A DNA stretch of 59,810 bases from a virus. The position numbers were made by a program, and so were the translations under genes. This document shows, one piece after another, positions 1 through 59,810 of this stretch. Numbering within the stretch: position 1 is the first letter of the stretch; every line of letters starts with the position of its first letter. Location: IMG/VR virus record IMGVR_UViG_3300046787_000377, positions 1 through 59,810 of that record, one strand, 5' to 3'. A model generated the notes under the pieces. That model saw only the letters and a list, made by a program, of their open reading frames with translations, was not told the origin of the DNA and searched no databases.

Positions 1-1
1 T

Positions 2-973
2 ACGTTACCAGTTCATATTATAGAATCTATAAAAAATGGTAATACTAAAATATTACTATCATCTATAGCAGAAGCAACTGAAATAACGAATGATTTTTTT
101 GATAATCTAAAATTAGAATTAAATAGATTTGAATTAAATGAAGACAATTTAATATTGTTAGATTCGAACCAAAACTTTTTGGATGTAACTACAAATTTTA
201 AAATATACACAACATTACATTTTATAGTCATTTGCAATTATCACCCAAACGAATTAAATGATTTAAATTATGTATCAGAATTACCAACGGAATCTGAAGT
301 TTTAAAGATTACACAAAGACGTAACCATTTTATTTGTTTAAATAGAAATTCTCAACGCCCTCACCGGTATTATTTATCGTTATTTTTTGAAAAATACAAA
401 TTGTACGAAAAATCTTTGTTTTCATTATTGTTACCATTACATCAAAATAATTTTGAAAAATTAAAATATTTAGAAGAGTATAAACCATTAGTAATGGAAA
501 AAATTCCATTAGAGTTAGATACTCAAAATAGGTTAAAATCATTGCAAGGATTTCATGTTGGGAATACATTTTTTAAAGACCATTATTTAGATTCGTATTT
601 TAATATCGTAACCGAAACCTGTTTTTCGGAAGGTCAAATATTTTTTACTGAAAAAATATTAAAACCAATTATGTGTTTACAACCATTCATAGTTTTATCA
701 TCACCGAATTATTTAAAAAAATTAAAAGAATTGGGGTTTAAAACATTTGATTCAATTTGGGATGAAAGTTACGATGAAATTGTTGATAATGAAGAGCGAT
801 TAATAAAAATATTTGAATTAATCCTAAAAATAAGTAACTGGTCATTAGAAGAGTGTGAAAAAAACTATAAATCAGTTTTAGATATATGTATATATAATAG
901 AAACCATCTAGCTACTTTTTGGGAAATAGATGAATTCAGTAATATTTTAAATTCAATAAAAAATGAATGGTAA
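2..973 (+). CDS. Glycosyltransferase-like protein, 5' end outside window
   Basis: The frame is open from the first bases, so the true start lies upstream; 323 residues are visible. The C-terminal half is clearly paralogous to the gene at 4209-5621: both have an F-[LI]-x-x-N-R-x-x-R-P-x-R stretch, then a YLDSY segment, a TEK/SEK-x-x-KP-x-x-x-LQPF motif, a GFKTF motif and a C-terminal IYNRN. An acidic residue followed by [TS]-E-K in this position recalls the donor-binding region of GT10/exostosin-like GT-B enzymes. That is inference; no donor or acceptor can be named. It overlaps the next gene by 11 nt, suggesting one transcript with the sugar genes downstream. Confidence 0.6.
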   Translation, partial: TLPVHIIESIKNGNTKILLSSIAEATEITNDFFDNLKLELNRFELNEDNLILLDSNQNFLDVTTNFKIYTTLHFIVICNYHPNELNDLNYVSELPTESEVLKITQRRNHFICLNRNSQRPHRYYLSLFFEKYKLYEKSLFSLLLPLHQNNFEKLKYLEEYKPLVMEKIPLELDTQNRLKSLQGFHVGNTFFKDHYLDSYFNIVTETCFSEGQIFFTEKILKPIMCLQPFIVLSSPNYLKKLKELGFKTFDSIWDESYDEIVDNEERLIKIFELILKISNWSLEECEKNYKSVLDICIYNRNHLATFWEIDEFSNILNSIKNEW

Positions 974-1928
974 AAAGGTTTTGATAACAGGTGCCAATGG
1001 TTTGGTTGGTAATTATATGGTAGAAAAATGTTTACAACGAGGTGCAATCGTAACCGCAGTAGATATCAATACTCCAGAAAATCAAATAGAAAAATACAAA
1101 CAAAGTGATTATCAGTTTATCAAAGCTGATTTAAGAGAATTCAAAAATTGTAAAAGAGTTGTGGAAGGACAGGATGTTATTTTCCACATTGCAGGTGTAA
1201 AGGGTTCTCCAAAAAGAGCAGCAGAACAACCTGCTGATTATTTTGTACCAATGTTGCAGTTTAACACCAATATGATGGAAGCTGCACGTTTAGAAAATGT
1301 AGAATGGTATGTTTATACATCGACAGTTGGAGTATATCAACCAGCGGAAGTATTTTACGAAGATGATGTTTGGAAAACGTTCCCATCAGAAAAAGATAAA
1401 TACGCAGGTTGGGCAAAAAGACTTGGAGAACTTCAAGCAGAAGTATATTCGGTATCATATAATTGGAATCAAGCATCAATTGTAAGACCTGCAAACATTT
1501 ATGGTAGACACGATAACTTCGGACCAGAATCTACTGTCATTGCATCACTAATCAAACGTTTATTTGGTGAAAAAGAACATCCATTGGTATGCTGGGGTGA
1601 TGGTTCACCTATTAGAGATTTTATCTATGCAGGAGATGTTGCCGATGGTATTATTCAAGCATATGAAGGTAAAATTACACAACCTATAAATTTAGGTAGT
1701 GGAACTGGTGTAACAATTAAAGAACTTGCAGAAACTCTTGTAGAAATATATGAAGAGATGTATGGTGAAAAAGTTGAAATAAATTGGGACCCTACTAAAC
1801 CAAATGGAGATGAAAAAAGATTAATGAGTACGGAACGTGCTGAATCATTTGGAATTAAACAAAAAATATCCTTAAAGACAGGATTAAGACATACAATAGA
1901 TTATTATTTAAACGAATACAAAAAATAA
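963..1928 (+). CDS. NAD-dependent sugar epimerase/dehydratase (extended SDR)
   Basis: The 321-residue protein begins with a Rossmann nucleotide-binding motif (VLITGANGLVG, about residues 6-16). The H-I-A-G-V-K and Y-T-S-T-V-G-V-Y segments match the second strand and active-site serine/threonine region of extended SDRs. The region RPANIYGRHDNFGP and the later WGDGSPIRDFIYAGDVADG are typical of nucleotide-sugar epimerases and GDP-fucose synthases. The active-site helix reads KYAGWAKRLGE, so tyrosine and lysine are separated by four residues rather than three. Likely role: making an activated sugar for glycan on the virion or host surface. Start overlaps the previous gene. Exact substrate unknown. 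Confidence 0.85.
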   Translation: MNGKKVLITGANGLVGNYMVEKCLQRGAIVTAVDINTPENQIEKYKQSDYQFIKADLREFKNCKRVVEGQDVIFHIAGVKGSPKRAAEQPADYFVPMLQFNTNMMEAARLENVEWYVYTSTVGVYQPAEVFYEDDVWKTFPSEKDKYAGWAKRLGELQAEVYSVSYNWNQASIVRPANIYGRHDNFGPESTVIASLIKRLFGEKEHPLVCWGDGSPIRDFIYAGDVADGIIQAYEGKITQPINLGSGTGVTIKELAETLVEIYEEMYGEKVEINWDPTKPNGDEKRLMSTERAESFGIKQKISLKTGLRHTIDYYLNEYKK

Positions 1929-1931
1929 GTT

Positions 1932-2924
1932 ATGAAAAAAACGGATAAAATTTTAGTGACTGGTGCAAGTGGATTTATAGGTTCACATTTACTACGTTTA
2001 CTTTGGGAAAAGGGTTATAGAAATTTAAGAGCAACTGCTCATAGTAGAAATTTAAGAAACGATTTTGAAGGAACATCTGAAATTGCATTTTATAAAGGAA
2101 GTTTACAAGATGCTAAATTTTGTAAAGAAGTTTCAGAGGAAGTTGATGTAGTATTTCATTGTGCAGCAAATACATCCAATGCATTAGATACGAAAGAAAA
2201 TCCGTTATTACACGTTACTCCAAACGTAGAAATGAATGTAAATTTAATGGAACAAAGTTGGAGAAATGGTGTTAAGAAATTCTTATTTATTTCATCGAAT
2301 ACAGTTTATCCTGATATGAAGGATGAATTTTGTACGGAAGATATAAACATTCATGCAACACCAACATTTCCAATTTACGGAGCAGTTGGTAATATGAAAA
2401 GATATGGTGAATTACTTTGTGATTATTTTTCACATCAAATTCACAACCCAATGCAATGTTTAATTGTTAGACCATCAAACGCGTTTGGACCGAATGATAA
2501 ATTTGATTTTGAAAAGTGTCACGTTACTCCTGCAAACATCCGTAAAGTAGCAGATGGATTAGACCCAATACCAGTATGGGGTGATGGAACTGAAATCAGA
2601 GATTTATTACACGTAGAAGATATGGCCGATGGATTTATTTGGGTTGCTGAAAATAATGATACCTACAACATATTCAATGTTGCATATGGTAAAGGATTTA
2701 GTGTAAATGAAGTATTAGGTTGGTTGAAAGAATTAGATAATAATGATAAACCAGTTGAATATGTAAGTAACAAAGCACCTATGATTCCGGTTCGTTTATT
2801 ATCATCTAAAAAAATAAATGAAGCAGGTTGGAAACCTAAACGAGATTTAAAGGAAGCTCTAAAAGAAACATTGGAGTGGTATAAGCAAAACAAAAAACAA
2901 TTTAATCCAAATTCAAAACCATAA
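1932..2924 (+). CDS. NAD-dependent sugar epimerase/dehydratase, second copy
   Basis: This 330-residue extended SDR follows the first with a 3-nt gap. It has the Rossmann motif ILVTGASGFIGSHL near the N-terminus, an FHCAANTS segment, an SSNTVYP active-site strand, VRPSNAFGPND, and WGDGTEIRDLLHVEDMADG. Overall it resembles GDP-4-keto-6-deoxymannose epimerase/reductases and related enzymes. The expected YxxxK is not regular: the helix reads YGAVGNMKRYGE. It is probably paired with the previous gene in consecutive steps of one nucleotide-sugar pathway (inference). Its TAA stop shares a base with the ATG of the next gene, indicating translational coupling. Confidence 0.83.
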   Translation: MKKTDKILVTGASGFIGSHLLRLLWEKGYRNLRATAHSRNLRNDFEGTSEIAFYKGSLQDAKFCKEVSEEVDVVFHCAANTSNALDTKENPLLHVTPNVEMNVNLMEQSWRNGVKKFLFISSNTVYPDMKDEFCTEDINIHATPTFPIYGAVGNMKRYGELLCDYFSHQIHNPMQCLIVRPSNAFGPNDKFDFEKCHVTPANIRKVADGLDPIPVWGDGTEIRDLLHVEDMADGFIWVAENNDTYNIFNVAYGKGFSVNEVLGWLKELDNNDKPVEYVSNKAPMIPVRLLSSKKINEAGWKPKRDLKEALKETLEWYKQNKKQFNPNSKP

Positions 2925-3664
2925 TGGTAACCAGAGGTGTATTAGGAATCGGATGTTCTTTTATGTGGGGAGAAGGATTGTATTTTTATAGTAATCTTGC
3001 AAATACTCCACCTTTAAAAGAACAACATGCATTTGATGGTACACAAATATTAACCGAATCTCATATACAATTTAAAAACAAAAATAGATTTTTAAGAATT
3101 GTAGCAGATGAATATGGAATGTGGGATATTTCTAATATTGGAAATGGTGGTTCTAATGTTCGTAATATTAAAGATTATGTAGAGGGTTTTTTAATAAAAC
3201 CGGTTGGTTCTAATATAACTGATTTTGGTTTAGTGATATATCAATTTACCTCACCTGATAGAGATTTTATAAATCAACGTACAACTAAAGAAGGTTGGTT
3301 GACCGGTGACCCAATGCCAATAGAAGACCAATTAGAATTTATAAATAACACCATTACCGAATGGGAATCTAAAGGAGTGAAGGTGGTGACACTTAGTTGG
3401 TATGATGAATTCCCTAATCACCCATTATATCAAAAGTATTTTAAAAATAGACACGTTGATATTGAAGTAGATGGTGATGTTCATAATTCATTCGAATATT
3501 TTTTGCATAAAGACAAATATAACATAACAATATCTTCAGATTTTGCACGAAAGGGGTTTCAAAAAAATGATATACATTTTAATCCTAAGGGTCATAAATG
3601 TATTGCAAAATCAATAATTAAAAAATTAAAAAACGATAATTGGTCACCAACAAATATAATTTAA
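2924..3664 (+). CDS. SGNH/GDSL-like hydrolase
   Basis: The 246-residue protein opens with GVLGIGCSFMWGEG, matching block I of SGNH hydrolases (G-x-S nucleophile region). NGGSNVRNIKDY fits the Gly/Asn block, and DIHFNPKGHKCIAKSI supplies the D-x-x-H catalytic end block. It starts on the last base of the preceding stop codon. The partial gene at the right edge of the window (59557 on) has the same opening and the same G-S-x-N block. In a sugar cassette such an enzyme could add or remove acyl groups on glycan, but no substrate is indicated. There is no signal peptide. Confidence 0.7.
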   Translation: MVTRGVLGIGCSFMWGEGLYFYSNLANTPPLKEQHAFDGTQILTESHIQFKNKNRFLRIVADEYGMWDISNIGNGGSNVRNIKDYVEGFLIKPVGSNITDFGLVIYQFTSPDRDFINQRTTKEGWLTGDPMPIEDQLEFINNTITEWESKGVKVVTLSWYDEFPNHPLYQKYFKNRHVDIEVDGDVHNSFEYFLHKDKYNITISSDFARKGFQKNDIHFNPKGHKCIAKSIIKKLKNDNWSPTNII

Positions 3665-3670
3665 ACTAAA

Positions 3671-4216
3671 ATGAGTACACCAAATTTTACACCATATGTA
3701 GATGCATTGACAAGTGCTATGAAAACGATTATGCAAGATGATTCTACAATTTTCATAGGTCAACAAATTGTATATTATGGAAATCCTATGAGTAAAACTA
3801 TTGAAGGATTACCAAAGGAACGAATGATAGAAACACCAGTTATGGAAGAAACCCAAATGGGTATGACATTGGGTTTAGCTATGAATGGCCACAAAGTAGT
3901 AAGTTTTTATCCACGTTGGGATTTTTTAATATGTGCATCAAACCAACTAATAAATCATTTAGATAAAATAAAATTAATGTCAGATGATAATTGGAATCCA
4001 CATATTTTGATTAGAGTGGGAAAAGGTTCAGATAAACCATTAGACCCAGGTCATCAACATAAAGGAAATTACATTACAGAATTTAAATCGATGTGTCCTC
4101 ATATCGAATTTCACGACTTAAAAACTTGGCAAGATGTTGAGTTGAGTTATAAATACGCAATTGAAAATGTGGGAATCCACCTATTAGTGGAATATCCAGA
4201 ATTATACTATGCATAA
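3671..4216 (+). CDS. Stand-alone ThDP-enzyme pyrimidine domain (E1-beta/transketolase-like)
   Basis: The 181-residue protein resembles only the N-terminal pyrimidine-binding domain of 2-oxoacid dehydrogenase E1-beta subunits and transketolases. ETPVMEETQMGMTLGLAMNG (about residues 54-73) aligns with the DTPI-x-E motif, making Glu59 the likely thiamine-activating glutamate. The following ICASNQLINHLDKIKLMS matches the helix after it. E1-beta proteins are usually about 325 residues, so the C-terminal domain is missing. No ThDP diphosphate-binding partner is visible here. A two-carbon or acyl transfer in sugar synthesis is possible, but a partner encoded elsewhere would be required. It overlaps the next gene by 8 nt. 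Confidence 0.7.
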   Translation: MSTPNFTPYVDALTSAMKTIMQDDSTIFIGQQIVYYGNPMSKTIEGLPKERMIETPVMEETQMGMTLGLAMNGHKVVSFYPRWDFLICASNQLINHLDKIKLMSDDNWNPHILIRVGKGSDKPLDPGHQHKGNYITEFKSMCPHIEFHDLKTWQDVELSYKYAIENVGIHLLVEYPELYYA

Positions 4217-5621
4217 TACCTTAAATAATTTTTATGTAGTTTATGATTTTTTTGGACCAAATGGACATATTCCAAATGCGTTCAATTACTTTTATGCATA
4301 TAAATTTTTTGAAGAAGGTGGTCAAATAAACAATGTAGTTAGTGACCATTTTTTTAAGAATTTTCTACAACCACCTGTATATAATGCTAATTTAAATTTA
4401 AATGTAAATTTATATAAAAAGATATCATTTAATGATTATTACGATATTAGAATAAAGGATGATAAATCATTTATTTATTTAGTAGAACCATTTGGTAGTT
4501 TTGCACAATTCTTAGGAAAACAAACACAATTTTCAGAATGGAATTTTATAGATTTCATTTCAGACCACGCATTAAATGAAATAAAACATACTCCTAGTTT
4601 CTATCTACATATAAATTTTTCAACAGAAGGTGTATTTGAAGAACATTTAATTGTTTACTTATACGAATTATTGAAGAAATACGAAATACCTGCTAATAAG
4701 GTAATATTCACAATATCTAGCGTTGATATTGAAAAAATTCACGATAAAATTTGTATTGAAAATAATATAACCGATAAAATAAAAGTAATTTATTGGGGTT
4801 GGTCATTAAGAATGAAATCATTAGAAATGAAACAACTATATTATGGTATAGAACATAAATTTTGGGAACATGTTAATAATCAAAGTACTATTGTAAAAGA
4901 AGAAGATATTGAGTTGGATAAAATAAGACCATATAAGTTCTTATTTATGAATCGTAGATTAAGACCTCAACGAGTTATATTACTTTCTTTATTAGGAACT
5001 GATTTTATAAATCAAAATTTAGTTTCATATGATATGAAAATGTTTGAAAGAGAAAATGACCTGTCATTTTTTTCACATCATCTAAGAACTAGTCATTTAG
5101 CACTAAATTCATTTAAAGAATTTCAAAATTTAGTAAAATTAGAAAAGAAAACAATTGATTATACTGATTTAGAATCAGTTTGGGGATTTAATTTTGAAAA
5201 TAAAGAACCATATTTAGATTCATACATTCACATATTATCAGAAACTAATTTCTATGAAACTGGTTTGTACTTATCCGAAAAGACGTGGAAACCAATTGGT
5301 CATTTACAACCATTTATAATGGTAAACAAACCTGGTGCACTAAAAGAATTGCACAACTTAGGATTTAAAACTTTCGCTCCATTTATTAATGAAGATTATG
5401 ATAATATTGAAAATGATTCCGAGCGTATGGAATTCATATATTCAGAAATAATGCGATTAAACTCATTATCAATCGAAGAAATCCATAATTGGTATAAGTC
5501 AATTTACGATATACTTATTTACAATAGAAATCTATTATTTGAATATTCAGATAAGAAAGATGAAATTGAAAATACCTTTTTAACAACATTAAAGAAAACA
5601 ATAAATGAAAAATCCCGTTAA
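4209..5621 (+). CDS. Glycosyltransferase-like protein, paralogue of the first gene
   Basis: The full-length protein has 470 residues. The second half shares with the gene at 2-973 the F-L-F-M-N-R-R-x-R-P-x-R segment, YLDSY, SEKTWKPIGHLQPF, GFKTF and a C-terminal IYNRN. The first half (opening YVVYDFFGPNGHIPNAFNYF) has no motif I recognise. The pair flanks the epimerase/SGNH/ThDP genes, so the block looks like one sugar synthesis and transfer cassette. GT-B type activity is inferred from the [TS]-E-K and basic motifs, not proven. The small gene at 5605 begins inside its 3' end. Confidence 0.6.
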   Translation: MHNTLNNFYVVYDFFGPNGHIPNAFNYFYAYKFFEEGGQINNVVSDHFFKNFLQPPVYNANLNLNVNLYKKISFNDYYDIRIKDDKSFIYLVEPFGSFAQFLGKQTQFSEWNFIDFISDHALNEIKHTPSFYLHINFSTEGVFEEHLIVYLYELLKKYEIPANKVIFTISSVDIEKIHDKICIENNITDKIKVIYWGWSLRMKSLEMKQLYYGIEHKFWEHVNNQSTIVKEEDIELDKIRPYKFLFMNRRLRPQRVILLSLLGTDFINQNLVSYDMKMFERENDLSFFSHHLRTSHLALNSFKEFQNLVKLEKKTIDYTDLESVWGFNFENKEPYLDSYIHILSETNFYETGLYLSEKTWKPIGHLQPFIMVNKPGALKELHNLGFKTFAPFINEDYDNIENDSERMEFIYSEIMRLNSLSIEEIHNWYKSIYDILIYNRNLLFEYSDKKDEIENTFLTTLKKTINEKSR

Positions 5622-5724
5622 ATTTATATTAGATTGGTTCAAAAAACGTAAATTGGAAAAACAATACAAAAAACGTTTAGAAGAATTGCGTAAAAGAGAC
5701 CCATTCATTTACAAAAATCACTAA
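5605..5724 (+). CDS. Small basic protein, 39 residues
   Basis: An ATG inside the last codons of the previous gene opens a 39-codon frame. The product is very basic and helical, beginning MKNPVKFILDWFKKRKLEKQ, and ends with RKRDPFIYKNH. An [RK]-[RK]-D-P-F-I-Y ending on a small lysine-rich protein is a pattern I recall from other marine T4-like phages, which supports a real gene; this is memory, not a search. No function can be named. The overlap with the upstream stop suggests coupled translation. Confidence 0.5.
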   Translation: MKNPVKFILDWFKKRKLEKQYKKRLEELRKRDPFIYKNH

Positions 5725-5738
5725 TTATTAATTCATTC

Positions 5739-5766
5739 ATATTTATATACTAAGATAGAGTATATA
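5739..5766 (+). promoter_or_regulatory. Late-promoter-like element and leader hairpin
   Basis: ATATTTATAT at 5739-5748 lies 22 nt before the start of the 1917-residue protein and matches the element repeated before many genes here. TATATAC at 5744-5750 can pair with GTATATA at 5760-5766 around a 9-nt loop just ahead of the ATG. The A+T content makes the hairpin weak. Confidence 0.5.
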
Positions 5767-5770
5767 GATT

Positions 5771-8700
5771 ATGAACGAACTAAGTAAATACCTAGCAGAA
5801 CAAATTCTATTGACTGAAGAAGAGTTAAAGAATTTTGTAGTAATATATGCAGGTAGATTCCAACCATTTCACAAAGGACACTTTGCAACTTATCAAGGAC
5901 TAGTAAAAAAGTTTGGTAAGGATAGAGTGTTTATCGGTACATCGAATAAAACCGATAATCAAAAATCCCCATTTAACTTTAAGGAAAAGAAAACCATAAT
6001 GACTAAAATGTTTGGTATACCATCAAACAAAATAGTTGAAGTGAAGAATCCTTATGCTCCAACTGAAATACTTAAAAATTTTGATGAAAATACAACCGGA
6101 TTTATTACTGTTGTTGGTGAGAAAGATGAACAACGTTTGGGTGGTAAATACTTTGAAAAATATAAAGGTAAAATAGAATTTGGGTATAAAGATAAAGGAT
6201 ATGTTTATGCTTCACCTGCACAACCAAACGCGGTTAGTGGAACTGATGTTCGTAATTGGTTAAGCAAAGGAACTGATGATGAAAAGAGAAAAAATTTCTT
6301 AAAAGCATACCCAAAATTTGATGAAACAATTTATAAATTCATTACACTTAAATTAGCAAAATTAGGTGAAGGTTTACATGAATCTATAAATGAAGCAAAA
6401 TGGGAAGAAGATACATATAGAAAGTGTATGCTAGGTAAATTACCACTTTCACTTAATATTGTTAAAAAATTAGTAGACCCTATAAGAACAACATCATTAC
6501 ATTCAACTGATGTTGAAAATTTATCAAACGTTGCTGGATTACAAGGAACTAAAAAATCAATTTCCACATTTACTAAAACTACCAAATGGGGAAAATTAGT
6601 TCAAGGAAAAGGTATGCATACAAAAGGTGGTGTAATTGTAGCATTATCAGGAGTAGTATTGGCACAAAGTATAATGGACTTGTGGACCGAACCTGATAAA
6701 CAAGGTAGAAGATGGGTAGAACCAGGAACTGTAATAGATGGGTTGGGTAGAGAAAGAGATGTTGTATTTAATTTTGCACCGGAATTAAAACCATACAAAG
6801 AAAAATGGAGAGAACATTCTTTTGATGGTACAATTACTAATGCAGAAAAAGCTGAATTCATAAAAAAATATTATGATGCAGCTGAAAAATATATGTTGAG
6901 TAAGAAAAAAGAATTTCAAGACAAATACTTAAACTCAAATAAATTATATTATGATTCTGATTGGAATGAAGTAGTTCTTACTGATATTAAAATTGAAAAG
7001 ATTTTAGCAGTTCCTTCTAACTGGAGTGATGATGAAGTTGAAAATGAAAAAACATTAAAACAACTTAAACAAAAATACAAAAATGTAGAAGTTGCAGATA
7101 AAGAATCTGAAATTCAAAACTTTATTAAACGAAATGGTGGAAGTATTGTAGAATCAGTAAATGAAGAAATTACATTAGATGTCAATATTGGTGATACCGT
7201 TTTAATGGGTAAATTTAAGAATAAAAAAGTAGTTGTCAAATCAATCGGTAAAGATGAACATGGAATGCCAACTATTAATGGTAAAAAAGTGGCTACATTC
7301 AGAATAATACCAAAACAAAATATTTTTAAAGAAGTTGCATCTATATCAAACGCAGGTGCAGATTCACAACCGGATGGTGGTTATATACCAAAAGGTAAAA
7401 AACGAAAATTAGGAGCAGATGATGGTGCTAATAGTAGTGATGAGTGGTTCGTAAGAGGTGGGTACACTCAAACCGATTTTCCTAAAGCAGATGCAATATT
7501 TGATAAAGAGGATGAAAATCAATTTACATTTAAAATTAAATCAAAAAATAATGCTAGAAGTGATTTTGATGCAACAACATACCCATATGCACCAACTGAT
7601 ATTGATGTAACAAAACCAGTGGAGAAAATAAAAGTGAAAAAACCTAAAAATAAAAAATTGGATATTGTTAAAGAATTGGTTGATGAATATTCTGAACTAT
7701 TAGATTTATTAGAAGCTTCTTCGGAAGATGAGAAATACACCCATATTGGGTATGGTAAATATAAAGAAAAAGGTAAAGAAAAAGACCAAAATTCTCCTAC
7801 ATTTACTAAAGATGATAGTGGAAAGTATATTCAATCAAAAACTGATACTAAACCTACACAAGATAAACCAACTGGTCAAGCAATACAAGGTGCAGATATG
7901 TTTAAACACGATAAAAGTGTTAAACAAGAACCTACAAAATCTAAAACGGATTGGACAAGTGGAAAAGATGGTTGGGAAATAATTGATGATGAGCGTTCTA
8001 AGGTAAAAAATATTAGACCATACACCGATGAAGAATTACAAGGTGAAACTGGTGAATATTTTGATAACGATGTAACTAAAAACGTTGCACCAACCGCTTT
8101 TAAAGATGAATCTGATATGATTCAAAAAATAAAAGATGCAACTCCAACTTATTTATCATCCGAGCAACTTCAAAATATGAATAACTCCGATGTAGGGGAT
8201 ATTCTTTCTGCAAGCGAAGATGGTGGTAAAGATTCCATGATGAAATTGGGACAAGAACGTGCAATGGATTATGGTAAAGATTGGAATAGATTAATAAAAG
8301 GTATTCAGACCGGGAACGATGTACCACCACCAATTGCATTAAAAGATAAAAATGGTGAACTACACTTAGTTGCAGGAAATACTCGTTTAATGTCATTTAC
8401 TGCCAATGGTAAAAACCTACCCGTAAAGGTAATAGATTACGATGGTGAGTTTAACTATGACGATAAAGGGGATTCACAATCAACTGAACCTAAACGTTCT
8501 ATATCAAAGAATATACAACGAAAAATTAGTGGTTGGGCAGAAAAAGAAAAAGAATTTTTTACTAAATCTCAAGATAAACCTAATTCAGAAACTCGTAGAA
8601 CAATTGGTGAAGCATTAAGAGATAAAGCAAAAGGAGCCGGGAAAGCAATTGCACATGGATTTAAACATGAGGCACATTTATTTAAAGAAGCAGCAAATGC

Positions 8701-11524
8701 AGTTAAAAAATTCTCAACTGGTAAAGAACTAAGTGATTCTGATAAAAAAGCAGTGAAGGATGTTGCTATAAAAGTAGTAACAACCGCAGTTACTGCAGCT
8801 GCAATGGGTGGGTTAGCAGGTGGAACAATTGCTTTTGCAAAATTAGTGGCCATTGAGTTAGTACCTCACGTAGCAATTGAAACTTTAGCAGTAGGTGCTG
8901 GTAAAGCTGCATTATTTGCAGATACAAACGAAGATGAAAGAATGTTGATGGGATTTATGGAAAAGATTATTGATGGGATAGAATCAATGGAAATACCAGA
9001 TGATGTGATGGAAAAAATTGTGGATTCATATAATGAAAAAAAGAACGTATCGGAAATGAGTCATTCACAATTAAATCAAATTGAAAAATATGCAGAAAAA
9101 CAATTATCACCAGAAGATATTGAATTTACTAAACATTTTTTTGATAGAGTAAATGATACCCGTAATGGTAAAGAAATATCTGATGCAGAATTGACAGGAT
9201 TTTTTAAACGTTTATCTCGTCACAAAAAACAATTTAAAGAATTCTTAGACAAATATCAACAAATCGTTGTTAAAGATAAACGAAATGGTATAAACATTCC
9301 TTTTGTTAAACAAGCAAATCAAATTATTGCAAAAACTATAATGAGAAAAGATAATTTCCAAACATCAAATCCAACTTTAGCAGTTGAGATTGCAGTACAA
9401 ATAGATAAAATTCCCGGTGGATTAGCAAAAGGATTAACATTAAATGATATTGCTAAAAAACACAATGTGTCGATTGAAGATATAACTAACGAATTTAAAA
9501 AAGGTTATAAAGTAGAAAGAGAACATACAACTGATAGTGATGTTGCTAAAGAAATAGCAATGGACCATTTGTTTGAAGACCCTAAGTATTATGATAAATT
9601 AGCAAAAATTGAAGAGGCAGGTAGAGTTCCACAGAGTTTTAATTATGGAACTGGATGGGATTACCATACTGCGATTGGTACTAATCCAAATAAATATAAA
9701 GGTAAAGCAAATTTTCCAACTAAATATTCTGGCCAACCTGATTTAGAAGATAACTCTGATGATGTTAATGAATTAACTAAGGGAGAAGTTTTTGGTGGAA
9801 CTTTAAAAATTGGTGGTCAGCCAGTTAAAGTAGAAGTAGAATTGATGGGTTCTGATAATAAAAAGAAAGTATTCATAACAAAAGTACTTCATATTGATAG
9901 TAAATATCGTTCTAAACTACCTTCAAATGGAATATTAGAAATACCTGCTAGAATATTTAGAACTCCTGGTGGTGGGTGGTATAAAATCAAAACACCATCA
10001 GCGTTTGAATCGGTAAACGAATTAACTTACAAAGAAAAGCAAATTAAAACGGGAAATCCTGCTAATATATTTTATGCATTCTATAAAGGGAAATTTGATG
10101 TAGTTTATTGGGCTATGAATCCTAGTTCTTTATATGATATGTATTGGGATGAATTCAAAGTAAGAAGACCGGCAGGTTCTAAATTCAAATTAAATCCGGA
10201 GTTTATGATTGTTCCTAAAAAAGAATATGATAAACATCCAGAACATTATAGTAAATTAAAACCATATGTAGATAAGTTTTGGGATAAATTAAAAAATGAA
10301 TCGGTAAATGAATCACTTTTAATTGAAGGTGGTGCATATGGGCATATGAATCATCCATTTGATACTGAAATTAATTTAACATTTGGACAACTTAAAGATA
10401 TTGTAAATCGTGCATTAGAAGGTAACTTAGAATTGGCTAGAGAAAAAACTGATGGACAAGCATTGGCAATCAGTTGGGTAAACGGAAAATTAGTAGCAGC
10501 AAGAAATAAAGGTCATTTAGCTAATAGAGGTGCTAATGCATTAGATATTAGTGGAATTGCTACTAAGTTTGCTGGAAGAGGTGAGTTAGAAAAAGCATAT
10601 AATTTTGCAATGCAAGATTTGACAAAAGCTATTAAATCACTTTCGGATAAACAAAAAGAAAAGATTTTTAAAAATGGTGCATGTTTTATGAATATTGAGG
10701 TAATATATCCAACTTCAGTAAATGTGATTCCATATGGTCAACCTCTATTAGTATTTCACGGAACGATGGAATATGATGAAAGTGGTAACGCAATTGGTGA
10801 AGACCAACAATCCGGTAGAATATTGGGTGGTATGATTAAACAAATCGAACAAAATGTACAAGATAATTATACATTACAAGGACCACCGGTATTAAAATTA
10901 CCTAAATCACAAGACCTTTCATCTAAAAAACCAAAGTATCTTGCTAAGATTTCAAAATTACAAAAAGAATTTGGATTGGGTGATACTGCAGGTGTTGCAG
11001 AATACCACCAAGCATGGTGGGAAAACTTTGTAGATAAAAAATCACCATCTATTTTAGATAATACTACTAAAATTGGATTAGTTAAAAGATGGGCATTTGG
11101 TGAAAAGGGTTTCCGTATAGATAAGAATACAATTTCTGATGAGAAAACTCTTGCATGGGCAACTAAAATAGATAAAGAAGACCACAAAAAAATTACCAAA
11201 GAAAATCTTATGAAATTTGAAGATATATTCTTAGGTGTGGGTGCAGAAGTTTTATCATTCACAGCATCGGTATTAACTGTGAATCCAGATAAGGCTGTTA
11301 GGGATATGAAAAAACGTTTAGAACAAACAATTAAAGATGTCGAAGTAAGCGGTGACCCTAAGAAGATAGAAAAATTAAAATTAGAACTAAAAAGATTAAA
11401 TGCAATCGGTGGACCTGATAAGATAGTTCCAATTGAAGGGATTGTGTTTATTTATAATGGACAAACATTTAAATTAACTGGTGCGTTTGCATCATTAAAT
11501 CAACTTTTAGGAATTTTTTATTAA
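5771..11524 (+). CDS. Giant multidomain protein: NMNAT-like, ParB-like and ligase-like domains with internal protease-site-like linkers
   Basis: The protein has 1917 residues. The leader MNELSKYLAE ends in L-x-E, like T4 capsid-targeting sequences. Residues about 20-200 form a nucleotidyltransferase with GRFQPFHKGH (H34-x-G-H37) and SGTDVR (156-161), as in NMN adenylyltransferases. ESINE/ESVNE linkers occur at 204-208, 461-465, 1413-1417 and 1510-1514, with DVNE at 1331-1334. Other parts are a ParB-like domain with GNTRL near 869-873, an Ala/Gly-rich hydrophobic stretch near 994-1050, and a conserved-looking module with HFFDRVNDTRNG and KTIMRK. Residues 1515-1917 carry ligase/nucleotidyltransferase motifs: K1559-T-D-G, N-I-E1643, E1889-G-I-V-F and K1901-L-T-G. 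I infer a prohead-packaged polyprotein cut at the linkers. An ordinary cytosolic fusion protein is the alternative. Confidence 0.75.
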   Translation: MNELSKYLAEQILLTEEELKNFVVIYAGRFQPFHKGHFATYQGLVKKFGKDRVFIGTSNKTDNQKSPFNFKEKKTIMTKMFGIPSNKIVEVKNPYAPTEILKNFDENTTGFITVVGEKDEQRLGGKYFEKYKGKIEFGYKDKGYVYASPAQPNAVSGTDVRNWLSKGTDDEKRKNFLKAYPKFDETIYKFITLKLAKLGEGLHESINEAKWEEDTYRKCMLGKLPLSLNIVKKLVDPIRTTSLHSTDVENLSNVAGLQGTKKSISTFTKTTKWGKLVQGKGMHTKGGVIVALSGVVLAQSIMDLWTEPDKQGRRWVEPGTVIDGLGRERDVVFNFAPELKPYKEKWREHSFDGTITNAEKAEFIKKYYDAAEKYMLSKKKEFQDKYLNSNKLYYDSDWNEVVLTDIKIEKILAVPSNWSDDEVENEKTLKQLKQKYKNVEVADKESEIQNFIKRNGGSIVESVNEEITLDVNIGDTVLMGKFKNKKVVVKSIGKDEHGMPTINGKKVATFRIIPKQNIFKEVASISNAGADSQPDGGYIPKGKKRKLGADDGANSSDEWFVRGGYTQTDFPKADAIFDKEDENQFTFKIKSKNNARSDFDATTYPYAPTDIDVTKPVEKIKVKKPKNKKLDIVKELVDEYSELLDLLEASSEDEKYTHIGYGKYKEKGKEKDQNSPTFTKDDSGKYIQSKTDTKPTQDKPTGQAIQGADMFKHDKSVKQEPTKSKTDWTSGKDGWEIIDDERSKVKNIRPYTDEELQGETGEYFDNDVTKNVAPTAFKDESDMIQKIKDATPTYLSSEQLQNMNNSDVGDILSASEDGGKDSMMKLGQERAMDYGKDWNRLIKGIQTGNDVPPPIALKDKNGELHLVAGNTRLMSFTANGKNLPVKVIDYDGEFNYDDKGDSQSTEPKRSISKNIQRKISGWAEKEKEFFTKSQDKPNSETRRTIGEALRDKAKGAGKAIAHGFKHEAHLFKEAANAVKKFSTGKELSDSDKKAVKDVAIKVVTTAVTAAAMGGLAGGTIAFAKLVAIELVPHVAIETLAVGAGKAALFADTNEDERMLMGFMEKIIDGIESMEIPDDVMEKIVDSYNEKKNVSEMSHSQLNQIEKYAEKQLSPEDIEFTKHFFDRVNDTRNGKEISDAELTGFFKRLSRHKKQFKEFLDKYQQIVVKDKRNGINIPFVKQANQIIAKTIMRKDNFQTSNPTLAVEIAVQIDKIPGGLAKGLTLNDIAKKHNVSIEDITNEFKKGYKVEREHTTDSDVAKEIAMDHLFEDPKYYDKLAKIEEAGRVPQSFNYGTGWDYHTAIGTNPNKYKGKANFPTKYSGQPDLEDNSDDVNELTKGEVFGGTLKIGGQPVKVEVELMGSDNKKKVFITKVLHIDSKYRSKLPSNGILEIPARIFRTPGGGWYKIKTPSAFESVNELTYKEKQIKTGNPANIFYAFYKGKFDVVYWAMNPSSLYDMYWDEFKVRRPAGSKFKLNPEFMIVPKKEYDKHPEHYSKLKPYVDKFWDKLKNESVNESLLIEGGAYGHMNHPFDTEINLTFGQLKDIVNRALEGNLELAREKTDGQALAISWVNGKLVAARNKGHLANRGANALDISGIATKFAGRGELEKAYNFAMQDLTKAIKSLSDKQKEKIFKNGACFMNIEVIYPTSVNVIPYGQPLLVFHGTMEYDESGNAIGEDQQSGRILGGMIKQIEQNVQDNYTLQGPPVLKLPKSQDLSSKKPKYLAKISKLQKEFGLGDTAGVAEYHQAWWENFVDKKSPSILDNTTKIGLVKRWAFGEKGFRIDKNTISDEKTLAWATKIDKEDHKKITKENLMKFEDIFLGVGAEVLSFTASVLTVNPDKAVRDMKKRLEQTIKDVEVSGDPKKIEKLKLELKRLNAIGGPDKIVPIEGIVFIYNGQTFKLTGAFASLNQLLGIFY

Positions 11525-11530
11525 AAATAT

Positions 11531-11594
11531 CTCTTTCGCCATATTTATCTATATAAAAATAAAAACCTAATATATAATAATAATGGCGAAAGAG
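11531..11594 (+). promoter_or_regulatory. Start-codon-masking inverted repeat enclosing a late-promoter-like element
   Basis: CTCTTTCGCCAT at 11531-11542 is the perfect reverse complement of ATGGCGAAAGAG at 11583-11594, whose first three bases are the start codon of the next gene. ATATTTATCT at 11541-11550 lies at the base of the loop. A transcript reading through from upstream would fold and hide the start. A transcript starting at the internal element would lack the left arm. T4 uses this arrangement for gene e (lysozyme) and soc. Confidence 0.6.
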
Positions 11595-12242
11595 TTTAAA
11601 AAGAAATATATGCATCCAACTCGTAGAAAGTTGGTTGATATGGTGTTACATGGACAAGAATATGAAACTAACACCCAAATAGGTTGGAATGCTGAAAAAA
11701 TAGAACGTAAAGTTGGTGATGTTTGGGAAGATGAACATCATAGATACGAAAAGAAAGAAGGGTTTACTTTAAAAACTTCTAAAAACTCTGAAGCATTCGA
11801 AGAACTTCGCAAATGGAAAGATGAACAATCTCGTTGTAAAGGTTCGGATTGTACCACAATCAAATTTACCCCTACACATAAAAAATTAATTCAAAAGACT
11901 GGATATTGTGCTAATTGTTTAGCAAAAATCGAAAGTGAAATCCGTGCATTAGGATTTTGGGAACAATACGAAGATTATAAAATATATACTCGTATGTTAA
12001 TTGAGGGTAAAATTAAATTAGAAGAACTTCAACAGGCTTATAGTGATGTGAAACCTTATTACGAATATGTAAATGAGGATGGTAGTACTGAAAAATGGGA
12101 ATTACCACAACCAGTAGAAGAAGTAAAAGCTGAACTAATGGAAATGATTGAGTTTGGTAAAACTGAATTACAAGCAGTAGAGAAATTTAGAAATAAAGCT
12201 TTCGAAATTTTAAAAGAAAACAAATTAGAACACTATTTGTAG
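11583..12242 (+). CDS. Zinc-ribbon-like protein in the small-terminase position
   Basis: The 219-residue protein lies immediately upstream of the large terminase, with a one-base gap. It has a central four-cysteine cluster, C85-x4-C90 and C109-x2-C112, that could bind zinc. The rest is highly charged and mostly helical. Gene order would fit a small terminase subunit or DNA-recognition partner, but I see no similarity to T4 gp16, so that role is positional inference only. Its start codon is in the 3' arm of the inverted repeat at 11531-11594, suggesting translation is restricted to late transcripts. It stops with TAG, so the standard code applies. Confidence 0.65.
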   Translation: MAKEFKKKYMHPTRRKLVDMVLHGQEYETNTQIGWNAEKIERKVGDVWEDEHHRYEKKEGFTLKTSKNSEAFEELRKWKDEQSRCKGSDCTTIKFTPTHKKLIQKTGYCANCLAKIESEIRALGFWEQYEDYKIYTRMLIEGKIKLEELQQAYSDVKPYYEYVNEDGSTEKWELPQPVEEVKAELMEMIEFGKTELQAVEKFRNKAFEILKENKLEHYL

Positions 12243-12243
12243 T

Positions 12244-13830
12244 ATGGCAGGTGCTTCATTAAAAGATATAATTAAAATTGAGTATCAGAAATGTGCTGGT
12301 GACCCGATATATTTCATGCGTAAGTATTGTATGATTCAACATCCGGTACGAGGTAAAATTCCATTTCATTTATATCCATTTCAGGAAGATACTCTAACCG
12401 ATTTCAAAAATAATCGTTATAACATCGTATTAAAATCACGTCAGACAGGTATATCTACCTTAGTTGCGGGATTCTCTCTTTGGAAGATGTTATTTAATCA
12501 AGATTTTAACGTATTGGTAATTGCAACTAAACAAGAAGTTGCTAAAAACCTTATCACAAAGATTAGGGTAATGAATCAATACCTTCCAAGTTGGTTAAAA
12601 CAAACCACAGTTGAAGATAATAAACTTTCCCTACGTTACTCAAATGGTTCACAGGCAAAAGCAACTTCTGCAGCAGGAGATGCTGGTCGTTCTGAAGCCC
12701 TATCGCTATTAGTATTTGACGAGGCAGCCTTTATTGATAGTATTGAGGAGATTTGGATATCTGCCCAATCTACATTATCAACGGGTGGTAACGCAATTAT
12801 CCTTTCTACACCAAATGGTGTGGGTAATTTCTTTCATAGAACGTGGGTAGGTGCAGAAGAGGGTAGAAACGGATTCAATACTATTCGTTTACACTGGTCA
12901 GTACACCCTGAGCGTGCTCAACCGTGGAGAGATGAACAAGAAAGGTTATTAGGACCAAAAGGTGCAGCACAAGAATGTGATTGTGATTTCGTAAGTTCCG
13001 GTGATACGGTCATTGACCCTGCATTATTACAATTTTATAGAGAAACATATTGTCAAGAACCTTTAGAGAAGACTGGATTCGATGGAAACCTTTGGAAATG
13101 GGAATATCCTGATTATAATCAATCATATATGGTTGTTGCCGACGTTGCTCGTGGAGATGGTGGGGATTATTCCACTGCACAGGTATTTGATGTAGTAAAT
13201 TCGACACAAGTTGCAGAGTATAAGGGGAAATTGGATACAAAAGATTTTGGAAACTTCTTAGTTTCACTATCAACCGATTACAACAATGCATTATTAGTTG
13301 TGGAGAACGCAAATATTGGTTGGGCCGTTATTCAACAAGTAATTGATAGGAGTTATGGAAACTTATTTTATATGAGTAAGGATTTAAAATATGTAGATGT
13401 TGCCCATCAGATGACAAATAAGTTTAGAGCAGAAGAACGAGGTATGGTTGCTGGGTTCTCTACCACCTCTAAAACCCGTCCATTAATTATTTCTAAGTTA
13501 GATGATTACCTAAGAGAAAAATCCTTTACAATCCGTTCTACAAGGTTAATTGATGAACTATTTACATTTATTTGGAATGGTAATCGAGCAGAAGCAATGA
13601 AAGGTTACAATGATGACTTAGTTATGGCCCTTTCGATTGGATTATGGGTTAGGGATACTGCATTAAGATTAAGACAAGAAGGTATAGATTTAACTAAACA
13701 AGCATTAGGTGGTATAAATCAAAGTATAACACAAGTTGATGGGTTCGGTGGTAATAGTTCTTTTGATGAAAACCCTTGGCAAATGAGAGTTGGTAATCAA
13801 ACCGAAGATTTGTCGTGGTTACTAAAATAA
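12244..13830 (+). CDS. terL: Terminase large subunit
   Basis: This is the 528-residue packaging motor. The ATPase domain has a Walker A-type loop K64-S-R-Q-T-G-I-S-T72, Walker B LLVFDE at about 154-159 and the coupling motif ILSTPNG. The C-terminal nuclease domain shows VVADVARGDGGDYS with the first metal-binding aspartate, LLVVENANIG, and GYNDDLVMALS supplying the last acidic pair. Length and motif order match T4 gp17-type terminases. It cuts concatemeric DNA and pumps it through the portal encoded at 14312. It is followed by a late-promoter-like element. Confidence 0.97.
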   Translation: MAGASLKDIIKIEYQKCAGDPIYFMRKYCMIQHPVRGKIPFHLYPFQEDTLTDFKNNRYNIVLKSRQTGISTLVAGFSLWKMLFNQDFNVLVIATKQEVAKNLITKIRVMNQYLPSWLKQTTVEDNKLSLRYSNGSQAKATSAAGDAGRSEALSLLVFDEAAFIDSIEEIWISAQSTLSTGGNAIILSTPNGVGNFFHRTWVGAEEGRNGFNTIRLHWSVHPERAQPWRDEQERLLGPKGAAQECDCDFVSSGDTVIDPALLQFYRETYCQEPLEKTGFDGNLWKWEYPDYNQSYMVVADVARGDGGDYSTAQVFDVVNSTQVAEYKGKLDTKDFGNFLVSLSTDYNNALLVVENANIGWAVIQQVIDRSYGNLFYMSKDLKYVDVAHQMTNKFRAEERGMVAGFSTTSKTRPLIISKLDDYLREKSFTIRSTRLIDELFTFIWNGNRAEAMKGYNDDLVMALSIGLWVRDTALRLRQEGIDLTKQALGGINQSITQVDGFGGNSSFDENPWQMRVGNQTEDLSWLLK

Positions 13831-13848
13831 TTAAATAAAAAAATGTAT

Positions 13849-13858
13849 ATATTTATAG
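13849..13858 (+). promoter_or_regulatory. Late-promoter-like element
   Basis: ATATTTATAG lies 19 nt before the ATG at 13878, with a strong AGGAGA ribosome binding site between them. It matches the recurrent element. Confidence 0.5.
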
Positions 13859-13877
13859 TGTATAGGAGAAACATACC

Positions 13878-14300
13878 ATGATAAAGTTAAAAAACATTTA
13901 TAAGGAAGAAGTAGAGGATTACCCATTCGACCAACCAGAACATAGTATTTACGATTATGATGAATTGGATGTTGAAGATGAAGATGAGGAAGATTTTTTA
14001 AATTTTCTTAAATCATACACAACTGAATTAAAAGAAGCAAATTGTAATTGTGTGTTCGAAGCAGAATATCAAGGAAGAGATGTGAAGTTGGGTAAACCAA
14101 TGCAAGGTGATGTTAAGAAATTTAAAGTTTATGTTAAAAACCCAAAGACCGGAAAAGTAGTTAAAGTAAACTTTGGTCAACCGGGAATGAACATTAAGAA
14201 AAATAACCCCGAAAGAAGAAAATCTTTTAGAGCAAGACATAATTGTGACCAACCAGGTCCAAGAACAAAAGCACGTTACTGGTCTTGCAGAAAATGGTAA
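13878..14300 (+). CDS. Small prohead-associated protein with capsid-targeting-like leader
   Basis: The 140-residue protein starts MIKLKNIYKEE, a leader resembling those at 19536 and 20784. An acidic stretch of Asp/Glu follows (about 26-42), and then a conserved-looking basic C-terminal domain: YQGRDVKLGKPMQGD, KVYVKNPKTGKVVKVNFG, RRKSFRARHNC and a final ARYWSCRKW. The C-terminal domain resembles small proteins I recall near head genes of marine T4-like phages. Five cysteines are present, including C-x-C near the middle. The position between terminase and portal and the leader suggest packaging in the prohead; function is unknown. Confidence 0.75.
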   Translation: MIKLKNIYKEEVEDYPFDQPEHSIYDYDELDVEDEDEEDFLNFLKSYTTELKEANCNCVFEAEYQGRDVKLGKPMQGDVKKFKVYVKNPKTGKVVKVNFGQPGMNIKKNNPERRKSFRARHNCDQPGPRTKARYWSCRKW

Positions 14301-14311
14301 AATAATAAAAT

Positions 14312-16042
14312 ATGGCAGATACTTCATTTTTTGGTAGGTTAAGAAAACTCTTTTCCCAAAAGGCTATCGTTACAGTTACGCCCGATGGTAAGAGAAAAGT
14401 TTTTGACTTCGATGAAAGACAAGAAACAAACCTATCATCATTAAGAGATAGATACACAAAGATTCAAAAATCTTTCTATGAACAAGCAGGTGGTGCACAA
14501 TCAATGGCATACCAACAAGTTCGTAGAGAAGTTTTTAGAGATTACGATGCTATGGACCAAGACCCGATTATTGCATCGGCTTTGGATATCTATGCAGATG
14601 AATCTACTTTGAAGAACGAATTTGGTGATATGTTAATCATCCGTTCTGATAATCCACGTGTTCAAGAATTATTAGAGAACTTATATTACGATATTTTAAA
14701 TATTGAATTTAGTTTATGGCCGTGGGTTCGTAATATGTGTAAGTATGGTGATTTTTTCTTAGGATTGGAAATCGCAGATGGTAAGGGTATCGTAAACGTA
14801 ACCCCATATTCACAATACAACACCGAAAGAATCGAAGGACACGACCCTACAAACCCACATATGGTAAAATTCAGAGTAATGGATGATGCTATTGGTAAAG
14901 TAGATTACGATAACTTTGAAATGGCTCACTTCCGTTTACTGTCAGATACTAACTGGTTACCATATGGTAAATCTATGGTAGAAAATGGTAGAAGATTGTG
15001 GAAACAATTATCTCTAATGGAAGATGCGATGTTAATCCATCGTATTATGAGAGCACCTGAAAAAAGAGTGTTTAAAATTGATATAGGTAATATCAATCCA
15101 ACTGAAGTTGATAATTACATGCAACGTATTATTAGCAAAATGAAAAAAGTTCCTTTTGTTAATAAAGAAACCGGTGATTATAACTTAAAATATAATATGC
15201 AAAACTTAACGGAAGATTTTTATCTACCGGTAAGAGGAGGTGACAGTGGAACTAACATTGAAAATCTAAGTGGTTTAGAATACACTGCAACCGAAGATAT
15301 TGAATACTTAAAAGGTAAATTATTTGCTGCATTAAAAATTCCAAAAGCATATTTGGGATATGAAGAAAATGTAAATGGTAAAGCAACCCTTGCAGCAGAA
15401 GATGTTCGTTTCGCACGAACCATCGAAAGAATCCAAAAAATGGTTACATCTGAATTATCAAGAATTGGTGTTATACACTTATTCGGTAATGGTATACAAG
15501 ATGCAGAAATGACTAATTTCGAAATTAGTTTAGTAAATCCATCTACAATCTACGAACAAGAAAAAGTAAACCTATGGTCTGAAAAGATTCGTTTGGCAAC
15601 TGATATGCAATCTTTAAAAATGCTATCTAAGGATTGGATATATGATAATATTTTCAAAATGTCTGAATCTGAACAAACTGAACAACGTGGTAAGATTGTA
15701 GAAGATATTAAAGATACATTCCGTTACAATTCAATTGAAAATGAAGGTAATGACCCTGCTAACCCACCAAAACAAACTGATGTTGAGGAAAGTTTAGAAA
15801 ACTTAAAGAGTGAACTTAAAGCAAATGTGGGAAGACCTCGTGAAGGTAACACCTATGGTAAAGATAAACATCCATATGGTAGAGACCCATTAGGTGATAA
15901 TGAGAGAACTGCAAAACGTAGTAGAACTTCAGAACACAAAGCCAAAAGTTTTATCAATGGTATTGCATCAAAACGTAAGTTTTTACATGAAATGAAAGAT
16001 ATGTTAGATGAAACTAACATTATCGATGATACGGAAAATTAA
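14312..16042 (+). CDS. gp20: Portal vertex protein
   Basis: The 576-residue protein matches T4 gp20-type portals: an N-terminal region ending QSMAYQQVRREVFRDYDAMD, then DQDPIIASALDIYADEST, a central YLPVRGGDSGTNIENLSG and the stem/crown region with LKIPKAYLGYEENVNGKATLA. These motifs are characteristic of myoviral portals. It forms the dodecameric ring at one vertex and docks with the terminase and the neck proteins at 28240 and 29396. The C-terminus contains a charged low-complexity stretch (RPREGNTYGKDKHPYGRDP). Confidence 0.95.
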   Translation: MADTSFFGRLRKLFSQKAIVTVTPDGKRKVFDFDERQETNLSSLRDRYTKIQKSFYEQAGGAQSMAYQQVRREVFRDYDAMDQDPIIASALDIYADESTLKNEFGDMLIIRSDNPRVQELLENLYYDILNIEFSLWPWVRNMCKYGDFFLGLEIADGKGIVNVTPYSQYNTERIEGHDPTNPHMVKFRVMDDAIGKVDYDNFEMAHFRLLSDTNWLPYGKSMVENGRRLWKQLSLMEDAMLIHRIMRAPEKRVFKIDIGNINPTEVDNYMQRIISKMKKVPFVNKETGDYNLKYNMQNLTEDFYLPVRGGDSGTNIENLSGLEYTATEDIEYLKGKLFAALKIPKAYLGYEENVNGKATLAAEDVRFARTIERIQKMVTSELSRIGVIHLFGNGIQDAEMTNFEISLVNPSTIYEQEKVNLWSEKIRLATDMQSLKMLSKDWIYDNIFKMSESEQTEQRGKIVEDIKDTFRYNSIENEGNDPANPPKQTDVEESLENLKSELKANVGRPREGNTYGKDKHPYGRDPLGDNERTAKRSRTSEHKAKSFINGIASKRKFLHEMKDMLDETNIIDDTEN

Positions 16043-16060
16043 TTTAACTTATAATTTTTA

Positions 16061-16070
16061 ATATTTATAT
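16061..16070 (+). promoter_or_regulatory. Late-promoter-like element
   Basis: ATATTTATAT lies 38 nt upstream of the ATG at 16109 in a short A+T-rich gap after the portal gene. AAGGA precedes the start. Confidence 0.45.
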
Positions 16071-16108
16071 AGAGAAATTTTGAGTCTATCAAAATAAGGA
16101 TTAAAAAA

Positions 16109-16981
16109 ATGAAAAAAATAAAACATTCGAAATTCAAAAATACAGGGTTCTTATTTGAATTATTAACACGTCAAATAACGTTGGAAATATTAAACAACGC
16201 ACCTGAAGAAAAAGCCAAAAGAATAGTACAAGAATTCTTTGGTGGAAAAACTGAATTGGCTAAGGAATTACGCTTATTTAATTTGTTAATAAACGAAAAG
16301 TATAATTCAGAGAGTAAAGCAGAAAAGTATATTGATGCTATTATCGAAACTCGTACAAAATTAGATGAAAATAAACTTGCAAGAGAAAAATATAATCTTG
16401 TAAAGTCAATTAAAGAAAATTTCGAATTAGATTCATTCTTATCATCTCCAGTATCTAACTATAAAGTATTGGCATCAGTTCATAAGATATTTGAAGCAAA
16501 GATACAAGATGTAACTAATGTTAAAGATGTATTTGATGCTAAATTGACATTAATCGAACATATATCTACAACAACTCCATCTTTAAAACAAAAAGAAGAT
16601 AAGTTGATGGAAGATTATAGAAAACAAGAGAAAGATTTAAGATTACTTACATATAAAATTCTTGTTGAAACATTTAATAAGAAATATACCAACTTAAATG
16701 ATGACCAAAAGGATATTTTAAGAGAGTATATTAACAATGTAAACAACACTTCTAAATTTGGTGAATATTATGATTCTAAATTGAAGGTTGTTGTAACTGA
16801 ATTACACAAACTTTATTCCGAAGTTAATGATAAAATCACAAAGATTAAGTTGAAAGAAACTATTAATGTTATGAAACAACAGAAAATTGGTAAAAAAGTT
16901 ACCGATGAACAAGTTTCTGCATTGATGATGTCATATGAATTAATAAAGGAAATAAAAAATGTTAAAGAAAGAAAATCTTAA
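16109..16981 (+). CDS. Putative prohead core protein
   Basis: The 290-residue protein is highly charged and almost entirely helical, with a distinctive N-terminus (HSKFKNTGFLFELLTRQIT) that I recall in related marine myoviruses. It lies in the interval between portal and prohead protease where T4 has core genes 67 and 68. No enzymatic motif is seen. Its last codons overlap the next gene by 23 nt. A core/scaffold component or internal protein is likely by position; direct homology to gp67 or gp68 is not claimed. Confidence 0.7.
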   Translation: MKKIKHSKFKNTGFLFELLTRQITLEILNNAPEEKAKRIVQEFFGGKTELAKELRLFNLLINEKYNSESKAEKYIDAIIETRTKLDENKLAREKYNLVKSIKENFELDSFLSSPVSNYKVLASVHKIFEAKIQDVTNVKDVFDAKLTLIEHISTTTPSLKQKEDKLMEDYRKQEKDLRLLTYKILVETFNKKYTNLNDDQKDILREYINNVNNTSKFGEYYDSKLKVVVTELHKLYSEVNDKITKIKLKETINVMKQQKIGKKVTDEQVSALMMSYELIKEIKNVKERKS

Positions 16982-17816
16982 ATCGTATATAGACGAACTT
17001 ATTAAGGAAGTTGAAGAGGAGTTAGAAGAAGCCAATGTGACAGGTAATGTCGATGGATATCAGACTCCTTTTGCTTTTTCTGGTAAGAGTGCTTCTCAAA
17101 AACGAAAAAAAACAGCAACTCAATTGGGATACACGTTGGTAAATAACGATGTTAAAAATATTGATGAAGTAAACGAAGCAACAGCATCTGAAATCATAAA
17201 AGATTTAGATAAAGTACGAAACGATTTAATTAAAAAAGTAGATGTATTAATTGCTAAAAAGAAAAAACTTTATTCTAATGTTGATATTGAATCACCAATG
17301 AGTGCAGATGAGAAACAATTAGATAAAGATATACAATCTATATTTTCACAAATCCAACAAATAATTCAGCAAAAAAGAAAAATAAAAGAATCAGTAAACG
17401 AAGACAAAGTTTATATTGATTTTTTAAATAAGAAAAAAGGATTCAAGCAAGATAGAATTAAATTCAATTCATATGAAGAAGCTGTAAAGTGGGCAAGAAA
17501 AAATTTTGATAAGTTTGACCCTGATATGATTAAATACGAATCAGTAAACGAAGGTAAATCAAAAAGACCTGTGAATCGTTGGTTAGAATTGAAAAATGAT
17601 GAATCTATGCATGCTAATAAGAAGTTAGCAGTAGGATTGAAAGAATTAAAACATCAGTTAAGTGAGGTTGAAAAGTTTTTTCGTTGGTATAACCAAATTA
17701 AAACAATGAATGAGTTATCATCGGATGTTTTTTGGAAAAGAACTCACGGTCATATTTATAAGATAAAGGAAAGACTGATTAATATCGCAAAAACAATACA
17801 GGAGATAGAAAAATAA
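16959..17816 (+). CDS. Modular prohead cargo/core protein with three VNE sites
   Basis: This 285-residue protein has an N-terminal amphipathic leader rich in I/L-x-E (SYIDELIKEVEEELEEA). DEVNE at 69-73, ESVNE at 144-148 and ESVNE at 194-198 divide it into segments. The 45-residue piece between the last two (DKVYIDFLNKKK to DPDMIKY) looks like a self-contained alpha/beta mini-domain. The same linker separates domains of the protein at 5771. I read these as cleavage sites for the neighbouring gp21-type protease (inference from the T4 [LI]-x-E rule). No catalytic motif is visible. It ends on the first base of the next start codon. Confidence 0.7.
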   Translation: MLKKENLKSYIDELIKEVEEELEEANVTGNVDGYQTPFAFSGKSASQKRKKTATQLGYTLVNNDVKNIDEVNEATASEIIKDLDKVRNDLIKKVDVLIAKKKKLYSNVDIESPMSADEKQLDKDIQSIFSQIQQIIQQKRKIKESVNEDKVYIDFLNKKKGFKQDRIKFNSYEEAVKWARKNFDKFDPDMIKYESVNEGKSKRPVNRWLELKNDESMHANKKLAVGLKELKHQLSEVEKFFRWYNQIKTMNELSSDVFWKRTHGHIYKIKERLINIAKTIQEIEK

Positions 17817-18289
17817 TGAAAATATCAAGAGCAAGATTAAAAGAAATTGTAAAAGAAGTGATGGTAGAAGAAACTGAATACCAGCAATTCTTTCAAAAAG
17901 CATTAGATAAGGCTGGTAAATCAATACCAGATATGTCGGAAGAAGAAAAGAAAGCTTTCTTTGATAAAATAGATTCTGCGTGGAATGGTAAGGGTGAAAA
18001 GAATGAGGAATTAGTTGGTGGTCAAAAAAAATTAGATATTGATAAAGATGGTGATATTGGAAGTGATGATTTAGCAGATTTAAGAGCCGGTAAAAAAGCA
18101 AATGAATCTATAAATGAAGAAGATATTAATTGGGGTGCAACCGAAAACGCAATCATTAACTTTCTAAAAGCAAATACAAAAATTTTAGATAAAAGAGTTA
18201 AAGATAGAGATACTGATGGTGTTAAAAAGGGATTACAATCAATCATTGATGGTTTAACTAACGCACAACGCAGTTTAAAATTAAAATAA
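17816..18289 (+). CDS. Small prohead protein with EF-hand-like loop
   Basis: The 157-residue protein starts MKISRARLKEIVKEVMVEE, an amphipathic leader with L-K-E and V-K-E. Residues 74-85 (DIDKDGDIGSDD) have the 1-3-5-7-9-12 pattern of an EF-hand/dockerin calcium loop: D74, D76, D78, G79, I81 and D85. ESINE follows at 97-101. The remaining C-terminal piece is a small helical domain. Placement directly before the protease genes, leader and linker argue for a prohead-internal, processed protein. Calcium binding is predicted from the loop only, because a single unpaired loop may not bind tightly. Confidence 0.7.
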   Translation: MKISRARLKEIVKEVMVEETEYQQFFQKALDKAGKSIPDMSEEEKKAFFDKIDSAWNGKGEKNEELVGGQKKLDIDKDGDIGSDDLADLRAGKKANESINEEDINWGATENAIINFLKANTKILDKRVKDRDTDGVKKGLQSIIDGLTNAQRSLKLK

Positions 18290-18294
18290 CAACA

Positions 18295-18471
18295 ATGACT
18301 AAAAAAAGATTGTTAGAAATAATTGACGAAGAAATCCTTAAAGTAAAATGGGGGTTTGTAAACGAAGAAATTACTAGTGAGGATGAAAAACTTATTAGAG
18401 ATATTATTCGCAAAGAAGTTTCTGCAATATTTTTTGACTTATTTAAAAAACGAAACGTTTGGGGAGCATAA
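18295..18471 (+). CDS. Small prohead-associated protein, 58 residues
   Basis: An ATG five bases after the previous stop opens a 58-codon frame ending in TAATG, so its stop overlaps the ATG of the protease gene. The product starts MTKKRLLEIIDEEILKVKWG, continues with FVNEEITSEDEK and ends FFDLFKKRNVWGA. The leader with I-D-E and the VNE at residues 22-24 match the pattern of its neighbours. Its size and position resemble the small core genes before gene 21 in T4-like phages. The tight overlap supports a real translated gene. No function can be assigned. Confidence 0.6.
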   Translation: MTKKRLLEIIDEEILKVKWGFVNEEITSEDEKLIRDIIRKEVSAIFFDLFKKRNVWGA

Positions 18472-19064
18472 TGAAAAATTTATTAATTGAGACTAATCTT
18501 TTTGAGGGTAGAATCAACGAAGATGCATCTGGTAGAACACTTGTTAAAGGTGTATTACAAAGAGCAGTAGCAGAAAATCAAAATGGTAGAGTATATCCAA
18601 GAGAAATTTTGATGCGTGAAGCAAAGAAATATGAAGTTCTTATCAAAGAGAGAAGAGCATTAGGGGAATTAGACCATCCAGATTCATCGGTAATCAATCT
18701 AAAGAACGTTTCTCATAACATTAGAGAAATATGGTGGGAAGGTGATGATTTATGCGGAACAGTAGAAATCTTACCAACACCATCAGGTAACATATTAAAA
18801 GAATTATTAAGAGCAGGAATCCTATTAGGTATTTCATCTCGAGGTATGGGTTCAGTATCACCAATGGGTGAGGGTAAAGTAAAAGTTGGCGATGACTTTG
18901 AATTGATTGGGTGGGATTTCGTATCTAACCCATCTACTCATGGTGCATTTATGACACCAATGAACGAATCCGTAAACAAACAATTACAAGAACAAGCGAT
19001 AGTATGTGGTGATTTTTGTAAGGCACAAGACCTTATGAGAGAAATCATTACTGAATTATCATAA
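18471..19064 (+). CDS. gp21: Prohead core protease
   Basis: This 197-residue serine protease matches the T4 gp21/HK97 prohead-protease family. RALGELDHP carries the catalytic histidine (H69) and GISSRGMGS the nucleophile serine (S122 or S123). The ATG at 18471, overlapping the preceding stop and preceded by GGGGAG, is preferred over the in-frame TTG at 18459. The N-terminus contains LIE, LFE and INE, all fitting the [LI]-x-E self-cleavage rule. ESVNK near the C-terminus is a variant of the ESVNE linker with lysine at the cut position. It degrades scaffold and trims the capsid protein. Confidence 0.93.
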   Translation: MKNLLIETNLFEGRINEDASGRTLVKGVLQRAVAENQNGRVYPREILMREAKKYEVLIKERRALGELDHPDSSVINLKNVSHNIREIWWEGDDLCGTVEILPTPSGNILKELLRAGILLGISSRGMGSVSPMGEGKVKVGDDFELIGWDFVSNPSTHGAFMTPMNESVNKQLQEQAIVCGDFCKAQDLMREIITELS

Positions 19065-19076
19065 AGGAATAATAAA

Positions 19077-19517
19077 ATGGGATTTAGTATACAAGATTAC
19101 TTAAAGAACAATAAGATTGAATTGGGTAGTATTCAAAAAGAAGTTGGTGATACCCCATATAAGGGTGGTCATAACGATATTCGTAAGACTAACTACGATG
19201 TGAAGATAAAAGAAGATGGTAAATTAGATTTATATACACATAAAACTATAATGACAGAAGGTAAATCTTTGATTAAAGAAGCTTCTGAAATTAAATTTAA
19301 CGAATTAGATTCTACTAAACAAAAGCAAGTAAACGCATTTGTAAAATTTTTTGGTGGTAAAATCAATACAATTTGGGATGGTATACATGGAAATATTGTT
19401 GATATTAAAATGTCAGAAAAAAATTGGAGAATGGATACTCAAGATTTGAAAGATTTGATTTCATTAAAAATACGTTGGATAGAATTTGATAACCAAACGG
19501 TCTCAATAGGATTTTAA
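19077..19517 (+). CDS. Putative prohead-internal protein
   Basis: The 146-residue protein starts MGFSIQDYLKNNKIELGSIQ and is preceded by AAGGA. The N-terminal half is polar, with GDTPYKGGHNDIRKTNYDVKI. After LIKEASEIKFNELDS comes a compact alpha/beta mini-domain of about 55 residues (KQVNAFVKFFGG to TVSIGF). The internal I-K-E and F-N-E spots could be processing sites. It is co-oriented and closely spaced with the protease and the next two leader-bearing genes. No catalytic motif or named family is recognised. Confidence 0.65.
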   Translation: MGFSIQDYLKNNKIELGSIQKEVGDTPYKGGHNDIRKTNYDVKIKEDGKLDLYTHKTIMTEGKSLIKEASEIKFNELDSTKQKQVNAFVKFFGGKINTIWDGIHGNIVDIKMSEKNWRMDTQDLKDLISLKIRWIEFDNQTVSIGF

Positions 19518-19535
19518 AATATAGGAATAATAAAG

Positions 19536-20765
19536 ATGATTAAATTACACAATTTACTTAATGAAGAAACTTTTACCGCTACTAACAAAGCAAGTGGTAA
19601 AACATCAGTATTTAAATCAAAAGATAGTAGAGATGCTGCAATTAAAGCAGGAACTCACTCTGAAAAAGAAGATAGTAAATCAGATAAATCTGTTGGTAGT
19701 TCTTCAAAGGTAAATATCTTTGATAAACCAACAAAATCAGAACCTAAATCGGCATCAACATCTACTCCATCTAAAATGGGTGTAGATTCGGTAGTATATA
19801 ATACGAGAACTAAAACAGTTGGTATTGTAAGAATGGCTGATGAAAGAGGTGAAACTAAAACTGATGCAGATGGTAATGTAAATACATCTGAATTAGAACC
19901 ATACAACCCAACCAAGTATCCACATCAAAAAGATGCTAAAGTTGCACCATCTACTCAAAAAGAAGTAGATAAGAGAGGTTTATGGAATCCATTTGCACAA
20001 GATAAAGAAACTTCTAAAGAAGAACCTACTCAAACTGTAGCAGAACCTAAAAAGAAAAGACCGGGCAACCCATCGGTAAATAAAGAAGCTAAAAAGTTAG
20101 CGGATAAGTTTGGTATTAATCCAAATAAGATGAGTAAAGAAGATTACATCACTAAGATGTATCAAGCAGCAGTTTCTGCATTAACTGATTCAAATTTCCA
20201 TAGTGAAGCAAGAGAATTAGTTGCAGCAATTGAAGGAAAACCTGAATGGGCTAAAAGACCGGTGTATCCATCTTTACAAGACCCCGACTTTAAAGAGAAA
20301 ATGAAAGCTATTCGTACTAATTCGGCTGATAGTTCGATTTATATGAATGCAAAAGATGAAGTTGATGAATATGGTACGGAAGTATCACAAGCATCAGGAT
20401 GGGATGGTGTTGATGCAGCTGATGGTATTGCATTTACATTAAGAATGAACGGATTCCACAAACAAGCCGATATGATTCAATCTGTATTTGATAATAAACC
20501 ATATATGAAGAATGAAGGTAGAATTTCATTAAGTAAAATGATGAATGAATCAGAAGCAGAAGAAATTGCTAGTTTAACTGGTTTAAGAACACAGGCTGTT
20601 AAAAAATTCATTGATGATAACAACATTGACGATAGAAAATTATTAGCATATCTTAAAATTAAAGGTCCAAAGACATTAAGTAATAGAATGGATATGTCAA
20701 CTGCAATTGTAGGTAAACCGAATAACAAATTTGCACAAGGAATTATCAAAGCATTTCAAAAATAA
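19536..20765 (+). CDS. Prohead-internal protein with capsid-targeting-like leader
   Basis: This 409-residue protein begins MIKLHNLLNEE, where L-N-E at residues 8-10 fits the gp21 cleavage rule. Residues about 12-40 contain TATNKASGKTSVFKSKDSRD, a segment I recall as recurrent in marine phage proteins. A Ser/Thr/Lys/Pro-rich low-complexity linker follows (about 45-185). The C-terminal half holds helical regions including HSEARELVAAIEGKPEWAKRP, then MMNESEAEEIASLTGLRTQ and a small helical end domain. Location and leader suggest it is enclosed in the capsid. Biochemical function unknown. Confidence 0.68.
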   Translation: MIKLHNLLNEETFTATNKASGKTSVFKSKDSRDAAIKAGTHSEKEDSKSDKSVGSSSKVNIFDKPTKSEPKSASTSTPSKMGVDSVVYNTRTKTVGIVRMADERGETKTDADGNVNTSELEPYNPTKYPHQKDAKVAPSTQKEVDKRGLWNPFAQDKETSKEEPTQTVAEPKKKRPGNPSVNKEAKKLADKFGINPNKMSKEDYITKMYQAAVSALTDSNFHSEARELVAAIEGKPEWAKRPVYPSLQDPDFKEKMKAIRTNSADSSIYMNAKDEVDEYGTEVSQASGWDGVDAADGIAFTLRMNGFHKQADMIQSVFDNKPYMKNEGRISLSKMMNESEAEEIASLTGLRTQAVKKFIDDNNIDDRKLLAYLKIKGPKTLSNRMDMSTAIVGKPNNKFAQGIIKAFQK

Positions 20766-20783
20766 ATAATAGTAGGAGAATAG

Positions 20784-21878
20784 ATGATAAGTTTATCAAA
20801 AATAGTTAAAGAAGGTGAAGAACCAAAGAAATTTTCTAATGAAGTAAAAAAACATTTTTTAGAAATCGTTTCTACATACAACAAGTATCAAGAAATGATG
20901 GATAGAAAATCGGATATTGCTGAAATTGCAGAAATTTTAGGTGGAATTACTGAAGCAGCTAGAGAATTAGCGATAAACGAATCAGATGATTGGTTCGATG
21001 CTCAAACTGTTAAAAGAAATATGAGTGAATTGGCTAAATTAGGTGGCCAATTTGATAAAGTAGCAATCGAAGCAAAAAACTTAGACCAAAGATTACATGG
21101 ATTATACGAAGATATGGGTCATATCCTATCTCGTTACTATAAAATTGGTGAAGTTAGTGAAGAAACGATGAAACAACGTTTGGGTATCAAAGAAGCATCT
21201 CCTTGTTGGGATGGATACAAACAAGTTGGAATGAAGACCAAAGATGGTAAAGAAGTTCCTAATTGTGTACCTGCAAATGAATCAATTAAAGAATCTACTG
21301 ATTGTGGATGTAATTCGGTAAACGAAGCATTCGTAAAAGGCAAAACTTATGGTGGAACTAAATGTGAAGGTGGATGTTATGTGGGTAAACAAGGTTTAAT
21401 GAAACTAATTAAAATTTCTAAAGATAATCCAGAAAATGTATTTATGTTTAGAGATGATAACTATTCAGGAATACAACCACATTTCATTAAGAATGGTGTA
21501 ATTGCAAAAGCAAATACAATTAATCCATCTTATGATTTAGAAAAAAGTAAAGTAAGAAATTTAAAAATCGGTAACGATGTTATTCTTGCAGTTAGATTAT
21601 TTGAATCAGTAAACGAAGCAGCATTTGGATATAAAGACTCATCTGCATCATACATTGATAAACATAAAGATGAATACAAAACAGCAGAAAAAATGAATAA
21701 AGGAAACGAACAATCGTTTTATGATTCATTATCTGCATTAGAAGAGAAATTAGGTCATCCTAAGTATATGATATTCTTATCAAATGCGTTAAGAGGATAC
21801 AAAGTTGATATGTATAAAGACCCAAAAATTAAAAATCAACAAGAAGCAGAAGAAGCATTGTTCCTTTTAAGCAAATAA
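20784..21878 (+). CDS. Modular prohead-internal protein with VNE sites
   Basis: This 364-residue protein starts MISLSKIVKEG, a leader ending V-K-E. Residues about 20-130 are a helical domain. A Cys-containing segment (ASPCWDGYKQVGMKTKDGKEV) resembles short repeats I recall in phage proteins. ESIKE at 166-170, NSVNE at 177-181 and ESVNE at 274-278 then separate two compact modules: TKCEGGCYVGKQGLMKL to DVILAVRLF, and AFGYKDSSASYIDK to the C-terminus. The same linker occurs in the giant protein at 5771. I infer cleavage into mini-proteins inside the prohead. An AGGAGA site precedes the start. Confidence 0.7.
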   Translation: MISLSKIVKEGEEPKKFSNEVKKHFLEIVSTYNKYQEMMDRKSDIAEIAEILGGITEAARELAINESDDWFDAQTVKRNMSELAKLGGQFDKVAIEAKNLDQRLHGLYEDMGHILSRYYKIGEVSEETMKQRLGIKEASPCWDGYKQVGMKTKDGKEVPNCVPANESIKESTDCGCNSVNEAFVKGKTYGGTKCEGGCYVGKQGLMKLIKISKDNPENVFMFRDDNYSGIQPHFIKNGVIAKANTINPSYDLEKSKVRNLKIGNDVILAVRLFESVNEAAFGYKDSSASYIDKHKDEYKTAEKMNKGNEQSFYDSLSALEEKLGHPKYMIFLSNALRGYKVDMYKDPKIKNQQEAEEALFLLSK

Positions 21879-21890
21879 TTTTTAAAAGAC

Positions 21891-21900
21891 ATACTTATTC
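21891..21900 (+). promoter_or_regulatory. Variant late-promoter-like element
   Basis: ATACTTATTC lies 36 nt before the bS21 gene start. It resembles ATACTTATTA at 27739 and ATACTTATAT at 46324, variants with C at position 4. Support is weak because it is a short A+T-rich match. Confidence 0.3.
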
Positions 21901-21936
21901 TCAAATAGTTACATCAAAACAATTTAAATTAAGTTA

Positions 21937-22239
21937 ATGAGCGGATTATCAAGAGTTACAGTAGAAGTTCGTAATGGAGACATTGCAAAGGCTTTAAAGA
22001 AATTCAAAAAGAAGGTAAACGAGTCTGGACATCTTTTAGAATTAAGAGAAAGAAAAGAATACGTTAAACCTACAACCAAAAGAAGGTTGCAAAAACAAAA
22101 AGCTGTTAGAGAGGAACAAAAAAGAGTTGCTCTTATGAAAATAGCAGAAGGTGATAGAACAATACGTTTCTTCACTAAAAAAAGAAAGAAAAAGGGTAAA
22201 GACGAACAAAAACCCCAAAAAGATAAAAATTTTGAATAA
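21937..22239 (+). CDS. rpsU: Phage-encoded ribosomal protein bS21
   Basis: The 100-residue protein matches bacterial bS21: VEVRNGDIAKALKKFKKKV aligns with its N-terminal helix, and LRERKEYVKPTTKRRLQKQK with the conserved R-x-[RK]-x-x-Y-x-K-P-[ST] region. Bacterial bS21 is usually 60-75 residues; here a basic tail of about 30 is added (FFTKKRKKKGKDEQKPQKDK). bS21 binds near the anti-Shine-Dalgarno end of 16S rRNA and affects initiation, and phage copies are known. The gene stands among head genes rather than replication genes. It probably swaps into host 30S subunits to favour late phage mRNAs (inference). No clear ribosome binding site precedes its start. Confidence 0.92.
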   Translation: MSGLSRVTVEVRNGDIAKALKKFKKKVNESGHLLELRERKEYVKPTTKRRLQKQKAVREEQKRVALMKIAEGDRTIRFFTKKRKKKGKDEQKPQKDKNFE

Positions 22240-22443
22240 AATTTTTATAAAAATGTAATAAATTTAATGTTTCTATAAACATTTATATATTTATTTTCAA
22301 ATAGTCCACCTCTATTGTGGATTTAACTCAATGTTGGTTAATGAATACCTACGATTATATGTAAGGTCACCGAACAACTAACCTAACAATTCTATTGAAA
22401 ATTCAACTCAATATTTTCAGAAAACGTAAAGGAAAGTAAACAA
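22240..22443 (+). promoter_or_regulatory. Promoter-like element and long structured leader of scaffold/capsid genes
   Basis: This is about 200 nt without a supported gene. ACATTTATAT (22279-22288) and ATATTTATTT (22287-22296) overlap. About 147 nt of leader follows before the scaffold ATG. Short inverted repeats include TCCAC/GTGGA around ctctatt, TTAAC/GTTAA, and TGAAAAT/ATTTTCA just before the AAAGGA site. This is much longer than the usual 20-40 nt leaders here, so mRNA stability or translational control of the most abundant proteins is plausible. Confidence 0.45.
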
Positions 22444-23532
22444 ATGGCAAACTCAAAATTGTTAAAAGATGCAATTGCTGATGCTAAAGCCGTACGTGAA
22501 ACTGCTATTGCTAACGCTAAAATCGCATTAGAAGAAGCTTTTACTCCAAGATTACAATCAATCTTATCTAAAAAACTTACCGCTGAAATGGAAGGTGAAG
22601 AAGAAGAAACTGATGTAAATGAAGAGTATGGTGCTGATGATGTAGATGCAAACGATTCAACAGAAATCGGAGCAGGCGAAGGACAAACAGGTAGTGGAAC
22701 TGATGGTGATGCACCACAAGGTATCGCAACTGATGCTCACACTGAATTAGGTGACACAGAAAAAGAAACAGCTGAACCAGGTAAAGAGGATGAAAACATG
22801 CCTCTTGCAGAAGGTGAAGAAGATGAAAACCAAGATGGTGTTATTGATGACCCAACGGGTGCAGTAACCGAAGAAGAAGACGAAGACGAATTAGATTTAG
22901 AATCAATCATCAGAGAATTAGAAGATGAATTGGGTGCTGAATCTGACGAAGTTTCTGAAGAAGATGAAATGGAAGCTCCAGCAGTTGAAGAAGAAGAAGA
23001 AGCTTCTCCAGCAGTTGAAGAAGAAGAAGAATCTCAAGAAGCTGAAGTATCGGAAGAAGACGAAATCGACTTGGAAGAAATCTTACGTGAAATGGGATAC
23101 GGAGATGATGCAGAAGAAAAAGTTGAAGAAAGTGAAGAAGAATCTGATAATGTAGCCGAAATGGAAGCAGAATTAGAAGAAGCTTACAAAGTAATCAAAT
23201 CTTTGAAATCTACAATCAACGAAGTAAACTTGTTAAACGCAAAGTTACTTTACACTAATAAATTATTCCGTTCTTATGATTTAACAAACGAACAAAAACA
23301 CAAAGTTGTTGAAACATTAGACAGAACTCAAAATGTTAGAGAAGTAAAATTAGTTTTCGCTACATTAGCTGAATCAATGAAAATTGGTGGAACTGCTAAG
23401 AAAGTAAAAACAAACAAAATAACTGAATCATTCGCATCTAAGAAAGTTGCTTCAACTGCACCAAAGGCTGCAATTATCAACGAATCAAACGATATGGCTG
23501 AAAGATTTAAAAAGTTAGCAAACATTAAATAA
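22444..23532 (+). CDS. gp22: Prohead scaffold (core) protein
   Basis: The 362-residue acidic protein lies directly upstream of the major capsid gene, as gp22 does in T4. The N-terminus LLKDAIADAKAVRETAIANAKIALEEAFTP is a helical alanine-rich segment typical of marine T4-like scaffolds (quoted here only as its family hallmark; key part KIALEEAFTPRLQ). The centre is extremely acidic with repeated EEEEE runs (about 150-245). A coiled coil follows (about 245-280), and the protein ends ERFKKLANIK. D-V-N-E at about 57-60 and I-N-E near the end fit protease sites. It forms the inner core that the protease degrades before DNA packaging. Confidence 0.88.
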   Translation: MANSKLLKDAIADAKAVRETAIANAKIALEEAFTPRLQSILSKKLTAEMEGEEEETDVNEEYGADDVDANDSTEIGAGEGQTGSGTDGDAPQGIATDAHTELGDTEKETAEPGKEDENMPLAEGEEDENQDGVIDDPTGAVTEEEDEDELDLESIIRELEDELGAESDEVSEEDEMEAPAVEEEEEASPAVEEEEESQEAEVSEEDEIDLEEILREMGYGDDAEEKVEESEEESDNVAEMEAELEEAYKVIKSLKSTINEVNLLNAKLLYTNKLFRSYDLTNEQKHKVVETLDRTQNVREVKLVFATLAESMKIGGTAKKVKTNKITESFASKKVASTAPKAAIINESNDMAERFKKLANIK

Positions 23533-23566
23533 ACAAACAAAAAATTCTAAGGAGAGAAAAAATAAA

Positions 23567-25177
23567 ATGGCAAATTTTAATTTATCAAAACTTATGGAAG
23601 GCAAGAACCCACAGTCAGTAATGTTGGCTGAAACACGTCAATTACGTGGTAAATGGGAGAAAACTGGTCTTTTAGAAGGTTTAAAGGAGAGAGAATCTTC
23701 TCAAGTAGCAGTTCTTTTAGAGAACCAAGCTAAACAATTATTGGATGAAGCAACTGCAACAGGTACTTCTGCAGGTTCAGAAGAGTGGAGTGGTGTAGCT
23801 TTACCATTGGTAAGACGTATTTTTGGTGAAATCGCAGCGAAAGAATTCGTTTCAGTTCAACCAATGAACTTACCATCAGGTCTTATCTTCTATCTAGATT
23901 TCAAATACGGAACAGCAGTTCAAGGTTCTAAATTCAATGGTAAATCATTGTTTGGTGGTAACGGAACTTCTAACTTCGATGGTGATTTCGGTAGAACTAA
24001 AGAAGCTGTAAACGGTCTTTATGGTGAAGGAAGATATTCTTACACAATCAACGACCAATCAGTATCAGTATCAACTGGTAACCAAACTTATACAACAGCA
24101 TCATGGGCTGATGTAAATTATGATGCATCTTTATCTGCTTCAATCGCTGCAGGTCAAGTTGCTAAAATCGTAGTTGCAAAATCAAACATCAACTCAGCAG
24201 CTGATTTTGATGCAGTACGTTCATTCTACATCTCTGCATCAGGTTTCTCTGCAGCAGATACATTCTACCCATTGCATAGCCAAGTAGTATCTTCAAACGT
24301 AGAATTCTTTGCAAAAGTTGCTACAGTAGCTACTAAAACTGCATTGACAGTTAATTATTCTTTGGCACCAACTGATACAACTCGTGGTGATTTCGAAGAT
24401 GCTAACCCAACTGAACCAGCAACTGATTTAGGTATTCCAGAAGTAGATTTGGAATTACGTTCAGAGGCTATCGTTGCTAAGACTCGTAAGTTAAAGGCTG
24501 TGTGGACTCCAGAGTTGGCACAAGACTTAAACGCTTACCACTCAATTGATGCAGAAGCTGAATTAACTTCTATGTTATCTGAATACATCTCATTAGAGAT
24601 TGATTTAGAAATCTTAGATATGTTAAAAGCTAACGCTTTAACAACTGAGTACTGGTCAGCAACAATCGGTGAAGAATTCAATGGTTCAACTTGGACTGCA
24701 GGTTCTTCTTCATTGGCATACCAAAAGAACACATGGTTCCAGACTTTAGGAACTAAGATTAATAAGGTATCTAACAAGATTCACCAATTAACATTAAGAG
24801 GTGGTGCAAACTTTATCGTTGTATCTCCAGATGTTGCTACAATCTTAGAATCAATTCCTGGATTCACAGTAAACGCAGACAAAGATGCTACATCTTTCGC
24901 AGCAGGTGTTTCTCAAGTAGGTTCATTGGCTTCACGTTATACAGTTTACAAAAACCCTTATATGACTTCTAACGAAATCTTATTAGGATTCAAAGGTTCT
25001 AGTTTCTTAGAGACTGGTGCTGTATACGCTCCATATGTACCATTGATTATGACTCCATTAGTGTACGACCCAACTAACTTCACGCCAAGACGTGGTGTTA
25101 TGACTCGTTACGCTAAGAAGATGGTCCGCCCAGAATTCTACGGCAAGATTTACATCAAAGATTTAGCTTCAGTTTAA
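23567..25177 (+). CDS. gp23: Major capsid protein
   Basis: The 536-residue protein matches T4 gp23: after a helical N-terminal region comes EEWSGVALPLVRRIFG, then FVSVQPMNLPSGLIFYLDF, and near the end PLVYDPTNFTPRRGVMTRYAKK. The family has an HK97 fold. LLDE at residues 58-61 fits the [LI]-x-E rule, so I predict maturation cleavage after Glu61, close to Glu65 in T4. A strong AAGGAGAG site precedes the ATG. A stable terminator with a UUCG loop follows, consistent with a very highly expressed gene. No separate gp24-like vertex protein is visible here. Confidence 0.97.
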   Translation: MANFNLSKLMEGKNPQSVMLAETRQLRGKWEKTGLLEGLKERESSQVAVLLENQAKQLLDEATATGTSAGSEEWSGVALPLVRRIFGEIAAKEFVSVQPMNLPSGLIFYLDFKYGTAVQGSKFNGKSLFGGNGTSNFDGDFGRTKEAVNGLYGEGRYSYTINDQSVSVSTGNQTYTTASWADVNYDASLSASIAAGQVAKIVVAKSNINSAADFDAVRSFYISASGFSAADTFYPLHSQVVSSNVEFFAKVATVATKTALTVNYSLAPTDTTRGDFEDANPTEPATDLGIPEVDLELRSEAIVAKTRKLKAVWTPELAQDLNAYHSIDAEAELTSMLSEYISLEIDLEILDMLKANALTTEYWSATIGEEFNGSTWTAGSSSLAYQKNTWFQTLGTKINKVSNKIHQLTLRGGANFIVVSPDVATILESIPGFTVNADKDATSFAAGVSQVGSLASRYTVYKNPYMTSNEILLGFKGSSFLETGAVYAPYVPLIMTPLVYDPTNFTPRRGVMTRYAKKMVRPEFYGKIYIKDLASV

Positions 25178-25211
25178 TCTTAATGTAATCGAACTAACGA
25201 TTCAATAATAG

Positions 25212-25240
25212 AAAAGGGAAACTTCGGTTTCCCTTTTTTT
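25212..25240 (+). terminator. Rho-independent terminator after capsid gene
   Basis: AAAAGGGAAAC (25212-25222) pairs with GTTTCCCTTTT (25227-25237) around a TTCG tetraloop, followed by a T run. The C(UUCG)G loop is exceptionally stable. Confidence 0.92.
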
Positions 25241-25250
25241 ATGCATGATG

Positions 25251-25260
25251 ATATTTATAC
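25251..25260 (+). promoter_or_regulatory. Late-promoter-like element
   Basis: ATATTTATAC lies 11 nt after the capsid terminator and 24 nt before the ATG at 25285, a clean terminator-promoter junction. Confidence 0.5.
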
Positions 25261-25284
25261 TAAAATAATACGAAATATTATATT

Positions 25285-25737
25285 ATGTACATAGAAGAAA
25301 TAGCTTGGCAACATTACCAAAATCTACCACATATTGCTAGATTACCATTAAATGAACAAATACGAATGTATAATATGTATTTAATGGAAGTGACAGAAAC
25401 TAGAATAGCTTATTTACATCATGAGATGGCTAATCCACAAAGTTTAGGTGGTGGGAACGATGTAGTTGTAGAAGAAAGTGATTTACCTTCCGGATGTATT
25501 GAATTTGTAAACAACACATCTGATGGAACTAGTTGCACATTTTGGATTGAAACATCTGCCCCAACTAATTACACAATAACATGGGGTGATGGTGAAACAT
25601 CTACCGGTGAAGTAAATGGTGTAGATAGACTTGAAGTAAATTATAGTTATGCAGATAGTTTTACGGAATATACCGCTAGAATATGTTTCGATGATATAAG
25701 TTTAGTAACTTATTTAGAATTCAACGGAGACGATTAA
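25285..25737 (+). CDS. Putative capsid decoration protein with PKD-like domain
   Basis: The 150-residue protein has an N-terminal helical segment (WQHYQNLPHIARLPLNEQIRM) resembling conserved anchors I recall in phage surface proteins. A short Gly-rich linker follows, then about 85 residues resembling a PKD/Ig-like beta-sandwich: YTITWGDGETSTG and VNYSYADSFTEYTARICFDD. It is the first gene after the capsid terminator and is followed closely by the leucine-rich-repeat gene. Hoc-like decoration of the capsid exterior is inferred from position and domain type. The N-terminal helices would bind the shell and the PKD domain would be displayed. Confidence 0.6.
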   Translation: MYIEEIAWQHYQNLPHIARLPLNEQIRMYNMYLMEVTETRIAYLHHEMANPQSLGGGNDVVVEESDLPSGCIEFVNNTSDGTSCTFWIETSAPTNYTITWGDGETSTGEVNGVDRLEVNYSYADSFTEYTARICFDDISLVTYLEFNGDD

Positions 25738-25749
25738 AAATAAAATATT

Positions 25750-26607
25750 ATGTCAGCAACAGTAACTTCATTTACAGGTTTACAAAACCTAACAAATATA
25801 CAACAATTTAAAGCAGATTACAATAGTTTAACATCTATTGATTTATCAGGAATGTCATCACTTACTCTTGTAGATATAAGTGATAACGATATACCTGATA
25901 GTTCTACCAGTAGTTTAACATCTGTTAATTTAAGTGGATGTACAACATTAGAACAACTTTATATTGATGATAGTGATTTTTCAGCAGGACTACCTGATTT
26001 ATCAGACTGTACATCTTTGAAATATATAGATGCTGACCAATCTAATTTAGTAGGTTCAATTGATTTATCTAATTTAACTACATTAGAAGGTTTTGATTTT
26101 AATGGTAATTTAGGATTAACCGAAGTGATTATATCACAAACACAACCATTGGGTGAAAATGGAAATAGTATATCATTGGGTAATTGTGCTTTAACTCAAA
26201 CCGCAGTAGATAATATACTTGTAGCATTAGCTAGTGGAAGTATTTCAAGTGGAGATATTGATGTTGATAATGATAGTGGTGGAACTAATGCAGCTCCTAG
26301 TCAAATAGGAAGAGATTCACTTTTTATTCTTGACTCGAGAGGCTGGGGTATTAGTGTCGCAGATGGAAACCACACTATGTTGACAGTATCATATGATTTA
26401 CTCGAAGCTAATATATGTGCCGCTAGTAATACTGATTACGTTTACATCACATCCGGTTCAACATTAGAAGTTGGTAACATATTATATCGAAATTCAGATG
26501 CATATCTACCCGCAAACGATGGTTGGTGGAGACTTGATGGTGATGGTTCAATTAAATTTGAAGTAAGTGGTAGTGGTGAAATAATATCCGTTGCACCTTG
26601 TGTATAA
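25750..26607 (+). CDS. Leucine-rich-repeat surface protein
   Basis: The 285-residue protein contains about six irregular leucine-rich repeats in the first 140 residues (motifs such as LTSIDLSGMSSLTLVDISDN, SVNLSGCTTLEQLYIDDS and SIDLSNLTTLEGFDFNGN), like BspA-type surface repeats. It ends with a beta-rich domain containing DGWWRLDGDGSIKFEVSG and a terminal APCV. No signal peptide is present, so it is probably assembled on the virion. Its pairing with the PKD-like gene and position after the capsid gene suggest a capsid-surface fibre or decoration that binds host surface or environmental glycans (inference). Confidence 0.6.
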   Translation: MSATVTSFTGLQNLTNIQQFKADYNSLTSIDLSGMSSLTLVDISDNDIPDSSTSSLTSVNLSGCTTLEQLYIDDSDFSAGLPDLSDCTSLKYIDADQSNLVGSIDLSNLTTLEGFDFNGNLGLTEVIISQTQPLGENGNSISLGNCALTQTAVDNILVALASGSISSGDIDVDNDSGGTNAAPSQIGRDSLFILDSRGWGISVADGNHTMLTVSYDLLEANICAASNTDYVYITSGSTLEVGNILYRNSDAYLPANDGWWRLDGDGSIKFEVSGSGEIISVAPCV

Positions 26608-26627
26608 AAAATAAATTAAAATTAATT

Positions 26628-26653
26628 AAGGGATGCAAATCATCCCTTTTTTT
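26628..26653 (+). terminator. Rho-independent terminator
   Basis: AAGGGATG (26628-26635) pairs with CATCCCTT (26641-26648) around CAAAT, with a T run following. It ends the decoration gene pair. Confidence 0.88.
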
Positions 26654-26700
26654 ATGTCCATAACTAGTTGATTATCAATAGCCAAAAATAATTGAAAAAA

Positions 26701-26784
26701 AAGTGATAAAATATTTGGAAAATTGGTAAAAAATGTGTAGTTTAGCTATGTAAGATTAAGAGATAAACAATTAAAACATAAAAT
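26701..26784 (+). promoter_or_regulatory. Duplicated bipartite promoter-like region, copy 1
   Basis: This 84-nt leader aligns without gaps to 27323-27406. Shared blocks are AAGTGRTAAAA, TTTGGAAA (26714) and TTAGCTATGTAA (26742-26753), 28 nt apart start to start, then TTAAAACATAAAA before the ATG. TAGCTATG is one base from the Bacteroidota -7 pattern TAnnTTTG, but the spacing is unusual. Confidence 0.5.
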
Positions 26785-27015
26785 ATGAAAATTAGAGAAT
26801 TTTATTTAGAAACCTATCCAACTGATGATTTGGGATTAGAACTTAATGAAACCCCAACCTTTTCTGGTTTATTAAATCAATTGATTGTTGGTGGTGATGT
26901 TTATAACTACATCGGTGTTGGTGATAGTATCATTAGAGAACGATTGTTTGAACGATTGGCTGAGGAATTAGAAGTTAGTTATGATTATGTTTATAATTTG
27001 TGGTTAAACGCTTAA
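26785..27015 (+). CDS. Small acidic protein of unknown function
   Basis: The 76-residue protein is not recognised. It is acidic, with TYPTDDLGLELNETPTFSG in the middle and a C-terminal helix (ERLFERLAEELEVSYDYVY). It begins immediately after one copy of the duplicated promoter-like leader, unlike the surrounding late genes, and is followed by the 96-residue gene 12 nt downstream. The unusual control region suggests it is expressed at a different time from the structural genes and may be a regulatory or host-modifying protein (inference). Confidence 0.6.
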   Translation: MKIREFYLETYPTDDLGLELNETPTFSGLLNQLIVGGDVYNYIGVGDSIIRERLFERLAEELEVSYDYVYNLWLNA

Positions 27016-27027
27016 AATATAAAAGAT

Positions 27028-27318
27028 ATGAAAACGCAATTTGAAATTTGGTTAGATGGAGTTAATAAGGAATTTGAAGGTAAAGTGTATAGTTGGACAC
27101 CCTTAACTGCTAAAAAAGGTTCTAAATTTATGAAAATCCAACATACAAATCACGTTTGGGGATTTGTTTCGATGTATGATGGTGAGTTTCAAGGTATTCC
27201 AATCAAAAAAGGTGATTTAATGAAACCAGCAAGTTGGAGAGCTCCCGCTAAACATAGTAGAGGAAATATATTTGATGGAACTGCCAAATATAAATGGACA
27301 GGTCCAGAATATTTGTAA
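27028..27318 (+). CDS. Small protein of unknown function
   Basis: The 96-residue protein is not recognised. It is rich in aromatic and basic residues with a beta-type pattern: KVYSWTPLTAKKGSKFMKI, HVWGFVSMYDGEFQG, then KPASWRAPAKHSRGNIFDG. The C-terminal section resembles a small conserved tail I associate with phage proteins of unknown role, without a named family. It is co-transcribed with the 76-residue gene upstream and ends shortly before the second copy of the duplicated leader. Confidence 0.6.
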   Translation: MKTQFEIWLDGVNKEFEGKVYSWTPLTAKKGSKFMKIQHTNHVWGFVSMYDGEFQGIPIKKGDLMKPASWRAPAKHSRGNIFDGTAKYKWTGPEYL

Positions 27319-27322
27319 AAAA

Positions 27323-27406
27323 AAGTGGTAAAAAATTTGGAAATATCAAATAAATTACCGATATTAGCTTTGTAATAAGAAATTAAACATTTAAAACATA
27401 AAAGAC
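27323..27406 (+). promoter_or_regulatory. Duplicated bipartite promoter-like region, copy 2
   Basis: TTTGGAAA begins at 27336 and TTAGCTTTGTAA at 27364-27375, again 28 nt apart; the ATG is 43 nt after the latter, exactly as in copy 1. TAGCTTTG matches the Bacteroidota -7 consensus TAnnTTTG in full. The 25-nt gap from TTTG is longer than usual for that class. Confidence 0.55.
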
Positions 27407-27673
27407 ATGAATTATTCAGAATTATCAAAATTATCAGTAGAAGAATTAAGAAACATCAACCAAATGGTTATTGAGTTGATTAAATCAAAACGTACTATTG
27501 AATCCTTAGAAAAGAAAATGGGATTGCAAGTAGGTATGAAAGTGACAGTAAATCACCCTAAGTTAATGGGTAGAGAGTTGGAGGTTACTAAAATTAACCG
27601 AACAAAAGCGAATCTAAGAGTAATCGGTGGGTTCGCATCATACAATGTTCCGGTTTCGATGATTGTGTATTAG
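27407..27673 (+). CDS. Small KOW/SH3-like protein
   Basis: The 88-residue protein has an N-terminal helix (SKLSVEELRNINQMVIELIKS) followed by a small beta-barrel-type segment: GLQVGMKVTVNHPKLMGRE, LEVTKINRTKANLRVI and a final SYNVPVSMIVY. The second part resembles KOW/SH3-like modules common in phage and nucleic-acid-associated proteins. Function is unknown; nucleic-acid or protein binding is a guess. It has its own copy of the duplicated leader and its own terminator, so it is a single-gene unit. Confidence 0.65.
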   Translation: MNYSELSKLSVEELRNINQMVIELIKSKRTIESLEKKMGLQVGMKVTVNHPKLMGRELEVTKINRTKANLRVIGGFASYNVPVSMIVY

Positions 27674-27704
27674 GTTTAGTTGTTTTTCATATATTTTTTA
27701 GTTT

Positions 27705-27728
27705 AGGGAGAGAAATCTCCCTTTTTTT
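27705..27728 (+). terminator. Rho-independent terminator
   Basis: AGGGAGA (27705-27711) pairs with TCTCCCT (27716-27722) around a GAAA tetraloop, then a T run. Confidence 0.9.
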
Positions 27729-27738
27729 ATGCACTATT

Positions 27739-27748
27739 ATACTTATTA
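27739..27748 (+). promoter_or_regulatory. Variant late-promoter-like element
   Basis: ATACTTATTA follows the terminator by 10 nt and precedes the ATG at 27769 by 20 nt, with AAAGGA between. Position supports it despite the variant sequence. Confidence 0.42.
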
Positions 27749-27768
27749 CTATAAAGGAACAAAAATAA

Positions 27769-28140
27769 ATGGAACAATTAGCATCAATCTTCTTTCATAG
27801 TAGAACACAAACACATCAATTTCATACTTTGGTATCAGGACCAGGTTCTCTTGCACTTCATTTAGCATTAGAAGGTTACTATACTGAAATTATTCCTCTT
27901 TTAGATGGATTAATCGAAGCATATCAGGGTAAATACGGATTAATAAACTATAAACAAGTAAACGGAAACGATTCAGATGCTTCAAAGGAAAATATAATTG
28001 CTTACTTTGATAAATTGATTAAATTTTTAGAGAATGAAAGACAATCAGAAAAGTTAAAAGATAGTTGGATTCAAAATGAATTAGATAATATCGCTAAACT
28101 ATTATATTCTACAAAATATAAATTAGTAAACTTAGGATAA
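27769..28140 (+). CDS. Helical protein, DUF5856/ferritin-like family
   Basis: The 123-residue protein is all-helical: FFHSRTQTHQFHTLVSGPGSLALHLALEGYYTEI, then LLDGLIEAYQGKYG and a C-terminal helix. The key residues are the R-x-x-x-H-x-x-H pattern, H-x-A-L, and the acidic E-A-Y-Q-G. I recall this arrangement from the phage DUF5856 family, which looks like a small four-helix, Dps/ferritin-like fold. Metal binding is possible through the His and Glu residues but is not demonstrated. It stands alone between two terminators just before the neck genes, so it forms a single-gene unit. Confidence 0.65.
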   Translation: MEQLASIFFHSRTQTHQFHTLVSGPGSLALHLALEGYYTEIIPLLDGLIEAYQGKYGLINYKQVNGNDSDASKENIIAYFDKLIKFLENERQSEKLKDSWIQNELDNIAKLLYSTKYKLVNLG

Positions 28141-28161
28141 TAAAATATAATCGATAATACG

Positions 28162-28192
28162 AAAGGGAGTGGAGCAATTCACTCCCTTTTTT
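28162..28192 (+). terminator. Rho-independent terminator
   Basis: AAAGGGAGTG (28162-28171) pairs with CACTCCCTTT (28180-28189) around an 8-nt loop, then a T run. Confidence 0.9.
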
Positions 28193-28200
28193 GTTATTTT

Positions 28201-28210
28201 ATATTTATAT
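28201..28210 (+). promoter_or_regulatory. Late-promoter-like element
   Basis: ATATTTATAT lies 9 nt past the terminator hairpin and 29 nt before the ATG at 28240, with AAGGAGAG before the start. Confidence 0.5.
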
Positions 28211-28239
28211 GTGAATAATTGTATTAAGGAGAGTAAAAT

Positions 28240-29391
28240 ATGTCTCAATCTAGAGTATGGACGGGTGTAGCAACATTTGTTACGGGTAGTTCAACCCCAT
28301 TTGGTATTTATGATAGTGATTCGGAATTCGTTTCTGATGCACCAAAAGTTGCAACATGGTGTGCACAACGTTTGGGATATCCAATTGTTGATATTGAACT
28401 ATTATCGAGTAGTTTCTTTGCTGTTTTTGAAGAAGCAGTAAGTGAGTACTCTGCACAAGTCAATCAATTTAATATAAGACAAAATTTAGGTTCATTACAA
28501 GGACAACAACTAAGTAATGATTTCTCTTCTGCATCTGTTTTAGGTAGTGAACTACATAACGTAATTAGTATTGCAGATTCATATGGTACTCTTGCAGGTG
28601 TAGGTGGTAATGTTGATGTTAAGAGTGGTTCTATCGATATGACTAAAGGTAGACAAGATTATGATTTACAAGCTCTTTGGGGTGATGTGAGTGAAAGTGG
28701 GGAAAGAATTGATATAACAAGAGTATTCCACGAACCAACACCTGCAATCAATAGATTCTTTGACCCTTATTCAGTAAGTGGACAAGGTACATTAAACTTA
28801 ATCGATGAATTTGGATTTGGTTCATTCTCTCCAGCAGCACAATTTATATTAATGCCAATGTATGAGGATATGTTAAGAATCCAAGCAATTGAATTCAACG
28901 ACCAAATTCGTAAATCTGCACATACATTCAATATTACTAATAACAAATTACAAATTTTCCCAATTCCAACTGCAAATAGTAAACTTTGGTTTGAATATAT
29001 TGTAAAAAAGGATTTTAGAGAAGGTGCAACAGTTGTAAGACCAAATGTAGTTAGTGATTACTCAAATGTTGGATATAATTTCAAAAGTTACTCATCTATA
29101 AACGATGTAGGTAAACAATGGATTAGAAAATACACCCTTGCACTTGCAAAAGAATTATTAGGTGCAATTAGAGAGAAATATTCTACAATTCCAATTCCTG
29201 GTTCTGATGTTTCATTAGATGGTGCAGCATTAAGAGCAGAAGCACAAACTGAAAAAGAAGGATTGATGACTCAATTAAGAGAAAATTTGGAAGAAGTTAG
29301 TAAAAAACAAAGAATGGAAAATGAATCTAATATCATAGACCATCAACAAAAAATATTAAATAAAGTTCCATTAGCAATATACATAGGATAA
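28240..29391 (+). CDS. gp13: Neck protein, gp13-like
   Basis: The 383-residue protein matches T4-like neck protein gp13 of marine myoviruses: an N-terminal domain with APKVATWCAQRLGYP and FFAVFEEAVSEYS, the central QDYDLQALWGD, and a C-terminal PIPGSDVSLDGAALRAEAQ with EKEGLMTQLRENLEE. It caps the portal after DNA packaging and joins the tail. It is the first gene of a closely packed neck/tail-completion operon (28240 to 32548) with gaps of 5 nt or less and several overlaps. Confidence 0.85.
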   Translation: MSQSRVWTGVATFVTGSSTPFGIYDSDSEFVSDAPKVATWCAQRLGYPIVDIELLSSSFFAVFEEAVSEYSAQVNQFNIRQNLGSLQGQQLSNDFSSASVLGSELHNVISIADSYGTLAGVGGNVDVKSGSIDMTKGRQDYDLQALWGDVSESGERIDITRVFHEPTPAINRFFDPYSVSGQGTLNLIDEFGFGSFSPAAQFILMPMYEDMLRIQAIEFNDQIRKSAHTFNITNNKLQIFPIPTANSKLWFEYIVKKDFREGATVVRPNVVSDYSNVGYNFKSYSSINDVGKQWIRKYTLALAKELLGAIREKYSTIPIPGSDVSLDGAALRAEAQTEKEGLMTQLRENLEEVSKKQRMENESNIIDHQQKILNKVPLAIYIG

Positions 29392-29395
29392 TTAT

Positions 29396-29950
29396 ATGGC
29401 AAAATTTTTCCATAGTAAAGATTTAGATTTTATAAAGACAATCGCTGAAGAAGTGGTGGATTATGTAGTGCAACAAGCAGTTACATTATTCAAAGTTTCA
29501 GTAGGGGAATCTAAAACAAATTTATATGGTGAATCAATAGGTAAAGTATACCATGCACCAGCAAATTTGATGTGTATAATACAAAGAGATGAAGTAAATC
29601 AAAATTATGATGAATTTGGACCAGATAGTACCAACACAATTGAATTTCGGTTTATGAGACATCGTTTAAGAACTCATGAAATCCCAAAAATAACAGCAGT
29701 AAATGGGTCTGAAGTACCTGCAGATGCAATTCAAAATACACTTACTGGTTATCCAGAGATAGGTGATGTTATTTTATTTGATGGATACTACTATGAACTT
29801 AACAATATACAAGAAACAGTGTTAGTAGGTGGTTCACCGACAATATATGACCCACAAACAAATACCTTTGAAGATGCTAGAATGCAATTAATCGCAACTG
29901 GTTTCTTAGTAAGACGTTCACAAATACAAATTGAGGAGAGAACATACTAA
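29396..29950 (+). CDS. gp14: Neck protein, gp14-like
   Basis: The 184-residue protein starts MAKFFHSKDLDFIKTIAEEV and has the pattern of gp14: LYGESIGKVYHAPANLMCII, FGPDSTNTIEFRFMRHRLR, and then IGDVILFDGYYYELNNIQE. In T4, gp13 and gp14 form the neck between the head and the tail terminator. Its stop codon shares a base with the ATG of the next gene. Length is somewhat shorter than T4 gp14 (256 residues). Confidence 0.82.
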   Translation: MAKFFHSKDLDFIKTIAEEVVDYVVQQAVTLFKVSVGESKTNLYGESIGKVYHAPANLMCIIQRDEVNQNYDEFGPDSTNTIEFRFMRHRLRTHEIPKITAVNGSEVPADAIQNTLTGYPEIGDVILFDGYYYELNNIQETVLVGGSPTIYDPQTNTFEDARMQLIATGFLVRRSQIQIEERTY

Positions 29951-31065
29951 TGTCAATAGACCCATTAAAAAGACCGGTAAATAGAGCAGAACAACTTAAA
30001 ACTGAACCCCAACAACATAAAGGGGTTAAGTTGTATGATGTTGATTTGGCTATTGCTGAACATATGATGGATGTTGTTGTCCCAACCGTCGAAGTATTAA
30101 ATGAAAAAGTAAAAGTACCTGTATTATACGGAAATCCTGAAAGATGGAAAAGTATAAAGAAGGATGGATTTCTAAGAGATAAAAATGGCCAAATACAATT
30201 ACCATTAATTGTATTCAAACGAAATTCTATAGCAAGAGATGAGTCTATTGCTAGTTCTATGAATAGACATTTGATTTATCCAACTGTCACACAATATTCT
30301 AAGAAACATAAATACGATAAGTTCACTTTAATGAGTGGAACTAAAAGACCGGTAGAACAATACAATATAACAATGCCGGATTATGTAACTGTTACATATG
30401 AGGTAAATGTATGGACGGATTATACCGAACATATGAATAAAATATTAGAAGCGTTTCAATATGCAACGGACGAATATTGGGGTGATAAGAATGGATTTAA
30501 ATTTAGAGTAAGAATTGATTCATTTGATAATCAACAAGAAGTGGGTGATAATTCTCAAAGAGTAGTTAGGAGTACATTCAGTATGACAGTAAATGCATAC
30601 TTACTACCTGAAAAATTTGATAATCAATCAACTACTAAAAAATCACTTTCACCTAAAAAAGTAGTTTGGGGTGTAGAAACCGATTTAACTGGTAATTCTC
30701 ATACTAACTATTCATCTAAAAATGAAGTGGTGTATAATGAGTATAGTGATATATTAGATTTTATCACTATTAGGGGTTCATATGAGGGTACTTTTGTAAA
30801 TAGTAACACAATTACGTTGGATAATGTAAAAATCCCCGAATGCCCGCCAGAATTGAGAAGTACGTTTGATGACACTAATTGGTTTAGAGTTTATATTAAC
30901 GGAGTATTTATCAGACCTGGAGTATATACCTACACTTACAATGTAAGTACTAAAAGTGTAACATTTACATTTAATACAAACGCTCCAGCATCAGCAACTC
31001 AATTAGGTTATATTTTAGAAAATACCGATGAATTTTATGTAACAGGTAAATTTATAGAATTATGA
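29950..31065 (+). CDS. gp15: Tail terminator / sheath stabilizer, gp15-like, with extra C-terminal domain
   Basis: The 371-residue protein has a gp15-like body: NRHLIYPTVTQYSKKHKYDK, PDYVTVTYEVNVWTDYTEHMN, KILEAFQYATDEYWG and RSTFSMTVNAYLLPE. Gene order (13, 14, 15) supports this. T4 gp15 has 272 residues; the additional about 80 at the C-terminus (RVYINGVFIRPGVYTYTYN and DEFYVTGKFIEL) match a small beta-domain also found in the next two genes. The body would cap the sheath/tube; the added domain may attach fibre-related proteins (inference). It overlaps the next gene by 4 nt. Confidence 0.72.
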   Translation: MSIDPLKRPVNRAEQLKTEPQQHKGVKLYDVDLAIAEHMMDVVVPTVEVLNEKVKVPVLYGNPERWKSIKKDGFLRDKNGQIQLPLIVFKRNSIARDESIASSMNRHLIYPTVTQYSKKHKYDKFTLMSGTKRPVEQYNITMPDYVTVTYEVNVWTDYTEHMNKILEAFQYATDEYWGDKNGFKFRVRIDSFDNQQEVGDNSQRVVRSTFSMTVNAYLLPEKFDNQSTTKKSLSPKKVVWGVETDLTGNSHTNYSSKNEVVYNEYSDILDFITIRGSYEGTFVNSNTITLDNVKIPECPPELRSTFDDTNWFRVYINGVFIRPGVYTYTYNVSTKSVTFTFNTNAPASATQLGYILENTDEFYVTGKFIEL

Positions 31066-31508
31066 TTACTCCATTAGGTGATATAAATCGTTTATTAAAA
31101 CAAATGCACGAACCGGATGAATTTCGTTTGGCTCCGTATGATTTATCTCATAAACTTTATTGGATGTTTATTCTTAGAAATGCTGTAATTAAAGATTTAG
31201 CACCAAATTTACGAAAAAATGTAAAAGAACATGCTCGATTTGATGTATTTGTAAACGGACAATTTATTGGACCACGAGATTATATAATAGAACAATTTGG
31301 TGGTCATATTTTAGTAAAATTTAAACGTTCTAATTTTGATTACACATTAGAAGATAATGATACTATAAAATTAGAAGGTGATTTCGAATTAACGGAAACA
31401 TCTGAAATATTACAAGAACTTAGTATTCCATCGGCACTAAGATATTTGAGTACAGAAAATGATACTGATATTATGCAAGAATCTGGAGATAAATTATTTT
31501 TGATATAA
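31062..31508 (+). CDS. Tail-associated protein with NG-x-x-I-x-P-x-x-Y beta-domain
   Basis: The 148-residue protein has an N-terminal part (MITPLGDINRLLKQMHEPDEF) and a central beta-domain, FDVFVNGQFIGPRDYIIEQ, ILVKFKRSNFDYTLEDNDTIK, LEGDFEL, matching the C-terminal addition of the gp15-like gene. It lies in the same operon with overlapping stop/start on both sides. Function is not known; tail completion or fibre-anchoring is suggested only by position and the shared domain. A C-terminal tail (SGDKLFLI) has no recognisable motif. Confidence 0.62.
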   Translation: MITPLGDINRLLKQMHEPDEFRLAPYDLSHKLYWMFILRNAVIKDLAPNLRKNVKEHARFDVFVNGQFIGPRDYIIEQFGGHILVKFKRSNFDYTLEDNDTIKLEGDFELTETSEILQELSIPSALRYLSTENDTDIMQESGDKLFLI

Positions 31509-31873
31509 TGAGACAGAAACCTAATATACCAAAAATGCCTACAAACGATAGGAGTAGATTCAAAACGTTAGTTAATGAGATAATTGATGATAACGCATTG
31601 TATCCACATAATGTTGACCAGATAATATTGTTAGATGGGTTGGTTACATTAGTATTATGGGATAAAAGATTTGTATTTGAGGAAATGAAAGTAGATAATC
31701 CAAAAGATTATACTGATATTTATTTACAAGGTATTAAACAAAGTAGTAATATTTATGATATTGGCATTAATGGTGATAATATCGTAATTACCTTTGGTCA
31801 ACAAATAGCTTTGTTCCAAAATCAATTAACAATTAATGACTTTTTAGTAAAAGGTAAAATAGTGAGTATTTAA
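31508..31873 (+). CDS. Tail-associated protein with related beta-domain
   Basis: The 121-residue protein starts on the last base of the previous stop codon. After a basic, disordered-looking N-terminus (MRQKPNIPKMPTNDRSRFK) comes a segment that follows the same beta-strand order as its two upstream neighbours: DYTDIYLQGIKQSSNIYDIG, NIVITFGQQIA and a final INDFLVKGKIVSI. The key P-x-x-Y is less well conserved. It is probably part of the same tail or fibre-attachment structure. No enzyme motif is seen. Confidence 0.6.
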   Translation: MRQKPNIPKMPTNDRSRFKTLVNEIIDDNALYPHNVDQIILLDGLVTLVLWDKRFVFEEMKVDNPKDYTDIYLQGIKQSSNIYDIGINGDNIVITFGQQIALFQNQLTINDFLVKGKIVSI

Positions 31874-31876
31874 GAT

Positions 31877-32548
31877 ATGGCTACACTTATTCAAAGTAAA
31901 CAAATAGAAGGCGTTGTAACCGCATCGGTAATCGATGGGGTTTTTGTAGTATCTGGTTCACAAATATTGACTGGTTCATTATTTGTAGATGGTGATATTA
32001 CCGCTTCCAATATAGTTCAAGCTTCTCAATTTGTTGGAGATGGTAGTCGATTAACAGGTGTTGTTGCTGAGGGAACTGGTATTAACATTATAAGTGGTTC
32101 GATTGATGCAGTTGTAACTGAATTAAGAATTACCGGTAGTGGTGCACCTTTATCTATAACAAACTCAAATACTGCTTCAATTGAAATTAAATCACCATAT
32201 GAAGTTGGTGGTTTGTTTAGAATATACGATAACTACGAAAGTTTAATATCATCATCTGTTAGTTACTTTACTGATGGACAAATTGTATATGTAAAGGATA
32301 CTAACACTCTTTATCAATCAGAAATAACTTATGCTGATTTTACAAATACATTTACCGATACAATAGAATGGAATACTTACACTTTTGCTATAGGTGATTC
32401 TTCGGTAAATGCTGGTAATGGGTTATCCAAATCAGTTTCAGATGGGATTACTACGTTATCCTTAAATACTGGTTCGATACATTTCAGTACTGCAGTGGAA
32501 TATATAATTTCATCTGGCTCTTACATGATTGATGCCGGCACAATTTAA
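31877..32548 (+). CDS. Short tail-fibre/collar fibre protein
   Basis: The 223-residue protein has fibre-type sequence: VVSGSQILTGSLFVDGDITAS, then FVGDGSRLTGV, a phrase repeated in the long fibres downstream, and VNAGNGLSKSVSDGITTLSL. It ends in SYMIDAGTI, close to the IDGG[TS][FI] termini of the genes at 32676 and 39269. It is the last gene of the neck operon. It is probably a trimeric beta-structured fibre segment, perhaps a collar whisker or an adaptor; the specific place in the virion is unknown. Confidence 0.62.
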   Translation: MATLIQSKQIEGVVTASVIDGVFVVSGSQILTGSLFVDGDITASNIVQASQFVGDGSRLTGVVAEGTGINIISGSIDAVVTELRITGSGAPLSITNSNTASIEIKSPYEVGGLFRIYDNYESLISSSVSYFTDGQIVYVKDTNTLYQSEITYADFTNTFTDTIEWNTYTFAIGDSSVNAGNGLSKSVSDGITTLSLNTGSIHFSTAVEYIISSGSYMIDAGTI

Positions 32549-32566
32549 TCAAAGACAAATATTTTT

Positions 32567-32576
32567 ATATTTATAC
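32567..32576 (+). promoter_or_regulatory. Late-promoter-like element with long leader
   Basis: ATATTTATAC is followed by a 99-nt leader before the ATG at 32676. The leader holds a weak hairpin (AACGCTA near TAGTGTT, one G-U pair) and an AAAGGA ribosome site. This is longer than the 14-40 nt normally seen between element and start. Confidence 0.45.
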
Positions 32577-32675
32577 ATAATCAACGCTAGATAGTGTTCT
32601 TTCATTAGGCATATGTCCTTAAAACTCAAAAAAAAAGTTATACAAATTAACAAAAACTAAAAAAGGAAAAAATAA

Positions 32676-35420
32676 ATGGCACAAATAATCAAACATAGAC
32701 GTGGTTCGTTAGAATCCGTATCAAGTGCTACTAAAAGAGCCGGTGAATTGTTAGTTGTAACGGGTTCGGCAGGAATTACGGCAACTAATGGTAACTCTAT
32801 CTTATTCGTAGGTATTGATGGCTCGACAGTAACACCAGCAAACAAAATATTACAAGGTACTTCAGTTCCGAACTTATCCGGAGCTTCATATGATACATCG
32901 ATAGATGGTATTCCTTATTACGATACCTCTGCAGAGAAAATGTACATCTTAAATAAAGGTGGAAACGTTGAAATTAAAGCAACTGCTAATACAGGTGGGA
33001 CTGGAATCGTTTCCGGTTCAGGACAAGTAACAGCATTGTTACCAACCGGAACTGTGAGTGGTTCATCTCAAGTAACAATTTCTTCTACAACTGGATATAC
33101 TGATTTCAGTTCTTCTTTAAATAGTAGATTGGTAACTGCTTCAACTAACATAACTGAATTATATACAACTGCATCTGACCACGAAACAAGAATTGATTCG
33201 ATTGAATCATCCATCGGTGGTGCAAGTGGTATTGGATTAAGAGTTTCTTCATTAGAAGCTTTTACTGGTTCGCAAGAAACTAAAAATTCTACATTAGCAA
33301 CTTATACAGCATCGGTAACATCTGATTTATCAGCAATCCGTACCTTTACTGCATCTCAAGAGGCTAAAGATTCTACATTAGCAACTTATACCGGTTCATT
33401 AGATACTAAATTATCTACATTAGGAACGTATACTGGTTCATTAGATACTAAATTATCTACATTAGCAACTTATACTGCTTCAGTTGATGGTGATTTAACA
33501 GAATTGTTTACATCTGCATCTAACGCTAAAACAACACTTAATGGAATACAAAGTTATACATCATCATTAAGAACTGCATTTACTGCAAGTGGAACTGATG
33601 TAATATTCAGTAATGATGTAACTATTCCTGGTAATTTAATAGTAGCAGGTACTCAAACTATTGTAGATTCTACGACTGTCCAAATTGGTGATAATATCAT
33701 TGAATTAAATGGTTCAGCTGCAGCAAATGGTGGTTTGTATGTAAAAGATGCTACAAATCCTAATACTGAAACAGGTTCGATAATTTGGGATTCTACAAAT
33801 GATTACTGGAAAGCAGGTGTTAAAGATTCAGAAATTAAAATTTTATTAGCAGGTGGTGATAGTGTAATTAGTGGTTCATCTCAAGTAACATTATCATCTA
33901 CAACTGGATATTCTGATTTCAGTTCTTCTTTAGCATCTAAAGATACTGAATTATTTGGAACAGCATCTGACCATGAAACTAGAATCGATTCAATTGAGGC
34001 TTCAATTGGTGGTGCAAGTGGTATCGGTCAAAGAGTTTCTTCATTGGAAGCATTTAGTGGTTCTCAAGAAAGTAAAGATTCTACATTAGCAACTTATACA
34101 GGTTCAGTAACTACACGTTTTAATACTTTAGCTACATATACTGGTTCAGTTGACACCAATCTTACCGCATTAAATTCATTTAGTTCATCAATCAACACAA
34201 CGATTAAAACTAAATTAGATGCTGAAGGTGTAATTAGTGGTTCATCTCAAGTTAATGCAGATTCAATTACTAATTTTGATACTAATGTAAAAGACAAATT
34301 AGATGCTGAAGGTGTAATTAGTGGTTCATCTCAATTAAATAATACAACTATAAGTGGATTAAAAGTAACCGGTGGTGAAATTAGTGGTTCATTTAGTGGT
34401 TCATTTAAAGGTGATGGTTCTCAATTAACAGGTATTGCAACTGATTTAAGAATTAGTGGTTCGACTGGTAATGATACATTATCTTTGTTATCAGATACAT
34501 TATTAGTAACAGGTTCAACTGGTATTAGTACTGCAATCACAAATAATACAATTACAATTAGTGGTACTAATGCAAGTACATCTGCTAAAGGTGTTGCTTC
34601 ATTCGATGCTGATGATTTTTCAGTAACAACTGGTAATGTATCAATAAAAGATGGTGGTGTTAGAGCTACTAACTTAAATGCAGATGTTGCTGGAACTGGT
34701 CTTTCATTGGATGGTACTGATAATTCATTAGAAGTTGATTATGGTTCAACAGCAGGTACTGCAGTAGAAGGTAACACTTCATTGACAGTTCAAGGAACAA
34801 CAAATGAAATTTCAGTAAGTGGTGGTTCAATTACATTAGGTAATGGTGGTACTATTACTATCGGTTTACCTGATTCAGTAACAATTCTTACTGCATCTAT
34901 CGATAATGACTTAACAGTTGGTGGTAACGTTGAAATCGTTGGTAATTTGTATGTTCAAGGAACTACAACTACAATTGATTCTACAACTATCCAAATTGGT
35001 GATAATATCATTGAATTAAATGGTTCAGCTGCAGCAAATGGTGGATTATTAGTAAAAGATGCTACAAGTCCTAATACTGCATCTGGTTCTTTATTATGGG
35101 ATTCGACTAACGATTATTGGAAAGGTGGTGCTAAGGATTCTGAAAAAGAATTTGCTAGATTTAACGCTACTCCAACATCTGGTTCAGTACAAGTAGTAGG
35201 TGCAAGTGGATTATTAGTTGATTCTGATATTTCAGATGATGGTGTTAAGGTAACAATTGGTTCAGATTTAGTTATCAATGGTTTAACTGCAAATACATTC
35301 GTTGTATCAAACGGAAGTAAAAAGTTAATTTCAGTAGCACCTTCAAACGCTGGTGATTTAATACAATGGAATGGTTCATCATTCGTTGCTTCAAACGAAA
35401 TTGATGGTGGAACTTTCTAA
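32676..35420 (+). CDS. Long tail-fibre protein with repeats
   Basis: The 914-residue protein begins MAQIIKHRRGSLESVSSATK, an N-terminal anchor shared with the fibre genes at 35579, 39269 and 41532 and similar to the Mtd-type N-domain. The shaft consists of repeats: TLATYTGS..DTKLS, EGVISGSSQV, TIQIGDNIIELNGSAAANGGL (present twice, each followed by a TASGSLLWDSTNDYWK-like phrase) and GDGSQLTG. It ends with ASNEIDGGTF. Such composition is typical of trimeric beta-helical fibres. It is not followed by an S74 domain, in contrast with two of its paralogues. Confidence 0.8.
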   Translation: MAQIIKHRRGSLESVSSATKRAGELLVVTGSAGITATNGNSILFVGIDGSTVTPANKILQGTSVPNLSGASYDTSIDGIPYYDTSAEKMYILNKGGNVEIKATANTGGTGIVSGSGQVTALLPTGTVSGSSQVTISSTTGYTDFSSSLNSRLVTASTNITELYTTASDHETRIDSIESSIGGASGIGLRVSSLEAFTGSQETKNSTLATYTASVTSDLSAIRTFTASQEAKDSTLATYTGSLDTKLSTLGTYTGSLDTKLSTLATYTASVDGDLTELFTSASNAKTTLNGIQSYTSSLRTAFTASGTDVIFSNDVTIPGNLIVAGTQTIVDSTTVQIGDNIIELNGSAAANGGLYVKDATNPNTETGSIIWDSTNDYWKAGVKDSEIKILLAGGDSVISGSSQVTLSSTTGYSDFSSSLASKDTELFGTASDHETRIDSIEASIGGASGIGQRVSSLEAFSGSQESKDSTLATYTGSVTTRFNTLATYTGSVDTNLTALNSFSSSINTTIKTKLDAEGVISGSSQVNADSITNFDTNVKDKLDAEGVISGSSQLNNTTISGLKVTGGEISGSFSGSFKGDGSQLTGIATDLRISGSTGNDTLSLLSDTLLVTGSTGISTAITNNTITISGTNASTSAKGVASFDADDFSVTTGNVSIKDGGVRATNLNADVAGTGLSLDGTDNSLEVDYGSTAGTAVEGNTSLTVQGTTNEISVSGGSITLGNGGTITIGLPDSVTILTASIDNDLTVGGNVEIVGNLYVQGTTTTIDSTTIQIGDNIIELNGSAAANGGLLVKDATSPNTASGSLLWDSTNDYWKGGAKDSEKEFARFNATPTSGSVQVVGASGLLVDSDISDDGVKVTIGSDLVINGLTANTFVVSNGSKKLISVAPSNAGDLIQWNGSSFVASNEIDGGTF

Positions 35421-35442
35421 GAGTAAAACATAAAAAAATAAG

Positions 35443-35473
35443 AATCCCTCACAATAGTGGGGGATTTTTTTTT
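35443..35473 (+). terminator. Rho-independent terminator
   Basis: AATCCCTCAC pairs with GTGGGGGATT around AATA with one G-U pair, followed by at least eight T residues. Confidence 0.88.
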
Positions 35474-35543
35474 AACTTTTACTTTTACAATACTTATATA
35501 AGTGTAAATGGCATTATGCATAGGGTAAATTTACCAATTATTT

Positions 35544-35553
35544 ATATTTATAT
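35544..35553 (+). promoter_or_regulatory. Late-promoter-like element
   Basis: ATATTTATAT lies 25 nt before the ATG at 35579, downstream of the fibre terminator; ATAGGAAA precedes the start. A second variant (ACTTATATAAG) lies further upstream near 35494. Confidence 0.48.
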
Positions 35554-35578
35554 AAAATAAAATAGGAAATCATAATAA

Positions 35579-38500
35579 ATGGCTGCAATATTAAAATTAA
35601 GAAGAGGGTCTACCACTCCAACTTCATTGGAACAATCTGAACTATTTTACAATAGTACATTGGATACATTACAAGTTGGTAAAAGTAGTGCAAATAACGA
35701 TAATATTACGTTAGTAAAATTAACTGATGCAAATACAGGTTCATTACATTTAACAGGTGATGTTACTGCATCAAATTTACTCTTATCTGGTAATGCAACT
35801 ATTTATGGAAATATTACATTTAGTGGTTCGTTAATAACAATCGGAAATGAAAATACTGATAACATCGTAATTTCAGGTGAATTAAGTAGTTCTATAATAC
35901 CAAATAATGATAATTCATTTGATTTAGGTGCATCTGATAAAAGATATCGTAATGTATACGCTACCAATTTAAATGGTAGTATTACGGATATCAATATATT
36001 ACAATTTACAGCATCTGAAGAAACCAAAAATTCTACACTTGCAACATACACTGGTTCAGTAAATACTACACTAAGTAATTTAGCTACTAAAAACGATACA
36101 TTAGGAACTTACACAGGTTCTATTGACACTAAATTTACAACATTAGGAACTTACACAGGTTCAATTGATACTAAATGGAGTACTATTGAAAACGTAACTT
36201 CTTCAATATTAGAACATACTGAATCTATAAACAATAAATTTACCACATTGAGTACATATACTCAATCAGTAGATAACTCATTACAATTACTTAACACATT
36301 CAGTGCATCAGAGGAAGATAAAAATTCTACACTTGCATCATATACTGCTTCAGTAGATTTGGATATTACTGAATTATATTCTACTGCTTCAAATCATGAA
36401 AGTAGAATTGTTTATTTAAGTAGTAGTTTTTCACAATCGGTTGATGATAGATTAGACCAATTAGAAGTAAATAGTGGTAGTGTAAATAACTCAATATCAC
36501 TTTTAAATACATTTAGTGCATCTGAAGAAACTAAAAATTCTACACTTGCATCATATACTGCTTCAGTAGATTCAGATATTACTGAATTATATACAACTGC
36601 ATCCGACCACGAAATTAGAATTGATGGTATACAAGATTATACATCATCACTAAAAACTGCATTGGAATTGACAGGTTCTAACGTAACGATTTTAGGTAAT
36701 TTAAATGTAAAAGGAACACAAACTGTCATAAATTCAACGCTTGTTCAATTAGATGAGAACGTTATCAAACTAAATGGTACTGGTGCGGTAAATGGTGGTT
36801 TATTAGTAAAAGACCCAACTTCACCAAATACATTAAGTGGTTCTCTATTATGGGATACTACTAATGATTATTGGAAGGCTGGTCCATTAAATCAAGAATC
36901 AAAGATTTTATTGGCAGGTGGTGATAATATTGTATCTAGTTCTGCTCAAGTCGTAGATGCACTTAAATCAACTTTCTTAGAAATAAATGGTGATAATGTA
37001 GTATCTGGTTCATCTCAAATAAATTTAACTCAAACTACCAACTATGTTAGTGGTATTAAAGATAGATTAAATATAGAGGGTGTATTTAGTGGTTCATCAC
37101 AAGTAATTATATCGGAATCTGCTGATTATGTATCATCAATCAAACATAGATTGAACATAGAAAGTGTAATATCATCATCTATACAAGTAGATGTTTTAAA
37201 TACAACAAATTTTACAGCATACTCAAGTTCAGTAGATGATAAATTAGTTCAACTAGCAAACGATAGTGCATCACAAGATAGTAGATTAGATAATTTAGAA
37301 TTATTTAGTTCATCTGAAGAAACTAAAAATTCTACTCTTGCTACTTATACTGGTTCAATAGATACAAAATGGAGTACAATAGAAAATGTAACTTCATCTT
37401 TAATTAACGCTACTGCATCATACGAAACAAAAGGTAGAGATATCGTTTCTGGTTCATCACAACTTACTTCATCATATGATTTAAGATATGCAAATTCTGC
37501 ATCATTTAAACAATTAATTGGTGAGTGGGATTTCGGTACACAAGGTTCACTTAGAGATGCAGCATTTTATAGTGTAACATCTTCTGCACAATTAGATACC
37601 GGTTCTATTACATCTGCTTCATTGAACGATACGTTTATATTCACAGCTGGTGCAACCAAAGAATATGTAAACTGGAGAACCGAAGCAATATTAGATGCTA
37701 TTGGTGCTGCAGATATTACTGCAGTTGAAGCAGGTAATGGTTTGAGTGGTGGAGGTGTAACGGGTGATGTAACGTTATCGTTAAATACTGGTTCTACACA
37801 TTTTACTGATGGTGTAAAAACTAAATTAAACTTAGATGGTGTAATTAGTGGGTCATCACAAATTGTTAGTATATTAGGGCCACTTAATTCATTTAGTGAA
37901 TCTCAAGAATTAAAAGATTCTACATTAGGAACGTATACTGGTTCTATTGACACTAAATTTACAACATTAGGAACTTACACAGGTTCAGTTGATACCAAAT
38001 TTTCTACATTAGGAACTTATACTGGTTCAGTTGATACCAAATTTTCTACATTAGGAACTTATACTGGTTCGGTAAATACACAATTAATCGAATTATATAC
38101 AACTGCATCTAATCATGAAACTAGAGTTGATAGTTTAGAAAGTTGGAGTGCATCATTAGATACCTTATTTGTTACTGAAGTTGAATTAACAAATTTATCA
38201 GCATCCATAGATAGTAGATTGGATAATGTAGAAATATTTAGTTCATCAATTAGTACAACAATTAAAACTAAATTAGATGCTGAAGGTGTAATTAGTGGTT
38301 CATCGCAATTAACAAGTTCTTACGATACTAGATATGTAACATTAGATGGTGACCAAACTATAAATGGAACTAAAACATTCAATGATATTGTTGTAAACGG
38401 AACAGGTTCATTTGCTTATATAACTTCAGTTGCCGGTGATGCAAAAATCATTGGTGATGCATTTATTTATTTAAATAACGATACTCCAACTCAAAGATAT

Positions 38501-39241
38501 GCCGGAATAGTAGTTTTAGATTCAGGTTCTGCAAATACTACAGCATCATTCTACTTTGATGGTGAAACAAATGATTGGGGATACGAATATTCCTCATCTA
38601 CTGGTGTTGATTATGCAGTAACAATATTTGGTCCTGAATATACAACAAAAGGTTCACCTACTTACTTAACAACTAATAAAATTCCTAAAGCAGTTGATAA
38701 TCATCATTTAAATGATTCTAATATTACTGATACTGGTACGTTAATTACATTAGGTTCTAATTCAGTTGTAACAGGTACACTTCTTGCTACTGGCACGACA
38801 TTAATATCAGGTTCATCTCAAGTAACACTATCATCTACAACAGGTGGTGGTACAACTGCTAATGTTCGTTTCGGTTCATTGGGAATTGGTATGGATGCAT
38901 CAGGTACAACTGGTAGAATTGATGCAACAAACGATATCGTAGCATATTCTTCATCGGATAGAAGATTTAAAGAAAATATCACACCAATTGAAAATGCATT
39001 AGATAAAATTAATCAAATTGGTGGATATGAGTTCGATTGGAAGGAAGAAAATAAAATTGAGCACGGATACGAAGGACATGATTTAGGAGTTATTGCACAA
39101 GAGATTGAAGCAATCGCACCTGAATTAGTTCAAACTCGTGAAAATGGCTATAAAGCAGTTAAATATGATAAGTTAGTATCAGTATTGATACAGGCTGTAA
39201 AAGAACTTTCTGCAAAAGTAACTGAATTGGAAAACAAATAG
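35579..39241 (+). CDS. Long tail-fibre protein with S74 chaperone domain
   Basis: At 1220 residues this is the largest fibre gene in the window. The N-terminus (MAAILKLRRGSTTPTSLEQS) is the shared anchor. The shaft has many copies of TLxTYTGSxDTK-type repeats, SGSSQ phrases, and an NVKGTQTVINSTLVQLDENV module. The last about 100 residues form an S74-type intramolecular chaperone: SSSDRRFKENITPIENALDKI, then WKEENKIEHGYEGHDLGVIA, and a coiled-coil end. In this family the domain trimerises the fibre and removes itself at a conserved serine. This is a likely host-recognition fibre. Confidence 0.85.
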   Translation: MAAILKLRRGSTTPTSLEQSELFYNSTLDTLQVGKSSANNDNITLVKLTDANTGSLHLTGDVTASNLLLSGNATIYGNITFSGSLITIGNENTDNIVISGELSSSIIPNNDNSFDLGASDKRYRNVYATNLNGSITDINILQFTASEETKNSTLATYTGSVNTTLSNLATKNDTLGTYTGSIDTKFTTLGTYTGSIDTKWSTIENVTSSILEHTESINNKFTTLSTYTQSVDNSLQLLNTFSASEEDKNSTLASYTASVDLDITELYSTASNHESRIVYLSSSFSQSVDDRLDQLEVNSGSVNNSISLLNTFSASEETKNSTLASYTASVDSDITELYTTASDHEIRIDGIQDYTSSLKTALELTGSNVTILGNLNVKGTQTVINSTLVQLDENVIKLNGTGAVNGGLLVKDPTSPNTLSGSLLWDTTNDYWKAGPLNQESKILLAGGDNIVSSSAQVVDALKSTFLEINGDNVVSGSSQINLTQTTNYVSGIKDRLNIEGVFSGSSQVIISESADYVSSIKHRLNIESVISSSIQVDVLNTTNFTAYSSSVDDKLVQLANDSASQDSRLDNLELFSSSEETKNSTLATYTGSIDTKWSTIENVTSSLINATASYETKGRDIVSGSSQLTSSYDLRYANSASFKQLIGEWDFGTQGSLRDAAFYSVTSSAQLDTGSITSASLNDTFIFTAGATKEYVNWRTEAILDAIGAADITAVEAGNGLSGGGVTGDVTLSLNTGSTHFTDGVKTKLNLDGVISGSSQIVSILGPLNSFSESQELKDSTLGTYTGSIDTKFTTLGTYTGSVDTKFSTLGTYTGSVDTKFSTLGTYTGSVNTQLIELYTTASNHETRVDSLESWSASLDTLFVTEVELTNLSASIDSRLDNVEIFSSSISTTIKTKLDAEGVISGSSQLTSSYDTRYVTLDGDQTINGTKTFNDIVVNGTGSFAYITSVAGDAKIIGDAFIYLNNDTPTQRYAGIVVLDSGSANTTASFYFDGETNDWGYEYSSSTGVDYAVTIFGPEYTTKGSPTYLTTNKIPKAVDNHHLNDSNITDTGTLITLGSNSVVTGTLLATGTTLISGSSQVTLSSTTGGGTTANVRFGSLGIGMDASGTTGRIDATNDIVAYSSSDRRFKENITPIENALDKINQIGGYEFDWKEENKIEHGYEGHDLGVIAQEIEAIAPELVQTRENGYKAVKYDKLVSVLIQAVKELSAKVTELENK
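37922..38089 (+). repeat. Four tandem 42-nt repeats in fibre gene
   Basis: Four units starting at 37922, 37964, 38006 and 38048 each encode a 14-residue unit of the form TLGTYTGSVDTKFS (the first begins with isoleucine in place of valine and the last diverges at its end). Units three and four are nearly identical at DNA level, implying recent slippage or unequal exchange that changes fibre length. Confidence 0.85.
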
Positions 39242-39251
39242 ATATTTATAG
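39242..39251 (+). promoter_or_regulatory. Late-promoter-like element
   Basis: ATATTTATAG begins one base after the preceding stop codon and lies 17 nt before the ATG at 39269. Confidence 0.48.
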
Positions 39252-39268
39252 TAAATAAAACTAAACTT

Positions 39269-39907
39269 ATGGCACAAATCATCAAATTTAAACGTTCCAC
39301 CACCAGTGGGGCAGTTCCCGGTACTGGTTCGTTAGAGTATGGTGAGATTGCTATGAACGTTACTGATGGTAAAGTTTTCTTTAAAAAAGGAAATGATACT
39401 ATACAGGAATTAGTTGCAACTAATACTGATAAACCTATCACAGGTTCAATAAATTTAACTGGTGCAGTTACTGCATCTTATTTTGTTGGAGATGGTAGTA
39501 GATTAGAAAATATTACAGTAGCACAAGCAGCAACAATTCAACGTTCATTTACAAACTCATCTACATGGGTTGTAAACCACAATTTAGATACCCCAAATGC
39601 AATTGCACAAGTATATGATACCGATGGTTATCAAATCATTCCAGCATCATTAAGACATACCAATAATAACACCATTACTATAACTTTATCATCTGCTCAA
39701 AGTGGATATGTAGTTGTGGCAAAGGGTGGTCATATTGTAAGTGGGTCAGTTGATGCAAATAACGTTAGTGGATTAAGTGATTCAATAACAAATCAAGTAA
39801 ATGTGTTAGGATTATTTAGTGGTTCTGCACAAATTAGTTTGAGTGGTGATGTGACCGGAACTGCAGCAGCAACAACAATAACACAAATAGACGGTGGTTC
39901 TATTTAA
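39269..39907 (+). CDS. Short fibre protein with the shared N-terminal anchor
   Basis: The 212-residue protein shares the anchor (MAQIIKFKRSTTSGAVPGTG, then GEIAMNVTDGKVFFKKG), FVGDGSRLENI, and one copy of a beta-module, QRSFTNSSTWVVNHNLDTPN to VVVAKGGHIVSGS. That module occurs twice in the gene at 41532. It ends ITQIDGGSI, matching the C-terminal tag of the fibre at 32676. It lacks the S74 domain. It may be a short adaptor fibre or a remnant of a longer gene after recombination in the array. Confidence 0.7.
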   Translation: MAQIIKFKRSTTSGAVPGTGSLEYGEIAMNVTDGKVFFKKGNDTIQELVATNTDKPITGSINLTGAVTASYFVGDGSRLENITVAQAATIQRSFTNSSTWVVNHNLDTPNAIAQVYDTDGYQIIPASLRHTNNNTITITLSSAQSGYVVVAKGGHIVSGSVDANNVSGLSDSITNQVNVLGLFSGSAQISLSGDVTGTAAATTITQIDGGSI

Positions 39908-39914
39908 AAAATAT

Positions 39915-39924
39915 ATATTTATTA
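39915..39924 (+). promoter_or_regulatory. Late-promoter-like element
   Basis: ATATTTATTA lies 26 nt before the ATG at 39951, with AAGGAAA before the start. Confidence 0.42.
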
Positions 39925-39950
39925 TAAGTTAAATAATTAAGGAAAAAGAG

Positions 39951-41462
39951 ATGATAATACATAGTCCAATAGTTTCAGGTTCACTAACATTCGCTAATGG
40001 TGCGACGTTCACCTTACCAACCGGTGGTGTGTATAGTGGTTCATTTAGTGGTTCATATCAAGGTGCAAACTTTGCAGGTGGTACATTTACCGGTAATGGT
40101 AGTGCATTAACGTTTGGAGGGACTGGAATCGTTTCTGGTTCATCACAACTTACTACTGAATTCGATGCTAGATACCTAAACACAAGTGGTGATGGGATAG
40201 TTTCATCATCAGCACAAGTAACTGAATTGTTACCAACTGGCACTGTGAGTGGTTCATCTCAAATCGTTAGTATACTAATTCCGTTAAATACATTTAGTGC
40301 ATCCGAAGAAACTAAAAATTCTACTCTTGCTACATACACAGGTTCAGTAGATACTAAAAACTCAACATTAGGAACTTATACTGCATCGTTAGAAACTAAA
40401 AACTCTACTCTTGCAACTTATACCGGTTCGGTAGATACTAAATTTTCTACTCTTGCAACTTATACCGGCTCAATAGATACTACTATTAAAACTAAATTAG
40501 ATGCTGATTTAGTAGTGAGTGGTTCTGCATCTGCAGTTAAAACTTTCTTATCATTAGGAAATGTAACTAATGAAAGTAAAGCAACGATGTTTACATCACC
40601 TACTTTCACTGGAACTCCTGTTGCACCAACCGCAGCCTCAAATACAAATTCAACTCAAATTGCTACTACAGCATACGTTCAACAAGAATTGACTGATTTA
40701 ATTGGTGGTGCTAATGAAGCATTTGATACTTTATTGGAAATATCTGCTTCACTTGCATCAGGTGATTCAACATTAAATACATTAGTTTCTGGTAAATTAA
40801 CAAAATCATCTAACTTATCAGATTTAACCGATGCATCGGCAGCTAGAACAAATTTAGGTCTTGTTATCGGTACTAATGTTCAAGCATATAATTCTACTTT
40901 AGCAGCAGTTGCAGGTGGAACATATAGTGGTGATGATTCTATTACTACAATAGGAACGGTCACTGCTGGTAATGTAACTGCTATTTTACCAACAGGTACT
41001 ATAAGTGGTTCATCTCAAGTAACTCTATCATCTACAACAGGCGGTGGTACTTCTGCAAATGTTCAATTTAACTCTTTGGGTATAGGAATGGCAGCATCAA
41101 CTACCACTGGTAGAATTGATGCAACAAACGATATCGTGGCGTATTCATCTTCAGATATTCGTTTCAAGGAAAATATCAAACCAATTGAAAATGCTTTAGA
41201 AAAGATTTCTAAGATTAGTGGTAACACCTATGATTGGAAAGAAGAAAATAAAATTGAGCACGGATATGAAGGAAACGATGTGGGTGTTATCGCTCAAGAG
41301 ATAGAAGAAGTTCTTCCACAATTAGTTCAAACTCGTGAGAGTGGGTTTAAAGCCGTTAAGTATGATAAATTAGTTGCTTTATTGATTGAGGGTATTAAAG
41401 AACAACAATCTCAAATCGAAGAATTAAAAAACAAAATTGAAAAATTAGAAAACGGAAAATAA
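39951..41462 (+). CDS. Tail-fibre protein with S74 chaperone domain
   Basis: The 503-residue protein lacks the usual MAQ-type anchor and opens MIIHSPIVSGSLTFANGATF. It contains SGSSQ phrases, several 14-residue TYTGSVDTK repeats (about 125-180), a fibre module with TPVAPTAASNTNSTQIATTA (key phrase of many phage fibre proteins), and a terminal S74 domain beginning SSSDIRFKENIKPIENALEKI. The S74 domain is highly similar to that of 35579, including nearly identical DNA around WKEENKIEHGYEG. It may assemble with the short anchor protein encoded just upstream (inference). Confidence 0.82.
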   Translation: MIIHSPIVSGSLTFANGATFTLPTGGVYSGSFSGSYQGANFAGGTFTGNGSALTFGGTGIVSGSSQLTTEFDARYLNTSGDGIVSSSAQVTELLPTGTVSGSSQIVSILIPLNTFSASEETKNSTLATYTGSVDTKNSTLGTYTASLETKNSTLATYTGSVDTKFSTLATYTGSIDTTIKTKLDADLVVSGSASAVKTFLSLGNVTNESKATMFTSPTFTGTPVAPTAASNTNSTQIATTAYVQQELTDLIGGANEAFDTLLEISASLASGDSTLNTLVSGKLTKSSNLSDLTDASAARTNLGLVIGTNVQAYNSTLAAVAGGTYSGDDSITTIGTVTAGNVTAILPTGTISGSSQVTLSSTTGGGTSANVQFNSLGIGMAASTTTGRIDATNDIVAYSSSDIRFKENIKPIENALEKISKISGNTYDWKEENKIEHGYEGNDVGVIAQEIEEVLPQLVQTRESGFKAVKYDKLVALLIEGIKEQQSQIEELKNKIEKLENGK

Positions 41463-41469
41463 TTCCAAC

Positions 41470-41487
41470 ACTCCTTATATAAGGAGT
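41470..41487. other. 18-bp perfect palindrome
   Basis: ACTCCTTATATAAGGAGT is a perfect palindrome eight bases after the S74 fibre stop. A short T-rich but interrupted tract follows, so it could be a weak terminator. As DNA it could equally be a protein-binding site, and in RNA it would place GGAG in a stem. No ATATTTATA element is found before the next gene, so readthrough is possible. Confidence 0.4.
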
Positions 41488-41531
41488 TTCTAATTTAAGT
41501 AATTATATAATGAAATTGGTAAGTCATACAT

Positions 41532-43640
41532 ATGGCACAAGTATTAAAGTTAAAAAGAACTGCAGTTCAGGGTAAAGTACCTACAACCAGCTCCTTAGAA
41601 TTAGGAGAATTGGCTATAAATACTTATGATGGTAAAATATATTTTGAAAAGGATAATGGTACACCATCTATTCAAACAATATTAGTTACCGACACAACTG
41701 CAACTGGTTCGATTAATTTAATCGGTGCCGTAACTGCTTCATATTTCAGAGGTGATGGTTCTCAAATAACCAATCTACCTGCATCTGATATATCTCAAGT
41801 TGCAACTATAAATTACGCTTTTTTCAATTCATCAAATATATCGGTTAGTCATAATTTTAATTCACGAAATGTAATAATTTCGGTATATGATTTAAATTAT
41901 GCACAAATCATACCTGCTTCTGTAACTCTTACTGATTTAAACACTGCAACAATAACCTTATCATCTGCTCAAAGTGGATATGCAGTTGTAGCAAAAGGTG
42001 GACATATTGTAAGTGGTTCGGCAGATGATTCGAATAGATTAAATGGACAATCTGGGTCATATTATTTAGATTTTACAAACCACACAAATGTTCCAAACGG
42101 ATTAATTAGTGGTTCATCTCAAGTAATTTCAATTTTAGGTTCTTTAAATGATTATACATCATCTCAAGATAGTAAAAATTCCACATTAGGAACTTATACA
42201 GGCTCAGTTGATATTACATTAACAACATTAGATACTAAAAATTCTACACTCGCAACATACACAGGTTCAATTGATGCTAAAAATTCAACATTAGCAACCT
42301 ACACAGGTTCAATTGATGCAAAATGGAGTACCTTAGAAAATGTAACAGCATCTTTAATTAATGCTACATCTTCATATGAAACAAAAGGTAGAGGAATTGT
42401 TTCGGGTTCTTCACAAATAATTGGTATATTAGATTCAGTAAACACATATTCCGCATCATTAAAAACAGCATTAGAATTAACAGGTTCAAATGTTGTAGTT
42501 TTGGGGAATCTAAGTGTTAGAGGTACAACAACTACAATCGATTCAACAACTATTAAATTAGGTGATAATATCATTGAATTGAATGGAACGGGTGCTACGA
42601 ATGGTGGATTATTAGTAAAGGATGAAACTGGTTCAAATACAATAACTGGTTCTTTACTATGGGATTCGACTAACGATTATTGGAAGGCTGGACAACTAAA
42701 TAATGAATCTAAACTTTTATTAGCAGGTGGTGATAATATCGTTAGTGGTTCAACTCAAATAGATTTAACACAAACTAATGGATATACATCATTTAGTTCA
42801 TCATTAGATGGTAGAATTATATCATTAGCTAATTATACATCATCACAAGATAGTAAAAATTCCACATTAGGAACTTATACCGGTTCAATTGATACTAAAA
42901 ATACTACATTAGGTACATATACTGGTTCAGTTGATACAAAATGGAGTACATTAGAAAATGTAACTTCATCTTTAATTAATGCAACAGCATCATACGAAAC
43001 CAAAGGAAATGGTATCATATCATCTTCTGCACAAATTGTTTCATCATTAAATAATCAATCGGTTGATTTTGGAACTGGTTCGATAACAGCATCTTATTTT
43101 GTTGGAGATGGTAGTGGTATTACAAATGTTGTAACTGAAATTGCAGAAGTTGCAACTGTTACTTCATCATTTGATAATCAATCAACGATAGTAGTAACCC
43201 ACAATTTTAATACTAAGAATGTAATAGTTTCAGTTTATGGAACTAATGATTCTCAAATCATACCATCATCAGTAACACTTACTAATAACAATACGGCAAC
43301 AATCGGATTATCATCTGCTGATAGTGGATATATAGTAGTTGCAAAGGGTGGTCATATTGTAAGTGGTTCTACTGAATGGAATAGTGTTGTAAACAAACCC
43401 AATGGATTAGTTAGTGGGTCTACACAAATAACGAATTTAACAACCTATAAAGAAACAGTATCTGGTAATTCTACTTATTTAATCACACATAGTTTAGATG
43501 AAGAATACCCATTAGTTCAGGCTTGGAATACATCAAATAAAAGACAAGAACTACCTTCTATTATAGAATCAACTTCAGCAAACGTATTATCTGTAACATT
43601 TAGTTCTACGTTTAGTGGTTTAATTATAATTAAAAAATAA
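41532..43640 (+). CDS. Long tail-fibre protein with repeated beta-modules
   Basis: The 702-residue protein has the shared anchor (MAQVLKLKRTAVQGKVPTTS, GELAINTYDGKIYF). Two copies of the VxHNFN to VVAKGGHIVSGS module appear, near 85-165 and 555-640. Between them are TLGTYTGSxDTK repeats and the RGTTTTIDSTTIKLGDNIIE module shared with 32676. The C-terminus (YLITHSLDEEYPLVQAWNTS to FSGLIIIKK) looks like a diverged further copy of the beta-module. No S74 domain. It is followed after 5 nt by a glycosyltransferase gene. Confidence 0.78.
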   Translation: MAQVLKLKRTAVQGKVPTTSSLELGELAINTYDGKIYFEKDNGTPSIQTILVTDTTATGSINLIGAVTASYFRGDGSQITNLPASDISQVATINYAFFNSSNISVSHNFNSRNVIISVYDLNYAQIIPASVTLTDLNTATITLSSAQSGYAVVAKGGHIVSGSADDSNRLNGQSGSYYLDFTNHTNVPNGLISGSSQVISILGSLNDYTSSQDSKNSTLGTYTGSVDITLTTLDTKNSTLATYTGSIDAKNSTLATYTGSIDAKWSTLENVTASLINATSSYETKGRGIVSGSSQIIGILDSVNTYSASLKTALELTGSNVVVLGNLSVRGTTTTIDSTTIKLGDNIIELNGTGATNGGLLVKDETGSNTITGSLLWDSTNDYWKAGQLNNESKLLLAGGDNIVSGSTQIDLTQTNGYTSFSSSLDGRIISLANYTSSQDSKNSTLGTYTGSIDTKNTTLGTYTGSVDTKWSTLENVTSSLINATASYETKGNGIISSSAQIVSSLNNQSVDFGTGSITASYFVGDGSGITNVVTEIAEVATVTSSFDNQSTIVVTHNFNTKNVIVSVYGTNDSQIIPSSVTLTNNNTATIGLSSADSGYIVVAKGGHIVSGSTEWNSVVNKPNGLVSGSTQITNLTTYKETVSGNSTYLITHSLDEEYPLVQAWNTSNKRQELPSIIESTSANVLSVTFSSTFSGLIIIKK

Positions 43641-43645
43641 AAGTT

Positions 43646-44641
43646 ATGTATGATGTATATTATACAACTGGTGGTGGACCTTGGGTCAATGCCGGTTCTG
43701 ATATATGGGTAAATCTTTGGATGGAGTTAGTTACTCCTAAATTAGATGTTAAACCTATTCTTTTAATTCATCGTAATAAACCAACCGGACATGAAGATTA
43801 CCAATTTCCAATAGAAACGTATTGGCATGGGGATGATATTCAAAAATTTGAAGATTTATGTAATGGTGCACGTAGAATTAACATTTTACATGGACATTAT
43901 ACTCCAATGAAACCCATAGTTGATAATAAAGATAAAATACATTCAAATATACTACATAATTCAGTAGACCATATTTTAAAATCACAAATATTAAGTGATG
44001 TACCGATTGGGTGGCATCCATATTTAAGTTCTGATTGGGAATCCGATGTAATTAATTGGTCTAAAACCAATATTTGGGTTGGATTATATAAGATATTACA
44101 TGAAAATACAAATATACCTAATTTTTACGAATTTAAATTAGATTTACCACTTTCAACTTCAAATAGAATAGGATTTGCTGCTAGAAGTGAGGGAAGAAAA
44201 AACCCACATTATTTAGATGGATTACCATCATATGTTTTTACAAATTCGGTAGAATTTAATTTACTTTGGAAAAATGGTGTAAAGATAGATTTATCAAAAT
44301 CTAAGATATATCATTATAATTCAGAATTTAAAGATAAATTTTATAATATGGATTGGGGAATCTCACATTCTGCGTTTACATCCGAACCATTTGGGTATTC
44401 CATATTTGAAGCAGTAGATAGAGGTAAACTACCCATAATACACTCAAATTGGTGTAAAGATTTTGAGTATCCATATCGTGCATCATCTAAAAAGGAATTT
44501 AGTGATATTTATAGTGAGATTACTTTACAATCACACGAAACGAAATTATTTTGGTTTAACAAAATAAAAACGTTTATGAAACGAAATTTTACTGATAAAG
44601 ATTATTGGATAGAATCTTTATTGGATATTTATAACATATAG
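43646..44641 (+). CDS. GT4-type glycosyltransferase in the fibre cluster
   Basis: The 331-residue protein shows a GT-B pattern: an opening VYYTTGGGPWVNAGSDIW, a central NRIGFAARSEGRKNPHYLDG that fits the start of the donor domain, and SEPFGYSIFEAVDRGKLPII. The last contains E247-x7-E255, the hallmark acidic pair of GT4-type retaining enzymes. Such an enzyme transfers a sugar from a nucleotide donor. Its location between two fibre or adhesin genes suggests modification of virion fibres. The sugar cassette at 1-5.7 kb could provide the donor. Both are inferences. A late-promoter-like element overlaps its last codons. Confidence 0.72.
   Translation: MYDVYYTTGGGPWVNAGSDIWVNLWMELVTPKLDVKPILLIHRNKPTGHEDYQFPIETYWHGDDIQKFEDLCNGARRINILHGHYTPMKPIVDNKDKIHSNILHNSVDHILKSQILSDVPIGWHPYLSSDWESDVINWSKTNIWVGLYKILHENTNIPNFYEFKLDLPLSTSNRIGFAARSEGRKNPHYLDGLPSYVFTNSVEFNLLWKNGVKIDLSKSKIYHYNSEFKDKFYNMDWGISHSAFTSEPFGYSIFEAVDRGKLPIIHSNWCKDFEYPYRASSKKEFSDIYSEITLQSHETKLFWFNKIKTFMKRNFTDKDYWIESLLDIYNI
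44625..44634 (+). promoter_or_regulatory. Late-promoter-like element inside preceding gene end
   Basis: ATATTTATAA overlaps the last codons of the glycosyltransferase gene and lies 14 nt before the ATG at 44649, with a strong TAGGAGAA ribosome binding site between. Confidence 0.48.
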
Positions 44642-44648
44642 GAGAAAT

Positions 44649-45935
44649 ATGCCAACATTAACATCAGGTAATACATTAAGTTTAAACTCATTAGGTTCAG
44701 CAACCGGAGTAGCAGCAGGTGCACGAGCATTATCTGCAGCAAAGGGAAATACAACAGGTCCAATCGCAATGTCATCATTCGCAATTGATTCAGTTGATTC
44801 AGTTAGTGGTTTTACTTATGCAGTAGAAGGAACTACTGAAACTTACACAATAGGTTTTAGTGGTGCTGGTTCAAATTTTAATAGAATAAGTGGTAGAGCA
44901 GCAAACTTTACATGGAGTGTACCTGCAGGTTCTTTTATTACATTGGGAACAAATAGTGGTGCAAGTGCTACATTTAGTGTATCTAATATGAACCCACAAG
45001 CTCCTAGTTCTCAAGCAGTATTACAATCTATCCAAACTAATACTATTAGATGTGTATTCAATGATGGATTTAATGACCACATCGGTTCTGGTAACGGATA
45101 TGGTGCAAATAGAGACAAAACAGTATATTCGGTAGATTCATATGATGGTAATTCGGTTGCACTTTGTTTAACATCGGATTCTCCAATTTTAATGGCAGAT
45201 GGAAGTATAAAAGAAATCGGTGAAATTGAAGAAGGTGATGTATTAAAAGGATACTCAATTGGTGGTTTAGATGAAAATTCAGATGGAACATTCTATGACT
45301 GGTCAACATCTACACTAAGTACAACTCCTAAAGATGTGACTGTTGTAAATGTAGTATATTCTTTCACAGGAAAATATTATAGTATTAACAACGGACAAAT
45401 TACTGCAACATCAGAACACCCAATGTTAGTTAAAGAATTATCAAGTGGTGATTATAAATTTAAACAAATATTCTTATTAGAAGTTGGTGATAAATTAATT
45501 AAATCAACTGAAACTGGAGTAGAAGAAATTGAAATAACATCTATTACATTAGAGAATGAAACAACTGAAATCGTTTCAATTGATGTTGAAGAAAACGATA
45601 CTTACTTAGTTAATGGATATATCACTCATAATAAAGGTGGTAACTCACATTCTGATTTAGGTGCACCGAATGCTCCAACGGGATTAGCATATTCATCTCC
45701 ACGTATCGATTGGACTGCAGTGACAGGAACTGGTACGACAGGTGTTACTGCGTATGATGTTCAAATAGATAATAACTCTGATTTCAGTTCTCCTGAAATT
45801 AATTATAGTGAGTGGAGTACTACTGGATTAGAAGTTAATACACTTTTAACTTCGGGAACATGGTATTGTAGAGTAAGAGCAATTGACCATGGATTGAAAA
45901 GTAACTGGTCTACAACTTTAACATTTAGTAGATAA
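44649..45935 (+). CDS. Tail adhesin/fibre protein interrupted by a Hint (intein-like) domain
   Basis: The 428-residue protein has three parts. Residues 1-172 resemble small phage tail-fibre proteins (LNSLGSATGVAAGARALS, GNTTGPIAMSSFAIDS). Residues 173-328 are a Hint domain: C173-LTSDSPILMADGSIKEI, T-x-x-H with H257 in TSEHPML, and a C-terminal DTYLVNGYITHN ending H327-N328. Residue 329 is lysine, not Cys/Ser/Thr, so full protein splicing is unlikely; cleavage or ester formation is possible. Residues 335-428 form an FN3-like domain. Autoprocessing may release or attach the FN3 tip. No homing endonuclease is inserted. Confidence 0.8.
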   Translation: MPTLTSGNTLSLNSLGSATGVAAGARALSAAKGNTTGPIAMSSFAIDSVDSVSGFTYAVEGTTETYTIGFSGAGSNFNRISGRAANFTWSVPAGSFITLGTNSGASATFSVSNMNPQAPSSQAVLQSIQTNTIRCVFNDGFNDHIGSGNGYGANRDKTVYSVDSYDGNSVALCLTSDSPILMADGSIKEIGEIEEGDVLKGYSIGGLDENSDGTFYDWSTSTLSTTPKDVTVVNVVYSFTGKYYSINNGQITATSEHPMLVKELSSGDYKFKQIFLLEVGDKLIKSTETGVEEIEITSITLENETTEIVSIDVEENDTYLVNGYITHNKGGNSHSDLGAPNAPTGLAYSSPRIDWTAVTGTGTTGVTAYDVQIDNNSDFSSPEINYSEWSTTGLEVNTLLTSGTWYCRVRAIDHGLKSNWSTTLTFSR

Positions 45936-45961
45936 TAATTTTACGTTTCGGAACTTTTCGT

Positions 45962-45971
45962 ATATTTATAT
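45962..45971 (+). promoter_or_regulatory. Late-promoter-like element
   Basis: ATATTTATAT lies 34 nt upstream of the ATG at 46006 in an A+T-rich gap after the Hint-domain gene. Confidence 0.45.
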
Positions 45972-46005
45972 ATATAATTAATTACAAACAATATAATATA
46001 TCAAA

Positions 46006-46275
46006 ATGGCAGAAGAAATTAAGTTTACGGAAGATGAGGTTAAACAAATCAATCAATTAAGATTCGATGTGGGTGCAGTTTTTACCCAATTAGGTCAAAT
46101 TCAAATTGAAAAAAGAAAGAGACTTGAGGAATTAGAACAAAATGAAGAAAGTATATTATCTAAATATACTGAATTGGTTGCAAAAGAAGATACTCTATTC
46201 AAAGAGTTAAACGAGAAGTACGGAGATGGTGATTATGACCCTACAACAGGAATATTCACCCCGCTAGAAAAATAA
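46006..46275 (+). CDS. Small coiled-coil protein
   Basis: The 89-residue protein is mainly one long charged coiled coil (FTEDEVKQINQLRFDVGAVF, then EKRKRLEELEQNEESILSKY) followed by a short C-terminal tail with GDGDYDPTTGIFTPLE. I recall similar small coiled-coil proteins of unknown function near tail genes in other T4-like phages. It forms a single-gene unit with its own element just before the sheath gene. A structural or assembly role is plausible; nothing indicates an enzyme. Confidence 0.68.
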   Translation: MAEEIKFTEDEVKQINQLRFDVGAVFTQLGQIQIEKRKRLEELEQNEESILSKYTELVAKEDTLFKELNEKYGDGDYDPTTGIFTPLEK

Positions 46276-46323
46276 TAACATCGTTACACATATCAAAAAA
46301 TAATATTTTAGAAAAAGTAATTT

Positions 46324-46333
46324 ATACTTATAT
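46324..46333 (+). promoter_or_regulatory. Variant late-promoter-like element before the sheath gene
   Basis: ATACTTATAT lies 38 nt upstream of the sheath ATG. TACACATAT near 46285 can pair with ATATGTGTA at about 46331, so the element lies in the right arm of a wide inverted repeat. An AGGAG site precedes the start. Confidence 0.4.
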
Positions 46334-46371
46334 GTGTATCATTACACAAACTTTAATTAGGAGTAAATAAA

Positions 46372-48684
46372 ATGGCAGAAAAGATTGTATCACCTGGTGT
46401 ATTCACAAGAGAAAATGACCTTTCATTCTTAGCACAGGGAATTGGAGAAATAGGAGCAGCAATAGTAGGACCTTTTGCTAAAGGACCGGCGTTCTTACCA
46501 ACTGTGGTTAATACACAATCAGAATTTGAGGAAATATTCGGTACACCTGATGGAACATACTATACAGGGTACGCAGTTCAAAATTATTTAAGAGAAGCAG
46601 GGACAGTAACTATTGTTCGTGTAGGCCACGTTGGTGGATATTCTCACGTTGACCCAATTGCTATTGCAGTTAGTGGTTCAACTGCACAAGGTGGAATAAA
46701 AATTATAGGTTCGTTACACGTAACGAATGAAAATAATGAAGATGTAGGTTTAACCGGTTCGGTAATCACATCAAGTCCATCAGCATCAGCATTCCAAATT
46801 AGTGGTTCAACACTTGGATATAATCAATCTGCATCAATTGACCCTGCAGCAGGTAATGATTTATCTGATGTATTTGGAGAATCTCCATTTGGAAGTAAAA
46901 ATGCATATACATACACTTATTTTGAAAAAACTGCTACAACTGCAGTTGCTAATGATTTAGTATCTGGTTCAAGTGTAGTATTAGTACAATTACCAACTCA
47001 AGAATTTACAGAAGATATCACATTCGCATCTACTCCGTGGATTAAATCTCAATTGATTAGTGGTGAAAGACATGAATTATTCCGTTTCCATACATTAGGA
47101 GATGGTAACCCATACAACACACAATATAAAATTGGTATTTCAAACGTAAGAGCAGCAGGTGATTCTGCAGCAACTGATTACTCTACATTTACTGTAACAG
47201 TTCGTGGTTTTGCAGATACTGATAAGAAAAAAGTTGTATTAGAAACATATAACAATGTAACATTAGACCCTGCATCATCTAACTACATCGCAAGAGTAAT
47301 TGGTGACAGAAATGTAACAATTGATGAAAATGGTAAACAAAATGAAACGGGTGATTATGCAAATCGTTCTAAGTTCATTAGAGTAGAAGTTAGAGAAGAT
47401 GGTACGTTCCCAATTATAGCTGGTCCGTTTGCACATGGTGCATATACTAACCCAATTTTTGTTGATGGTAACGAATCTATCGTTCCTGCAGTAACTTACT
47501 CAACTGGTTCTGCAGTAAATACATCATCATCTACAACTAGATTCTCTGGTATTGATTTAGAATCTGCTGGAACTAGAATAAACAATTTACAATATTTGAA
47601 ACCACTTCCTTTAAATGCAGAAACTGGTGCTAACGTTGATTTTGGTTTAGATACACTTTTAGATTTAGAATTAACTACTCCAATAACTGCTAACGATGTT
47701 TCTAAAAGACAATTCATCGTTGCTTTTCAAGGTGGATTTGATGGTGTAACTCCAACAAGAACAATTGATAAAGGTAGTGATATAAGTGAAGGAAACTCAC
47801 AAGGATTCGATTTATCTACTTCAGTAGCAAGTGGTTCAGTTGCTTACAAAAAAGCAATCGATTCGGTATCTAATCCTGATGATTTTGATATCAACTTAAT
47901 CGCAGCACCTGGTGTTGTAAGAGAAAATCATCCATATGTATTCGATTACATTTCTGAAATGTGTGAGAATAGAGAAGATGTATTCTTCATTGGTGATGTA
48001 GTAGGACAAAATTCTACCATTGGAACTGCAGTAGACCAGGCAGGAGCAGTAGATTCTAACTATGTTGGAACATACTACCCGTGGGTTAAGACAATCGATA
48101 GAAACACAAATAAATTAACTGCAGTACCACCATCAGTATTGATGCCAGGTATATACGCAGCGAACGATGCAGTTGCAGCAGAATGGTTTGCACCAGCAGG
48201 TTTGAATAGAGGTGGTATCGTTGGAGCAGTTTCAGTATTGAATAGATTAACACATTCCGAAAGAGATGAATTATATGAAGGTAAAGTAAACCCAATCGCT
48301 TCTTTCCCTGGTGAGGGTATCGTGGCATTTGGACAGAAAACTTTACAAGAAAAATCATCTGCATTAGATAGAATTAACGTAAGAAGATTACTTATCAAAG
48401 TTAAGAAGTATATCGCTTCTACTTCAAGATACTTAGTGTTCGAACAAAATACAGCAACAACACGTTCAAGATTCTTAAATACAGTAAATCCATATTTAGA
48501 GGGTATCCAACAAAGACAAGGTTTATTTGCATTTAGAGTAGTGATGGATGAATCAAACAACACTCCTGATGTAATCGATAGAAACATCTTAGCAGGTCAA
48601 ATTTTCTTACAACCTACTAAAACTGCTGAATTTATCGTATTAGATTTCAACATCTTACCAACAGGAGCATCATTCTCAGCGTAA
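46372..48684 (+). CDS. gp18: Tail sheath protein
   Basis: The 770-residue protein matches myoviral contractile sheaths. The N-terminus, IVSPGVFTRENDLSFLAQGI followed by IGAAIVGPFAKGPAF, is typical of T4-like gp18. The C-terminal domain has NRLTHSERDELYEGKVNPI, the basic segment DRINVRRLLIKVKKYIASTS and a final FIVLDFNILPTGASF. The middle (about 100-450) is variable and beta-rich, consistent with the exposed insertions of large sheaths; T4 gp18 has 659 residues. It polymerises round the tube and contracts on infection. Confidence 0.95.
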   Translation: MAEKIVSPGVFTRENDLSFLAQGIGEIGAAIVGPFAKGPAFLPTVVNTQSEFEEIFGTPDGTYYTGYAVQNYLREAGTVTIVRVGHVGGYSHVDPIAIAVSGSTAQGGIKIIGSLHVTNENNEDVGLTGSVITSSPSASAFQISGSTLGYNQSASIDPAAGNDLSDVFGESPFGSKNAYTYTYFEKTATTAVANDLVSGSSVVLVQLPTQEFTEDITFASTPWIKSQLISGERHELFRFHTLGDGNPYNTQYKIGISNVRAAGDSAATDYSTFTVTVRGFADTDKKKVVLETYNNVTLDPASSNYIARVIGDRNVTIDENGKQNETGDYANRSKFIRVEVREDGTFPIIAGPFAHGAYTNPIFVDGNESIVPAVTYSTGSAVNTSSSTTRFSGIDLESAGTRINNLQYLKPLPLNAETGANVDFGLDTLLDLELTTPITANDVSKRQFIVAFQGGFDGVTPTRTIDKGSDISEGNSQGFDLSTSVASGSVAYKKAIDSVSNPDDFDINLIAAPGVVRENHPYVFDYISEMCENREDVFFIGDVVGQNSTIGTAVDQAGAVDSNYVGTYYPWVKTIDRNTNKLTAVPPSVLMPGIYAANDAVAAEWFAPAGLNRGGIVGAVSVLNRLTHSERDELYEGKVNPIASFPGEGIVAFGQKTLQEKSSALDRINVRRLLIKVKKYIASTSRYLVFEQNTATTRSRFLNTVNPYLEGIQQRQGLFAFRVVMDESNNTPDVIDRNILAGQIFLQPTKTAEFIVLDFNILPTGASFSA

Positions 48685-48708
48685 ACAATTAAAAAAAAGA
48701 GAAACATT

Positions 48709-48718
48709 ATATTTATTA
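48709..48718 (+). promoter_or_regulatory. Late-promoter-like element
   Basis: ATATTTATTA lies 22 nt before the tail tube ATG at 48741, followed by ATAGGAGAA. It probably gives independent expression of the tube relative to the sheath. Confidence 0.45.
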
Positions 48719-48740
48719 GTATAATAGGAGAAAAATAAAA

Positions 48741-49229
48741 ATGGCAGAAGTATTAGAATTTAACGACATGTTTTATACCAATTTCGAACCAAAAATGAAG
48801 AATCGCTTCATTATGGAAGTCGGTGGTATCCCTGCATATCTTATCAAAACAGCAAATAGACCTTCAATTCAATTTGAAAAGGTAACCTTAGACCATATAA
48901 ATGTTAAAAGACAATTAAAAGGTAAAGGTGAGTGGCAAGATATCGAAATCACTCTTTATGACCCAATTGTACCATCAGGTGCACAAGCGGTAATGGAGTG
49001 GGTACGTTTATCACACGAATCATTAACAGGTCGTGATGGATATGCTGATTTCTATAAAAAAGATATCGATTTGTATATGTTAGGACCAGTTGGTGATAAA
49101 ATTGAACAATGGAAAATCAAAGGTGCATTTATTACCAATGCAACGTTCAACGATTTAGATTGGGCTTCAAATGACCCATCTGATATCACATTAACAATAG
49201 CATATGATTACGCTATATTAGAATTCTAA
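48741..49229 (+). CDS. gp19: Tail tube protein
   Basis: The 162-residue protein has the length and pattern of T4 gp19 (163 residues): FYTNFEPKMKNRFIMEVGGI, then YLIKTANRPSIQFEKVTLDH, and RQLKGKGEWQDIEITLYDPI. The end (DITLTIAYDYAILEF) matches the last strands of the tube fold. It forms the inner tube through which DNA passes. It lies directly after the sheath gene as in T4 and is closed by a strong terminator. Confidence 0.95.
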   Translation: MAEVLEFNDMFYTNFEPKMKNRFIMEVGGIPAYLIKTANRPSIQFEKVTLDHINVKRQLKGKGEWQDIEITLYDPIVPSGAQAVMEWVRLSHESLTGRDGYADFYKKDIDLYMLGPVGDKIEQWKIKGAFITNATFNDLDWASNDPSDITLTIAYDYAILEF

Positions 49230-49253
49230 TACAAAGTTAAAAATAAAAATAAG

Positions 49254-49281
49254 AAAGGAGATAGTAATATCTCCTTTTTTT
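49254..49281 (+). terminator. Rho-independent terminator
   Basis: AAAGGAGATA (49254-49263) pairs with TATCTCCTTT (49268-49277) around GTAA, then a T run. Confidence 0.92.
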
Positions 49282-49300
49282 ATAACTTTTTTTAATTTAT

Positions 49301-49310
49301 ATATTTATAT
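49301..49310 (+). promoter_or_regulatory. Late-promoter-like element
   Basis: ATATTTATAT lies about 20 nt after the tube terminator and 25 nt before the ATG at 49336, with AAAGG between. Confidence 0.5.
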
Positions 49311-49335
49311 ACAAATAACAAAATAAAGGTTAATT

Positions 49336-50088
49336 ATGTCACAATATGATTTCGCAACCGAAATAGTTGCTCTACCATCGGAAGGTAAGTGTTATCCAGA
49401 GAGTAATCCACTTTCATCTGGACAAATCGAATTAAAGTATATGACTGCAAGAGAAGAAGAAATTCTTTCAACACAAAGTTTAATTAAAAAGGGTGTTGTA
49501 TTGGATAAATTGTTCGAAGCAATTATAGTAGATAAAAAAATAAATCCAGATGATATTCTTTTAGGTGATAAAAATGCTATTATGTTAGCAACTCGTATTT
49601 TAGGTTATGGGCCTGAATATAAAGTAGAAGTTGTTTTAGATAATGGTGATAAAGAAGAAGTTGTAGTTGATTTAGGTAAAGTTCAAACAAAAGAAATTGA
49701 TTTTACTAAATTATCAAAAGAAAATCGTTACACTTTTAAAACATCAACTGGTAATGAAATAGTATTTAAATTACTAACTCATGGTGATGAGAAAAAAATT
49801 GATATGGATGTTAAAGCAATGCAACGTCTAAGTAAAGATGGTGGCAGTGAATTAACAACTAGATATCGTTACATGATTCTATCAATTGATGGTAAGGAAG
49901 ATACTAAAAGTATTACCGATTTTATTAATAACCGATTCCTTGCAAGAGATACTAAAGCTTTTAGAGAACATTTGAAAGAATTACAACCTGACATCAAAAT
50001 GGAATTTGATTTCACCAACCCAGAGACGGGAGAAACGGAGGTACGCCCAATTCCTATGGGTGTAGGGTTTTTTTGGCCTACCGAATAA
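49336..50088 (+). CDS. Baseplate/tail-assembly chaperone, gp26-like, upstream frame of a probable frameshift pair
   Basis: The 250-residue protein begins with IVALPSEGKCYPESNPLSSG and LKYMTAREEEILSTQSLIKKG, features of the T4_baseplate (gp26-like) family found in marine myoviruses. It ends GVGFFWPTE at a TAA. A run of seven T (50068-50074) just before the stop coincides with the opening of the +1 frame, which continues to 50299. By position, before the tape measure gene, it corresponds to tail-assembly chaperones such as lambda G/GT. The short form would be made by most ribosomes and the long form by a few (inference). Confidence 0.8.
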   Translation: MSQYDFATEIVALPSEGKCYPESNPLSSGQIELKYMTAREEEILSTQSLIKKGVVLDKLFEAIIVDKKINPDDILLGDKNAIMLATRILGYGPEYKVEVVLDNGDKEEVVVDLGKVQTKEIDFTKLSKENRYTFKTSTGNEIVFKLLTHGDEKKIDMDVKAMQRLSKDGGSELTTRYRYMILSIDGKEDTKSITDFINNRFLARDTKAFREHLKELQPDIKMEFDFTNPETGETEVRPIPMGVGFFWPTE

Positions 50089-50299
50089 CTATGGGGTTTA
50101 CCTACATAAACAAATTTTTGAATTATGTTATTATGGAAATGGGTTTACACAAATGGATGTATATCGTTTACCAGTTCATCTTAGAAATTTCTACTACAAA
50201 CAGTTGGTTGATGCTAAGAAAAAAGAACAAGATGATATGAAAAAAACATCAAAACCCACAAATAATAGTAACGGACCTAATATAAGAGTGAGGAAATAA
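50066..50299 (+). CDS. +1-frame extension of the tail-assembly chaperone
   Basis: The frame opens immediately after an in-frame TAG at 50063-50065 and encodes GLPNNYGVYLHKQIFELCYY, then NGFTQMDVYRLPVHLRNFYY and a basic tail, stopping at 50299 within the terminator loop. The only ATG in frame (50153) is internal and lacks a good ribosome site, and it would exclude the conserved-looking IFELCYYG part. Fusion through the T7 run by a +1 or -2 shift gives a continuous protein of about 328 residues. A sequencing error in the T run is the main alternative. Confidence 0.65.
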   Translation, partial: GFFGLPNNYGVYLHKQIFELCYYGNGFTQMDVYRLPVHLRNFYYKQLVDAKKKEQDDMKKTSKPTNNSNGPNIRVRK

Positions 50300-50314
50300 T
50301 TCCTCACTTTTTTT
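50288..50314 (+). terminator. Rho-independent terminator
   Basis: GTGAGGAA (50288-50295) pairs perfectly with TTCCTCAC (50300-50307) around ATAA, then seven T residues. The stop codon of the frameshift extension lies in the loop. Confidence 0.93.
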
Positions 50315-50321
50315 ATGCTCT

Positions 50322-50331
50322 ATATTTATAG
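50322..50331 (+). promoter_or_regulatory. Late-promoter-like element
   Basis: ATATTTATAG lies 7 nt after the terminator T run and 19 nt before the ATG at 50351, with TTGGAGA between. Confidence 0.5.
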
Positions 50332-50350
50332 TAGTATAATTGGAGACGAT

Positions 50351-50617
50351 ATGAAAATTACAAACGAAGATAGAAAATTATTTAAGGAAACCTATACAAA
50401 ATACAAACTAAAAGAAGGTATTTTAAGTAGAATATTCTTGCGTGTATTAAAAAGTAATATAAAAAATGATAAAGGTATCCAATCTGCAATTAAAGATGCG
50501 GATGCATCATTACAAAACGCACAAAAAAAGATTGAAGATAGATTTAACGGAGATAAAGAGCAAGTAAAACAAGCAATACCAGATAATGTAAGAAAATATT
50601 TGGGATTTGATTATTAA
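50351..50617 (+). CDS. Small helical protein before the tape measure gene
   Basis: The 88-residue protein starts MKITNEDRKLFKETYTKYKL. This ATG, preceded by GGAGA, is preferred over the in-frame ATG at 50315, which lies in the terminator/promoter region. The sequence is helical, with LSRIFLRVLKSNIKNDKGIQ and a C-terminal DNVRKYLGFDY. Function is unknown. The gene lies two bases before the tape measure start and shares its transcript, so a role in tail assembly is plausible. Confidence 0.65.
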   Translation: MKITNEDRKLFKETYTKYKLKEGILSRIFLRVLKSNIKNDKGIQSAIKDADASLQNAQKKIEDRFNGDKEQVKQAIPDNVRKYLGFDY

Positions 50618-50619
50618 TT

Positions 50620-53151
50620 ATGGCTAATAGACAAACACAAGAAGAAAGAGAATATCAAGATAGTTTGAAGATTACTCAAAGTATGTTGGGTGATATTTCT
50701 CGTGCAATGGCCGACACTGCAAATTCTGCCGATGGTAGAAATAGAGCATTAGAACAACAAATAGATATAACTAGAGATATAATACATAATTTAAGTGATG
50801 TTAAAGATTATGAAAAAACAATAAATCAAATATTAACTCAACAAACTCAAATCAATAATACAAATTATGGTATTAATGAACGATTAAGACAAGTTCAATT
50901 AGCACAATTAGATGCTGCGTTAGGAATATTGAGAGCAGGAGAAGATACTGAAAACGTATTTAGAAGAGTAAATAGTATAACAGGTGAAACAACCGATAAA
51001 TTTAGTTCTGGCATTGATGATATAATGTCTAAATTAGAAGATATTCCGATTGTAGGTAAAACTTTAAAAAACTTTTTCCAACCATTTGCAGATTCTGCTA
51101 AATCTGTTATCAGTAAAACCGCAGATAAATTTACAAACGGATTTACAACTGCTTTTGCAAGTGCTCGAGCAGGTGGTGTATCATTCACAAGTTCATTAGG
51201 CCAAGGTATTAGTGGTGGTGTTAAGGGTATGAGTAGTATGATAGGTGTTGTCGGTAAATTATTGGCAGCAATAAATCCAGTCGTATTAGCGGTAATAGCA
51301 ATTGGATTAGCAGCATATGCAGGATATAAACGATTCGTAGAATTAGATGCTGCAGCAAAAGGTTTTAGAGAAGAAACGGGATTATTAAATTCACAAACAC
51401 GTGGATTACAAAGTAACATAAAGTCAGTATCGAATGAATTTGCAGGATTGGGAGTTTCAGCAGAAGATGTTGGAAAATCAGCCGCAGCATTCACAAATGA
51501 ATTCGCTGGATTAGAACAACCATCTAAGGCAGTTTTAGGTTCGATGGTTTCTCTTAACAAAAATTTTGGTATAGGAGTCGAAGAAGGTGCACAATTAAAT
51601 AAAGTATTTCAAAATATTGGTGGATTATCTGCCGCACAATCTCAAGCATTAATTGGTCAAACTGCTGAAATGGCTAGAATGGCCGGAGTTGCACCACAAA
51701 AAGTGATAAGAGATATGGCAGAGAATTCTGAAACTGCGTATCGTTATTTCAATGGTTCACCGAAAGAACTTGCAAAGGCAGCAGTTCAAGCAGCAAAATT
51801 AGGAACATCAATTGCTCAAGCAGGAAAAGTTGCAGATGGGTTGTTAGATTTTGAAAGTAGTATTACTGCAGAATTAGAGGCAAGTGCTTTATTAGGTACT
51901 AATATTAATTTAGGTCAAGCACGTTACCTAGCAGCAAATGGAAAAATATTAGAATCACAACAGGCAGTTTTAGATGAAGTTGCAGGTATCGGTGATTTAA
52001 CAAAATTAAACACATATGAACAAGAAGCTCTTGCAAAGGCTACTAATATGGAGTTTGGCGATTTAGTAAATCAACAAAGAATTAGAGAAAGATTTGGTAA
52101 ACTAAATGAAGAACAATTAGCAGCAGCAAATGCTTTGGTTGATAGTGGTAGAGATATATCAGAATTAACTGATAAAGATTTAGCAGCTCAAACACAACGT
52201 TTGGCTTCACAAAAAGAAATGCAAAGTTATATGGATGATATGCAAAACACATCCGGTGCGTTATCTACTGCATTTATGGATATGTTTGAACCTGTAACAT
52301 CGTTTGTTATGCCGGTTTTGGGTGATTTATTTAAAATTTTATCTAAGGTATTGTTACCTATATTTAGAATTATTGGTATTGTATTTAAAGCAGTATTTAA
52401 ACCATTAAAAGCAATTTATGATTTAGTATCTGCAATTGTAATGCCATTTATAGAAATTACATCTGCTATAATAGATGCATTAATAACACCATTTGAAACT
52501 GCACTTGATGCATTAGACCCATTATTTACAAAAATTTCACAATTAAAAGATGTAACAATGCGTGCCGCTGGTCCTATTATGAATGTATTCAAAGCAATAG
52601 CTAGTGTAGTTGGTGGTGTTTTGGGTGGTGCAATTGGATTGGTTGTAGATACATTAGTTACTGGAATTGATATAATATTCAAAGGAATTTCAGCAATAGG
52701 TTCATTTATAAATGATTACTTAGTACAACCGATTATGTCGGTTGTAAATACAATTGGTGGTGCATTTAGTTCTATTGGTAATTTTGTAGGAATTTCTGGA
52801 GAATCTACAAATAATACCGGTAGTACAACTACACCTTCTATAAATGATGGAGTAGTTCAAGATGGTAAGGTAGTTTCGACTAATCCATTAGATACCATAA
52901 TTGCAATGAAGAAACCAGAAGAACTTGCAAATACTGGTATTACTAATCAAACATCTTCTAATATTTCTAACACCACCATTCAACCAACACCTACGATTGA
53001 TATTTCGGCGTTGGTAAATAAAATGGATGAGATGATACAAGCAGTATCTGCAAATAGAGATGTGTATATGGATAGAGAAAAAGTTTCATCTGCTGTAGTA
53101 ACATCATCAGAAAAAAGTTCACAAAATAGATTTGGATTAATGGGAGCGTAA
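50620..53151 (+). CDS. Tape measure protein
   Basis: The 843-residue protein has a helical N-terminal half (about 1-130) and a hydrophobic Gly/Ala-rich region near 215-235 (NPVVLAVIAIGLAAYAGY). A second membrane-like region follows at about 555-740 (VTSFVMPVLGDLFKILSKVL onwards). It ends DVYMDREKVSSAVVTSSEKS and RFGLMGA, a C-terminal pattern typical of myoviral tape measure proteins. It sets tail length and in other phages moves into the cell envelope during infection. T4 gp29 has 590 residues; the greater length suggests a longer tail. It is followed after 2 nt by baseplate genes. Confidence 0.82.
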   Translation: MANRQTQEEREYQDSLKITQSMLGDISRAMADTANSADGRNRALEQQIDITRDIIHNLSDVKDYEKTINQILTQQTQINNTNYGINERLRQVQLAQLDAALGILRAGEDTENVFRRVNSITGETTDKFSSGIDDIMSKLEDIPIVGKTLKNFFQPFADSAKSVISKTADKFTNGFTTAFASARAGGVSFTSSLGQGISGGVKGMSSMIGVVGKLLAAINPVVLAVIAIGLAAYAGYKRFVELDAAAKGFREETGLLNSQTRGLQSNIKSVSNEFAGLGVSAEDVGKSAAAFTNEFAGLEQPSKAVLGSMVSLNKNFGIGVEEGAQLNKVFQNIGGLSAAQSQALIGQTAEMARMAGVAPQKVIRDMAENSETAYRYFNGSPKELAKAAVQAAKLGTSIAQAGKVADGLLDFESSITAELEASALLGTNINLGQARYLAANGKILESQQAVLDEVAGIGDLTKLNTYEQEALAKATNMEFGDLVNQQRIRERFGKLNEEQLAAANALVDSGRDISELTDKDLAAQTQRLASQKEMQSYMDDMQNTSGALSTAFMDMFEPVTSFVMPVLGDLFKILSKVLLPIFRIIGIVFKAVFKPLKAIYDLVSAIVMPFIEITSAIIDALITPFETALDALDPLFTKISQLKDVTMRAAGPIMNVFKAIASVVGGVLGGAIGLVVDTLVTGIDIIFKGISAIGSFINDYLVQPIMSVVNTIGGAFSSIGNFVGISGESTNNTGSTTTPSINDGVVQDGKVVSTNPLDTIIAMKKPEELANTGITNQTSSNISNTTIQPTPTIDISALVNKMDEMIQAVSANRDVYMDREKVSSAVVTSSEKSSQNRFGLMGA

Positions 53152-53153
53152 AT

Positions 53154-55610
53154 ATGCCAACAATATTAGAATTATTTAGAGGTTCAAGTAAAGATATATC
53201 TCCAAAGATAACAGACCAAACTCCCATACAAGAGAGATTTAGTGGTTCTACTCAAGAAAGTGCGATACAACCAACTAGAGATACTGTCTTAAAAGGGCCG
53301 CGTGATGTTATCCGATTTATTGCCGGTAGATTAACTACTGGTATTCGTTTTACAAGTAAAGTAGAATTAAACAATCCTCTAATATATGGTAATCAAGCAA
53401 TCCGTATAGCAACACGTAGTACACCAGATGTTGAAAAGATGAAACAAGCTACGAATGGTGATGCTGCAACAGGTGGTTTAATTGGTAAAGCTTTAGGATT
53501 TGTTACTGATGGGTTTATTGGTAAAATAGCATTCGGTGGTAGAGTATCATCTTTGAGTGAAGCTAGAAATGCTGTAAATTCACGTTTAGGAATTCCTCAA
53601 AATTTAATTCCAACTGCAGTAATAAACGCAGGTGAGTTACAAACATCGGACGAGCCAAACACAATGATTACTCTTGCCAAAATCAAAAAAGATGGTGCCG
53701 GAACGGAATTAGGTAAATTTCTAAAAAATACTGGTGGAGGTAATCCTAAAACATTAGGTAGACAAATTTTAGGACAGGGTATAACATTAGGAAAGGCTCA
53801 AATCAGAAAAGACCTTTTTGGCTCACCGGCTACAACTGGTATTAATAATCCAACTCCGTATCTTTCTTCTTATGGTATTTTTGAATACACATCAAAATCA
53901 CCATATTCATCTCAAATAAATAATCAAAAATTTGGTGATAAAAAATTACCTACTGCAACAGATACCGAAGCTACTAATATTACTAAAAAAGTAACACAAC
54001 TTCGTGAAGATGCAAAAAAGAAATTAGGTGAAACCAAAGCAAATTCAACTGCTTTATTAAAGCAAAAATTAACTGGTAAAGAATCCAAACCCGAAATAGA
54101 TAAGGCAGTTGAATCGGAAACAAAAGAAACATCTGCTACTCAAGAAAAATATACTGAACAATTATCAAATTATAAAACTGAAACTATAAAAGATTTGGCA
54201 ATACGTGATAAATATGCAATAGATTTATCATTAGTATCACCAATAAAAGGAATTCGTAGAAAGCAAGGTAATAATCCAGGTAGATTTGGTAAAACTGAAT
54301 ACGCATTCGAAGACCCAAAAAATAGAACTGGATTCATCATGCCAAATGACCCTACTAGAAACTATACTAAAGTAGTAGCTTCAGGTACTCAATCTAAAAG
54401 AACAATATTAAATGGTAAAGGTTTAAGTAATAAAGAAGATTCATTAAATAAACTTTTAAAGGGTAAACAATCAACCGATAGTGATTTCGGTGATTTTATA
54501 CCACTAAGAATGTCATCTGCAATAGATACGGATTCATTTGTGTATTTTAGAGCTATCATAACCGGATTAACTGAAACTAGTTCACCATCGTGGGAAAGTT
54601 CAAAATTTGTAGGTAATCCATATAATTTTTACACTTATAGTGGGGTAGAACGAAGTATTAGTTTTACATTAAGAACTTATTGTATGAGTTCAACTGAACT
54701 TGCCTTAATGTGGGAACGTTTAGAATGGTTGACTAGTCAAACTTATCCATTAATTAAAAATAAAATGGTTCAAGCTCCATTTATGAAAATGACTATTGGT
54801 AGTATTTATAAAAATAAAATTGGATTTATAAATTCTTTATCATACACCATTAATGATGATGTGACGTGGGAAACTGAAATAAAGGATAACTGGTTACCAA
54901 AAGTAGTTGATGTTCAAATAGAATTTAAATTAGTAGAAAGTGCTGGTGCTGAAAAAGGTAATCTTTATAACTATGCACTAACATCGGAAGCAAGAGCTCG
55001 TATTGATAATTCACGTAAAGAAGGTGAGGTGATAGGACAAGACCCAATTACACAACCACAAACGGCTAAATCAGTTGATATCAAAAAAGTAAAAGGTTTA
55101 GAAGATACTAAACTACCAGTTCCAAAGGTAGATAGTGCCGGTGTTCCTCAATCTCAACCACCTGCATCTAAAACTGATAATACACCGAAGGATATAAACA
55201 CAGGTAAACCAGCGGATACACCAAAAACGGCAGAAAACCCTACAACAGTAGACGAAGCTCTTAAAAAAGTAGAATCGGAAATAAGTAAGATAATTGCTGA
55301 TATACCAAAAGAATTCAGTGAATATCCAGAATGGACATACGGAACGTTCAGACATAGCAAAATAGTAGCTGGTAAATCAGGTAAAATTTCAAATATTAAA
55401 AAAATAGATGAAAAAACCTATTATTTTAGGGTAACTGATTCAAATGGAAATGAAGATGATTATGTGGCAGAATACATAGATGCTAACAATGCAAGAAGAA
55501 TTGCTTATTTCGTATGGTCTGCACAAAATGGTGGAAATGACCCAATATCATTATTATCTAACGAGGGTGATGAAGAAGTTTCAAGTTTAACTGGTTATGC
55601 TCAAAATTAA
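53154..55610 (+). CDS. Baseplate tube cap/junction protein
   Basis: The 818-residue protein resembles gp48/gp54-like baseplate tube proteins in its C-terminal half: DTDSFVYFRAIITGLTETSS, PYNFYTYSGVERSISFTLRT and ALMWERLEWLTSQTYPLIKN, ending with IEFKLVESAG. The N-terminal half contains low-complexity Lys/Thr segments (about 270-350) and a Pro/Thr/Lys linker near 650-700. A last about 90-residue domain (WTYGTFRHSKIVAGKSGKIS to RRIAYFVWSAQ) is not recognised. It follows the tape measure gene, as expected of a protein where the tube starts. Assignment to gp48 versus gp54 is not possible. Confidence 0.6.
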   Translation: MPTILELFRGSSKDISPKITDQTPIQERFSGSTQESAIQPTRDTVLKGPRDVIRFIAGRLTTGIRFTSKVELNNPLIYGNQAIRIATRSTPDVEKMKQATNGDAATGGLIGKALGFVTDGFIGKIAFGGRVSSLSEARNAVNSRLGIPQNLIPTAVINAGELQTSDEPNTMITLAKIKKDGAGTELGKFLKNTGGGNPKTLGRQILGQGITLGKAQIRKDLFGSPATTGINNPTPYLSSYGIFEYTSKSPYSSQINNQKFGDKKLPTATDTEATNITKKVTQLREDAKKKLGETKANSTALLKQKLTGKESKPEIDKAVESETKETSATQEKYTEQLSNYKTETIKDLAIRDKYAIDLSLVSPIKGIRRKQGNNPGRFGKTEYAFEDPKNRTGFIMPNDPTRNYTKVVASGTQSKRTILNGKGLSNKEDSLNKLLKGKQSTDSDFGDFIPLRMSSAIDTDSFVYFRAIITGLTETSSPSWESSKFVGNPYNFYTYSGVERSISFTLRTYCMSSTELALMWERLEWLTSQTYPLIKNKMVQAPFMKMTIGSIYKNKIGFINSLSYTINDDVTWETEIKDNWLPKVVDVQIEFKLVESAGAEKGNLYNYALTSEARARIDNSRKEGEVIGQDPITQPQTAKSVDIKKVKGLEDTKLPVPKVDSAGVPQSQPPASKTDNTPKDINTGKPADTPKTAENPTTVDEALKKVESEISKIIADIPKEFSEYPEWTYGTFRHSKIVAGKSGKISNIKKIDEKTYYFRVTDSNGNEDDYVAEYIDANNARRIAYFVWSAQNGGNDPISLLSNEGDEEVSSLTGYAQN

Positions 55611-55624
55611 AAATAGTAATAATT

Positions 55625-55912
55625 ATGTCAAGATATACAAATAATCAAATACAAAAACTAAAAGATGGTAGAAATGTATATAGAACTAAAATCTATCCAA
55701 ATATACCTTTATCCGATAGTGACATTTACGCAGTGACTCAGACAGGTGATAGATTAGATACACTTGCACATCAATTTTTTGGAGATGCATCCTTATGGTG
55801 GATTATAGCAACGACTAATAACATTCACGACGCACCATTCGCAATCGCAGATGGTACGATTTTAAGAATTCCAATGAATTACACCGAAATAATTAATAAT
55901 TTTACAAAATAA
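55625..55912 (+). CDS. gp53: LysM-like baseplate wedge protein, gp53-like
   Basis: The 95-residue protein has a LysM-type core: YAVTQTGDRLDTLAHQFFGD, LWWIIATTNNI and a closing GTILRIPMN. This combination is found in gp53-type baseplate proteins and P2 gpX. T4 gp53 has 196 residues, so this is a compact version. Preceding residues (GRNVYRTKIYPNIPLSDSDI) fit the N-terminal strand of the family. It lies between two large baseplate genes. Confidence 0.78.
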   Translation: MSRYTNNQIQKLKDGRNVYRTKIYPNIPLSDSDIYAVTQTGDRLDTLAHQFFGDASLWWIIATTNNIHDAPFAIADGTILRIPMNYTEIINNFTK

Positions 55913-55919
55913 TAAGCAA

Positions 55920-58397
55920 ATGCCAGGTTCTTTTCCACAATATTCAGACATATATCCAGGATTAACCACTTTATTAAAAAATAGGGGTGGTAACAATAGT
56001 CCAGTAACCAATATAATTGGAGGTGGGGTTAGTGGATTATCTACATGGATTCGATTAATCTCATCGGTTGAGGCCGGATTGGTAATGGAAAGTATCCAAG
56101 ATACAAGTGGAGATTTTCAATTTAATTATGGTGCGGATACATCAACCTATAAAGGACCAGGTGTTATCGGTCGCAATTTTTCAGGGACTGCTGTTAGAAT
56201 AACAAATGGAAATGACAGAGCATTAAGACCCTCACCCATTATAACTGGTATGAGCATGGATGAGAAAGCCGAAGGTGGTTCTCGACTTGCTAAAATTTCA
56301 ATAACCGCATTCACCTTAAAACAGGCAGAACAACTTTCTGAATATTTTTTAGAACCAGGATTTCATTTATTATGTGAATGGGGATGGAATACTCAACAAT
56401 CAGTTTCTCAAAAATGTGGAGGTGGTGGTAAACTTGGTGTGTGTGATATCATACAATATGATAATTGGCCTCACATAAAAGAAAAACGAGAAAAATCTGG
56501 ATTTACATACGATGCTTTTTTGGGTATTGTAACTGGTGGTGGTATTTCATTTGGTGATAATGAAACATATGTATTAGAAGTACAAGTAACATCGGTTGGT
56601 AATGTTGCTGAATATATGCAAACTCATAGAGATGCAAATTCAACTGATAAAGCAAAAAAAGATTCAAGTGGAACATTTAGTGCACAAGAAGTAGATTCTG
56701 CAGTTGGTGCTGGTAAAATTGGACGAGCATTATTCATGCAAATGTTTAATGAGTTACCTGGACACAAAAGGACACCATTAGTTAAACAACTAATAAATAA
56801 TCCTAATCTTTCTAACGAAGGTAACTTTGTAAATATGGATAAGGTTGTTAAAGAAGAACTAACGGATGCCTTATCAGAAGCAGGTGAGGTTACTTCAGAT
56901 GATGAATCGGTAGAAATTACTATTCCAAAGGATATGCCATTACTGGCTGAAGATAGATTTATTCGATTCGAACTTGCAGTTGAAATTATAAATTCATATC
57001 CGATGAAACTAGCTCCACAAACAACTACATGTCCCAAAGCATCTAGAGACCAACGAATTAATATTAGTGAGACAGTTTGTGCTGGGTTTCCACATATGTT
57101 TTCAACTGATAAATCTAAATTATTTATACCCAACACTACTGCACCTAATTTTCATTTGAAAAAAGCATTATCTGCTAAAGAAGAAACTACCGAGTTTATA
57201 GTATTCAATGATTTAAATGCAGAAGTAAATTTAGCAAACTTACACCCATTAACTGGTAACACAATATTTAAAGAAACTCAAAATAAAACTAAAAAAGATT
57301 TTGCAACAGGACAAGATAGACCGGCACCATATGCATTCCCTGCTACATACGGATTGAAAAAATCATTTGGAAAGGTTGATAGTTCATTTGAGCCTATAAT
57401 AGAAAAACCATATTTTTGGGGATATTTAAAAAACTTATACATAAATTTTGATTTTTTTGTGGAATGTATTTCTAAACCAAATTTTGTGGTTAGAGATGTT
57501 TTCTATGAAATGTTGAATGGAATGTCCTCAGCGTGTAATTCATTATGGAAATTTCAAATCATGGAAAAGCCAAATAAAGCAACTGGTGATTTAGAATTAG
57601 CTGTTGTAGATTTAAATTTTGGAGGTATTGTAAGTATGGACGGTATAACTACATTTCAAGCAAGAGGAGTTACATCACCATTTGTAAGTTGTGATTTTAA
57701 TGTAGAAGTTCCTGGTGCAATGATGTCATCAATCGTTCAGAAAAAATTAAATTCTGGTTTTGAACATAGTCCAGAATTAAACCCACGTCCAATGCTGGGC
57801 AATGTATTTAGTAAACGAGAAGATAAAGCGGGAACTATACTTCAGGGATTAAAAGTATTAGAAAAAGAAACCGCAGTTCCAAAGGATACAAATACACCAA
57901 CAACTGAAAAATCAGCAGAAGAATTAGAACTAGAAGCAAAAGCATTAAATTATGAATACTACACCAAAACTGGTGCGGTATTTCCCAAAATACAAGATAG
58001 ATTAGGTGAAATAGATTTGAAAAAAGAATTTTATGATTTCTATAAAGGTAACGATGGTTCAATAGAACGTAGTATTATGGTTGGTGCTTGGAATGATACC
58101 GCAGCATTAAGACAAGTTTTCTTAGTTGATAAAGGTATCGCACAAGGTGGTAAAAGTGGAAGAGGTGGTAAGGATAATAACAACAATAATCCACCATTTG
58201 GAGTTGCCTCATTTAATTTTAGAGTTCATGGTGCTAGTGGATTTAAAGTAGGTGATAAATTTAGAATAGATGGATTACCTAAACAATTTGGTGCACCTAG
58301 CTTTTTTCAAATAGTTAAAGTAGACCACGTTATTGAGGGAATGAATTGGTGGACAGATGTTAAGGGAGAATTACGTGTCATAGGAGATGAAAAATAA
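55920..58397 (+). CDS. Baseplate hub protein, gpD/gp27/gp44-like
   Basis: The 825-residue protein has an N-terminal domain with GLVMESIQDTSGDFQFNYG and FHLLCEWGWNTQQS. A middle segment follows with VLEVQVTSVGNVAEYMQTHR and a long variable part with many Lys/Asp residues. The C-terminus (FNFRVHGASGFKVGDKFRID to MNWWTDVKGELRVIG) has the late-control-D type fold seen in hub proteins, where a small beta-domain precedes the spike. It probably forms the trimeric hub beneath the tube cap. It is the last large baseplate gene of the operon. No lysozyme domain is visible, unlike T4 gp5. Confidence 0.68.
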   Translation: MPGSFPQYSDIYPGLTTLLKNRGGNNSPVTNIIGGGVSGLSTWIRLISSVEAGLVMESIQDTSGDFQFNYGADTSTYKGPGVIGRNFSGTAVRITNGNDRALRPSPIITGMSMDEKAEGGSRLAKISITAFTLKQAEQLSEYFLEPGFHLLCEWGWNTQQSVSQKCGGGGKLGVCDIIQYDNWPHIKEKREKSGFTYDAFLGIVTGGGISFGDNETYVLEVQVTSVGNVAEYMQTHRDANSTDKAKKDSSGTFSAQEVDSAVGAGKIGRALFMQMFNELPGHKRTPLVKQLINNPNLSNEGNFVNMDKVVKEELTDALSEAGEVTSDDESVEITIPKDMPLLAEDRFIRFELAVEIINSYPMKLAPQTTTCPKASRDQRINISETVCAGFPHMFSTDKSKLFIPNTTAPNFHLKKALSAKEETTEFIVFNDLNAEVNLANLHPLTGNTIFKETQNKTKKDFATGQDRPAPYAFPATYGLKKSFGKVDSSFEPIIEKPYFWGYLKNLYINFDFFVECISKPNFVVRDVFYEMLNGMSSACNSLWKFQIMEKPNKATGDLELAVVDLNFGGIVSMDGITTFQARGVTSPFVSCDFNVEVPGAMMSSIVQKKLNSGFEHSPELNPRPMLGNVFSKREDKAGTILQGLKVLEKETAVPKDTNTPTTEKSAEELELEAKALNYEYYTKTGAVFPKIQDRLGEIDLKKEFYDFYKGNDGSIERSIMVGAWNDTAALRQVFLVDKGIAQGGKSGRGGKDNNNNNPPFGVASFNFRVHGASGFKVGDKFRIDGLPKQFGAPSFFQIVKVDHVIEGMNWWTDVKGELRVIGDEK

Positions 58398-58783
58398 TGG
58401 GAATGTTAGAATCATATAAAAAGTTAGTTACTAAAAGTCCTATACCAGACGATAATATACGAACTCATGCTGTAAATCCAACTGAATCAGATTATACTCG
58501 TGGGTTTATATCAAGATATTTTGCACAAAAAGTAACCGATGTAAATTCTCCGATATTTGAGGTAGATGAGAGGGTATTTTCTAGATTACAAAATAATCAA
58601 ATGTATGTTGTAGTATCTTTAAAATGGAGAATAAAAGGACCAAAGCAAACTATATATAGAGAAGATGGACAAGTATTTGATGTAAGTGTATCTGAATCAA
58701 ATAGAAGAGCTATTTTAATACACTATGATAAGATACCTAAGTTAAAACTATATTTACCAAATCTTTTACAATTTTACAAATAA
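58397..58783 (+). CDS. Small baseplate-associated protein
   Basis: The 128-residue protein starts on the last base of the hub stop codon. The first half (PDDNIRTHAVNPTESDYTRG, FISRYFAQKVTDVNSPIFEV) is followed by a beta-pattern (YVVVSLKWRIKGPKQTIYRE). I recall a similar small protein following hub genes in related phages, but the family is not named here. It is probably a structural component because of strict coupling to the hub gene. The operon ends here; a late-promoter-like element follows. Confidence 0.65.
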   Translation: MGMLESYKKLVTKSPIPDDNIRTHAVNPTESDYTRGFISRYFAQKVTDVNSPIFEVDERVFSRLQNNQMYVVVSLKWRIKGPKQTIYREDGQVFDVSVSESNRRAILIHYDKIPKLKLYLPNLLQFYK

Positions 58784-58786
58784 TAT

Positions 58787-58796
58787 ATATTTATAT
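58787..58796 (+). promoter_or_regulatory. Late-promoter-like element
   Basis: ATATTTATAT begins 3 nt after the preceding stop and lies 18 nt before the ATG at 58815. Confidence 0.47.
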
Positions 58797-58814
58797 AAAA
58801 TAAACAAATAAGTT

Positions 58815-59588
58815 ATGGCATACAAACACCTTACAACGGAAGAACTTCAACAAATGTCATTTGATTGGAGATATCGTGGATTCACTGTTTTAGAATTACT
58901 TACTGAAACCGAAGTGGATGAAATCAACGCAGAATTAGATAGATTACGTGTAGAACGTAATGAAAGAGAACCAGGAAAATGGCAAGAATTCGAACCTATT
59001 ATGTATCCACATAAAGAATCAGATAAAATTGCTAAATTGTTTTCACATCCAAAAATTATGGAAGCAGCTGAATTCCTTATGGAAGGTAGAGTTGTTGGAT
59101 TACAAACTTGGGGGTATTATAAACCAAAAGGTGAATTGGGTAGAGATATGCATCAAAACGCATTCTACACTGGTTGTGGCCACAATGAGATTATTAATAC
59201 TGCATTGGCGTTAGATAATCACGACCCTGAAAACGGAGCAGTATGGAACTATGAAGGTTCACATAGATTACCAGTTTTACCAATCGAAGATAACGAAGAA
59301 AGAAAAGCAACTAATACTGATAACTGGAGAAGTGAAAGAGGTAAGAGTTGTGTAATGCCTGAAGGACATGATTTCCGTAAGGTAGAAGGTTATTTGAAAA
59401 AAGGACAAGTTGCGTTATTACACTCACACGTAGTACATGGTTCAGAACCAAACAGAGATACAACTAGAATGAGAAGAAATTTCTTAGGTGGGTATCTTAA
59501 AGAAGGTGCGTATTTCCATCCTGGCAATCAAATGAAGCGTGAACCAATCAATATGTATGACCTTAGAAAAAAACATTGGGGAGAGTAA
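58815..59588 (+). CDS. PhyH-like 2-oxoglutarate/iron oxygenase
   Basis: The 257-residue protein has the layout of phytanoyl-CoA dioxygenases: an N-terminal FDWRYRGFTVLELLTETEVD, the metal-site region DMHQNAFYTG, then ALALDNHDPENGAVWNYEGSH, and the distal histidine in LLHSHVVHGSEPNRD with an arginine nearby (TRMRRNF). The usual H-x-D is H113-Q-N115, so an asparagine replaces the metal-binding aspartate. H208 is the likely third ligand. Substrate is unknown; next to an SGNH gene and considering the sugar cassette at the other end, sugar or lipid modification is possible. The next gene starts within its 3' end. Confidence 0.82.
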   Translation: MAYKHLTTEELQQMSFDWRYRGFTVLELLTETEVDEINAELDRLRVERNEREPGKWQEFEPIMYPHKESDKIAKLFSHPKIMEAAEFLMEGRVVGLQTWGYYKPKGELGRDMHQNAFYTGCGHNEIINTALALDNHDPENGAVWNYEGSHRLPVLPIEDNEERKATNTDNWRSERGKSCVMPEGHDFRKVEGYLKKGQVALLHSHVVHGSEPNRDTTRMRRNFLGGYLKEGAYFHPGNQMKREPINMYDLRKKHWGE

Positions 59589-59810
59589 ATATAAACACAT
59601 TTATGTGTTTGGATGTTCGCATTCATTAAATACTAATTCGATTGATTCTAATTGTAAATCATATTCAGAACATTTAGCAGAAAAGTTAAATATACCAAAT
59701 GAAAATGTATATAATTACTCAATAAATGGAAGTTCGAATAGTGAAAATTTATATTATTTAAATTGTATAAATTCAGAATTTTCTTTTTTTCATAGTAACA
59801 ACGATAATAG
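59557..59810 (+). CDS. SGNH-like protein, 3' end outside window
   Basis: An ATG at 59557, overlapping the oxygenase gene by 32 nt, opens a frame that runs to the end of the window. The visible part begins MTLEKNIGESKYKHIYVFGC, with C-S-H-S following, and includes YSINGSSNSENLYYL. The IYVFGCSHS and G-S-S-N blocks parallel block I and the Gly/Asn block of the SGNH gene at 2924 (GIGCSF; NGGSN). It is probably a second SGNH-type enzyme acting with the oxygenase gene. The catalytic D-x-x-H end is outside the window. Confidence 0.6.
   Translation, partial: MTLEKNIGESKYKHIYVFGCSHSLNTNSIDSNCKSYSEHLAEKLNIPNENVYNYSINGSSNSENLYYLNCINSEFSFFHSNNDN

Follow-up and report, generated by a model that had tools for sequence, protein, structure and literature searches.

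The window (the whole stretch of viral DNA analysed here, 59,810 nucleotides) encodes a 1917-residue protein, P0001, which very probably is a head-targeted polyprotein that would be cut by an S77 prohead protease and whose modules would be injected. Phage proteins are normally made singly; it is RNA viruses and retroviruses that characteristically process one chain into several enzymes. In the mechanism we propose, independent modules would be translated as one chain; the short head-cluster leader of this lineage would stand, as a copy or a remnant, at its start and between its modules. The leader would recruit the chain into the prohead core, and the protease, encoded 7 kb downstream, would cut the leader and every linker after [LI(V)]-x-E. 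The freed proteins (NMNAT-type, possibly ADP-ribosyltransferase-like, small, weakly RegB-like, DUF5661 and ligase-like modules) would stay in the head and be injected with the DNA. The linkers would have originated as N-terminal leaders of once-separate internal-head-protein genes that were fused in frame. An earlier note on this DNA had suggested that separate enzymes are made as one chain and released by maturation cleavage. At the level of sequence this suggestion is supported by edge sites, conserved P1 and P3 residues, a leader-bearing separate gene, internal leaders, module shuffling and terminase linkage; the comparisons further indicate that the system is modular, recombining and common to other head genes, which amends the earlier reading.

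Linkers of the probable polyprotein

The features assigned to the polyprotein ORF are as follows.

5771..11524 (+), putative modular head polyprotein P0001, 1917 aa (ORF translation; terminase 3' in relatives)
5771..5818 (+), N-terminal leader MNELSKYLAEQILLTE, aa 1-16, capsid-targeting-like, with a conserved [LI]xE at its end
5831..6367 (+), NMN/cytidylyl-type adenylyltransferase module, aa 21-199 (PF01467; PDB NMNAT by profile and fold)
6380..6394 (+), linker 1, ESINE, aa 204-208 (within 200-211, pLDDT<50)
6395..7150 (+), module 2, aa 209-460, mobile (alignment A3; after [LIV]NE in 10/10 contexts)
7151..7165 (+), linker 2, ESVNE, aa 461-465 (within 460-469, pLDDT<50)
7166..7306 (+), small beta module, about aa 466-512 (relatives' alignment and model)
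8261..8506 (+), ParB-like-looking segment, aa 831-912, VAGNTRL (weak lead, read from sequence)
9038..9388 (+), module, aa 1090-1206, C-terminal part of phrog_23027 (weak RegB-like similarity)
9446..9616 (+), DUF5661 domain, aa 1226-1282 (family match)
9758..9772 (+), linker 3, DDVNE, aa 1330-1334 (in a pLDDT<50 segment)
9773..10006 (+), mini-module, aa 1335-1412 (xxE precedes it in relatives)
10007..10021 (+), linker 4, ESVNE, aa 1413-1417 (in a pLDDT<50 segment)
10022..10297 (+), mini-module, aa 1418-1509 ([LIV]NE precedes it in 3/3 contexts)
10298..10327 (+), linker 5, ESVNESLLIE, aa 1510-1519 (P1 E, P3 L/I in 32/32 and 40/40 contexts)
10328..11521 (+), ligase-like nucleotidyltransferase module, aa 1520-1917 (KxDG/E/EG/KLTG; separate-gene forms)

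The four ESINE/ESVNE motifs and the DVNE reported earlier were found at exactly the residues given (ESINE at 204; ESVNE at 461, 1413 and 1510; DVNE at 1331), and residue shuffles yielded 0.003 ES[VI]NE per protein of such composition, compared with the four observed. As the codon sets differ among all four, the copies did not arise from a single duplicated DNA repeat. Elsewhere in the window, ES[VI]NE was detected only in ORFs 16959 (two), 17816 (one) and 20784 (one), all within the head cluster. In the closest near-genome-size relatives, G001 (287 kb, 380 called ORFs) and G002 (289 kb, 400 called ORFs), the motif is confined to four and three ORFs, respectively, distributed over the head cluster and another region, where small leader-bearing genes also occur. 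Counts of [VIL]NE by themselves separate head from other proteins poorly, and the polyprotein is no outlier.

The T4 prohead protease cuts by an [LI]-x-E rule. The earlier equation of V/I-N-E with this rule does not extend to V at P3: three of the ES[VI]NE sites and DVNE read V-N-E, and the strict T4 rule has no V at that position. Leaders of this lineage that end in VNE suggest that V may be an acceptable P3 residue. The site placed just before the ligase-like domain is likewise partly confirmed; ESVNE is present there, but the best-supported predicted cut lies five residues beyond it, after E1519 (LLIE, 1516-1519, followed by GG).

In AlphaFold2 models (mean pLDDT 63), all five linkers fall in segments below 50, and none overlaps the parts of the NMNAT, module 2 and ligase that are folded with confidence; no motif was seen inside a folded domain. 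About one third of all residues are below pLDDT 50 and overall confidence is moderate, so linker disorder alone is weak, supportive evidence. The ligase module has fewer [LI]xE sites than expected (7 versus 24.5), with observed/expected ratios of 1.39 for [LI]xD and 1.57 for [LI]xK, and a proteome average of 1.15 for [LI]xE; a ratio of 0.35 or less for [LI]xE also occurs in 4-6% of other proteins. This depletion is as expected if internal cut sites are avoided in the module.

Modules and predicted activities

The nucleotidyltransferase domain reported before the first linker is well supported: the PF01467 match spans residues 25-162, NMNAT structures were matched, and the CTP_transf_like fold and signature of NMN adenylyltransferases are present. 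All listed matches in the PDB fold search with the N-terminal model were nucleotidyltransferases. Module 2 (about residues 204-465) had no significant match in Pfam, PHROGs or NCBIfam. Its motif pattern in alignment A3, HxT / SIxTF / WNE, resembles that of ADP-ribosyltransferases, and we treat such an activity as a lead only. ADP-ribosyltransferases have been proposed as frequently packaged in myovirus heads (PMC9503650). No Pfam match was found for residues 831-912, and residues 1090-1206 matched PF10715 at E=0.004, short of the curated cut-off of that family.

The KxDG, E, EG and KLTG columns of the ligase module are invariant in alignment A2 and correspond to the KxDG, E, EG and KxxG motifs of the ATP/NAD-dependent ligase superfamily. 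The module by itself had no significant match in Pfam, PHROGs or NCBIfam, and the C-terminal model had no PDB fold match at E<0.001; the ligase-like assignment made earlier stands on its motifs but gains nothing significant from families or PDB folds. One relative matched PF09414 at 0.07, and a BFVD search with the C-terminal model returned mainly phage proteins named cytidyltransferase-like. Several modules carry a predicted activity only. The ligase module is no rarity, since at least 560 stretches of public viral contigs were confirmed in the ligase search.

Junctions in relatives

The first search for relatives gave 79 loci. The residue preceding the ligase module (GGAYGHM) is E in 32/32 non-redundant contexts and P3 is L or I in 32/32, with P2 free, as the T4 rule [LI]-x-E prescribes. 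When a diverse ligase alignment was used to seed a second search, 40 new contexts (25 non-redundant) were added, and 40/40 obey the rule; the conserved ligase junction is partly inherited along with the module, which counts against the polyprotein reading. All ten contexts of module 2 have [LIV]-N-E ahead of it. At the remaining modules the rule is mostly obeyed, with P3 being A, T, F or Y in some relatives. Polyproteins are expected to keep protease-rule sites at the boundaries of their modules; such conserved sites are present here, and this search of related genomes for motif-spaced modules, together with the models, upholds the earlier placement of the motifs at domain edges. Raw ends of BLAST segments were too fuzzy to serve as module boundaries (36% near [LIV]xE, 15% for random positions), so anchored junctions were used instead.

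These junctions bear on the possibility that a packaged polyvalent protein acts as one uncut chain with the linkers as flexible spacers, which we consider unlikely. Spacers would need neither E at P1 and L or I at P3 with a free P2 in 32/32 and 40/40 contexts nor a match to the leader ends of separate genes, even though the linkers do lie in low-confidence model regions, multi-domain injected phage proteins are known and phage N4 packages its virion RNA polymerase without processing it (PMC5512222).

Leaders

A short N-terminal leader with [LI]xE, as in T4-type internal head proteins, was found in 24/24 distinct relatives (50% after shuffling). The earlier note had the leader of the window protein end in LAE. 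The LAE at residues 8-10 is real, but it is not conserved (relatives have LAQ, LVD or LAN) and was rejected as the leader end; the conserved site is LLTE at residues 13-16, which has low pLDDT. Leaders of the MI(K/R/S)LxxLLNE kind occur in nine ORFs of G001 (0.8 expected) and in four ORFs of the window (0.15 expected), namely the polyprotein and three head-cluster genes; the pattern was written after the leaders had been seen, and the excess over shuffles is descriptive. The leader-bearing head genes are otherwise unrelated to one another. The lineage leader resembles the T4 capsid targeting sequence, which is 10-20 residues long and removed by gp21 (PMC5694885).

A second cluster far from the head operon was observed in G001 (83.8-89.8 kb, L087) and G002 (237.7-246.1 kb, L122-L123). 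It contains several ORFs with head-type leaders (MKLQNLLNE, MITLKSIIEEA, MIKLANLLNE) and ESVNE proteins, and the leader-bearing ORFs are likely to encode further injected proteins.

Head-gene cluster

The polyprotein gene is followed by terminase, portal, protease and capsid genes. Features assigned downstream of it in the window are listed below.

12244..13830 (+), terminase large subunit (phrog_2)
13878..14300 (+), ORF with leader MIKLKNIYKE (leader pattern)
16959..17816 (+), prohead-region ORF with DEVNE and two ESVNE (mini-module common to relatives' polyproteins)
17816..18289 (+), prohead-region ORF with ESINE (motif scan)
18471..19064 (+), prohead protease, Peptidase S77, T4 gp21 family (PF03420 E=3e-27, phrog_207)
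19536..20765 (+), ORF with leader MIKLHNLLNE (leader pattern)
20784..21878 (+), ORF with leader MISLSKIVKE and internal ESIKE, SVNE and ESVNE (motif and leader scan)
22444..23532 (+), acidic ORF directly 5' of the capsid gene, candidate scaffold/core (position, composition)
23567..25177 (+), major capsid protein, Gp23 family (PF07068 E=1.5e-77)

A cognate S77/gp21-type protease, as expected for T4-type internal proteins, is thus encoded in the same genome, and it is the predicted processing enzyme of the polyprotein. A scaffold role for the acidic ORF is suggested by its position and composition; its G001 homologue ranks top for [VIL]NE. In the capsid protein, a candidate site of maturation cleavage lies after E61 (LLDE61 followed by ATATG), near the start of the Gp23 family match. 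Linkage to packaging and head genes, which is characteristic of polyvalent proteins, is constant: the terminase gene lies 0.7-3.7 kb 3' of the polyprotein gene in 69/69 relatives with enough flank.

That the protein is an unpackaged multi-enzyme chain active in the infected cell is very unlikely given this constant position in the head operon. A role of the NMNAT and ligase-like domains in NAD salvage or RNA repair is conceivable, but the leader is like those of head-cluster genes, and mini-modules are common to polyproteins and a prohead-region gene.

Three further features of the surrounding regions were observed. A leucine-rich-repeat-like ORF (25750-26607) stands immediately 3' of the capsid gene. 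Several large ORFs at 32676-43640 begin alike, with MAxIxKxRRGS, and are probably of the tail-fibre type, sharing an attachment domain. In two relatives (L151, 2085-2772; L154, 4838-5519), two overlapping small membrane/lipoprotein-like ORFs precede the terminase gene in a spanin-like layout.

Separate genes, fusion and module shuffling

In six loci the ligase module is encoded as a separate gene of 414 aa, whose product starts with MIRLHKILNEVLLKE followed directly by GGAYGHM, or close variants; the start is spelled MIRLHKILNE, VLLKE and GGAYGHM in succession. A 462-kb phage has a separate ligase gene with the leader MKFLKSYEEFLNENLILE before GGSYGH. In L157 the separate ligase gene is located directly 3' of a 1298-aa NMNAT-led gene; in L184 the NMNAT and ligase genes are fused, and the leader, including its start Met, is kept internally (SEEMIRLKKLLNEVLLTE followed by GGAYGHM). 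A Met-led leader is likewise retained at the ligase junction of L181, and in marine short forms the stretch ahead of the ligase nearly copies the N-terminal leader of the chain itself. These separate and fused forms are the strongest evidence that linkers act at a junction as leaders act at the N terminus, and the linkers are probably leaders and protease sites kept when genes fused.

Complete chains in relatives range from about 760 to about 2000 residues, with common NMNAT and ligase-like ends and a variable middle. A longer relative, an open chain of about 2400 residues with the ligase module last and a P-loop-like start (AGGPGSGKSYVAGG), was observed in L141 (1-7287). Module 2 follows the NMNAT in the window; in L039, L055-L057 and L059 it adjoins the ligase on the N-terminal side, and in L014 it is placed in the later part of the chain. 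The mini-module of window ORF 16959 recurs within relatives' polyproteins and in other genes. Modules are therefore seen to reorder, split, fuse and move between genes, and each chain has several distinct recombining domains, as do polyvalent proteins. Among cultivated phages, Microcystis phage Mel-JY01 has a fused NMNAT-ligase form, and Flavobacterium phage immuto has related head genes; its 841-aa protein immuto35A_191 (L082, 12756-15281), encoded near the terminase gene, contains ESVNE and ESLNE. Sinorhizobium phage phiM12 gp159 and Melnitz phages share single modules alone and are uninformative on linkers.

Since each module would bring its own cut site, modules could be added, lost, reordered and swapped between head genes. 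A general cargo system is likely, in which leader-bearing internal-head genes fuse and split and the protease yields a changing set of injected enzymes; the targeting leader would then double as linker, cleavage site and recombination seam. We regard it as highly improbable that the linkers are mainly recombination seams, that is, short DNA homologies that are left uncut. Modules are indeed shuffled at linker points, but this may be a by-product of the polyprotein organisation favoured here; the four copies differ in codons and have unrelated flanks, conservation is at protein P1 and P3 with P2 free, and leaders of separate genes carry the same residues.

Comparison with known systems

In T4, gp21 strips targeting leaders of 10-20 residues, cuts Alt at ITE-6 and, near the C terminus, at LTE-619, and also cuts the scaffold into fragments (PMC5694885). 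The polyprotein is like T4 internal proteins and Alt in its N-terminal leader with [LI]xE and in the S77 protease of the head operon; T4 internal proteins, however, are single proteins, and the cuts remove propeptides and do not release a set of modules from one chain. In SPN3US and phiKZ, a related protease (gp245/gp175) cleaves many head proteins on the C-terminal side of Glu; several SPN3US cut sites lie in propeptides, 13 of the 14 mapped sites remove N-terminal propeptides, and none releases separate enzymes (PMC10052503).

Polyvalent proteins, known from phages and conjugative elements, are multi-domain and injected, and Iyer et al. (2017; PMC5512222) liken them to RNA-virus polyproteins and ascribe their release to embedded metallopeptidases. 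The polyprotein resembles them as a multi-domain, recombining, predicted head-packaged set of effectors. Unlike theirs, its junctions match the rule of a trans-acting prohead protease and correspond to retained head-gene leaders. The P1 proteins DdrB, DarA and DarB are large and head-packaged, the N terminus of DarB targets it, and DarA and DdrB are proteolysed; no repeated linkers or multi-enzyme release from one chain are reported in the portions of these sources consulted (PMC9024508, PMC5512222). The polyprotein may thus be viewed as a variation on polyvalent and internal head proteins, with leader-derived linkers that would be cut.

Neither a phage polyprotein released by a prohead protease nor virion proteomics or cleavage data for any phage with the polyprotein gene were found in the literature searched, which mostly excludes subscription papers. 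If the cargo-system reading is true, as is likely, this would be, so far as that literature shows, the first phage polyprotein released by a maturation protease, and a dsDNA phage lineage would use its head-maturation protease for polyprotein processing. It would also explain how many effectors could be loaded in matched quantities and delivered jointly, and the leader and [LI]xE rule would allow injected proteins, as well as natural cargo tags, to be listed from genome sequence alone.

Cutting by a peptidase domain within the polyprotein, as proposed by Iyer et al. for other polyvalent proteins (PMC5512222), is extremely improbable: HExxH is present in the chains of 27/80 relatives and in a repeated HEM[VA]H segment of one clade, but the window protein has no HExxH (embedded metallopeptidases being frequent, not universal, in polyvalent proteins), members without it keep the conserved junctions, and the junction rule is of the T4 gp21 type, with an S77 protease encoded nearby. 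The clade in question (L027, L035-L059) carries the metallopeptidase-like repeat ILRT[LIV]AHEM[VA]HRKQDE in its polyproteins.
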